NCBI GenBank assembly: GCA_030674155.1
Contig: CM060322.1
Span: 61,326,382 to 61,390,381 of the forward strand
Direction of reading: 5' to 3'
Length of the DNA: 64,000 nt
Source of the DNA: Stramonita haemastoma
Taxonomy: Eukaryota > Mollusca > Gastropoda > Neogastropoda > Muricidae
Under the pieces are notes generated by a model. That model was given only the letters and a program-made list of their open reading frames with translations, did not search any database and had not been told where the DNA came from. The translations under genes were made by a program, and so were the position numbers. Positions 1 to 64,000 of the stretch are shown here, one piece after another (within the stretch, counting starts at the first letter, position 1; each line of letters opens with the position of its first letter).

Positions 1-338
1 CTGGATGAGGGACACCATGAGAACCGCCATCAGTTCCCTCTCCCACAAAACACTGCTGGTTCAGAGAAGGCAGCAAGAAGGAAAGGGGAAAAGGTCATCC
101 TCCCAGCTGCCCCCCAATCATGTGGCGTTTGTCCTTTCCCTGCCTTCTCCCCTGCCTGGCTCCTCTTCTCTTCACTTTACCACCCGACATTGCCACAGAG
201 GAGGGAGCTGGAGGAAGAGGACCAAACACTGCAGCAGCAACTACTTCTGCAGCAGCAATTGGGAGTGCATTACCCAAATATAACCACAAGGAGGGCATGA
301 TATGCAGGCAATGCAACTGTCTCCGTGACACTTGTCAG
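1..338. other. Left flank of the viral array, unassigned
   Basis: No similarity to the parvovirus-like units is visible before about base 339. Frame 1 is open from base 1 to a stop near 300 and encodes a Gln/Glu-rich stretch at its end, which could be a host exon fragment or chance. Another open frame (120-368) runs in phase into the VP remnant; its hydrophobic start looks signal-peptide-like but has no further support. I do not recognise a function. Confidence 0.3.
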
Positions 339-1067
339 TGGACAGTTAGTAAAGACTTTACTACTTAGTGGGCAGATGACCAACAAACTAGTTCATTACC
401 AGTATGTCACTTACAACTACCGACAAACTACGGGAAAAGAGCTAGAGGGAAGTTATCACACATACCTTTTCAAATGCAACCACAGGAGGCTGTGCAGTGG
501 CTAGATAGCGAAGACCTTGCCTTCGGTATCGGTGAAGGCTACTCATCATCTTGGACAAATCCTAATCCAGGAAGATGGCACGTGCTGGCAAAATATCCCG
601 ACAAAACAGATGTCACAAAAAATAAGGTTCCCAACGAACCAAAAGTCAGCAGTCTGTATAACATATCTGCTGTCTGTCCATATGGCGTAGAATACATCAA
701 CACAGAGTTGAATCAAGACTGCGCAAGCACGCCACCATTTGTAGCACTCAGATTACTTCCACTACACGGAAAGGAGCATCCCATTGAGCTGACAGCCTGT
801 ATATGGGTGAAATGCTGGAGTAAATATGAATTCAGATATCCTGGCATGGAATTTGTCACGCCAATGATACCATACCAACACATGCCAGCAACAGTACAAG
901 ATAAATATCCTGCAGATATACTCTACTGTGGAGCATACTTTGATTGGCTTAACCCCTCTCATCTGTATGAACCAGGTACGCGGATGCAGTACCTCGATAG
1001 AAACCCTGAAGGTCCCGTACCCAGCGGTAGCAAACGCAAGAAGCCGGCAAACGAAAGTAACCAATAA
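339..1067 (+). pseudogene. Unit A: 5'-truncated parvovirus-like capsid (VP) gene
   Basis: This is the C-terminal ~60% of the VP protein seen in full in units B and C; the first ~160 codons are missing, replaced by the left flank. In phase it has a nonsense codon TAG at 366-368 where the other units have a Gln codon, then stays open to TAA at 1065-1067. The visible part keeps the late capsid strands, with the block PPFVALRLLPL that corresponds in position to the conserved PP-x-hydrophobic block near the C terminus of parvovirus capsid proteins, and ends in a short basic tail (GSKRKK). The last A of its stop codon is the first base of the ORF2 start. It is a decayed copy; the assignment rests on alignment with the other units and on general parvovirus capsid features, not on a database search. 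Confidence 0.75.
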
Positions 1068-2608
1068 TGACATCACAATTCCCACTAGGATTACAAGTGT
1101 ATCATTGCGAATTCGCAGTTACACGAAACACATATCAACCGCATGGCACTCGAAATTACTATGGGATAGGGTGGAGAAAACAACCTAGCAGACATGACAA
1201 TGACGAAACTTGGCTAATACAGGAAATGCGATACAGCAGGGTACATATGCCTAGTCCAGACAATGATACACCAGCAATATACTACTACATAATCAACCCT
1301 ACCAGGGATGGAATAGCATCACATGATGATCTAGAACTTATACTTAGAGCAAACTTAGGAACACCACCTACTTCAAACATGTGTTTCTTAGCCATAACAC
1401 ATCGTCACATCTACTTACCAGACATGGTCATAAACCTACAACCAGACAACAGACCGTACATGATACTCAACCTCTCAGAAGAACAACCTCCAAAAGATAC
1501 AATGCACTATGTAGGTAATTCAGTGATGACAAACGTAAGTACGTTAGACGTATCACAAGACAGAGAACGGACATACGTAGACGAGACATGGACAGTGGCA
1601 CTCCCCCTCCGAGCAGGTCAACCAGCAAACGTAGCAAGAAGTGAAACATTTGCTCTCCACCTTGAACTGTACAGGTGGTCAACATCACCACTTATGAGGC
1701 TAGCAGATATGGACAAATTCCAACCATTTGATGGATACACTCCTATTATAGGGGGTATCAAAAAGAAAGTTCTGAATAAAGGAATCATAGACGCAATACA
1801 ACGTCTGAAACAGAAGACAAACTCGTTCGCTGCTTGGCAGACGCAGTACAAAGCAAAAGTAGACGGGAATGAGGCAGATATAGGGCAACTGAACAGTAAC
1901 ATAAACGCGCTGCAGGCGTGGAAGACACAGTATAAGCCGAAGATAGATGGCCATGAAATCAGTATCGGTCAATTGGACCACATCAAAATTCTGCAGAGTG
2001 AATTACACACACACACTGGTGCACTGTTTCCTCAGACTATTGATGAACTCAAAAGTCTCATAAATGCTATGATAGACATACGTGCATCACCAGCAGTGCA
2101 GGAGGTATAAAAAAAAGTAACCGCTATGGAAACAGCATCTAAGGCTATCACAAAAACTGTTCAAGTGCTTCAAGCGGCTGTTAGCGCTGCGGGAGGGGAC
2201 CTCAGTGGCCTACCGACCCTGGTGGAGGCGGGGGAGTACATACTTGACACTGCCATACGGTTCTACAACTGGCTGAAAGACTCTTACGAGATAATTGACC
2301 CATACAAATATCCTGGTGATGTAGGATGGACAACGGTGACCCCTGGGACGCCCTCTGGAGAACCGGCAGTCCCCAGCAACCGCGTCCGGCGGTCCGCCAG
2401 ACCACGCAACAGGCCGGCCCAAGTGCAGCCGCGCAGACCTACTGGTATCACGCCATCTTACGGCCGCACTCCCCGAGTGACCCCAAAGCCAGCATCCAGC
2501 TCGGCAAGACCCTCTCCCCCACCTACCTCACCCCCCAAGAAACAATTGCTGATGGAAAGGGAGGGGTCAAGCGATCAAAAGATGGACGTCCCTTCACCAG
2601 ATATTTAG
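1067..2608 (+). pseudogene. Unit A: ORF2 (unrecognised viral protein), one nonsense codon
   Basis: Same protein as the intact ORF2 of unit C. The frame runs from ATG 1067 and is interrupted once by TAA at 2108-2110, where unit D has a Gln codon; the same frame reopens and continues to 2608. The tail differs from unit C after the SPPKK block because small indels shift the end. The N-terminal half looks beta-rich, the middle is heptad-like and Gln/Lys-rich, and the C-terminal third has a conserved Ala/Gly-rich then hydrophobic segment (AAGGDLSGLP...) before a Pro/Arg-rich tail. Its last part overlaps the NS1 start in another frame. Function unknown. Confidence 0.7.
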
Positions 2609-2703
2609 ACGACCCACAACAGTACGCTCACTGCCAAGTGGTCTACACGCCAGAATGTCTACTCAACATTACCCCAAGACATTAAAAAAGTCAATAACGC
2701 CAT
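2326..2703 (+). pseudogene. Unit A: NS1 fragment, truncated after ~120 codons
   Basis: The frame opening at ATG 2326 matches the N terminus of NS1 in units B and C (LGKTLSPTYLTPQE, then a KxGR-x-FTRYLDDP block). Indels near 2625-2650 throw it out of frame, and similarity stops at about 2703 inside the stretch that in B and C precedes the HUH motif. Everything downstream (nuclease core, helicase, small 3' ORF) is absent and replaced by junction repeats. The copy cannot encode a replication protein. Confidence 0.7.
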
Positions 2704-3144
2704 CGCGGACACGCAGGCCGCCCCGTGACCTTGACCTAATTAAGTGATCTAATTACCGAGTTGACCTAATCAACCGATCTAATTACCGAATCGACCTAAT
2801 TGACCGACCAAATTACCCGACCTTGACCTAGTTAATTTGACCTAATTAAGTGACCTATTACGTGACCTTGACCTGATTAACGATTGACCTTGGTACCTGT
2901 CACCTTGTACTGACCCAGTGCGCTTGCACCAAGTGCAATTGCGCATAATGTGACCTAATTAAGTGGTCTTAATCTAATTAATGTATTTGACCTACTTAAC
3001 GATTGACCATGGTACCATGACCCTTGCACTGGCCCAGTTACCGGGAAATCAATGACCTTGACCTAATTGAGTGACCTAATTAGATGCCTTGACCAAAGTA
3101 AGTGACCCATTAACTGGTCGTATTTGGTCGACCTTGACCAACTA

Positions 3145-3504
3145 AGTTACCCGATTTTCAGGTAACTGGGTCAGTACAAGGGTTAAGGTACCAAGGTCAC
3201 CTTGACTTAACTTAACTTAACTTGACTTAACTAGGCGCATGGGCGAAGCCCTTTCGCGCCCGGACACGCAGGCCGCCCCAAGACCTTGAACGTGACCTAA
3301 TTAAGTGACCTAATTAACTTGACCTAATTAACCAGCCTTGACCTAATTAACTTGACCTAATTAACTTGACCTAATTAACTTGACCTAATTAACTTGACCT
3401 AATTAACTTGGTCTACTAACCTTGACTACTAACCTTGACCTAATTAATTTCGGCCTTGGTACCATGAGCGTTGTACCGTCCAGTTACCTGAAAATCAGGT
3501 AACT
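3145..3504. repeat. Imperfect long inverted repeat at the A/B junction
   Basis: The left arm (3145-3199) is the same ~55-base sequence that forms a perfect hairpin at the C/D junction; the right arm (about 3451-3504) is its reverse complement with roughly ten mismatches. Instead of a short loop, ~250 bases of GC-rich palindrome and TGACCTAATTA repeats lie between the arms. Each arm also contains a small internal palindrome around AGTTACC/GGTAACT. This resembles a degraded viral terminal repeat. Confidence 0.65.
3237..3280. other. GC-rich palindromic element between the inverted arms
   Basis: A short island with very different composition from the AT-rich array around it. It contains GGGCGAAGCC...TTCGCGCCC, which can pair with itself, followed by the repeated word also found near 2707. 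In parvoviruses the tips of terminal hairpins often carry small GC-rich palindromes, so this could be a remnant of a hairpin tip; that is inference. Confidence 0.4.
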
Positions 3505-3589
3505 GATTCATCAGGTCCGGCCATCTTTGACCTAATTGGGTACAACTTAGGGTACAACAACATCATAGGTTGCACCGATATAGGTCAAT

Positions 3590-3830
3590 GACGTCATCGA
3601 TATGTCACCATGATCTCATGTCAGCACTTAATTAGGTCACGCGTCAGCACTATAAATAGAATAACGGTCGCTGAGTCAGCAAAATTCAAATCTTATGACG
3701 TCACGTGACCTCGACCAATCAGAAGCCTGACCTTATGACGTAGATGGGACGAATCTATTTCAACCAATCAGCGATCACTACATGGACTCGTCCGAACTCA
3801 CTATAATGGAACTCACTATAAATACCGACG
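3590..3830 (+). promoter_or_regulatory. Unit B promoter region, two TATA boxes
   Basis: TATAAATA occurs at 3651-3658 and again at 3817-3824, ~165 bases apart, both upstream of VP. Between them lie an 11-bp palindrome GCTGAGTCAGC (3670-3680, AP-1/Maf-type), a CRE-like TGACGTCA (3696-3703) overlapping the E-box CACGTG (3702-3707), and CCAAT motifs at 3715 and 3764. Units C and D keep nearly the same order of sites. This is a strong RNA polymerase II promoter layout; paired promoters are common in parvoviruses. Confidence 0.75.
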
Positions 3831-4030
3831 CGATTCCCGCCAAGCACCACTCTACTCACTACTGGCCACGGGAGTACGCCCGAAGAGACTTTTTACGGAG
3901 AACGTTTTAGTGAACCGGTTTTATATGTGACTGTGAAAAAAAACAAAAAACAATTCACTGGACTTATGAGCTGTTGAAGAAGTTCTGTTTCGAAGGAATA
4001 GCAGCCAAAAGGAAATACCGGACAAACGAA

Positions 4031-4039
4031 AAGGTAAAG
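4031..4039 (+). promoter_or_regulatory. Unit B: candidate 5' splice site before VP
   Basis: AAG|GTAAAG with the GT at 4034-4035 lies 15 bases upstream of the VP ATG. The same position holds GAG|GTAAGG in units C and D. Its conservation suggests that unspliced RNA gives VP and spliced RNA gives a downstream product. No acceptor could be assigned by eye. Confidence 0.5.
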
Positions 4040-4049
4040 AAACTTATTC

Positions 4050-5254
4050 ATGGCTTCTGGCGCTAGCGGTGGTGGTGCGGCTACCACCAATTCACAATAC
4101 GTATCCGGCAATTTACTAGAACACAGTAACGTCGGAGCGAACAAACCGTTCCATAGCTCGACCAAAACTGCATACTTTCAAAGAACGTGGCAGTGGCATG
4201 TACAAAGTCACAGCTCGGCGCCTCACTACGTTGCTCAAGTGCAACAAGTGCAGGACGGTTTTCAAACTGTACCATACACAAACCCAAGAGCAAGTATTCA
4301 CGCATCAGAATGGTACAGAATGGCGAATAACGCTAGCGCATACAAGCACATTGGAATGGGCTTCACAATCGAAAAAATACAATTGATGGAAGAAAGAATA
4401 CAGCACACGGCCGGAACAACAATTATCAGTAGCACACAGGCGCATAACACCACACTCATGGCTCTGAAAGATAACAGAACACGATGGGGTATGGCTATGG
4501 TAAACGAACAAGGCAAACGTCATTGGACTATAAGTAAAGAATTTACAACACAGTGGGCGGATGATCAACAATCTAGCACATTGCCAGTTTGTCACTTACA
4601 ATTGCCCATGAACTATTCGAGAAGACACAAAGGAAGACTGACACACATACCTTTCACACTGGAACCTCAAGAAGCTGTTCAGTGGCTCGATAGCGAAGAC
4701 TTAACCTTCGGTATCGGAGAAGGGTACTCATCCTCTTGGACGAATCCAAATCAGGGAAGATGGCACGCGTTGGCCAGATACCCTGACAAAACGACTGTGA
4801 CCAAAAACAAAGAACCGAACCAACCGAAAATCACCAGTCTATACAATATGTCAGCAATCTGCCCATACGAGTAGAATACAACATAAATACAGAAATCAAC
4901 CAAGACTGCGCAAACATGCCACCCTTTGTAGCACTCAGACTGTTACCGCTACACGGAAAAGATCACCCCATAGAACTCACAGCATGCATCTGGGTGAAGT
5001 GCTGGAGCAAATATGAGTTCAAATACCCCGGCATGGAATTTGTCACACCCATGGTGCCATACCAACCAATGCCCACAAGCGTAATTGATAAATACCCAGC
5101 AGACATCATACACACAGGAGCCTACTTTGACTGGCTTAACCCCTCTCATCTCTATGAACCAGGTACGCGCATGCAGTATCTGGACAGGAACCCCGAAGGG
5201 CCTGAACCAAGCGGAAGCAAACGCAAGAAGCCTTCAGAACCCAACGAACAATAA
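4050..5254 (+). pseudogene. Unit B: parvovirus-like capsid (VP), one frameshift
   Basis: Starts at ATG 4050 with a Gly-rich N terminus (residues ~3-12), as in parvovirus capsid proteins that carry a Gly-rich stretch before the jelly roll. Residues ~70-100 (VPYTNPRASIHASEWYRM) sit where parvovirus capsids have their S-P-x-(D/E)-W block, followed by a GFTIEKIQ strand. The C-terminal PPFVALRLLPL block and basic tail GSKRKK are also present. Compared with unit C a single G is missing near 4868-4870, producing TAG at 4872-4874; the rest is open in another frame to 5254. Expected length is ~400 aa, about that of the core capsid protein of small parvoviruses. Stop and ORF2 start overlap as TAATG. 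Assignment to a parvovirus capsid is by motif and context. Confidence 0.75.
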
Positions 5255-6781
5255 TGACATCACAGTTCCCACTAGGACTGCAAGTCCACCACTGCCAATT
5301 TGCAATAACACGAAACACGTACCAACCTCACGGTACCAGACACTACTACTCGGTAGCCTGGAGAAATCAACCTAGCATAAACCACGACGACATATGGGTA
5401 ATACAAGAAATACGATTCTCAAGAATACGACTGCCACAACCAGAGGGTTCAGGATTCACACCACCCACACCAAGATACTACTACTTACACGAACCAACGG
5501 GACTAGGCATACAATCTGACGACAACAGAAACCTATTATGCAGACCGAATTTAGGAACGGCACCCGCAACAAACATGTGCTTCTTATCAATTACGCACAA
5601 ACACATATACTTACCAGACGCAGTCATCAACCTACAACCGGACACCAGACCATACACGATATCAATCTATCAGAAGAACAACCCCCACAAAACACGATGC
5701 ACTACGTAGGTAATTCGATTGTGACGAACGTAAACACGATAGACGTATCACGAGACAGAGAACGGACATACGTAGACGAAACATGGACAGTGGGACTCCC
5801 CCTCCGAGCGGGTCAACCCGAACTAGTGGCCAAAACGGAAACATTCACGCTCCACCTCGAACTGTACAGGTGGTCGACATCACCATTGATGAAACTAGCC
5901 GACATGTCAAAATTTCAACCGTTCGAAGGATACGCTCCAATCATAGGAGGTGTCAAAAAGAAAGTTCTCAATAAGGGAATCACTGACGCCATACAACGTC
6001 TCAAACAAAAGACAAACAACTTCGCAACATGGCAAACACAATACAAAGCGAAAGTAGACGGAAATGAGTCGGACATAGGCCAACTCAATACAAATCTGAA
6101 CGCGGTGAAGGCTTGGCAACAAAAATACCAGCCCAAAATCGACAATCACGAAATCAACATCGCTCAACTAGACACCAAGATCAAAACACTGCAGTCCGAA
6201 CTCCATACGCACACTGGCGCGAATTATCCGCAAACAATAGAAGAACTCAAACAACTCGTCAACGCCATGATAGACATACGCAAAACACCCACGGATCAGA
6301 ACATTCAACAAAAACTAACCGCTATGGAAACAACCACCAAAGCTATCACAAAAACAATACAAGTCCTCCAAGCCGCAATTAGCGCAGCGGGAGGGGACCT
6401 TAGTGGCCTACCGACCCTCGTCGAGGCGGGGGAGTACATACTTGACACAGCCATACGATTCTACAACTGGTTGACAGACTCTTACGAGACAATAGACCCT
6501 TACAAATATCCTGGTGATGTAGGATGGACAACGGTGCAGCCTGGGACTCCCTCTGGGACACCGGCAGCCCCCAGAAACCGCCGACGGAGGCACGCCCAGC
6601 CGCCCAACAGACGACCTCCGACCTCCGGTGCAACGCCAATCTATTGGAATCTCGCCATCATCAGGCCAGCCTCGCCGAGCGGTCCGAAGGCCTCCGTACA
6701 GCTCGGGAAGACCCTCAGCCCAACTTACCTCACACCTCAAGAAAACATCCCCGACGGAAAAGGAGGTGTAAAACGGGCTAA
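5254..6781 (+). pseudogene. Unit B: ORF2, frameshifted
   Basis: Begins at ATG 5254, sharing one base with the VP stop. A one-base deletion near 5663 moves the reading frame; after it the ORF2 frame is open through the coiled-coil region (about 5960-6300) and the conserved C-terminal segment. A further length change of +7 near 6620 merges this frame with that of NS1, so a long chimeric open frame to 7457 appears here that is not present in unit C. The original ORF2 end corresponds to about 6781. Function unrecognised. Confidence 0.65.
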
Positions 6782-8913
6782 AGACGGGAGGGCATTCACA
6801 AGATACTTAGATGACCCAAACCAATATGATAAGACTCTCACAACAAAATGGAGCACCAGGCAAAACATATACAGTACATTGCCACAGGACATTAAAAAAC
6901 TCAATAACGCCATCAAACACATGTCAAACGACGAAACAACACACATGATGCTTGTATACCATGTGCCCATGAAACACCACTATACGCCAGACACTGTGGA
7001 CGAATGCGTCAACGGACCAATACCTCACCTCCACATGGTCTACGGATCAGGAGTCTCAACCAAATTGAGTCACATACCGACCTACAGGTCCCTTGCCAGA
7101 GCGGCCAAACAGGCAAACTTCGTGACATACACGAAGAAATGTACATACCTCCCAGGCCTAGTCAGTTACATGAAGAAAGACGGATATACAATGATGGGAA
7201 CCAACAGCACCATCATAGGCCGCGAGTACAGACACGCCATACCGGGAGGGCAAATCCGAGGACTAGAGAAGGATACTCCAGAGGTAGCCTCTGAGGCAAC
7301 CCCACACGGCGTGGGGGGATTCGAAGTCGTAGACTCTCCGCTTCGAGCGGTGGTCCGACAACAGATCCCTTCAGTAAAGCCACTGATTCCGTTGATGGCG
7401 ATCAACAGGAAGATCAAATACCGGAAGAAACCGATCCATTTGCAGAAGCCCCAGTGAGATCCAGAATCCAAGGCAAAAGGACCCTAACGTTCACGGGGGA
7501 AGACCCTCAAGTACACTTTGAGGGTCCGAAACCCAAAAAACCAAAACTACTGACAAAAGTGGAAGCGATCCCAGTTGCTGAGAAACTAATCGAACTCGCA
7601 GACGCGAGCAATGACAAACATGTAATACGCTATGTCATGAACCACAGGGAAGAAACAGACACCCTAATAAGCAGGCCAGATCTGCCTTCAGGAACTGTGC
7701 TCGGACAATTCCAACATATCTACCATGCAGGGTACTGGAAAGAGATTTCAAACAAAATATACGCCATGAGAGCGGAACAACCATGCCAGTACCCTAACGT
7801 ACTAGAGTGGTTAGACGGCCAACAGCCACTCCCAGAAATTGACGGACGAAGACTGCTACCCCAAAAGAGTCAGCCGTAAACTGGTGGAGGTGGTGTCACC
7901 AGATGGGACTCGAACCGAAAAGAACCACGTGCATGATACTAGACTTAATGCACAAAAACGACCCCAGAAGAAATTGTGTCGTGTTTGAGGGGCCCACGAC
8001 AGCAGGGAAATCATACTGGACGAGTGAACCTTTCAAGTCACTATACGATCTCAACAAGCATGTAGGCTTCACAACCAACTCAGAACAATTCGGGTTCATG
8101 GGTTGCGCAAACAAGCTTATCATCCTCGTGGACGAAAATAACATGAGTCCAACGAATGTCAGCACCTACAAAAGCGTCATGCGCGGCAACTTAACGCAAG
8201 TAGAGGTAAAAAACAAACCACCAATCAACCTAGACAAGACATTCATGCTGATGAACAGCAACAGGCCCCTGACCTTCGGACTTTCAGGGCCTGAAGCCGC
8301 AGCAGTACGCGAGAGGGTGCATCACTTCATGCTGCACCCTGAAGACATAAAGAGCACGCGAGAGATGCTCAAGGGGGCCAATCATCCGAACCCCAAGATG
8401 TGGGTGTGGCTCAACTACTGGATGTATGACGAAGACGACTTCAACATCTGTCGCGCCACAAACTGGGCAGACGACCCAAGTCTGTACGACTTCTGTGCAG
8501 ACCTACTAGAAGCAGAAATGCTAGTAGAATGGAGTGCTCTCAACAACACAGAGTACTGGACGGCTGACTCGATGGGGGAAAGTACGACACAGACAGACTT
8601 ACCGGACGACCTTCAAGGGATCGTACTCGAGGATCTGACAAAAGACCCGTTCACAAACACCTACCGGCCGGAGGTGGTGGACATATCAGATGATGACAAT
8701 ATCATACCAGAAAGTCCACTGGACGGGGAACAAAATCTATTCCCAGAAGAAGAAGAAGAAGAAAATCCAAAAACAGCGCCAAACACACCATTGGCAGCGA
8801 CAAAACAACCCACCCTCCTACAAATGTGGGGAAAAACCAAAAAAAGACTTCAGTTCCCAAAAGAACAGAAGCAATACAAAACATGCGCTGGACCGAGCAC
8901 AGACCTGGACTGA
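6524..8913 (+). pseudogene. Unit B: NS1-like replication protein, three frameshifts
   Basis: Homologous along its length to NS1 of unit C. Starts at ATG 6524 inside ORF2. Frame changes lie near 6620, 7335-7365 and 7855. Visible parts: HUH nuclease motif (PHLHMVY at about 7024-7044), a following Lys/Tyr motif (TYLPGLVSYMKK, about 7144-7180), and an SF3 helicase with Walker A GPTTAGKS (about 7990-8013), Walker B IILVDEN and a sensor-type strand ending in NSNRP. The C terminus has an acidic run of Glu and ends at TGA 8911-8913. In the family this protein nicks and unwinds the viral DNA at the terminal repeats in the nucleus. The breaks make this copy non-functional. Confidence 0.8.
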
Positions 8914-9228
8914 CTGGCAGGGTGCACAACCCATGACGTGTCATGGGTGCAACTGCTCAATGACAAAATGAAAGGCAAACCATACGTATTTGAACATGCC
9001 CGAGATATGTACATATGTAAATATGAATATAAGTCGCATTACATGTTGGATACTCAAGTTATGAGTGAATTTGACTATTTTTGTACATATGATATGCATA
9101 AATGTTTTGGAACTTTTCTAGATGATGATGAATTAGACATTTATATAAGAGCGATCATTGATGGATATATCATTGCAGACAGTCGTCCAGTTCACACACT
9201 CGGACAGACTGGAATCAACAACTTGTAG
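8914..9228 (+). CDS. Unit B: small ORF in phase behind the NS1 UGA
   Basis: The frame of NS1 continues open for 104 codons after its TGA, with no ATG until 8968. The first ~16 codons after the stop are almost identical in unit C, and the rest is well conserved (LDTQVMSEFDYF, IDGYIIADS), acidic and Tyr-rich. It ends at TAG 9226-9228, ~11 codons earlier than in unit C, so this copy is shortened. It could be reached by stop-codon readthrough, by splicing, or by internal initiation at 8968. I recognise no domain. Confidence 0.5.
   Translation: MAGCTTHDVSWVQLLNDKMKGKPYVFEHARDMYICKYEYKSHYMLDTQVMSEFDYFCTYDMHKCFGTFLDDDELDIYIRAIIDGYIIADSRPVHTLGQTGINNL
8929..8948 (+). other. Conserved stem-loop after the NS1 stop (unit B)
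   Basis: ACCCATGA (8929-8936) pairs perfectly with TCATGGGT (8941-8948) around the loop CGTG, 15 bases after the TGA. Unit C has the same stem with loop CGTT. A structure at this distance behind UGA-CUG could stimulate readthrough; this is inference. Confidence 0.5.
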
Positions 9229-9256
9229 AATGGAATGAATGCCAATTGCAAAACGT

Positions 9257-9276
9257 AATAAAAGGGGTTAGTCCCC
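9257..9276 (+). terminator. Unit B poly(A) signal and small hairpin
   Basis: AATAAA at 9257-9262 is followed directly by GGGGTTAGTCCCC (9264-9276), a short stem. The same pair occurs at the end of unit C, so this marks the 3' end of the unit's transcripts. Confidence 0.7.
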
Positions 9277-9584
9277 CAAAGGTGGACGGGCTGTCTGACA
9301 TTATTTAAAAAATATGCCAGCAGCACGTGACCCCCTTTGGGTGCAACCACCAATACTACTTGTACCGAAGACCAAGCAAGGCAGCCAGACCTGATGACTC
9401 GATGTTGTACATCGCTACAGTACAAGACACAAGGTACGTAACAAGAGATTTGAAAACAGAAAAACAAATCTGTTGGGCGGACTGGGGATTGGGCGCTTCA
9501 AGAAATCAAAAACGCCAAAAAAAGCGTACTGTACGGGGGTCGTTAGTTATACCCCCTGTAAGTAACTAGGTCACTAGGTCAGTG
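9277..9584 (+). other. Unit B-specific segment between poly(A) signal and next promoter
   Basis: About 300 bases found only at the B/C junction, where the repeat array and long hairpin of the other junctions are missing. It has an open frame (9327-9569, GTG start, 80 codons, Arg/Lys-rich C terminus) with no recognised similarity, an inverted repeat CCCAAAGG/CCTTTGGG (about 9275 and 9333), and a GGGGG...CCCCC palindrome near 9535-9560. It may be terminal viral sequence of a different lineage or an unrelated insertion. Confidence 0.35.
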
Positions 9585-9790
9585 TGCTTAATTAGGTCAA
9601 GCGTAAGCACTATAAATAGAATAACGGTCACTGAGTCAGCATTATTCAAATATTTTCCCGCCATATGACGTCATCTGACCTCGACCAATCAGAAGCCTGA
9701 CCTTATGACGTAGATTGGACGAGTCCACTTTTAGCCAATCAGCGCTCAGTAGGTGGTATCGCCCGAATTACACTATAAATACTGGCGCGG
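9585..9790 (+). promoter_or_regulatory. Unit C promoter region, two TATA boxes
   Basis: TATAAATA at 9611-9618 and 9774-9781, with TGAGTCAGC just after the first box, TGACGTCA near 9666, and CCAAT motifs near 9685 and 9735. The order and spacing match unit B. A TAATTAGGTCA copy sits just upstream (about 9590). Confidence 0.75.
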
Positions 9791-9978
9791 ATCCCGCCAA
9801 CGCACCACTCTTCACTCAACTGTTCAGGACAACACGATCCTAGCGTCTTTTTGTGGCGGTTACCGCTACATTTCAGTGCAGCGTTTTGTTTGTGCTAAAA
9901 AAGAAAACTATTCACTGGAATTAAGTGGTGATTGTGCTTATTTTCGAAAGGATTAGCAGCCACTGGATATACTTTGTA

Positions 9979-9992
9979 TGTCACGAGGTAAG
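9979..9992 (+). promoter_or_regulatory. Unit C: ATG mini-exon and 5' splice site
   Basis: ATGTCACGAG|GTAAGG: an ATG followed after three codons and one base by a good 5' splice site (GT at 9988-9989). Unit D has the same arrangement (ATGTCAGGAG|GTAAGG). It could supply the start codon of a spliced downstream protein. Confidence 0.45.
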
Positions 9993-10003
9993 GGAACTTT
10001 TTT

Positions 10004-11206
10004 ATGGCTTCTGCTGCTGGTGGGGGTGGGGGTGCTACCACAAATTCTCAATACGTGTCCGGTAATTTACTAGAACATAGTAATGTCGGAGCAAACAAAC
10101 CATTTCACAGTAACACAAAAACTGCATACTTTCAGCGAACGTGACAGTGGCATGTACAAAGTTATAGCACAGCGCCACACTACGTTTCTGAGGTGTCGCA
10201 GGTGCAGGACGGTCTTCAAGCCGTACCATACACAAACCCTAGGGCTAGCATCCATGCATCAGAATGGTATAGAGTGGCGAATAATGCTAGCGCATACAGG
10301 CACATTGGTATGGGTTTCACTATCGAAAAAATCCAACTGATGGAGGAAAGAATACAGCATACGGCCGGAACAACTATGATAAGTAGTACACAGGCGCATA
10401 ACGCCACACTCATGGCTCTGAAGGATAACGGGACAAGATGGGGGATGGCAATGGTAAATGAGCAGGGAAAACGTCATTGGACGATAAGTAAGGAATTTAC
10501 CACACAGTGGGCAGATGACCAACAGACTAGTTCATTACTAGTATGTCACTTACAACTACCCATGAACTATGCAAAACGCCACAGAGGAAGACTGACACAC
10601 ATACCGTTCACTGTAGAACCTCAGGAGGCTGTGCAGTGGCTCGATAGCGAAGACTTGACCTTCGGTATCGGAGAAGGCTACTCATCCTCATGGATGAATC
10701 CAAATCCGGGCAGATAGCATGCTTTGGCCAGATATCCAGACAAAACAGATGTCACCAAAAATAAAGCACCAAATGAACCTAAGATCACTAGTCTGTACAA
10801 CATGTCCGCCATCTGCCCATACGGAGTAGAATACAACATCAACACAGAAATCAACCAAGACTGTGCAAACATGCCACCCTTTGTAGCACTCAGACTGTTA
10901 CCGCTACACGGAAAAGATCACCCCATAGAACTGACAGCCTGTATATGGGTGAAATGCTGGAGCAAATATGAATTCAGATACCCTGGCATGGAGTTCGTCA
11001 CCCCAATGGTGCCATACCAAATGATGCCTACAAACATGAATGATAAATACCCAGCAGATATACACACTGGAGCCTACTTTGATTGGCTTAACCCCTCTCA
11101 TCTGTATGAACCAGGTACACGGATGCAGTACCTTGACAGGAACCTTGAAGGGCCTGAACCCAGCGGTAGCAAACGCAAGAAGCCATCAGAACCAAGTGAA
11201 CAATAA
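10004..11206 (+). pseudogene. Unit C: parvovirus-like capsid (VP), two nonsense codons
   Basis: One continuous frame of 1203 bases from ATG 10004 to TAA 11204-11206, interrupted by TGA at 10142-10144 and TAG at 10715-10717; both replace TGG (Trp) codons seen in unit B. Otherwise it is collinear with unit B: Gly-rich N terminus, S-E-W block, PPFVALRLLPL block and basic tail. The 400-codon length fits a minimal capsid protein without the phospholipase A2 extension; I see no calcium-binding or HD-type PLA2 motif. Stop overlaps the ORF2 start (TAATG). Confidence 0.75.
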
Positions 11207-12651
11207 TGTCATCACAGTTTCCACTAGGGTTACAAGTATACCATTGCGAGTTTGAAGTCACTAGAAATACATATCGGGGACACGGTACTCCTAACTACTA
11301 TGGGGTACGGTGGAACAAACAACCCAGCAGACTAAATGACAACGAGCAATGGTATATACAAGAACTAAGGTTTTCAAGATCTGCACTACCAAGATCAGTT
11401 GAATTCTACTACACACATGCCCCTACAGGTGCAGGCGTACAATCACACGATGACACAACACTACTTGTCAGACCAAACTTAGGACAACCACCTACCGCAG
11501 CTATGTGCTTTATGATGATCACACACAGACACGTATACCTACCACACACAGTAGTTAGCCTACAACCACATGCCAATCCATACACAGTACTAAACATGTC
11601 AGAAGAATCACCACCGGCAGACATCATGCACTATGTAGGTAATTCAGTCTTGACAAATGTGACAGTAGCAAGTGAAGCCTTAGGTAGAGAACGGACATAC
11701 GTAGACGAGACGTGGACAGTAGCACTTCCCCTCCAACCAGGAGAACCGGTAGGAACAGCCAAAAGTGACACATATGCCCTCCACCTCGAACTGTACAGGT
11801 GGTCAACATCACCACTCATGAGGCAGGCTGACATGTCTAAATTCAAACCCTTTAACGGGTATGCACCTATTATAGGTGGAGTGAAAAGGAAAGTCTTGAA
11901 CAAAGAACTGACAGATGAACTGGCGGTTCTGAAACAGAACATACACGCCTTAGCTGCAGATATAGCAACCATGAACGGAAACATGAACATGATGTCAGCC
12001 TGGCAACAAACCTATAAGCCCAGGATAGATGGTCATGAAGTCACACTTGGTGGCTTAGACCGCCAACTGAAAATCCTGCAGGGAGAACTCCGGGAACACA
12101 CCGGGGCACTGTTTCCAAAAACAGTAGACGATCTCAGAAGTCTTGTCAATGCCATGATAGACTTACGCAAAACACCAACAGAACAAACTCTAGAACAAAA
12201 ACTATCCGCTATGGAAACAACCACAAACGCTATCACAAAAACAGTACAAGTGCTTCAAGCTGCTGTTAGCGCTGCTGGGGGAGACCTCAGTGGCTTACCT
12301 GTTCTGGTGGAGGCGGGGGAGTACATACTTGACACTGCTATACGGTTCTACAACTGGCTGACAGACTCTTACGAGACAATAGATCCTTACAAATATCCTG
12401 GTGATGTAGGATGGACAACGGTGCAGCCTGGGATAGCTTCTGGGGCACCGGCAGCCCCCAAAAGCCGCCGACGCCGACACGCCCAGCCGCCCAACCGTCG
12501 ACCTCCACTACGACACAACTCTATTGGTATCACGCCATCATCCGGCCAGCCTCGCCGAGCGGTCCGAAGGCCTCCATCCAGCTTGGAAAAACCCTCTCGC
12601 CCACCTACCTCACCCCCCAAGAAAACGTGCCAGACGGCAAAGGAGGGGTAA
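11206..12651 (+). CDS. Unit C: intact ORF2, 481-aa unrecognised viral protein
   Basis: The only long viral frame in the array that is fully open. It starts at ATG 11206, overlapping the VP stop by one base, which suggests coupled re-initiation. Residues 1-225 are rich in Tyr and short hydrophobic strands with a conserved block RERTYVDETWTVALPL (~161-176) and LHLELYRWSTSPLM (~192-205). Residues ~228-320 look like a coiled coil (ELTDELAVLKQNIHAL, then LDRQLKILQGELREHTG). Residues ~345-390 hold an Ala/Gly-rich then hydrophobic segment (GDLSGLPVLVEAGEYILDTA), and the tail from ~415 is Pro/Arg-rich with RRRRH, possibly nuclear-targeting. The tail overlaps NS1. A second structural protein (minor capsid, spike or assembly factor) is plausible because it sits with VP; this is inference. 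I know no parvovirus protein like it. Confidence 0.75.
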   Translation: MSSQFPLGLQVYHCEFEVTRNTYRGHGTPNYYGVRWNKQPSRLNDNEQWYIQELRFSRSALPRSVEFYYTHAPTGAGVQSHDDTTLLVRPNLGQPPTAAMCFMMITHRHVYLPHTVVSLQPHANPYTVLNMSEESPPADIMHYVGNSVLTNVTVASEALGRERTYVDETWTVALPLQPGEPVGTAKSDTYALHLELYRWSTSPLMRQADMSKFKPFNGYAPIIGGVKRKVLNKELTDELAVLKQNIHALAADIATMNGNMNMMSAWQQTYKPRIDGHEVTLGGLDRQLKILQGELREHTGALFPKTVDDLRSLVNAMIDLRKTPTEQTLEQKLSAMETTTNAITKTVQVLQAAVSAAGGDLSGLPVLVEAGEYILDTAIRFYNWLTDSYETIDPYKYPGDVGWTTVQPGIASGAPAAPKSRRRRHAQPPNRRPPLRHNSIGITPSSGQPRRAVRRPPSSLEKPSRPPTSPPKKTCQTAKEG

Positions 12652-14762
12652 AGCGTGCAAAAGATGGCAGGGCATTCACACGTTATCTTGATGACCCTAC
12701 CCAATATGACAAGACATTGACTGTAAAATGGAGCACCAGACAGAACATATACAGCACATTGCCACAAGACATCAAAAAGCTTAATAATGCAATTAAGCAC
12801 ATGTCCAATAATGAAAGTACACATGTGATGTTGGTGTATTATGTGCCGATGAAGAACCATTACACGCCCGACACACTTGACGAGTGTGTAAACGGACCCA
12901 TAGGCCATCTCCACATAGTCTACGGGTCCGATGTCTCAACAAAGTTAAGTCACATACCTGCCTGCAGGTCCCTTGCCAGAGCGGCCAAACAGGCAAACTT
13001 TGTCACATACACCAAGAAGTGTACCTACCTCCCTGGCCTGGTGAGCTATCTGAAAAAAGATGGCTACACCATGATGGGCACAAACAGCACCATCATAGGC
13101 CGGGAGTACAGGCATGCCATCCCCGGAGGACAAATCCGAGGACTTGAGCAAGATACACCTGATGTAGCATCAGAGGCTACTCCACATGGAGTAGGGGGAT
13201 TTGAGGTGGTTGACTTCTCCGCCTCGAGCGGGGGACCCACAACAGCAGATCCCTTTGGCAAAGCAAATGACTCAGTTGACGGCGGTCAACCTGACCCATT
13301 TGCGGAAGCGCCTGTGAGATCAAGGCTGCAAGGCAAAAGGACCCTGACATTCACGGGGGAGGAACCTCGAGTGCATTTCGAGGGACCGAAGCCGAAAAAA
13401 CCAAAGCTCCTGACGAAGGTGGAGGCCATTCCGGTGGCGGAGCGACTTATCGAACTCGCGGACGCGAGTAACGATAAACAGTTGATTCGGTAATTGATGA
13501 TGCACACCGAAGAAACAGACACCCTAATCAGCAGGCCAGATCTGCCAACAGGAACTGTGCTCGGCCAGTTCCAACACATATACCATGCCGGCTATTGGAA
13601 AGAAATTTCCAACAAAATCTATGCCATGAAGGCAGAGCAACCGTGTCAGTTTCCAAATGTCCTTGAGTGGCTGGACGGGCAACAGCCCCTCCCGGAGATA
13701 GACGGTAGAAAGGTGGCTACCCCCAAAGAGTCGGCCGTCAACTGGTGGAGGTGGTGCCTCCAAATGGGTCTGGAGCCCAAAAGAACCACATGCATGATCT
13801 TAGATCTCATGCATAAAAATGACCCCAGGAGAAGCTGTATCGTGTTTGAGGGGCCCACGACAGCGGGGAAAAGCTATTGGATGTCTGAGCCGTTCAAAGC
13901 ACTCTTTGATCTCAACAAGCATGTTGGGTTCACCACAAACTCTGAGCAGTTTGGGTTCATGGGCTGCGCCAACAAGTTAGCCATACTTGTTGACGAAAAC
14001 AATACGAGTCCAACCAACGTGAGCACATACAAGAGTGTGATGCGCGGCAATCTGACTCAGGTGGAAGTGAAAAACAAACCACCAGTCAACATTGACAAAA
14101 CTTTCATGTTGATGAACACCAACAGGCCTCTGACATTTGGACTGTCAGGGCCTGAAGCCGCTGCAGTGCGTGAAAGGGTGCATCACTTTATGTTGCATCC
14201 TGAGGACATTAAGAGCACCAGAGAGATGCTCAAAGGGGCCAAACACCCAAACCCCAAGATGTGGGTTTGGTTGAATGATTGGATGTACGACGATGATGAC
14301 TTCAACATCTGTCGTGCCACCAACTGGGCAGAAGACCCAAGTCTGTACGATTTCTGTGCAGACTTACTCGAGGCTGAAATGCTCCTCGAGTGGAGTGCAA
14401 TCAACAACACAGAGTATTGGACGGCTGACGGTATGGGGGAGAGTACAACTCAGCCGGACTTACCGGAAGACTTACAGGGCATAGAGTTGCAGGATCTGAC
14501 AACGGATGACTTTCCACACACCTACCGGCCGGAGGTGGTGGACATTTCGGATGATGACGCAAACGTGATCCCAGAGAGTCCAATGGACGGGGATCAGGAC
14601 CTGTTCGAACAGGATCCAAAAACACCGCACAATACACCATTGGCGGTTCCAAAACAGCCCACTCTGAAACAAATGTGGGGCAGGGCCAAAAAGAAACTTG
14701 AATATCCCCATGAACCAAAAAAGGCAAAAACATGGGCTGGTCCGAGCACAGACCTAGATTGA
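12411..14762 (+). pseudogene. Unit C: NS1-like HUH nuclease/SF3 helicase, one nonsense codon
   Basis: A single frame from ATG 12411 to TGA 14760-14762 (783 codons), broken only by TAA at 13491-13493 where unit B has a Tyr codon. Start choice: TGA lies just upstream in this frame. Order of parts: variable N terminus inside the ORF2 overlap; HUH motif HLH at ~166-168; candidate catalytic Tyr in TYLPGLVSYLKK (~205-216); linker with Pro/Lys-rich GPKPKKPKLL; SF3 helicase with Walker A GPTTAGKS (~481-488), Walker B LAILVDEN (~523-530) and MLMNTNRP (~566-573); acidic C terminus. In the family it is the replication initiator acting on terminal hairpins in the nucleus. Length fits parvovirus NS1 (600-800 aa). 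Gene order is unusual: it lies downstream of VP and ORF2. Confidence 0.82.
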
Positions 14763-15113
14763 CTGGCAGGGTGCACAACCCATGACGTTTCATGGGTGCA
14801 ACTGCTAAATGAAAGAATGAAGGGAAAGCCATACATCTTTGAACAGTGTTGGGACATGTACATAGGTAAATACGAGTTTGATAGCCACTATATGTTAGAT
14901 ACGCAAGTGATGAGCGAGTTTGATTATTTCAATACGTATGACATGCATAAATGCTTTGGTTGTTTTGTGGATGATGATGAGCTTGACATGTATTATATAA
15001 GAGCAGTAATAGATGGATATATAATTGCAGACAGTCACCCACTCCATACACTCGGACAGAGTGGAGTGAACTACCTCAAGAGCAGAATGAATGCGAATTG
15101 CAAGAAACAATAA
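14763..15113 (+). CDS. Unit C: small ORF in phase behind the NS1 UGA
   Basis: 116 codons stay open after the NS1 TGA, ending at TAA 15111-15113, which overlaps the AATAAA signal. The first in-frame ATG is near 14817. The sequence is conserved with unit B over its whole length although silent positions differ, which argues for a real protein. It is acidic and rich in Tyr and Met (MSEFDYF, DDDELDMYYIRAVIDGY). The stop context is TGA-CTG, followed by the stem at 14778-14797. Possible uses: readthrough extension of NS1, a spliced product, or a separate small protein. Unrecognised. Confidence 0.55.
   Translation: MAGCTTHDVSWVQLLNERMKGKPYIFEQCWDMYIGKYEFDSHYMLDTQVMSEFDYFNTYDMHKCFGCFVDDDELDMYYIRAVIDGYIIADSHPLHTLGQSGVNYLKSRMNANCKKQ
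14778..14797 (+). other. Conserved stem-loop after the NS1 stop (unit C)
   Basis: ACCCATGA and TCATGGGT form a perfect 8-bp stem around CGTT, starting 15 bases after the TGA, as in unit B. Only the last loop base differs between the two copies. Confidence 0.5.
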
Positions 15114-15134
15114 AAGGGGTTAGTCCCCAAGGGG
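15109..15134 (+). terminator. Unit C poly(A) signal and hairpin
   Basis: AATAAA at 15109-15114 followed by GGGGTTAGTCCCC, as in unit B; the TAA of the upstream ORF lies within the signal. Confidence 0.7.
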
Positions 15135-15146
15135 GAAACGTGCTGT

Positions 15147-15550
15147 GTCTTGACCTAATTAAGTGATCTAATTAACGAGTCAACCTAATTGAGCGGCTCA
15201 ATTAGCCCACCTTGACCTAATTAATTTGACCTAATTAAGTGACCTGATTGAGTGACCTTGACCTAATTAACGATTGACTGTGGTACCTGTCACCTTGTAC
15301 TGACCCAGTGCGCATGCACTAAGTGCAATTGCAATGGCGCATAATGTGAATTAAGTGGTCTTAATATAATTAATGTATTTGACCTAATTAACAGTGACCT
15401 AATTAACGATTGGCCATGGTACCATGACCCTTGCACTGGCCCAGTTACCGGGTAAATCAATGACCTTGACCTAATTGAGTGACCTCATTAGTGCCCTTGA
15501 CCTAATTAAGTGACGCAATTAACTGGTCTGTATTTGGTCAACCTTGACCA
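15147..15550. repeat. C/D junction: TGACCTAATTA repeat array
   Basis: Homologous to 2730-3140 at the A/B junction. It has many TGACCTAATTA(A/G) copies plus two longer words of the type GATTGACC-TGGTACC...CTTG-ACTG-CCCAGT (about 15272 and 15405) that resemble the arm of the following hairpin. No gene is visible. Confidence 0.75.
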
Positions 15551-15554
15551 ACTA

Positions 15555-15683
15555 AGTTACCCGATTTTCAGGTAACTGGGTCAGTACAAGGGTTAAGGTA
15601 CCAAGGTCACCTTGACTTATTTAACAATTGACCTTGGTACCTTAACCCTTGTACTGACCCAGTTACCTGAAAATCGGGTAACT
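15555..15683. repeat. Perfect 55-bp inverted repeat (hairpin) at the C/D junction
   Basis: Bases 15555-15609 are the exact reverse complement of 15629-15683, with a 19-base AT-rich loop between them. Each arm contains the smaller palindrome AGTTACC...GGTAACT, so a branched fold is possible, as in parvoviral terminal repeats. It lies between the poly(A) end of unit C and the promoter of unit D, exactly where a viral telomere junction is expected in a head-to-tail concatemer. Confidence 0.85.
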
Positions 15684-15779
15684 GATTCATCAGGTCCACT
15701 TAATTTTTGACTGATTAGGTACTAATAACGTCATTGGTTGTACTGTTTTATGTTAATGATGTCATTAATGACGTAAGCG

Positions 15780-16030
15780 ATATATTTGTGCCATTCTCAC
15801 GTCAGCACTTAATTAAGTGCTTATGTCAGCACTATAAATAGCCGTCAGCACTAAAAATAGATTAACGGTCGCTGACTCAGCAAAATTCAAATTTTTTTCC
15901 TGCCATATGACGTCACATGACCTCAACCAATCAGAAGCCTGACCTTGTGATGTCACGAGGACGAGTCCATTTTTTCAGCCAATCAGAAGCCTCCGAATGG
16001 AATCGTCCAAAAACACTATAAATACTGGTG
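15780..16030 (+). promoter_or_regulatory. Unit D promoter region, two TATA boxes
   Basis: TATAAATA at 15833-15840 and 16017-16024. A palindrome GCTGACTCAGC follows the first box (about 15870), then TGACGTCA (near 15908) and CCAAT motifs near 15926 and 15979. A second degenerate copy of the first box region (CACTAAAAATAG) indicates a short local duplication. Confidence 0.7.
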
Positions 16031-16226
16031 CGCTTCCCGCCACTTCGCCATTCCTACTTCAGCGGTGTTCATGAGCAAGTCTCTGCGTCGCTCTGGATTA
16101 TTACACCGGTTTCTGATATAATTTCAGTGACTTGTTTGTGAACAAAAAAAAAGAACAATTCGCTGGATTTATGGTGATTGAATGTATTCCTTGGATATAC
16201 CTGCCACTGGATTTAGCTGAACATAC

Positions 16227-16240
16227 ATGTCAGGAGGTAA
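16227..16240 (+). promoter_or_regulatory. Unit D: ATG mini-exon and 5' splice site
   Basis: ATGTCAGGAG|GTAAGG with the GT at 16237-16238, 15 bases before the VP ATG at 16253, matching unit C. Confidence 0.45.
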
Positions 16241-16252
16241 GGGAAACTATTT

Positions 16253-17602
16253 ATGGCTTCTGGGAATGCTGGCGGGGGCGGGGGTGCTACTACTAACTCT
16301 CAATACGTGTCCGGTAACCTTTTAGAACACAGTAATGTTGGAGCAAGTAAGCCGTTTCATGACAGTACCAAAACTGCATATTTTCAGAGAACGTGGCAGT
16401 GGCATGTACAAAGTCATAGCACAGCGCCACACTACGTTCCTGAGTTGTCACAAGTGCAGGACGGTTTTCAAGCCGTACCATACACTCAACCTAGGGCTAG
16501 CATCCATGCATCTGAATGGTATCGAGTTGTGACGAACGCTAGCGCATACAGGCACATTGGTATGGGTTTCACTATTGAAAACGACAGAGAACGGACATAC
16601 GTAGACGAGACATGGACTGTGGCACTCCCTCTCCGACCAGGTCAACCCGTTGGAATAGCCAAAAGTCAAACTTTTACCCTCCACCTTGAACTGTACAGGT
16701 GGTCAACAACACCACTAATGAGATTAGCTGACATTGAAAAATTTTAACCATTCAATGGCTACGTTCCAATTATTAAAAGTTAAGTTAAAGTCTGTCCCGA
16801 GCCTAAGGCTCATCAGGCCGGTGCTTATCCCGGTTTCTGTGGCGCTAAGCGACTGAGAGTCATAGACTCCCCCCTGGATAGGACGCCAGTCTATCGCAGG
16901 GTTAACCCCCCAACACAAGGTTGGTACCCCTTTTACACCTGGGTGGGGTGAGAAAATAGCCGTAAAGTGCCTTTTCCAAGGGCACAACGCCATAGCCGAC
17001 AGCTGGGATCGAACCCGCAACCTTTAGATTACGAGTCCAACGCCCTAACCACTCGACTACCGCGGCGGCTACGTTCCAATTATAGGAGCAATTAAAAGAA
17101 AGTCCTCAACAAAGGTATTGTAGATCAAATCACTCTTTTGAAACAGAAGGTACATTCGTTTTCTGCTTGGCAAACGCAATATAAAGCTAAAGTAGACAGA
17201 AATGAATCAGACATAGGCCAACTCAACAGTAACTTGAACACACTTCAAACTTGGCAAACACAGTATAAACCTAAAATAGACGGCCATGAAATCAGTATTG
17301 GTCAATTAGACCACAGCATCAAAACTCTTCAAAATGAATTACACACACACACTGGTGCACTTTTTCCTCAAACTATTGATGATTTGAAAAGACTAATAAA
17401 TGCCATCGTAGATGTACGTGCATCACCACAACTGCAGACTGTACAACAAAAAGTAACTGCCATGGAAACTGCATATAAAGCTACTAGTAAGTCTATTCAA
17501 GTGCTTCAAGCGGCTGTTAGCGCTGCGGGAGGGGACCTCAGTGGCCAACCGACCATGGTGGAGGTGGGGGAGTACATACTTGACACTGCTATACGTTTCT
17601 AC
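16253..17602 (+). pseudogene. Unit D: VP-ORF2 deletion fusion, truncated
   Basis: VP codons 1 to ~110 join in frame, near 16582, to ORF2 at its RERTYVDETWTV block, so the rest of VP and the first third of ORF2 are deleted. TAA at 16745-16747 ends this frame (Gln codon in other units). A SINE then interrupts ORF2 (16774-17066). After it a one-base deletion near 17102 shifts frame, and the coiled-coil and Ala/Gly-rich parts follow to about 17602, where similarity ends abruptly. No NS1 is present. It is a decayed remnant. Confidence 0.75.
16774..17066 (-). mobile_element. tRNA-derived SINE with 17-bp target duplication
   Basis: The insertion is flanked by exact copies of GGCTACGTTCCAATTAT (16757-16773 and 17067-17083). 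Read on the minus strand it starts with a tRNA-like head: box A-type TAGTCGAGTGGTTAGGG and box B-type GGTTCGATCCC, followed by a body and an A/T-rich 3' end. It must be younger than the viral copy it splits. Confidence 0.85.
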
Positions 17603-18530
17603 CGTGCTGCTTCCTGCCTCTATGATCTAGATGAGACCCTCCTCGATGCCAAACTTCATGAGGACTTGCTAAAGGCTATGTCGATCGTGATTGTTGCAGT
17701 GAGTCCATGACAAAAAAAGGCAAGATGAGCAACATGTTTGCATCTTGGCCCTCACTGCACGTCTGATTGGACGTATGGCACTTCATGAGGCGCCTTGCTT
17801 CAGGAGTGAACACAGAGTCACACCCCCTGTATGCACCCTTCATGAGCGCCATGTCATTAGCGATCTTCGAGTGGGATCGAGATGACTTGGATGCACTCAA
17901 AGCTGCCAAGAGGTATGCTATGCTTTATGTGCATGACTTGATAATCTTTAATAATCTTCGATATGAGGTCGGTAGATAGAGGTGAACAACTGGTGTTGGC
18001 CAATGCTACTGGATGCTTAGTTATGGCTTCCTGTGTGTATTTCTGGCTTCTTTTCTGTATCGACTTGTTACATTCTCTTCTACATTGATGACCATGGATT
18101 AAACACTTGTGTCAACTTGTACATCAAGTCTCCGTTTGCTTTATGTCTGTGTTTGGGGTGTTTTCTTATTCTCTCTACTCCTGTTCTACTTCCCCTTTTC
18201 AAAAGAGTGCTGTGCCTAGACAAATGACATGCTCTTTCTTCAAAATTATTGGCCACATATATGAATGTCACTAAACGTTACGTCTTCACTTGTGTCTCCA
18301 GGTCACAGATGCAGGCCCAGGGTGTTGCTGTGCTGTGCGATGCCGATTTGGGGAAAGACATCAGCAAGCGAGAGCTTGCATTACACTGCAGGCGCAGAAC
18401 ACGGGGGGTGGAGGAAACCACTAAGCTGCTAGAAGAGCTCCTGTGTTTGTACACACAGCCCCATGCGACAGACAGCCTTGGTGTGCCTCTTCTGGACGTC
18501 TCTCGGATTTGGCAGATATGGTGTGTGGTG
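17603..18530 (+). pseudogene. DUF6729-type gene fragment fused to unit D
   Basis: Two conserved blocks are visible. The first (about 17735-17925) reads in part LDVWHFMRRLASGVNTESH and FEWDRDDLDALKAAKR, with a stop and a frame change before it. The second (about 18300-18530), after an intron-like gap with an AG just before it, reads ISKRELALHCRRRTRGVEET and LGVPLLD. I recall these blocks, in this order, from a large uncharacterised metazoan family carrying DUF6729, often multi-copy and transposon-like. The upstream part of the gene is missing at the viral junction, and a minisatellite replaces its continuation. It is a pseudogene or exon fragment. Confidence 0.55.
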
Positions 18531-18640
18531 GCTACACTTGGTCCCATAGGCAATACTATGGTGTGTGGTGGCTACACTTGGTCCCATAGGCAATACTATG
18601 GTGTGTGGTGGCTACACTTGGTCCCATGGGCAATACGTAT
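18512..18640. repeat. 40-bp minisatellite, ~3 copies
   Basis: Tandem copies of a 40-base unit containing GTGTGGTGGCTACACTTGGT, beginning inside the end of the DUF6729-type fragment. A related 37-base version expands at 19835-20070. Confidence 0.85.
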
Positions 18641-18646
18641 GGCGTG

Positions 18647-19699
18647 TGGTGGTGTGAGGCTGCCAGTCCTTTGCCTTTTTCTGGAAGAGGCAACAACAAG
18701 AACAAAGGACAATTGCCAAAAAGTCTGTATGAATGCTGCCTAGGAGATGTCTACTCTTCAGTCTGGAGTATTCAGGTTGTCTCATCCAAAGATGCCACGT
18801 CCTGATTGTTACTTTGCCCACCCACTGTGCCTGTGGTTCCCTTGGAAACTGAGGAACTGTCATCTGACCCGTCCATAAGCCAACTGTAAAGGCTGCAGTT
18901 AGACATGAGAAGGGGTCCATGGGAAGACAGAAACGCTACGGATAATGATATGCCCCTGTGCTGTGACATGTTGCATTTTGTTATTAGTAACTAGTTAATA
19001 TTTTCCAATCCAATCCAATCATGTTTATAGCCCTGCCGACCACACAGGCCATATCGGGGCTGTCACCTTGTCAAATTGAAAACTGATAAAAACCGCAACT
19101 ATATACAGATTTGAACGGGATATAAAACCAACTCTACTGTCCTTGCTTGTATCGAAACCCTGGTCGACCACATGGGTCATCTTAGGACAGACACCGCAAT
19201 GTGGGAAAACCCACATCGATCACATAAAATGATAAAAGTATGCATACATTGTGTTCATATTCTTTGGGCAATGTGGTGGTTATAGTTATAAGTGATAAGA
19301 GTCACGAGTTCATGACGTATTCAGATTTTTCAGGACGATACATTTCTCTGGCTCCTGGAGAACACACTGGGATGGGTGGCCAGCCTATATAGGTGATAAA
19401 GAGTCACGAGTTCATGACATGTATTCAGATTTTTCAGGGCGATACTTTTCTCTGGCTACTGGAGAACACACTGGGACGGGTGGCCAGCCTGGTGTTTGAC
19501 ATGGAGCAGTGCCATGAGAAGCCTGTGGACTCCAACATCAGCAGAAATAAATTCCTCCTCCAGGATTTTTGTCTCGTTTCCGAGGGGCGGGAGGCTGTGG
19601 AGATGAAAAGGGCAGCATTTATCGCATCCCCGCGCCCATCTACCCCTGCTCAGCAAAAAGAATGGAAGGCAACCCCTGCAAGGGCTCCTGCTGCAACCA
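18647..19699. repeat. Segmental duplication, copy 1
   Basis: About 1 kb nearly identical to 20064-21018. It starts with a block whose frame reads GGVRLPVL, close to a conserved piece of the DUF6729-type family, and includes one dispersed repeat copy (19008-19300) and an open frame near 19393 that starts a duplicated peptide (LVFDMEQCHEKPVDSN). The peptide is not recognised. Confidence 0.75.
19008..19300. repeat. Dispersed repeat family 'D', copy 1
   Basis: Shares a ~270-base sequence with 20425-20710, 22927-23200 and 23380-23500, including GCCATATCGGGGCTGTCACC-type and GTGGGAAAACCCACAT words. No tRNA-like promoter or coding region is evident; the class is unknown. Confidence 0.65.
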
Positions 19700-19834
19700 C
19701 TACAGCTCCAACACATGCTATTCACCCATATATGCCTATCCCTGATTCCACCCACTGTTATTGTACAAAACATGCTGAGTTCCCAAAACCATGGCTGTTC
19801 CAAGAGACACTTGGCACACGGCAATACTCATGTG

Positions 19835-20072
19835 TGGTGGCTACACTTGGTCCCACAGGCAATACTATGTGTGGTGGCTACACTTGGTCCCACAGGCAAT
19901 ACTATGTGTGGTGGCTACACTTGGTCCCACGGGCAATACTATGTGTGGTGGCTACACTTGGTCCCACAGGCAATACTATGTGTGGTGGCTACACTTGGTC
20001 CCACGGGCAATACTATCATGTGTGGTGTCTACACTTGGTCCCACGGGCAATACTATTATGTGTGGTGGTGTG
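19835..20072. repeat. 37-bp minisatellite, ~6-7 copies
   Basis: Units of GTGTGGTGGCTACACTTGGT plus CCCACAGGCAATACTA or a close variant. The open frames here (19393-20073 and shadows) are products of the repeat and not convincing genes. Confidence 0.9.
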
Positions 20073-21018
20073 ACGCTGCCAGTCCTTTGCTTTTTTCTGA
20101 GTGGAAGAGGCAACAACAACAAAAAAGGACAATTTCCAAAGTCTGTATGAATGCTGCCTAGGAGATGTCTACTCTTCAGTCTGGAGTATTCAGGTTGTCT
20201 CATCCAAAGATGCCACGTCCTGATTGTTACTTTGCCCACCCACTGTGCCTGTGGTTCCCTTGGAAATGGAGGAACTGTCATCTGACCCGTCCATAAGCCA
20301 ACTGTAAAGGCTGCAGTTTGACATGAGCAGGGGTCTATGGGAAGACAGAAATGCTACAGATAATTCTTTGCCCCTGTGCTTTGACATGTTGCAGTTTGTT
20401 ATTAGTAACTAATTCACATGTTCCAATCCAATCTAATCGTTTATCGCCCTACCGACCACACAGGCCATATCAGGGCTATCACCTTGTCAAATTGGAAACT
20501 GATAAAAACTGTGCAACTATATACAGATTCAAATGGATATAAAACCAGCTCTACTGTCCTTGCTTGTATCGAAACCCTGGTCAACCACGAGGGTCATCTT
20601 AGGACAGACACCGCAATGTGGGAAAACCCACATCGATCACACCTAAAATGAGATAAAAGTATGCATACATTGTGCTCATGTCCTTTGGGCAATGTGGTGG
20701 TTATTATTATAGGCGACAGTCACGAGTTCATGACATGTATTCAGATTTTTCAGGGCGATACTTTTCTCTAGCTCCTGGAGAACACACTGGGACGGGTGGC
20801 CAGCCTGGTGTTTGACATGGAGCAGTGCCATGAGAAGCCTGTGGACTCCAACATCAGCAGAAATAAATTCCTCCTCCAGGATTTTTGTCTAGTTTCCCGA
20901 GGGACGGGAGGCTGTGGAGATGAAAAGGGCAGCATTTCACACATCCCTGCGCCCATTTTCTCCTGCTCTGCAAAAACAATGGAAGGCAACCTCTGCAAGG
21001 GCTCCTGCTGCAACCACC
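20064..21018. repeat. Segmental duplication, copy 2
   Basis: Second copy of 18647-19699, including the block GGVTLPVL, the dispersed repeat (20425-20710) and the duplicated LVFDMEQCHEKPVDSN frame (from 20796). Small indels and substitutions separate the copies, so the duplication is not very recent. Confidence 0.75.
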
Positions 21019-21160
21019 TCACAGGCTTCACAAACAGCCATGCCTGGCTTCACCTCCTGCTGCAACCACCTCACAGGCTTCACAAACAGCCATGCCTGGC
21101 TTCACCTCCTGCTGCAACCACCTCACGGGCTTCACAAACAGCCATGCCTGGCTTTACCTG
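21001..21160. repeat. ~54-bp minisatellite, 3 copies
   Basis: Three near-identical copies of a unit containing CACAAACAGCCATGCCTGGC, at the end of duplication copy 2. Confidence 0.85.
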
Positions 21161-21453
21161 CCTGTCAGAGGCCAAACTTCTTGAGGCAGAACAAATTGCT
21201 GAACGTCAACTTTCTATGACAGAAGGCAGGCTGGTAAGTAACTAGGATATAGTCATTTCCTCAGTCACCATATAAGGAAAGTGTGATATGCTTCAAATGA
21301 GGACTTAAAAAGTAGGAAAAGAAACGGGACTAACAGCATTCAACACTGCACTGGAAGAGAAAGAAAAATTGACCTAGGTCCTTTGAAAGGTGTACGAGGC
21401 ATGCCTGACACTTGAGCTGAAAACCCAAGACCAATCCAATCCATTCATATTTA

Positions 21454-22926
21454 CAGACCTGTGCACCCCCTTACTACCGATTTCAGTATTTTCATGGCAA
21501 TTTTCAGTATTTTTCACCGAGTTTCAGTATTTTTGCCCATTGTTGTGACATCTGGAAAAATAAACGTCTTTCATTTTTTATTGGTTTCTTTTCCCCCTCT
21601 TAATTTGTTTGCTCATCCCCCTTCTAATTTCTTTCCATTGTACAAAAGCTCATAAGTTTGGAATTTTTTTTATCAACTAGCAAATCTGGACAGGTCTGAT
21701 AACTCATATGATATTATGGAATTATCTTGGATACTGTTCAAAATTGTCATTTCTTTTTAAACCTGTCATTTAAAAAAAAAATACCATAATAGGTGTGTGT
21801 GTGTGTGTACTTGTATCTTTGTATGTGTGTTTGTCAGTGTATGCTAGTGAAGAGGGGAGTGGGGGGGGGGGGGGGAAAGACAAGAGGGATAGGGTGGTAA
21901 ACTAGTGAAGAGGGGAGGGGGTAGAAACTGTGTGAGGGAGAAGGGAGGGGGTAGTGGGTTGGGCAGACTAATGAAAAGGGAAAGCGACGAGGTGAGAGGC
22001 AGAAAAATACTGAAGGGAAGGGGGAGGGGGTGAAGAGAGGGAGGGAGATTAACAGTGTGTGTGTATGACGGGGGGGGGGAGAGATGCTCTCGTGAAGATT
22101 GATGAAGGTCCTATGCCTTTTTCATTTTAATATCATGCTGAAGCCCCCGTACAACAAAGCAGATTAAAAATTCATCTATTTCGGAGTGGACTCGCCATGA
22201 TAGTTTGCATGGCCAGAAAACAAGTCCGGAGTAGGCCTATGTGTGTGTTTTGCTTCTGTCCAGTACAGCAGCAGAGCGAGACCATGTTCAACCAATGTAA
22301 CTTCAGAGCAAGTCGCTCTAGTGATCAACTGATTTCCCGAAGATGCGACAGGTTTACTGTTCCATCATTAGCCAAGAAATCAGCGCTTCTATAGCTTAAG
22401 TGCCATGGTTTGTTATTTTCCGACTGTGTTCGAATTTCCGTCACCACTTGCAAATGAAAGCTCAACTTTCGCTAACGAGCAGCCCAATGCAAGAGACATA
22501 GTGCAAGTTTCAAACATTTTTCGGCAAAACGAACAGCCAATTTTGCTGTTTGCGCATAAATATCCACATCTGTACCTCTTCTAGCCCCATCCTGGCCTGC
22601 TAACGTCATTTTGCGTTTACTCCATGTCTTTGCTTGTAAGCATGTCAGTTTGGTCTGTTTTTCCGCAAAAGTCTACACTACTATCCACCATTGTTTTGAA
22701 AATGCTTTGCGCATGCGTCATAGGCCTAAAGGGAGACAAGTCACTGAACGATTGTTCCTAGCAGACGACGTAACGCGAGATGAACGGAATCGCTGAACGA
22801 TAAGACGTTTTCGATTTCCAGATTTTTTCTTGACAAAAATCGGATTTTGATTAAGGAAATACATTTCCTTATGTTCCAACTTTTTCCGGAACAAATACGG
22901 AAAAATACGGAAGGTGCACAGGCCTG
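21454..22926. mobile_element. Non-autonomous DNA transposon nested in repeat 'D'
   Basis: Terminal inverted repeats of 14 bp: CAGACCTGTGCACC at 21454 and the reverse complement CAGGCCTGTGCACC ending at 22926, one mismatch. The flanks (21425-21453 and 22927-23200) are the two parts of one copy of dispersed repeat 'D', so it inserted into that repeat. A short target duplication (TRTTTA) is likely. The interior has GTATTTTT-type subterminal words, poly(G) tracts and no transposase. Confidence 0.6.
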
Positions 22927-23500
22927 TGTTTATAGTCCTGCCAACCACACAGGCCATATTAGGGCCGTCACCTTGTAAAACTTTATATCTCAATAAAACT
23001 ATGCAACTATACACAGATTAACAGGGTATAAAACAGTCTACTTTCCTTATATTAACGCCCTGGTCAAACATAAGAATCAACCCTGGGTGCACTGCTTTGT
23101 GAGAAAAACCACATTGTTCACACATAAAGGAGATAAAACCAATACCAGATTCCTAAAAGCAACCTTGTTCTTTGTGACCGAATATAACACTTTCACTCGT
23201 ATCAGACGGAAAAGGCCAGATTATCTCAAAAGTTAAAAATGGTGTCCAGTAGAACATCCCGAAAAAGTATCTTTAAGGAGTCTGCAGTAAAATGCTTATG
23301 GCTAATATGCTGAACATCTCGACACTCCAGAAGCAGATGCTTAATGGCTACCCCCACATCATAAATCACACACCATGGGGTTCAATCCAATTATGTTTAT
23401 AGCCCCACCAACCACGCAGGCCATATCAGGGCTGTCACCTTGTAACTTTAAATATCAGAATAAAACTCTACAACTGTATACAGATTGAGGATTGGTCGTG
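22927..23500. repeat. Dispersed repeat 'D', right half and another partial copy
   Basis: 22927-23200 continues the copy split by the transposon; 23380-23500 is a further partial copy starting with GTTTATAGCCCCACC. Confidence 0.6.
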
Positions 23501-25590
23501 TTCCTACAGCATTGACCCCGCACATGCAATTTGTGGCGAGGCAGCTAGCAGATGACAAAGACCCAAGGGGGTACAGGATTCGCTGATTTTTTTTTTTTTT
23601 TTTTTTCAAGTTCAAGCCTACCAAATTTGTGCAGAATCAGTTTTCAGTCAGGAGCTAGTGTTTCGGAAAAAAGTTTTTTTTTAAATTTCTGTGGATGCCT
23701 TAGTGCATGCAGTGCAAATGCAAGTTATATAAAAATAAAAGTAGTAAAAATTAATACCAGTGTGTAGCCTGTTATGTAAGCATGTCTGTCCCACTATGTT
23801 CACTTTGAAGGCTGTAATTTTTTTTGGTGGTTAATTTCAATGTAGAAAATATATCGGCTATGATGAAAAGTCAGATTTGTAAATTTTGTGTTTGTACAAA
23901 ACTGCTGCTTAGCAACAGGCTGCACAGCATGGAGTCACTGAAACAGCAATTGATTGAAAGTCCTGGGTATGCGAGGGCCACAAGTGGGATATGCATGCTG
24001 TATAATGCTTCTCCTGCCCTTCAAGGTATATTAAGGTGGCATTTAGGCATCCCATAACCGGAAAAATCAGCCGCAGCAGCAATGCTCATAAAATAAGTGT
24101 CATGCTTGCTCATGGGACCTGGGACTTTCCCCCCTCGCCATATGGATGCCTCGCATCTGTGCTACAACAAAACGTGTATTTCAGTGGCACATAGTGTAGA
24201 GCCCAGGCACATAAACTACCAAAGACGGAACTGTGAAGAGGGGTGCTGCCTGGGTCATGGGAATATCCTGCTTGTCTGCAATTGAAGTTCTAAGAGTAGT
24301 TGCTTCTCAAGGTATTTTAAGTGTAACTGGATGGTGGATTTTTGACATGTCAGGCGATTATAAATGGTAAACACTGCCCAAGAGAATTGATAGGATGGGA
24401 GGTGAGGGGGGTGGGGGGGAGTGAGCGAGCGAGCGCGTGTGTGCGAGCATACACGCGCGTGTGTGTGCCAGGACAGGACAATTAGGACTTATCTTTTTTT
24501 TCATTGCTGGGACCTTATGCAGATGGACAGGTGTGGTCTTCCTGCCTGAATGTTCCTTCTCCTGCATCCACCAGATCCACTGCCGAGTCCCTGAACAGCT
24601 GCTTGCGTGCCTTCAGCTGCTTACGTGCCTTCAGCTGCTGTAACCGCGAGTTCCTCCTGTGTGCATTCATGATGTTTTTACAACTTGCTAAATCTTTCTG
24701 TTGTGTTTGCAAAGAACAGGGACATTTCCTACAATCATCACTGTGCAGGTAATTCTTCTGCAATTCTGCCTTTTACCATGAAACTCGCACAGGTCAGTCT
24801 GCATGTCTACATCACTGTTGCTATGGCAGTAACACAGAAGCAGTGTTGACACCTTGTGTATTACCCTGTACCATCCTCTCCAAGAGAATACTCAGAAAAC
24901 AAACTGTTCTTTATGTCCTAGGGTACAAAAGCTCATGGCGAATTTACTCCACTTTGAAGGAAAAACAAAATTGCAACACTGGAATACAGCTAAAGCTTTA
25001 CTTTTTGTTATTCTTACGTTTTCTTGTATTTTTCAGGAAAATTGTTTTAAACCTTTTCCTCCAATTCATTTTCACTGCCAGTGTCCAGTAATTTAAACAT
25101 ATTTTCACTCAACTACCATTGAAGTATAGACCAATATATCAAATAACCTTCAAAATGCTTTGATTTCACCTAATGTTTGCCCTCTGGTTGCAGACAAACT
25201 GCCAAAGTGTTACACAAGTAACAAGTGGAACAATGCAGTTAGATGATCTCAACTGGAGAAATATCTTTAACAAGGTACATAAATGAAATGGCTGCAGATA
25301 AGACTGACCCACAACATTCTAAGAACAAATAATGCTCTAGTAAAAATTAAAACTGTTTAAAGCAATGAATGCACATTCAATAATTCATATGGGTAGCCTT
25401 CATTTTTTTTTAAAGACCTAGAGACAGCATACAACAAAACTGAACTGTTTCAGGTTTATAGAAAGCTGACAAAATTAATAAATTAATTGCCACAACTATC
25501 ACGTGCTTTTGCAGCTAAACATTTATAGCAATACTGCAAACCACTGATTGATGATAGGCAATTAAAGTTGCAAGATGTTTATTTCCTGGG
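23500..25590. other. AT-rich intergenic stretch, no gene seen
   Basis: Homopolymer runs and scattered short open frames without conserved motifs. A minus-strand frame at 24515-24763 has a duplicated LKARKQ peptide caused by a 24-bp tandem duplication near 24600-24640; it could be a decayed exon but there is no further support. Confidence 0.4.
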
Positions 25591-25591
25591 T

Positions 25592-25860
25592 TTTGTTCAG
25601 GACTCAGCTAGAGCTCCAAGGTTACCCAATGGTGAGATCTTGCCTATGCGACCATTTCTGCTCACCATGAAGGTAGCCGCATTCAGTCTTCGTGAATGTA
25701 TGCCAAGCATGTTCCTGTTTCCGCAACCCATCCCAACACTAACATGAACTGCAGGATCTTTAAGGAGCAGATTTGATCTCCTGCGCGTGTATATAGTCAC
25801 TTGCAGGTTATCACCAAGTTTTACCTGTGAGATAGTTAAAATCCCCACCCTTGATTCTGA
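25592..25860 (-). repeat. Dispersed repeat family 'C', copy
   Basis: Begins with CAGCTAGAGCTCC and AATGGTGAGAT, then GGTAGCCGCATTC. The same sequence recurs at 36095-36240, 45558-45720, 54925-55020 and in part near 60140. Orientation is inferred from its link to SINE-A tails at 45.7 kb and 60.2 kb. Confidence 0.6.
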
Positions 25861-25934
25861 TCACTAGACGCCGTCACTTCTTCATGGACCCATGAGATAA
25901 AAGTCTTGACCACTTGGCTATGTAGCCTATTGAT

Positions 25935-26010
25935 AGGCCTAGCATCGTCATTTGTTTATTCTTTTATTTCTAGGACAGTGGAATAAGCACTCGTGCATTT
26001 TTTTTACATC
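25935..26010 (-). mobile_element. SINE-A, left part, split by the pogo element
   Basis: Contains the reversed 3' tail of SINE-A (TTTATTCTTTTAT...AATAAGCACTCGTGC...TTTACATC) and continues at 30398 after the transposon. Confidence 0.75.
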
Positions 26011-27171
26011 TAGAGTGAAGTCGCCAGCGATCGCACAGAGCTACCTATCGCACAGATGCGCGATTTGCGGTACACTTTCGTCTGAACAAGGCTGTTTTTA
26101 AATCAGATTTGTTCAGACACCGATTTTGTATACATTTATGGTTCAATTCATCGTTTATTTGAACCACCAACGCTATTTGGTTGTTCAACAAGCCACAAAA
26201 AGAGCCGTGAACTGAGCAGTCAACTGCACTCATCCGCCATTTTAGGCTTTCGATAAGAACGGAAGGGGCTATATCTAGTGATGTGCTGCTTTCCCGATTG
26301 GTTAAAAATAGCTGTTTCTGCTTGATTTCCGGTCTCAGGGGTTGCTATTTCTGGGTACCGGGAAAGTTTACCGCTATTCAGTCCGCGTGTTCGGTTACAG
26401 GACTGTGCGATTAGTGGAGCAGTTTCTGTGAAAGGGTGCCTCCGATCGAACAGTAGCCGGCAATCGTTCCGAATTTTTTTCGAGTGATCGTGCAGTTTTT
26501 CTTCTGATCTTTCAAGATAAACTACGCAGGTAAGACATTTCCATTTGTTAATAGCAGCCAGCAATATCACAATTTAGGTATATCTAGACTCTAGATCTAA
26601 AATTTTTTCTACAGTTAGATTTATTTTCCACAAATCTTTTCCGATTTTTCAAGACAAGGTACACAGGTAAGATATTTCCATTTCTCCAGGAATCAAATAT
26701 TTGCACTGAATTTAGACTATAGATTCTAATTATAAGCTTACTGATTTGTGATCAATATTCAATAGAAATCCTTTTTTGTATGTGTGCACCCAATGACCCA
26801 TGCTTTACACTTTTTTTTCTTCTTTTTTTTTTTTTACACTTATGGGACAATTTGAAACACAGAGTAGGACTCAGTATTCCACAGTGGGAAGATTGTGTGC
26901 CCAGCTGTCTTTAATTAACCTGTCATATAGGCAGCTTTGATATACTTGTGTAACTGGCACTGAACCTTTGGGGGGATCCAGCACCAGGATCTTTTAGGTC
27001 CATGCCGTGGAGATTCGAACCACTGCTGCTACCGAAGGGAGGCATCATGCTTGAACCACTATGCCATTTCATCTCCTTGATTAATTCCAATTCTTGCACT
27101 GGTATTTCCAGTAATAATTTCTCCCACTCTAAAGGCAAAAATGCAAATTAGTGATGTTTTCCTGTCCAGGA

Positions 27172-28308
27172 ATGCCTCCACGATGCCAATACAGCGAGGA
27201 AGCGCTTCAAGCTGCCATTAGTGCCTTTAAGAAAGGGAAGGGACTGCGGGAAGCTGCTCGGCTGCACGGTGTCCCCCCATCTACCCTTAAAGATAGAGTG
27301 AAGGGGAGAAGGCCCAACCGTGAGGTAGAGAGGACTGTAATTACAGCTCAGGAAGAGGCGAAGCTAGTAGCCTGGATAAAGGAGTGTGCGAGAAGGGGGT
27401 TTGGGCGTTCAATGAGACAGGTGCAGACATCTGTACAGACAATATTGAATAACCGCCATGCGGTCACAGTGTTTAAAGACAATCTGCCAGGCAGAAAATG
27501 GGTATCACTATTCATGAAGAGACATCCAGATGTAGCCTTTCGGACCCCACAGGCTCTTGGAGCCCAGAGGGCCGCGGTAACCACACACAAGATCACAGAG
27601 TGGTTTGATGTGGCATACAAAGAGATCACAGCAGCAGGGGGGGTGTTGAATGACCCGTCTCGGGTCTTCAACTGCGATGAGACGGGGTTTCAGCTTGGTG
27701 GTGGGGGCTTCACCAAGGTCCTGGCCAGCAAAAACGAGAGGGTGTATCAGGTCACCAGTGATACGCACACCCAGATTACGGTACTGGCATGTGCCAGTGC
27801 CTCTGGCTATGTCATGAACCCCCTCATCATTTTCCCTGGGAAAAGGTTTGGGTACGACCCTTTGGAGGGCTTTCCAGAGGCCCATTTTGCCAAGTCTGAC
27901 AACGGCTGGATAGACGGTGAAATTTTTTCGACTTGGCTTGAGACTGCTTTCATTCCCAACACTAACCACCTCCCAAAACCGATCATTTTATTTCTTGACG
28001 GACATAAGACACACTTGACGATGACGGTGTCTGGCCTCTGCAGAGATAACGGCATCATTCTCTACCAGCTTCCGAGCCACTCAAGTCACGTTGTGCAGCC
28101 TTTGGACCTGACAACCTTCAAGCCTCTGAAAAGGGAGTGGCGAGATGAGGTGATGAGGTTTCAGGAGGCTGAATCCGACACAGTTGGCAAAAAAGATTTT
28201 GCCAAACTGTTAAAGGTGGCTTGGAAGAATGGCATTAATCGTGATGTCGTTATCTCTGGATTCAGAGCTGCTGGCATTTGTCCTTGGACCCTGACCATGT
28301 CGACTTAA
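27172..28308 (+). CDS. pogo/Tigger-like DDE transposase, N-terminal 378 aa
   Basis: Residues ~1-50 are a Psq/HTH DNA-binding domain (EALQAAISAFKKGKGLREAA, then GVPPSTLKDRVKG). Residues ~65-125 form a CENP-B-type second HTH. The DDE_1 catalytic core follows, with acidic residues in FNCDETG (~168), FLDGHKTH (~275) and HVVQPLDLTTFK (~309), i.e. a DDD-type triad as in Tigger elements. The start chosen is ATG 27172 because CCTGTCCAG just before it is a good splice acceptor. The frame ends after GICP at 28308, but the next frame continues with the family-like PxDPD...PSRL sequence, so a one-base deletion near 28283 has cut the protein. Enzyme role: cut-and-paste transposition at TA sites. Confidence 0.85.
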   Translation: MPPRCQYSEEALQAAISAFKKGKGLREAARLHGVPPSTLKDRVKGRRPNREVERTVITAQEEAKLVAWIKECARRGFGRSMRQVQTSVQTILNNRHAVTVFKDNLPGRKWVSLFMKRHPDVAFRTPQALGAQRAAVTTHKITEWFDVAYKEITAAGGVLNDPSRVFNCDETGFQLGGGGFTKVLASKNERVYQVTSDTHTQITVLACASASGYVMNPLIIFPGKRFGYDPLEGFPEAHFAKSDNGWIDGEIFSTWLETAFIPNTNHLPKPIILFLDGHKTHLTMTVSGLCRDNGIILYQLPSHSSHVVQPLDLTTFKPLKREWRDEVMRFQEAESDTVGKKDFAKLLKVAWKNGINRDVVISGFRAAGICPWTLTMST

Positions 28309-29629
28309 CCAAATTAGGACCCTCCAGACTGTATGCGACAGAAGTGACAGAGACAGCAACAACCTCAAATGACCAGACTAACGCAAAGGAGACTGTAGTG
28401 ACTGTAGCAACAGAGACATCAACCTCAATTGACATGACACAGACAGAGACTGCAGCAACCCCAACTGACACAACACAGACTGTACCAACCTCAACTGACA
28501 TCACGGAGACTGCATCTCCGACTGTGACAATTGACATGGATGGACCTGAGACAGTAGATTCCCCCCCACCATCTCTCCTCCCTCCATTGACAACCCCAAC
28601 TGACACAACACAGACTGTACCAACCTCAACTGACATCACGGAGACTGCATCTCTGACTGTGACTATTGACATGGATGGACCAGAGACAGTAGATTCCCCC
28701 CCACCATCTCTCCTCCCTCCATTGACACCTCCACCCATCACCACACCTGAGGCACCTCATCTTCATACCCCTTCCCTTGCCCCTGTCTCTACTCCCACGA
28801 CTTCAACTGAACCTTTAGTGACCAGTAGGACACAAGCTTTGGACAGACTGCTCGACATAACAGCTAAAGCTAGAGTGGACAAACTGATACGCTATAGGAC
28901 ACTACATACCCTGCAGACTCCAACAGATGACCCTGAAGAAAGACTGTTTTGTTTATTGTATTCAAAATTGACACAACCTACAAATGACGAAAACAAAGAC
29001 TAGACAGGACAAAACGACGGACATGACATTTCAGAACTTGCCCCTACCAGCCAAGTGGACAACAACAAAGAAAAGACATATGCTTCAGCCCCCAAAAATG
29101 GTGAGCTCAGAAGCCTTTCGACAATATGTGACAGACATTGACACAAAGAAAAGGAAGGTGGAAGAACAGAAAGAGCAAAACAAGAAAGCAAGGGAAGAAA
29201 AAAAGAAGAGGGTGGCAGAGGAAAAAGAAAAAAAGAAGCAGCTGCAAGAGATGAAAAAGAGAGAAAGAAGAAAAAAAGGCTGCAGAGCTAGAGAAAAAAA
29301 AACTAAAAAAAAGAAAAGCAAATGTAGCAAAGACAAAACCAACGAGACAGACAGAAAAGACACCTGACACTGACGAAGAGAGCTTGACATCCTCTAAATG
29401 TGTAGAAACTGACGATGATGACAATGACATAGGGTTACCTTTGGAGGAGAATGAATGCCATTTGTGTCAGGGAGTGAAAGACAATGAGTATAATGATTGG
29501 GTTGGCTGTGAGTGTGGGCGTTGGTTTCATGTTGGTTGTGTGTCTGTGACGAATGACAGTCTGCGTGGAAAGAGTCTGGATGAAATAATGAAGATGACGT
29601 ATGTTTGTGAAGTGTGTGATGTAAATTAA
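28284..29629 (+). pseudogene. Transposase C-terminal part, frameshifted, with PHD-like end
   Basis: Three successive frames cover the C-terminal part. 28284-29003: Thr/Pro-rich linker containing a ~108-bp tandem duplication (28500-28720). 28984-29367: highly charged Lys/Glu coiled-coil region. 29384-29629: a zinc-finger-like end with CHLCQG, WVGCECGRWFHVGC and YVCEVC, a PHD-type Cys4-His-Cys3 pattern. pogo-like transposases of aquatic animals often end in such a domain. The changes of frame suggest decay, although an intron cannot be excluded. Confidence 0.65.
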
Positions 29630-29739
29630 TTAAATCTTTTATTTTGATATGATAAAGTTTTTTGTTACACATATTTCTTGTTGTTTTCTTGTCAACCACA
29701 TTATTAAAATGAAATGTTAAAAAAAGTATCCGTCTTTGA

Positions 29740-30300
29740 TAATAATGTTGTGCAATAGCTGGTTGTGTGCAATAGATGGTTGTGTACAATAGCTGGTTGT
29801 GTGCAATGCCTCTTCCTTGCATTAAATTTTTTGAATAAGTTTGTGCAATACCTGGTGATGTGCAATTTGTGGCAACTCCTTCAAATAAACTGTACATGGT
29901 AACAGTGAACACAGCAGTGGATTCAGTCAATAACAGAGGCATATGGTGTGCAATGGGTGGCAACTTTTTCAAATAAACCGTACACAGTGAACACAGCAGT
30001 GAATTTAGCCAATAGCAGACGCATATTGTGTGCAATGGCTTCAAATAAACCGTACACAGTGAGTTGAGTGACCACAGCACTGGATTTAGTCAATAACAGA
30101 CGCATATGGAAAGGTCTAGAGTGCAATACAAGCCTGTGCGATTGCTGGTGCAGATCTGTGCGATAACAGGCACCTCTCTTTTTAGCTGTGCGATAGGGGG
30201 ACCATCCGCACACTGTGCGAAAATAATCGAGCGACTACTAATCGCACTATTACAACGATCACTCCATCAATCGCACAAGGAAAGATAACTCTCTCTTACT
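29740..30300. repeat. Subterminal GTGCGAT/GTGCAAT repeats of the pogo element
   Basis: Repeated words such as GTGTGCAATAGCTGG (four near copies around 29745-29810) and GTGCGAT (30134-30290) fill the space between the coding part and the right terminal repeat. Several AATAAA-type signals are present (for example near 29883). Confidence 0.6.
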
Positions 30301-30397
30301 GCAGTTTAAAAATGGCGGAGAAAGAGGAGCTACGAAGCCCGGAAAAGTTACCTCCCGTTTAGTGTGTTAGTGTGCGATCGCTGGCGACTCCACTCTA

Positions 30398-30530
30398 GTC
30401 CCCGTGTGCATGCAGTTTTGTAAATTATCCGTTCTCACCGGCACGCAATGGCCTACTCTTCAGAAAGGCGAAACGGGTTTTAACATGTCGCACACGGGAC
30501 CTGATTTATAGTCTGAAGGATGGCCTTGTA
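30398..30530 (-). mobile_element. SINE-A, right part of the copy split by pogo
   Basis: Continues the reversed SINE-A body (GTCCCCGTGTGCATGCAGTT, GGCACGCAATGGCCTACTCT) directly from the TA at the transposon end; its tRNA-like head is missing. Confidence 0.75.
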
Positions 30531-30611
30531 TTAGCATGTGTACACGCTTCTTTCGCAGATCAATTGAATACTCCGGATAATCTCAAAATTAATCTGATCT
30601 GTGTACTCTCA

Positions 30612-30897
30612 TTTTCAATCTGACAACCCGGGTTCGAATCCCGTTCGCGGGGACGTTTCCCTTGGAGTTGTGCCTACAACACTCTCCCCAAAACAAAAGT
30701 CCTTCGGACCAGACTAAACCGAGGCCCCGTGTGCGAACGCACGCAGAACACCTTGCCCACACGTTAAATCCTGTTCCACTTTTCGTTAGAGTAGGCCATT
30801 GTGTGCCGGTGGGAACTGATAAGATACAAAACTGCATACACACGGGGACTAGATGTAAAAAGCACGTGTTTATTCCATTATCCTCGATATAAAACAA
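30612..30897 (+). mobile_element. SINE-A copy (head truncated)
   Basis: SINE-A is a tRNA-derived family common in this window: head with box A (ATAGCCTGGTGGTCAG) and box B (GGGTTCGAATCCC), a body with GAGTAGGCCATTGTGTGC, and a 3' end ACAAAACTGCATACACA...CCATTATCCTC followed by (AATA)n. This copy starts at box B. Confidence 0.85.
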
Positions 30898-30899
30898 AA

Positions 30900-33344
30900 T
30901 GTTCCTACTTTTCTGCTCAGTTTGGTTAGGCCCTTTGTTGGAATGTATCTATTGGGATAAGCCTATTGCTATTGTTATAAATTTTAAAAAAAAAAATGTT
31001 TAAAATGGCAAAAAACAATAGTGAATCAAACATAATTATCACGAACACATCAAAAACAAAAAAAAACGCTAGCCTAGGTCCTACCATCATTTTTCACAGT
31101 TGCAGTCTTTCGCGCCAATTACTAAACCGGTCTGCCTCTGCTTTAGACTGGATCATCTCTGAAAAATTAAAATGTTCCTATTTTAACTGCCTGAACAATG
31201 ATTCAATCAAAACTGGATACGAAGCACCACAAGTCTCCAAGACACTGCTTTGCATCTTTATCGAAAATCAGGATGAATATTAGGCTAATACTTTAATAAG
31301 CTCACCTGCATGACCGCCAACAGCAGCAATTCCAAGACGGCGTCTGCGCGGCCTCTGACGACAGACACGCTAAGCTTGGCCTTGGCCTAATCACGAAGGT
31401 CTAAGCTTTTTTTAACGAACGGTTTGATTGGTGGACGAACAATAGGCCTAATGTGGAACCACCAGACAAATTAGCGAGCCTATTGCAGCTTTGTGATTGG
31501 ACAACAAGCAAATCATGCACCCAAAAAATGAACCCGTCAGGAAATGATTTGAAGCTCCCTGATTGGACGAGAGGGAGACGCCCTGGACAAGACAGAACTT
31601 TCCTGTAAGCCTAGGCCCTGCTTTACGACTGATGTGCTTCTCAAAGCCCAACCCTCGCATTAACTGTAACTGCAAAATTTAACAAGTGCAGTCATGAAAC
31701 CTGTCCAAAAATGATAAACCACAAAAAAAGCCACAAAACAAAGGAAATTCCTCTCCTAACGAGGATGGCATTCAGTCTGCATCAGTGAATCTACGATAGC
31801 CCACTGCCTTTTTCTACTTTTTAACATTTCATCTTCAGGGAACAGATTTTGGTGGTAGCTGGAATGTTACGACCTCATATATCTAATCATTTCCACATTT
31901 ACTTACTGCTCAGTCGATGGGCCCCAAATAGTAATGGTCATAATATATGAATTAACCCTAATGGCCGGCCCTTCTCCCAGTGAATCCCCCCCCAAAAAAA
32001 ACAAAAAAAACATGTCAGATCTACAAGCCTGCAGATCTATGGAGGCGTCACTGCGTCAGGACTCCCGTTCCCACCTAACACTTCAAATTCGGACCACACA
32101 AAACAAAAAATAGATCTTTCAAACATGTATATTAGCGATCATATTAGGCTTACCTACCTATTACTCAAAAGATAAAATTCATTCACCCACTAGCCTACTG
32201 CAATATGCAGACGTCACTTCTATTTAAATAACAAAAGCAAGCACAAATAGTTCAAACTGTTTTCACAAAGTCAAAATCCATGTGTTCTACTTGCAATGTT
32301 GAAGCCTCTACCTAAAATATTAACACAGTTATATGTTGTTATAAATAGCGAGCCCCTACATCATACTGACACCACACGATACTTTTGCACCAAGGGGCTC
32401 CATTTCTTTTTATTTTTATTTAAACCGCGCGTGAAAGAACGAAAAATAAAAGTTGGTATCTGTGGCCTGTACTATTTTTAGGGTGGCCCAAGGCGCGGAG
32501 GTGGGATGACTTGCGGTTACCACGGTTCCTAAATCGGATCTCCGCTGGGACTTTTATACAACCTCAATCGATCAACAAAGAAAATAAAATTCATAAATAT
32601 TAAAACAAAACAACATGATTTTCATTAAAAACAAAAACAAAAAACACCCAAAATAGGTGAGGTGAAAATTCAGAAACCAAGGTGCCAAAATGTAGTCCTA
32701 GCCTACTTTAGGTAGTGGATTCGGCAACGGGTAAAGACACTGATGAACATAGCCCGATATCAACATCATGCCTTCCATAATTACAATGAAATGAATATGG
32801 CTAACACAATATCGCCAAGCTGGTGATGAAAGCATAGGCCTGTCGACTTATTCAGGCTATTTACAACATTTTGTATATGAGCCCCCTCGACATATGTGCA
32901 GCCAAAGAAAGACTAAATTGCAAATGATTACATCAACTTATGCAAAGAAAGCAATCATACCTACACATGTGCAACAACAACAACAACAACAACAAACCCA
33001 GCACAAATAATTACACCAACCCACCCTGATAATTTTTCACTTACTCAGAATAGCAGAATCCTCTTCCACACATCACTCCCTATCACACTGTACACTGTGG
33101 GCACTGGTTGTCCTCGACACAGACATAGGCTACAACAACGCCGTCACAATCCGGGATCACAACGCAAGTGAAGACAGTAGACAAATCCTCCGACGTGGTA
33201 ACAGTCACAAAAAGCATAGAATCAAAGAAATGTTTTTGTTTTTCTTCTTCATAATACAGGTAAACACACTTACAGTGTAATGTCCAACTATCCTCTGGTG
33301 CGATATCTATCACAGACAGCATAGGCCTATACATCCAATATATA

Positions 33345-33383
<39 letters not shown>

Positions 33384-35041
33384 TTTTTAATCAAAGTTCA
33401 AACCAATATAGATCATACCGACTATCACCCCACCCACAAGATAGACTAATAGCTTGTCACACAAAACTAATATATATATATATATATATATATAAAATAA
33501 ACACCAAACAAACAACAAAAACGAGACATGAACAACAACAACAAACAGCCACGAAGACAAACCCAGCTGTCAACTCTTCCTACGAAGAGCTGGCACAAAG
33601 CAAACAGCAAAAGGACATAGATAACACCGAACTCCCCATCACCTGAAAACCACCCAAAACACACCACAGCTGTCAAATCCACACGAAAAGCTGCCACAAG
33701 GGACACATCAAAATGACAGATGACACAGAACTCAGCATCACCTGAAAACTTGCACAGTCACAGCCAGACGAGCCTATGACACCAGACCATCAGAGATTAC
33801 TTTGCTGCAACTCTCTCCGGTACAGTAACCTCACTCTGTGAGTAATTCCACCAAACTTCACATCATAACAGAACTGGACATCACTGAGATAACTACATAC
33901 ACAGACCAAACCGCAGCTGTCAACTCCTACCACCAACTGGCATTAAGGCAAACAGCAGATAGAACAACAGATACATGTCCCGTGGACGCATAAAACCCCC
34001 CCCGCACCCTGCCACCTCAAGACATCTGAACGTTCCAAGTATTGTCTGCTGTTCAATGTACCATCTGGATAAAAGTTTCGACGTGACTTGACTTGACAAG
34101 CAGGGAACCCGTCAGACAAAATTAATTCTCCCCCGACTTACTACAGAAGGCACCTCGGCAACACTCCATACTATGGCAGCCAGAATCAAAGAGCACCGCC
34201 GACAGCACTGAACACTGAAACTCTCCACCTTATAATGATAATTTAAAACAACAACAACAACCTCAGCTTGATAAACATTATCTCAGTGTGATCTTATCAC
34301 TCTCAGACTAATGGCAGGCAGTTAATTCCACAATTACACACTCTAGAACAAAAACCAACTCCACAACCAAAACTTGCTGACAGACAACTCCCCCCCCCCC
34401 CCCCCCCCCCCACACACACCACACACACACACACACACACAACACTGCCGTCTCTGGTAACAGTCTAGCACCGCCAGGTGTTAAAAAAAAAAAAAAAACT
34501 CAGACGAGCCCCAGACCTTTCCGTCACATCAAAAGGACCCCCCCCCCCCCACCACCACCACCACCACCACCTTCGCACATAACCTTAACCTGACCCCTAA
34601 CGAACCTTCCCGCCGGCAACTTGACCTACTAACCTGACCTTGACCCATCACAATATGCCTTTTTAAAGAAGGGGGGGGGGGGGGGGCACATACGTCATAA
34701 TCTCAGCGCATAGCATCGATCACGTCATAATCCCAGTCCACAAACTTTTTTCCTTACATCAGTGAAATGTCAGATATCTTGCAACAGTTATAGTTTTTTG
34801 TGGTTTTTTGTTTATTTGTTTTTTTTTGTTTTTTTTTGGGAGGGGGGGGGGGGGGTAATGATTGGAGCGTTGCACTAGAGACTTGATGCTTTGGGATGGA
34901 GACGCGACTAGGTGCCAGCCACTGCCCAGTTCAAGAGAGTGTGTCCCCTGGAGTGACATCCTCCGTAGGACTCTGCTCTCTCCAAAGTCCTTGGATATGA
35001 CCATCAACTGAGGCTATTTGTAATGTACCAGTGCAAAAGGA

Positions 35042-35074
<33 letters not shown>

Positions 35075-35533
35075 TGTAAAAAAAATATATATAAATATAT
35101 ATTAATAAATCATCCCCCCCCCCCCCCAAGTCAAGTTGCTGGGAAAATGGTCTCACACACACACAAAGATGTTACTAAATATTGGTGAACCTCGAGCTCT
35201 AGCCTAGATGAGGAAGCAAAAGAATTTTGTTTTTTCCAATCGATATCACTTGTATCAGTTTCTGTGTCTATTTGCTTGGTCGTCGTTGTTGTTTTGTTTT
35301 GTTTTGTTGTTTTTACACATAAATTATATTTATTCATTTCTTCATCATTCAGTTTTACAGTAACTGCATGCAGATGATAGGCCCAGCAGACAGATCTGTA
35401 TAGTACATATTGTTTTCATCTGGGAGACAGCCCATACCAGTCCGCCCCGCCATCATTGCTCTTCCAGTCAGCACTGAAAGCTTTCATGCAGAAAAACAAA
35501 ACAACAAAAAACCATCACCTTAGAAGAAGACTG

Positions 35534-35575
<42 letters not shown>

Positions 35576-35599
35576 CACACACACCCACACACACAACCC

Positions 35600-35637
<38 letters not shown>

Positions 35638-36094
35638 TTATAATAATATAATTTTATTCCTTCCGCCCCTTTCACATGGAGGACGGGTGCACAATCAGGC
35701 AATAAAAGGAAGAGGAATCATAACTATAAACCAACAAAAAATTCAGTGCAGGTGATATAAATCAATTGAATCATTACAACTGTAGACAGTCCAATACATT
35801 TCGATAACAGAAGAATTTCTGTACATGCCACATCATTCGACAAAATTTAGAAACTGACTTAGGAGTAAGACCTTGTTTGAGAAATATCCTCCTTTCACAA
35901 GTTAGCTTATAGATCTAGATTTAATGAGACATCATTAGACAAAATATAGAAACTGACTTCGGAGGAAGAACTTGATTTGAGATAATAATGATCTCTTTTC
36001 GCAGTTGCCTTATAGATTAGATCTAGTGAACATTCCATGATAAAAATGAGATTCGTCATGAATGTGGGCATACCAACTTAAAATCGCTTTTTTT
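30900..36094. other. Gene-poor stretch with simple repeats
   Basis: No convincing coding sequence. Around 31300-31420 the minus strand has a CpG-containing stretch ending in CATGCAG|GTGAGC, which could be a first exon with a 5' splice site, but nothing supports it further. Simple repeats: (CAA)n near 32976, (AT)n near 33350 and 33470, poly(C)/(CA)n 34390-34440, (CCA)n 34550, poly(G) 34670, (CA)n 35043 and 35535-35635. Confidence 0.5.
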
Positions 36095-36430
36095 TTATTC
36101 CTCAACTAGAAAGCTCCCAGGTGCACCAATGGTGAGACTTTTTGCCTACGTAATCTCCCCCCCCCCCCCCCCCTTCCACACACACAACACACCATTCAGG
36201 TAGCTGCATTCCGACTTCAGGGATGGTGTCTAAATACAATACCTGTGTGCCCATTTTTGATGTTTTTAAAAATAAAATGTCCTCGTTCCTACCGCCACGA
36301 AATCCCTCTTTCTAAAAGTGAACAGATTTTGAACGTGTGGGTAAGATGTTCAGGACGCATTTGCACACGGGCCAGGTTCATAGTCTCATCTAAAGACTGG
36401 CATTCAGTTCAATTTTCTGGTTAAACTGGG
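36095..36430 (-). repeat. Dispersed repeat 'C' copy
   Basis: CTCAACTAGAAAGCTCCCAG, AATGGTGAGAC and GGTAGCTGCATTCCGACTTC match the other copies; poly(C) interrupts it near 36160. A decayed SINE-like tail follows to about 36430. Confidence 0.6.
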
Positions 36431-36694
36431 AAAAAAGGCAAGGCTGGGGGGAATCAACCCAAAGCCCCATGGTTTACTTGCTAGGCATTGAACGTCTTAA
36501 CCAACACGCATGCACGCACACACTACATACACATGCACTCACCACCGCGTAGCACGCACATGCACGCACGCACGTACATATACACAGCACACACACATGC
36601 ACGACACACACAACCACGCATGCAGTCATACACACACGCACGCGCACAACACACACCCATGCGCACACACACACAACCACACACACTGCGGTAT

Positions 36695-36948
36695 AGTGAT
36701 GCCCTCGTGATCTGCTGCCCAAGGTTCGAATCTCATTCAAGAGGATTTTTCCTCTAGAGTTAACATCAGTCGCCGACTCCACTCCCCCCCCCTCAGAACA
36801 TCTTGGCACACCTTAAAACCTGTTCGCTTTTCATAAGAGTAGGCCATTGTGTGCAGTGGGAACGGATGACTTTACAAAACTGCAGGCACACAGGGACTGG
36901 ACGTAAAAAGCACATGAGTGCTTATTCCATTATTCTCAAAATAAAAAT
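36695..36948 (+). mobile_element. SINE-A copy
   Basis: Box B region (CAAGGTTCGAATCTCATTCA) to the ATTCCATTATTCTC tail; internal deletion in the first half of the body. Confidence 0.8.
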
Positions 36949-36984
36949 TTAAAAAAAATAATGAACACACACACACATGGGGGG

Positions 36985-37172
36985 GATGGGATACCTAGTA
37001 GTCAGAACATTGCACCCCCAATCTGACAACCCGGTTCCAATCTCGTTCAAGGGGATTTTTCTCCTGGAGTTAACAAAGCACACACTCCACTCTCCTCAAA
37101 AGTTCTTTGGATGAGACTATAAACCGAGGCCTAAGTGGGAACACAGGCAGAACATCTTGCTTACATGTTAAC
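36985..37172 (+). mobile_element. SINE-A copy, 3'-truncated
   Basis: Keeps the tRNA-like head (GATACCTAGTAGTCAGAACA, box B-like CGGTTCCAATC) and the first half of the body, ending at CATGTTAACA. Confidence 0.8.
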
Positions 37173-37499
37173 ACTTACATTTATCAAAGCCAAAACATAC
37201 ATCCTCAAAGCACACACACAACACTGAATTTTTGCCATGCACACGCAAGTATGTTCTATGCAAAGAAACAAAACACACTGAAAATATTTTCTTTTTTGCT
37301 TTATTTTCTTTCTTTTTTTAAATGCAGATACATAATCATGAGAGATCAGAAAAATAGCATTTGAACTGATTGAAAACAACTTCACAACAGATTTCAATCA
37401 GGACAGTCAGTAATCAACAAATGAAGACACACAAAAATCCCTGATATAGACTTTCTGCAAAGATGTTTGACACCGTTATGAATCACCAACTGACAACAA

Positions 37500-37760
37500 C
37501 TGTTCTCCAGTGGTGTGAGTGGTGTGTGTGTGGTGGGTGGGGTGTGTGTGTGTGTGTGTGTGGTGTGTGTGAGTGTGGTGGTGTGTGTGTGTGTGTGTGT
37601 CACTGCCTGTGTATGCACGCATGTATCAGCGTTGTTTGTATACATTTGTGTAGTGTGCATCTGTGTTTACATGGGTGAGCATGTTGTTTGTATACATTTG
37701 CACATGCGTTTTTACATGTACACACTCATGTGAGTGTGTGCAAGTAGTACTTTAGTAAAT
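37500..37760. repeat. (GT)n-rich simple repeat
   Basis: Interrupted GT tract from 37510 to 37610 and looser TG-rich sequence after it; the open frames here are artefacts of the repeat. Confidence 0.8.
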
Positions 37761-38280
37761 GTGAGCATATGCACTAGTGTGCACACAGGCAAAACACCTC
37801 AGAATTGCAAGGAGTATCATTTGTCTTCGTGGACTAAAACCTTGCTTTGTGTGGTATGCAACAAACACACCAGTTCTGTCCTCTTGGGTAAACAGTTGTT
37901 CTGTCTGTCTCCAAACCCAGAGGAAAGACAGATTTGTGAGGTTTTCCTCAGTGAGTGTCTAAGGCCTTCCAAGCTTTGAGGGATTTTTCCTCACACCATT
38001 AGCGAAACAAATAATCTTAGATTCGAAAGAGATCAAAGCTTGTACTACAGTCTTCTGCATGCACTTGCATGAATGTGTGTGGATTTGTAGTTAACATCAC
38101 AAAACTGGAGCTGGAGAATTTATGTAATATTTACCCCCAACGAAACTGACCAGTACGGTCCTCTCCACCCCACAAAAACGTGATATGAATCCTCTTTTTT
38201 TTGTTTTTTTTTTTGTTTGAAGACATGGCCAATGTGTTTCTACAGTTAGGACCATGGAAAAGTAAGGATGTGTTTGTGCA
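37760..38280. other. No gene or known repeat seen
   Basis: Mixed-composition intergenic sequence. Short open frames at 37734-37979 lack conserved motifs. Confidence 0.4.
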
Positions 38281-38285
38281 GTTTA

Positions 38286-38563
38286 AGGTAAAAAGGTCAA
38301 GGTGTCCCATAACCTATGTGGGCGTAAGGGAGGAGGCATTAGAGACCTCAGCTTCTCTAGGGGCCATCATATTGAGGGCGGCACGCATCTCCTCTCCCTC
38401 GCTGCACTTTACCCTACTACCCATTTACAGCTGGGTGAACTGGGGGACTGTGCTGAAGCCAAGGCGCGCAAACAGTCACCCATCCAATTGGTAACAACAC
38501 TCGAATTTGCTTAACCTTGGCTGGGGGAAAGCGAGCGCTCTGACCTCTGAGCTATCCCGTCCC
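38286..38563 (-). mobile_element. SINE-B copy
   Basis: Second tRNA-derived family. Read on the minus strand it begins with GGGACGGGATAGCTCAGAGG (box A-like GATAGCTCAGAGGTCAGAGC) and ends near GGTTATGGGACACC. Shared with 46234-46530 and 57042-57235. Confidence 0.75.
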
Positions 38564-38892
38564 ATGTTTCTGCTGTTAGAACTATGGAAAAAGGACAGAA
38601 AGCAGCGGAAAACACAAACAAGCTGTTGACATTCTCAGACAATCAACGACATTATTATCACAAAATGACTCATCACTCAAAAACTTTGAACAGATGCCCA
38701 AAGGCTTCAAATTGTTTCACACAATTCACCTGTAAATATGTTAAACACCCCCTTAAACAAACCAAACACCATAACAGAACACACTGCACATATGTGCAGT
38801 GACAGTTTCTCAAGCACAACTCATTCCAGTAACAGTCTTTTTCATGTCATGTTGTTTACAGCCCTACCAACCATGAAAGCCATAGTTTCATT

Positions 38893-39130
38893 TATTTATT
38901 TATTCTTTTATATCGAGGATAAGCACTTGTGCCTTTTTTACATCCAGTCCCTGTGTGTATGCAGTTTTGTAAATCTTGTCATCTGTTCCCACCAGCACAC
39001 GATGTCCTTCTCTTACGAAAGCGGAACAGGATTTAACAAGTGTACAAGATGTTCTGCGTGCGTTTGCACACGGGACCTCAGTTTATAGTCTCATCCGAAG
39101 GACTTTGGGGAGAGTGGAGTCAGCACTATA
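38893..39130 (-). mobile_element. SINE-A copy, head truncated
   Basis: From the reversed tail (TTTATTCTTTTATATCGAGG) to the ACTTTGGGGAGAGTGGAGTC block; stops before the tRNA-like head. Confidence 0.85.
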
Positions 39131-40386
39131 TCAGGGCTGTCTGTCCCCTTGTTCAGTTTTAATGGCTCTCGTAACATTCACTGAAGTTCAAAACCAACAC
39201 CTCCTAATGCCTTCAAATATCCAACACTGTAAATCTGAAGGAGAAAAAAAACACAAAAAACCCCCATTCAATGACACAGTACCTAGATTGTTTCATTCCA
39301 TAAGGCTGAGGACGCCAACCATTCTCTGTAATTCATCATCCCCAGGTTACAAAAAAAAAAAGTGAAAAGATACAAATACAAAATTTTTAATGTCTCTAAA
39401 AAGGATGAGAAATTCATGTGGGTTACAGCAAGCCTAGCTAAAAACAGTCAACATGTAAAAACATAGAGTAAATCATTATCACAGACACAGGCAACCATTA
39501 CCATGCCATAAAAATGTTCATCCGCATATGGACACTTGCATAAAAACACGCAATCATGGGACTCATGATAAACATTTTAAAGTGCACAATTATACATAAA
39601 AATGCCATACGAGCAAATACCACTGCAGAACGGACATCCTATGCCCATCCCAGTGTTTAAATATCACTGCCTGATCACCAGCACAAAAAAAACCACAGGC
39701 AAAATGTCATAATAATGAACAAAATAATATCTGAAAGATGTGCATGAAAAAAAAGGCAGGTAAATGGACTGGGAGGGCAGCAAATAAGCAAGGTAGATGA
39801 TAGACCGGTAAGGAAAAAAACCAGAAACAAAGAGAGGGATAGAAAAGAGGAAATTTCTAGGACAGAATTGCTAGAATGTGAAGATGCTACTTGTACTGAA
39901 AGAGCCCCTGGCACTACCACTGAGGAGTCACAGTACAAACCAACAGGAGCAGCAATAATAGCAACAGCAACAATAGCAACAGCAATAATAGCAACAGCAA
40001 TAATAGCAGCAATAGCAACAGTAGTAGCAGCAATAGCAACAGTAGTAGCAGAAGTTAGCCCTAGCAGGGATAGGGTGAAGCCCCAGTCTTCTGAACTTGT
40101 GTCTGACAGGGATTGAGAGCAAACAGAACAGACACATGACACACACATCACACTCACTGAGACAATACAGACAGACAAACAAACAAATATAGCCATGTAG
40201 AGCAAACAGATCTGACTAAATGACACACACAGTCAACACTCACTGAGACAATACAGACAGACAGAATTTTTCCTCAATAACACATTCTTTCATTCATTTT
40301 TCTCTTGAAAGTGAAATCAAAGTTACAATAATGAGTATGTTAGGAGTTATTTCAAAATGAGGTAAAATCATTTTAAAGACCCCCCC

Positions 40387-40418
<32 letters not shown>

Positions 40419-41085
40419 AACAAACAAACCACCAAACAAAAAAACTGATGATTGAAGACGCCAGTTTCTTGCTATTAACTTAGCAGGCCAAGTTGACCTG
40501 TGTCAACACTCTAAAGATGTACAATTTTCTTTTGATGGTGTAATTGTAGGCAGCTGGAAAATCACCACCACCAACAACCCCAAAATGAACCCCCCCTCCC
40601 CCCACAATGAACAGCTACATGAAGTAATCAGTGTGACTAGCAATGCTACAAACACTCAGCCCAAACATTCATTTATGATTTCTAAATTCCATGGATACCA
40701 CACCATGCACACCACTTTTCAACCATACAATCAATGATCTGTTTAAAAGAAATGACAATCAGAAAAAAAAAAAGCATAGAGTGAAGTAATAATCGTAAGT
40801 ACTTTGAAATTCAATTCATGAAAGTATCACACAACAGATTTCAACATGAATGTTAAACAAACTGCAGTCACAGACTATGTTTACATCAATCATGTCAAGT
40901 GAGAGGGCCACATACATGCCTCACTCACACAACAGGTTATTTCAGTCCAACTGCCATCCAGGCAAAGCGTTCTGAGCAGCAGACGTGTTGGATACTCAGG
41001 TTCCTTCAAGTCCTCACCACTGTGTAATCACCAGGCAGGGTGACAGACAACAGGCAGTTCATCCATCCATCTGTCAGCATTACTG
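39130..41085. other. Gene-poor stretch
   Basis: No coding signal. (GCAATA/GCAACA)n trinucleotide-rich repeat at 39950-40055, poly(C)/poly(A) near 40380-40440. ORFs at 39675-40226 derive from the trinucleotide repeat. Confidence 0.5.
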
Positions 41086-41089
41086 TACA

Positions 41090-41635
41090 ACTTTCTGCTG
41101 ATACATTTCAAGGCATGAGCAAGATTCTTTTCAGTGTGATGAGAATGTGTTCCCAGTTCAAGGACGGTCCTCAGTAAAGATTATCATATAAACAAACATA
41201 ATTATTTTTACTCTCTGCTGATACATTTCAAGGCATGAGCAAGATTCTTTTCAGTGTGATGAGAATGTGTTCCCAGTTCAATCCTCAGTAAAGATTATCA
41301 AACAGACAAACATAATTATTTCAGCTTTCTAATACACTTCAAGGAATGAGCAAGATTCTTTTCAGAGTTAGGATAATCCTAGTTCAAAGATGATCCTCAG
41401 TAAAGAAATCATACATACAGACATAATTATTCCTGCTCTCTGATATTCCTCAAGGCATAAGCAAGATTCAATGTGTGATGACTGTGATAATAAGTCAAGG
41501 ATTGTCCTCAGTAAAGATTATCATACAGACAGACAATTATTTCTGCTCCCCAATGTGTGATGAGAATGTGATCCTAATTCAAGGCTGGTCCTCAGTAAAG
41601 ATAATCACACACAGACATAATTATCTCGGGTTACT
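41090..41635. repeat. ~118-bp satellite-like tandem repeat, ~5 copies
   Basis: Units contain TTCAAGGCATGAGCAAGATT and CCTCAGTAAAGATTATCA. The first two copies (41098 and 41217) are nearly identical; the others diverge and shorten. Confidence 0.85.
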
Positions 41636-42170
41636 GACAGCCTGGTGGAATGTCTGAAGTGGTGTCCTTTACCTTTCCATGAAGAGCCAGACAGGTGCAA
41701 CACGGACCTTTCTCCCATCCCTTTTCCCATCACTGTCAATGTTGTACATGAACAGTTCAGAATTCCTTGAGAATTTTTTTTTCTGCCACTGGCAGGGAAA
41801 AGCGTCAAGACAAGGGACAAGATTCAGCACTGTATAAATTCCATCATAATTCTCATTACCTAAAAAGATCAAGACTGGAGTGCATAATTAAAAGCCCCCC
41901 CCCCCCCCCCCCAAAAAAAAAAGAAAAAGAGAAAAAGATAATTGGTCACATGACTCCCTGACACGGAATAGTTGAACGACAAAAGTTGGCACAGCGGTAA
42001 ATAAAAAAATATTTTTAAAAGTTGGCACAGAAGTGTTTAAAGTTCAACGGTAAATGCTGGTCAGTGACTGGCTACTACACTTTAAAGGTCAAGGCCTCAT
42101 ATAATGTCAAGGAGAATGAATGAAAGGTGAAAGAAATAATGTCTGAGGAGTGAAGAGGTCAGTGCGGAGA

Positions 42171-57492
<15,322 letters not shown>

Positions 57493-57549
57493 CTGCAATA
57501 TACAACATTATCATCATATTGATTTTATTGTCACTAATACTCTTTTCAT

Positions 57550-57870
57550 TATCATAGGAATCCATTTGTTGGAATTTTATACCAGTGATAACTTCTCATA
57601 TCTGGGAGCATTCCTATCACAAACAGTAGCATCCTCATACTGATTTTATTATCATAGTTAGGAATCCATTTGTTGGGAGTTTGGTACCAGTGACAACTTT
57701 TCATATCTTGGACTGGTAGGAGTATTCCTATCACATTCAGCATTATCAACATATTGATTTTATCATCATTACTATTATCATAGTTAGGAATCCATTTGCT
57801 GGGGTTTGTGTTATACAAGTGATGATTTCTCATACCAGTGGTACCTTCTCAGATCTTGGGAGAAATTCCG
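57550..57870 (-). pseudogene. Three decayed tandem copies of an exon start
   Basis: Around 57560-57620, 57665-57735 and 57800-57865 the minus strand repeats the first half of the exon at 57387-57492 (AATGCTCC, GAGAAGTTATCACTGGTAT and variants), each followed by an AT-rich spacer with ATTGATTTTAT. None keeps the donor site or a full frame. Confidence 0.65.
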
Positions 57871-58012
57871 TCCCATTCAGTACTACGATTTTGATTGTTC
57901 TTATCATCATGTATCAAAAACCTAATTATATGAATTCTATTCTGCAAAATGAGGGAACCAGTAAGGTAGGTAGGTAGCACGTTGTTGATAGTTAACACAC
58001 TGCTGCATCATG

Positions 58013-58350
58013 AGGATGGGATAGCCTAGCGGTCAGAACATTGCACTCGCAATCTGACGACCCCGGTTCAATTCCTGTTCAAGGGGATTTTTCCCCTGGA
58101 GTTAACATTAGTGCAGACTCCACTCTCCCTAAAAGTCCTTTGGGTGAGACTATAAACCAAGGCACCATGTGCGAATGCATGCAGAACATCTTGCCCACAC
58201 GTTAAATCCTGTTCCGCTTTTCAAAAGAGTAGGCCATTGTGTGCCGGTGGGAACTGATAATATTTACAAAACTGCATACACATGGGAAGTGGATGTAAAA
58301 AAAGCACGAGTGCTATTACATTATCCTCAATATATAAGAATAAATAAATG
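58013..58350 (+). mobile_element. SINE-A copy, complete
   Basis: GGGATAGCCTAGCGGTCAGA head, box B CCCGGTTCAATTCC, body and ATTATCCTCAATATATAAGA tail. Confidence 0.9.
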
Positions 58351-58479
58351 AATGAATGAATAAAAATCATGGAACTGCCAGATTTCCTGCAGGAGATGCT
58401 ATTGTTACATACTGGTTAATCTATAATAAAGTACCCCGCGCGCACGCACACACACACACACCACATACATATGTACCTA

Positions 58480-58489
58480 TGCCAATAGG

Positions 58490-58550
<61 letters not shown>

Positions 58551-58822
58551 TGGTGTGTGTGTGTGTGTGTGAGTGGGCGTGCGCGGGCGCATGTCAAAGT
58601 CAAATTTTTATTTCCAGATGGCACATTGAATAAGCATTGATTTGCTTTTTTACATCAAGCCATTTATCTAAGGAAAAAAATCACCAAAATTATTTACTAA
58701 CATGATTTCAACAGCCTTAAAATATGAAATATACCTGTAGATAAAAACAAGCACAAAAAACCCAAAACAAACAAAATTTAAAAAAACAACTCCCCCCCCC
58801 TAAAACAAACCAAAAATTGCAC

Positions 58823-58893
<71 letters not shown>

Positions 58894-58920
58894 AGTGTGT
58901 GAGTGTGTATGTGTGTAACT
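58480..58920. repeat. Two (GT)n microsatellites and a shared repeat fragment
   Basis: GT tracts 58493-58575 and 58825-58915. The piece 58593-58680 (TTTTTATTTCCAGATGGCAC...) also occurs at 47135-47190, so it is a further dispersed repeat. Confidence 0.85.
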
Positions 58921-59870
58921 GGTTATGTTTGAAATGTTGGGAAGTCCTTGATAAAACAGAAAGCACCACCAAGCCATTTAGCTTTAAAGGAGCGCTGCAT
59001 CAACTTTGTTTTGGCAGTGTGTCCAGTCTTGGTCAAGTGGAGTCAGGTGGCACCCATTCCTCTGAAGCTTAAAGTTTGCATGCTGGGTGTGTTCATGTCA
59101 TCTGTGTTACCATTGAGGCATCAGATGGCTGGCCTGATTATGCAAGGAAGGTTTTTAAGGGTCGCCAGTGCATGAGGTGCCATGACAGTATGAGTTTAGG
59201 ACAGAGGGATTGGTTTTCCACACCTGTGCAAATAAAATAAAACATAAAAGTTCTTTTATTTCAAGGATAATGAAAGAAGAACTCTGTGCTTTTTATCATC
59301 CAGTCTCTGCCCTTATCAGGGATATACCATGAAAAAAAGAAGAAGAAAACAATAACAAACCAATAAACTAAATCAATTACTACGACAACAACTAAATAGA
59401 TAACAGCCACAGTCAACCACAAACAAAAATTAAAAGCACCCCCCCACCCCCACCAACACTAAAACCCAAACAAAACAAAAACCAGGACAAGAAAAAAGAA
59501 CCCCCCCCCCCCAAAATTAAAAAAAAATCCTCCCAAACCTGAAAAAAAAGAAAAATACAAGAGCTTTTTAATAATGAGACCCCCCCCCCCAAAAAAAAAA
59601 AAAAACAAAAAAAACCCCTACCAACAAAAGCAAAAGAAATACAATTTCTTTTAATAATAATTTGAGGGGTTTTTTTTAATCACACAAGCAAATGGCCAAT
59701 AACCAATTTAAAGAAATAAAAAACAAAGCAACAAAAACAGATGTGTATGAATAAATTTAGGATTGATGGATAGGTTTATACCATGTGTGCAGGTGTATGA
59801 ATTCAGAACATTTGGATAGATTCTTAACGTGTACATGTACAAAATGCTGTTGAGAGTATGAATTTGCTGG
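58920..59870. other. No gene seen; homopolymer-rich
   Basis: Poly(C)/poly(A) runs at 59440-59620. A weak SINE-A-like tail (TTTTATTTCAAGGATAATG) lies near 59250. The ORF at 58824-59175 begins in a GT repeat and has no motif support. Confidence 0.4.
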
Positions 59871-59879
59871 AGCCTAGGC

Positions 59880-60360
59880 CTGTAGGCCCTGTATCCGTCA
59901 GTCTCGGAAGACTACGAAGTTACCCTCGACGCTCTAGCCTAAGAGTGCAAAGCCTGGGTAAGTAAGCTTAGTACGGAGGGTAAACTGTGCAGAAGTTCTC
60001 CACGCCACTGGAATGGTCCATTGGAAAGGCAATGGCCGGTAGCCTACAAGTAATGGCTCCAGTACCGTCGCAGGAACCGCCAGAGCGTTGCCATATACAG
60101 CCCCGAACAACCCTGGGGACTCCAACTCCCCAATTTTTCCTCAGGGTTGGTGTGTAAACACGACACCTGTGTGCATGCTGGGTTTTTTGTTTGATTTTTT
60201 TCGTCATCCGCTCCTACCGGCACACAGTGGCCTGCTCTTCCGAATGGCGGACCTTTTTTTTTTTCATTAATTTTTTTTTTTTAACGTGTAGCACAAGCTC
60301 TGCGTGTGCCAACACACACGGGGCCTCAGTCTCATCCAAACTGGGCCTGTAGGAAAGACT
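59880..60360 (-). repeat. Unknown repeat-like block joined to repeat 'C'/SINE-A
   Basis: 59880-60130 (CCGTCAGTCTCGGAAGACTA...CCCCGAACAACCCTGGGGAC) has more balanced composition than its surroundings; from 60135 it continues with the GACACCTGTGTGCATGCTGG and CACACAGTGGCCTGCTCTTC words of the composite SINE. It may be the head of a longer element. Confidence 0.4.
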
Positions 60361-60399
60361 GATCCATAGGAATAAGATGGAATCGAAACCCAGTCTCAT

Positions 60400-61180
60400 C
60401 AATTGATTTCTAGTTGACAGGTGCTGTTACACACACACATCAGTACATAAAAAAAATCTATGAGTAACGTGTTAACCATTGAAACAGTTTTAGAACAATT
60501 GCCATTTAGAATTAGTAGTGAAACACTCAACTTCCTCGTAAAGGTATCCGTCCATGGGCATTTTAACAATGGAACTAATATAAGTCCTGCACATTATAGT
60601 AGTAAGCCACTAGGCCAGCCTAGGCCTTTGATCTACCTACAGACAATGGGCAGACAGAGAGGAGGGATGGGGGCGGGGACAGACGAGGGTGGGATAGATG
60701 GATTTCTTTTATTGGGTTCCTGCGACTTAGGGGCGGGGAGACAGACAACAATGACGGCGGCAATTCTCTTTTAAGAAAGCAACTTCACTCCCCCCCCCCC
60801 CCCCCCCTTCCATCTCCTTCCCATGTGAGTGACAGTAGGCCTAGGGTGTTGGTTTGGTAATTTCGATTTCGGTGTTCCCCGCTTATGAAAACAGCGTAAA
60901 AATTACTTGTGCACGACGAATTAATGGTCAAATGAGGCCGTAGTCCTAGATCTAGTTGTCTTGCTTTCTTCAGCTATAGCCAAAGATGAAATACATGTAT
61001 TATACCGCAGATCATTTTCCTTTCTTCTGTGCAACTCAGCTCCAGATAATCTACTCCCTTTCATTATTATTGAAATAGAATTTGATTTTTTTAAAATATA
61101 GATACCCAAACCAGTTTTCTCACATATGTGCTTGTTCACAGATGACACTTTTGTGCCTTACACCAGCTTGGAGAGAACTA
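60400..61180. other. No gene or repeat recognised
   Basis: Mixed composition with a poly(C) run at 60790. No conserved peptide in the short frames. Confidence 0.4.
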
Positions 61181-61206
61181 TCCACTAACATCCCCCCCCC
61201 CCCCCC

Positions 61207-61456
61207 TTAGATCATGGGAGCGATCTAAAGGGGGAGGGGGGGGTCTAGATCTTAGTCTGGCAACCATGGGGGCACCCCTGAAGACTTGACAACCAGTTTT
61301 CTCCATTCCTCTCTCTGTTCTGCCTTTCTCAGGGTTTAGTTGAGTTCTAGGCCTGTCCATTCGCTGATGTTGTCCTCCCATCTCTTCCTGAGTCTGCCTC
61401 TTTACTACCTCCTTGGATGATGATGATATTGAGTTCAAACAGACCAGACCAGTCAC
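61207..61456 (-). mobile_element. Non-LTR retrotransposon 3' end
   Basis: Minus-strand peptide pieces (EEMGGQHQRMDRPRTQLNPE and the alternative frame) correspond to the end of RTE-like polymerases. It is separated from the rest by ~550 bases with a CA microsatellite (61790-61935). Confidence 0.55.
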
Positions 61457-61779
61457 TTAAAAGGAGGGCTAACAGGTATACCTATAGGCATGCCAAGCCA
61501 TGGAGCTTTTTCTCTGCACTGTGTGTGTCCAGCAGCTCTTTGCCCAGTTTGCTTTGGCCAAGAGATGGCTAGGCTAGTCCTCTGCAGGTTGTAGTTCAAG
61601 CTAAAACAACTGCAGCAGGTTATCAAAAATATACCAATTAAGTGAACAGCTAAAAATCTTGAAGGACTTCAAGGTGCAAGCCCAGATACAATACCTCAGT
61701 CACAACGTCACCAACTGTCCGACTCACAATCATTTTCTTTTTATGAAAAAAAAAAGGTGTTGCAATGTTTATAACACAC

Positions 61780-61786
61780 AATGTTA

Positions 61787-61821
<35 letters not shown>

Positions 61822-61876
61822 ACACGCACACCACAAACACACACACGCGCGCGCACGGGCGCGTTATCACACACAC

Positions 61877-61937
<61 letters not shown>

Positions 61938-61940
61938 TTT
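61780..61940. repeat. (CA)n microsatellite
   Basis: Pure CA at 61790-61820 and 61875-61935, with a CG-rich break between. Confidence 0.95.
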
Positions 61941-62016
61941 TGTAGTATTGCCTTGTAGTATTGTTTTTGCAAGTCCTTTTGATCTTTTGACATGCCTGCC
62001 ATTTAAGGTTACCCTT

Positions 62017-63330
62017 TTATATGATTGATAGAACGTTTTCGTAGGGATCAATGGTTTGCTGGATTCCGTTATACACGTCTTCGTTGCTTATGTGGTCTCT
62101 GTAGGAGATGCCAAGGAGTCTCCGGAAGCATCTCATCTCTACCACCTGTACTCTTCTCTCCAAATCTGCAGTCAAAGTCCCTGATTCGCAAGCATACAGG
62201 AATATGGAATGTGGATGGAGTGTGGATATGACAAGGGAGCGCATTAGTCTGATCTTGGAGTTAAGTGAAATGTTTTTGTCTTTCCAGGTGGTGTTCAGTT
62301 TTAACAGTGCTGTTATTGTCTGTGCAATCCTGCATACTACCTCTGGCTTGGACCCCTTGTCTGATACAATGGCTCTCAAGTACTTGAAGCTTTGAACCGT
62401 TTCCAGCTTCTGGTCATTGACCCTTATATCACTGCTGATGCCCTTGGCATTATTGGTCATCAGTTTGGTCTTCTCTGCACTGGTTTCCATGCCTTATGTT
62501 TTAGAGGCCTTGTTCAGGTGTTCTGTTAGGCTGGCAAGCTCTTGTTCTGATCCTGCCAGTCCATCAATATCATCTGCGAAACGGAGGTTTGAGATTGTTC
62601 TGCCACCAATGCTGACTGACCCTTCATGATGTTCCAATGCACCAGCTATGATTCTCTCAAGGAAGATGTTGAAAAAAGTGGGTGAGAGTAGACAGCCCTG
62701 CCTTACTCCAACTGTTGTTTGAAACCACTCTCCAATGTTGATGTTGTAGTACATTGCACTGGTGGCCTTTCTGTACAGCTCTTTGATGACTTTGATTATG
62801 TTTGCATTGCTGCTGTACAAATTCATGGCTGCCCACAAAGCTGCATGCCACACCCTGTTGAATGCCTTCTTAAAATTAATAAATACGTGGTAGAGGTCTA
62901 GTTGGTGTTGAAGGTACCTCTCACAAAGTATTCTGAAGTTGAATATATCTGTTCAGTTGTGCTGCGCCCTGTTCTGAAACCTGCTTGTTCCTCGGCAATG
63001 ATGGTCTCTGCTTGTGGATTCAGTCTGTTCAGTATAATCTTCAACATGACCTTGCTTGGGTAGCATATGAGGCTGATTGTGCAGTAATTCTGTCACTGCT
63101 GGAGATTTCCTTTCTTGGGGAGGGTGATGATGAGTGACTGTGTCCATGGTGTTGACCATTTTCCTGTCTCCCAGATCTTGATCAAGATTTTTGGTAAGAC
63201 GTTGATCATGGCTTCCCCTCCAGCTTGAACCAACTCAGCAGGAATGTTGTCAGCCCCTGCTGACTTCCCCTTTTTCAGCGATCTGACTGCTGTTTCCACT
63301 TCTTCACAAAATAGCTATAGAAATCTTTCA
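62017..63330 (-). mobile_element. Non-LTR retrotransposon (RTE-like) reverse transcriptase, decayed
   Basis: Minus-strand fragments in order: SLKKGKSAGADNIPAELVQA (63093-63299), a middle piece with frameshifts (62880-63090), GVRQGCLLSPTFFNIFLE and LRFADDIDGLAGSEQ (62494-62853; FADD is the catalytic motif), and the thumb/C-terminal region YLRAIVSDKGSKPEVVCRIA and [18 protein letters not shown] (62017-62490). The arrangement matches polymerases of the endonuclease-reverse transcriptase type common in invertebrates. At least three frame changes; no endonuclease domain upstream; a dead 5'-truncated copy. Confidence 0.8.
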
Positions 63331-63661
63331 CTTTCACTTTGCAAACATTGTAGAATCAATGATATCTACCATCTAGTGATAGATCAAAGACAAACGAGGG
63401 GCCAGCCGGATAGAATTAAACCATTACTGTTCATCAAACCATAAACCATTACTGTTCTTTTGAATTGGTCATAACCCCAGTAAAATAACTGAAGTTTTTA
63501 ACAGCTTACTCAAACTGAAACAGTCAGGATCAAGAGACCTTGATAAAATCAATAGTAAAATATAAAAAATCAGTGCATATGCTATAACTCATTAACTGAT
63601 ACTCTGACATAATTATTCAACTGGTGTATTGACAAGAGGTATTTCCCCATAAAGTTTAAAA

Positions 63662-64000
63662 GTAACACTTTAACATAAATTGGGAGACCCAGCCAATCTA
63701 TCTAATTATAGAGCTATATCTATTCTATCAATCCTGCCTAAACTATTAGAAAACATTCGATTTAACTTACATTCTCATTTCAAAAGCTATGATCTAATCA
63801 ATGAAAACCCGTCAGGACTTTGTAAAATTTATTCCTGCCATACTGCTTTCATTCAACTGACTGAGCAATGTCTTTAATAGTAAGGAAATTACCCACTCCT
63901 TTTTCTTGATTTCACTACAGCTTTTGATATTATTAGCCACTCTCTCCTCATTAAAAAAGTAGAAGTACTATGGAATTTCCATCCAGGCATTAACATTCAT
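63662..64000 (+). mobile_element. Second non-LTR retrotransposon fragment, runs off the window
   Basis: Plus-strand peptide NLSNYRAISILSILPKLLE, then HTAFIQLTEQCL, stop, and in another frame a LDF-TTAFDIISHSLL-like piece: the start of a reverse transcriptase domain of CR1/L2/Jockey type. Frameshifted and truncated at the window end. Confidence 0.7.

What the first reader, a model, noticed from the sequence alone, without database searches (positions are those of the whole stretch)
339..17602. Tandem array of four parvovirus-like units with capsid first and NS1 last
Seen: four head-to-tail units on one strand, each in the order promoter, VP, ORF2, NS1, small ORF, poly(A). Known: parvoviruses place NS1 at the left of the genome and VP at the right, on one strand or ambisense. 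Inference: either the lineage has a permuted gene order, or the true genome ends lie elsewhere and the array shows a circularly permuted junction. Against simple permutation, the only hairpin seen lies between NS1/poly(A) and the VP promoter. This points to an undescribed parvovirus-like lineage.
Basis: partly seen in the sequence, partly recalled or inferred. Interest (0 to 1): 0.88.

Follow-up and report, generated by a model that had tools for sequence, protein, structure and literature searches.

The report
Capsid-first, hairpin-ended parvovirus-like fossils
A eukaryotic genome, likely an animal's, carries broken copies of several strains of a parvovirus-like virus whose predicted capsid genes come before its replication gene, the reverse of the order that reviews give for parvoviruses, and whose replication protein is likely lengthened when ribosomes read through a stop codon.

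Summary
The array is real, but only units 2 and 3 hold all four genes. The order VP-ORF2-NS1-S is not a tandem artefact: six of six dispersed copies in the same genome have it. One of them sits in a host tandem repeat that supplies the empty site, with a palindrome at each virus/host junction, so the linear ends likely lie between S and VP. The left cap occurs in both orientations among copies, as rolling-hairpin replication leaves it (the reverse is firm in one copy). NS1 matches Parvo_NS1 and has HUH motifs; ORF2 has a coiled coil whose best solved match is reovirus sigma-1. Units 2 and 3 differ by dS 0.6-1.9 at dN/dS 0.03-0.09: different viral strains, not duplicates. New: an invariant UGA-CUG followed by a conserved in-frame domain and, in most copies, a stem-loop (likely readthrough); VP stop overlapping ORF2 start; an invariant splice donor 16 nt before VP (likely NS1 from spliced mRNA). 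Not filed in Parvoviridae: the gene-order criterion fails. VP homology, expression and host are unproven.

The parts
339..1067 (+). unit 1 VP, start missing
   Evidence: tblastn of VP pieces; ORF 474-1067
1067..2608 (+). unit 1 ORF2, two pieces; start codon overlaps the VP stop (TAATG)
2326..2704 (+). unit 1 NS1, truncated after about 128 codons
2707..2722 (+). fragment of left-telomere cap, flip orientation (16 nt)
2732..3145 (+). left-end region with TGACCTAATTAA repeats, unit 1/2 junction
3234..3277 (+). unit 2 left-telomere cap, flip orientation (44 nt, 95%)
3293..3447 (+). inner arm of unit 2 left telomere: nine TGACCTAATTAA repeats
   Evidence: 21 in the window, 0 expected
3817..3823 (+). 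unit 2 TATA box (TATAAAT), in an ACTATAAATA block invariant in 9 of 9 copies with a leader
4034..4039 (+). unit 2 predicted splice donor AG|GTAAAG, 16 nt before the VP start; AGGTAA invariant in 9 of 9 copies
4050..5254 (+). unit 2 VP, one frame break
5254..6768 (+). unit 2 ORF2, broken; coiled-coil middle
6524..8913 (+). unit 2 NS1, broken; HUH motifs and SF3 helicase (7903-8913)
8911..8913 (+). unit 2 NS1 stop, TGA followed by CTG; 3' stem-loop to about 8957
8914..9225 (+). unit 2 S, in frame with NS1, 104 codons (115-116 in the others)
9257..9262 (+). AATAAA after S, unit 2
9535..9581 (+). right-end stem-loop GGGGG-CCCCC and half of the right palindrome at the unit 2/3 junction
10004..11206 (+). 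unit 3 VP, two in-frame stops
11206..12651 (+). unit 3 ORF2, open (481 aa); coiled coil, helices about residues 228-389 in a low-confidence model
12411..14762 (+). unit 3 NS1, one in-frame stop; HUH half 12411-13493, helicase half 13497-14762
14760..14762 (+). unit 3 NS1 stop, TGA followed by CTG
14763..15113 (+). unit 3 S, in frame with NS1
16253..17668 (+). unit 4: VP start joined by deletion to ORF2; no NS1 or S

Best explanation
The array is four broken endogenous copies, two of them with all four genes, of parvovirus-like genomes that read VP (the predicted capsid gene), ORF2, NS1 and S on one strand, whose parent virus was likely linear with hairpin telomeres between S and VP, likely made VP and ORF2 from unspliced mRNA and NS1 from spliced mRNA, and likely lengthened NS1 by reading through a leaky UGA stop. 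Shown: the order in units 2 and 3 and in six of six dispersed copies; palindromes at both host junctions of copy C13a; two cap orientations among copies; HUH and SF3 motifs in NS1; VP stop overlapping ORF2 start; invariant UGA-CUG with a conserved in-frame extension; invariant TATA box and splice-donor sequence in the leader; high synonymous divergence between units 2 and 3 at low dN/dS. Inferred: NS1 nicks and unwinds the hairpins in rolling-hairpin replication. One promoter drives all genes: the unspliced RNA gives VP, and ORF2 by termination-reinitiation; RNA spliced from the donor before VP to near the NS1 start gives NS1; some ribosomes pass the UGA to make NS1-S. ORF2 is a coiled-coil capsid-surface or fibre-like protein. 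Viruses of different strains entered the germline and joined end to end, by co-infection concatemers or by serial integration next to an older copy.
For: Order: (six of six dispersed copies, units 2 and 3). Parvovirus-type NS1. Motifs: HLH in six of six rows that cover it; Y(M/L)KK in seven of eight rows with letters there, the eighth being the out-of-frame start of a piece after a frame break. Termini: palindromes, host junctions with empty site, DNA folding z -14.5 (left, C13a) and z -21 (right, C11). Cap: C13a, C13b and two window places one way, C11 the other (26 against 10). Readthrough: TGA CTG in eight of eight; S in frame with the last ten NS1 codons in eight of eight; no in-frame ATG ahead of the conserved block; of the 18 codons after the stop eight vary only silently, eight vary in residue, CTG and TGG do not vary; stem-loop in six of seven distinct sequences, z -1.3 to -4.5, slid controls pair 30-44% against 91%. 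VP/ORF2 overlap nine of nine. Leader blocks nine of nine. Strains: units 2 and 3 dS 0.59-1.93, dN 0.03-0.12; a split with support 100/99 puts unit 1 with C20 and C28, units 2 and 3 with C13a, C7b, C11, C13b in the VP tree. ORF2: sigma-1, E 6e-4.
Against: VP matches no known family or structure and its AlphaFold model is useless (pLDDT 28), so 'capsid' rests on position, the Gly-rich start and analogy. No RNA data: splicing and readthrough are predictions. The acceptor before NS1 has a weak pyrimidine tract and lies in conserved coding sequence. The stem-loop is absent in C28 and is not better than shuffles at 5% in C20 (23 of 200); covariation is weak (30 of 500 shuffles reach the score, 50 of 500 the pairing). 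The reverse cap orientation is firm in one copy only; C7b supports it over 10 nt. Only one integration shows both palindromes, and its right one (90 bases) is shorter than that of C11 (130). NS1 also passes the cut-off of papillomavirus E1 helicase, at lower scores. No exogenous relative was found.
Confidence: 0.7

Rival explanations
1. The virus was circular; the copies are linearised circles and the capsid-first order is only a cut of the circular order NS1-VP-ORF2.
For: A preprint reports that most members of a group of large parvoviruses with coiled-coil (Cah) proteins may have circular genomes (PMC11071296, passages), and ORF2 fits the Cah description. The unit 2/3 junction has no full hairpin.
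Against: Two different palindromes lie at the two host junctions of C13a and C11 has a longer right one. All six dispersed copies run from VP to S; none was found opened inside a gene. Both cap orientations exist, which terminal resolution of hairpins explains and a circle does not.
Confidence: 0.15
2. S is a separate gene, started at the invariant CUG right after the NS1 stop or joined by splicing, not by readthrough.
For: CTG directly follows TGA in eight of eight copies; an acceptor-like AG follows within ten bases in seven of eight.
Against: That AG is lost in C28 while TGA CTG stays; the extension is in frame with the last ten NS1 codons in eight of eight; a 3' stem-loop follows in six of seven distinct sequences. 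Against selenocysteine: no SECIS at E up to 5 in window 8500-10100.
Confidence: 0.22
3. The array is a tandem duplication of one integration in the host genome, or an assembly artefact.
For: Head-to-tail units on one strand.
Against: dS between units 2 and 3 is 0.59-1.93 with dN/dS 0.03-0.09; unit 1 lies on the other side of a supported split, with copies from other contigs; the three unit junctions differ.
Confidence: 0.04
4. A host-domesticated or transposon-like element that spreads with its own NS1, not a virus.
For: Several dispersed copies; S open in eight of eight.
Against: No target-site duplication at the one resolved site but a small deletion; each of the eight copies with NS1 has at least one broken long gene, while divergence between copies shows strong purifying selection, as in lineages that replicated outside the genome.
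Confidence: 0.08

Closest known systems
Parvoviridae (Parvovirinae, Densovirinae, Hamaparvovirinae)
   Same: NS1 with HUH motifs and SF3 helicase (Parvo_NS1), palindromic hairpin ends with two cap orientations, small genome, Gly-rich start of the predicted capsid protein.
   Different: VP and ORF2 first, NS1 last, on one strand; predicted NS1 readthrough extension; coiled-coil ORF2; about 6.4 kb between the outer ends of C13a's palindromes; no PLA2 domain found; VP without detectable homology. Reviews place NS at the left in all parvoviruses (PMC11357303 section 5; PMC6631224 passages). Parvovirus-related transcripts of marine molluscs that branch outside the known genera are reported (PMC5013282, passages); whether they are kin is untested.
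Large Cah-bearing parvoviruses (PMC11071296, preprint, passages seen)
   Same: Parvovirus-type NS1, genome over 5 kb, a second structural protein with coiled coil whose typical remote match is reovirus sigma-1, as for ORF2 here.
   Different: Most of those are reported as perhaps circular; the copies here have hairpin ends.
Bidnaviridae
   Same: Parvovirus-type SF3 helicase; a reovirus-like structural protein; Gly-rich capsid start (PMC4061559, passages).
   Different: Bidnaviruses have PolB, no HUH domain and no hairpin ends; here HUH motifs and hairpins are present and no PolB was found in the ten unit ORF pieces scanned.
UGA readthrough viruses such as alphaviruses
   Same: Conserved UGA-C ahead of an in-frame domain, with a 3' structure (works like; the context and structure rule is recalled; that alphaviruses keep an opal codon was seen in an abstract start in the listing, PMC13105319).
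   Different: Unrelated RNA viruses; here the signal is in the replication gene of an ssDNA-type virus.

Membership tests
Parvoviridae | NS1 with SF3 helicase | tested here: met
   PF01057 58.5 and 54.5 bits; Rep40/Rep68 and an NS1 structure by profile, E from 5e-7
Parvoviridae | HUH nickase motifs in NS1 | tested here: met
   HLH in six of six rows, Y(M/L)KK in seven of eight; motif forms as in PMC12297876 (passages). No fold test.
Parvoviridae | palindromic hairpin termini | tested here: met
   C13a both ends, C11 right end; inferred from integrated copies
Parvoviridae | NS at the left, VP at the right | tested here: not met
   VP-ORF2-NS1-S in six of six dispersed copies and units 2, 3; rule from PMC11357303 section 5
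Parvoviridae | jelly-roll VP homologous to parvovirus capsids | tested here: inconclusive
   no significant match in Pfam, PDB sequences or 5.8 billion proteins; model pLDDT 28
Parvoviridae | PLA2 domain in VP (in most, not all) | tested here: not met
   no Pfam match in VP or ORF2 pieces
Parvoviridae | 4-6 kb linear ssDNA in virions | not testable with these tools
   integrated length about 6.4 kb in C13a (coordinates); no virion
Bidnaviridae | protein-primed PolB | tested here: not met
   no PolB in ten unit ORF pieces scanned
Bidnaviridae | HUH domain lacking, ends without hairpins | tested here: not met
   HUH motifs and hairpins present
Cah-bearing parvoviruses | NS1 plus alpha-helical coiled-coil surface protein, genome over 5 kb | tested here: met
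   ORF2 residues 244-338 against sigma-1, E 6e-4; helices in a low-confidence model; surface location untested
Cah-bearing parvoviruses | circular genome (reported as likely for most) | tested here: not met
   two different palindromes at the host junctions of one copy, C13a
Cah-bearing parvoviruses | sequence relatedness to the published contigs | not tested
   those sequences were not at hand

The most novel reading that the evidence does not exclude
A family-level lineage of hairpin-ended, HUH-SF3 viruses in which the capsid and fibre genes lie inside an intron of the replication gene, so that splicing switches from structural to replication protein, and in which NS1 is extended by programmed UGA readthrough; recorded in one genome as independently integrated strains with both telomere orientations. 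It would join the circular coiled-coil-bearing parvoviruses to the linear hairpin ones.
Probability: 0.55. Interest if true: 0.83.

Novelty: new variant of a known kind. Interest (0 to 1): 0.74.

Why it matters
Reviews give NS-left, VP-right as the rule for all parvoviruses; a hairpin-ended lineage that breaks it would show that the order is not required for rolling-hairpin replication. It makes testable whether coiled-coil-bearing parvoviruses are circular or linear. Stop-codon readthrough in NS1 would be a new expression tactic for this kind of virus (two searches of one open-licence library showed no such paper). The fossil telomeres with two cap orientations look like direct traces of hairpin transfer in a lineage that I could not find sampled.

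Tried and rejected
Protein database: VP (1480 candidates), NS1 (7991 scored) and the helicase alignment A7 (3554 candidates, E up to 10) gave no hit. Viral contigs: helicase, VP and S patterns matched 60, 21 and 30 stretches, none confirmed; a parvovirus Walker A pattern matched one stretch in that collection, so these misses weigh little. NS1 phylogeny among parvoviruses: not done, no reference NS1 sequences at hand. AlphaFold of the VP piece (pLDDT 28) and of ORF2 (pLDDT 35) failed and no fold search was run. Selenocysteine: no SECIS at E up to 5 in window 8500-10100. PHROGs: nothing better than E 0.05. S against Pfam: only weak matches, best E 0.012. Papers: (listings), passages of seven papers and one section; reversed order or NS1 readthrough in a parvovirus was not seen there, in an open-licence library only. 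Genome-wide search for VP, ORF2 and the NS1 front and for COX1 (host) was asked for but did not complete; so the list of copies rests on the NS1 search (8 matches), and copies without that NS1 part may be missed.

Dropped rows: NS1 stop, 8 copies used (units 1 and 4 lack it); leader, 9 used (unit 1 lacks it); VP/ORF2 junction and NS1 start, 9 used (unit 4 lacks them). Codon counts used open pieces of VP (8 copies), HUH part (6), helicase (6) and S (8) out of ten known units. In one search C13b was left out, being identical to C7b there. In some searches broken copies entered as separate open pieces. The ORF2-tail and S trees are less resolved; read without their midpoint roots they do not conflict with the VP split (ORF2: units 1 and 4, C20 and C28 against the rest, 83/88).
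Full report
What is there. Four units lie head to tail on the + strand. Units 2 and 3 hold VP, ORF2, NS1 and a small ORF (S). Unit 1 lacks the VP start and most of NS1. Unit 4 is a deletion from VP into ORF2.

The order is real. A Parvo_NS1 search of the whole genome gave eight matches: units 2 and 3 and six dispersed loci on five contigs, one of them on the window's own contig far away. I fetched the six. In six of six, VP, ORF2, NS1 and S follow on one strand. So the capsid-first order is no product of the tandem array.

Where the ends are. Copy C13a sits in a host tandem repeat, and a neighbouring repeat supplies the empty site. Left host sequence matches it to flank position 2108; right host sequence takes up again 3 to 14 bases further on in the empty site: a small deletion, no target-site duplication. 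A 187-base palindrome (75% over its length) begins within a few bases of the left junction, and a 90-base palindrome (88%) ends at the right one. C11 has a 130-base right palindrome (92%). As single strands the left end of C13a and the right end of C11 fold far better than shuffles: z -14.5 and -21. The left cap is asymmetric. It has one orientation in C13a, C13b and at two places in the window, and the reverse in C11 (28 bases, score 26 against 10); C7b leans the way of C11 over 10 bases, 10 against 6. Two orientations are what hairpin transfer produces (established for parvoviruses, recalled). Repeats TGACCTAATTAA line the left arms: 21 in the window, none expected. From palindrome to palindrome C13a spans about 6.4 kb (coordinates).

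The proteins. NS1 matches Parvo_NS1 at 58.5 and 54.5 bits (cut-off 20) and papillomavirus E1 at 28.5 and 26.9 (cut-off 26.5), and Rep40/Rep68 and NS1 structures by profile. Its front half carries HLH and Y(M/L)KK, the HuH and YuxK motifs described for a densovirus NS1 (PMC12297876, passages). VP has no detectable relative. It has a Gly-rich start, which PMC4061559 (passages) notes in parvovirus and bidnavirus capsid proteins, so 'capsid' is an inference. ORF2 has a long coiled coil; its best solved match by profile is reovirus sigma-1, E 6e-4, with tropomyosin, tail needle and other coiled coils behind it. PMC11071296 (preprint, passages) defines a class of coiled-coil surface proteins (Cah) whose typical remote match is sigma-1, and reports large Cah-bearing parvoviruses, most of them perhaps circular. 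The copies here fit that gene content but have hairpin ends.

How it is likely expressed. (1) VP stop and ORF2 start overlap in nine of nine copies, as TAATG or ATGA, which suggests termination-reinitiation. (2) The leader is poorly conserved (60 of 411 alignment columns invariant) except for three runs invariant in nine of nine copies: ACTATAAATA, CCAATC and AGGTAA. A run of ten was reached in 0 of 10,000 column shuffles; besides it, at least one run of six in 7 and two in 0 of 10,000. AGGTAA reads AG|GTAAAG or AG|GTAAGG, and its GT lies 16 nt before the VP start in every one of the nine (C20 has ATA in place of ATG). The NS1 start is preceded by ATGTAG|G in nine of nine, but this lies in conserved ORF2 codons and the pyrimidine tract is weak. 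The alignment of the 240 nt before NS1 shows no conserved TATA box. The simplest reading is that splicing removes VP and ORF2 as an intron to give NS1 mRNA. (3) NS1 ends in TGA CTG in eight of eight copies. S follows directly, in frame with the last ten NS1 codons in eight of eight; it is open in eight of eight and 44 of 116 columns are invariant. Of the 18 codons after the stop, eight vary only silently, eight vary in residue (mostly like for like) and two, CTG and TGG, do not vary. There is no in-frame ATG ahead of the conserved block. A stem-loop follows in six of seven distinct sequences, z -1.3 to -4.5, and is absent in C28; covariation is weak (two double changes; 30 of 500 shuffles reach the score), slid controls pair 30-44% against 91%. 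Readthrough is the best reading, not proven.

The array is a collection of strains. Between units 2 and 3, dS is 0.59 in the VP piece, 1.53 in the HUH piece, 1.93 in the helicase piece and 1.30 in S, with dN 0.03-0.12. That is divergence under strong purifying selection, hence before integration. In the VP tree a split of support 100/99 separates unit 1, C20 and C28 from units 2, 3, C13a, C7b, C11 and C13b. So the units are not host duplicates. C13b and C7b are near-identical viruses (dS 0.02-0.11) whose match does not extend into the flanks. The unit junctions differ: 2/3 joins half a right palindrome to the left leader, 1/2 carries two cap pieces, 3/4 a 130-base palindrome. Either co-infecting genomes joined, or later viruses inserted beside older copies; I cannot tell which. 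In none of the eight copies with NS1 are VP, ORF2 and NS1 all open.

Filing. The copies look like parvoviruses in NS1 and termini. They fail the gene-order rule stated for all parvoviruses (PMC11357303 section 5) and VP homology is unproven, so I call them parvovirus-like and do not file them in the family. Bidnaviridae are excluded by HUH motifs, hairpins and lack of PolB in the pieces scanned.

Limits. No RNA, no virion, no exogenous relative, unknown host. The viral-contig searches that found nothing were in a collection that seems poor in such viruses (one match to a parvovirus pattern).

Noticed in passing
right telomere of C11 (L015) and C13a (L010): The right palindrome contains AGGTCATGACCT and the left arms repeat TGACCT: half-sites of the nuclear-receptor type (recalled), shared by both telomeres; a binding element for NS1 or a host factor is possible.
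   Followed up: partly
window 9535-9556 and the same place in C13a, C13b, C11, C28: A GGGGG...ACCCCC stem-loop lies just inside the right palindrome in several copies; a nick site is conceivable.
   Followed up: no
window 27154-28308: Open frame with DDE_1, HTH_psq and Tc5 DNA-binding domains: a pogo/Tc5-type transposase (the type name is recalled).
   Followed up: no
window 18517-20056: Minisatellites of 37 and 40 bases and a 94% identical duplicated block (18720-19019 and 20138-20437) just after unit 4.
   Followed up: no
C28 (L013, L016) flanks: A host stretch of about 430 bases lies on both sides of the copy as a direct repeat, 93% identical; host tandem repeat or long duplication at integration.
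   Followed up: no
C13b and C7b (L011, L012): Near-identical viral copies whose match does not extend into the flanks and whose caps lean to different orientations: probably independent integrations of one strain.
   Followed up: partly
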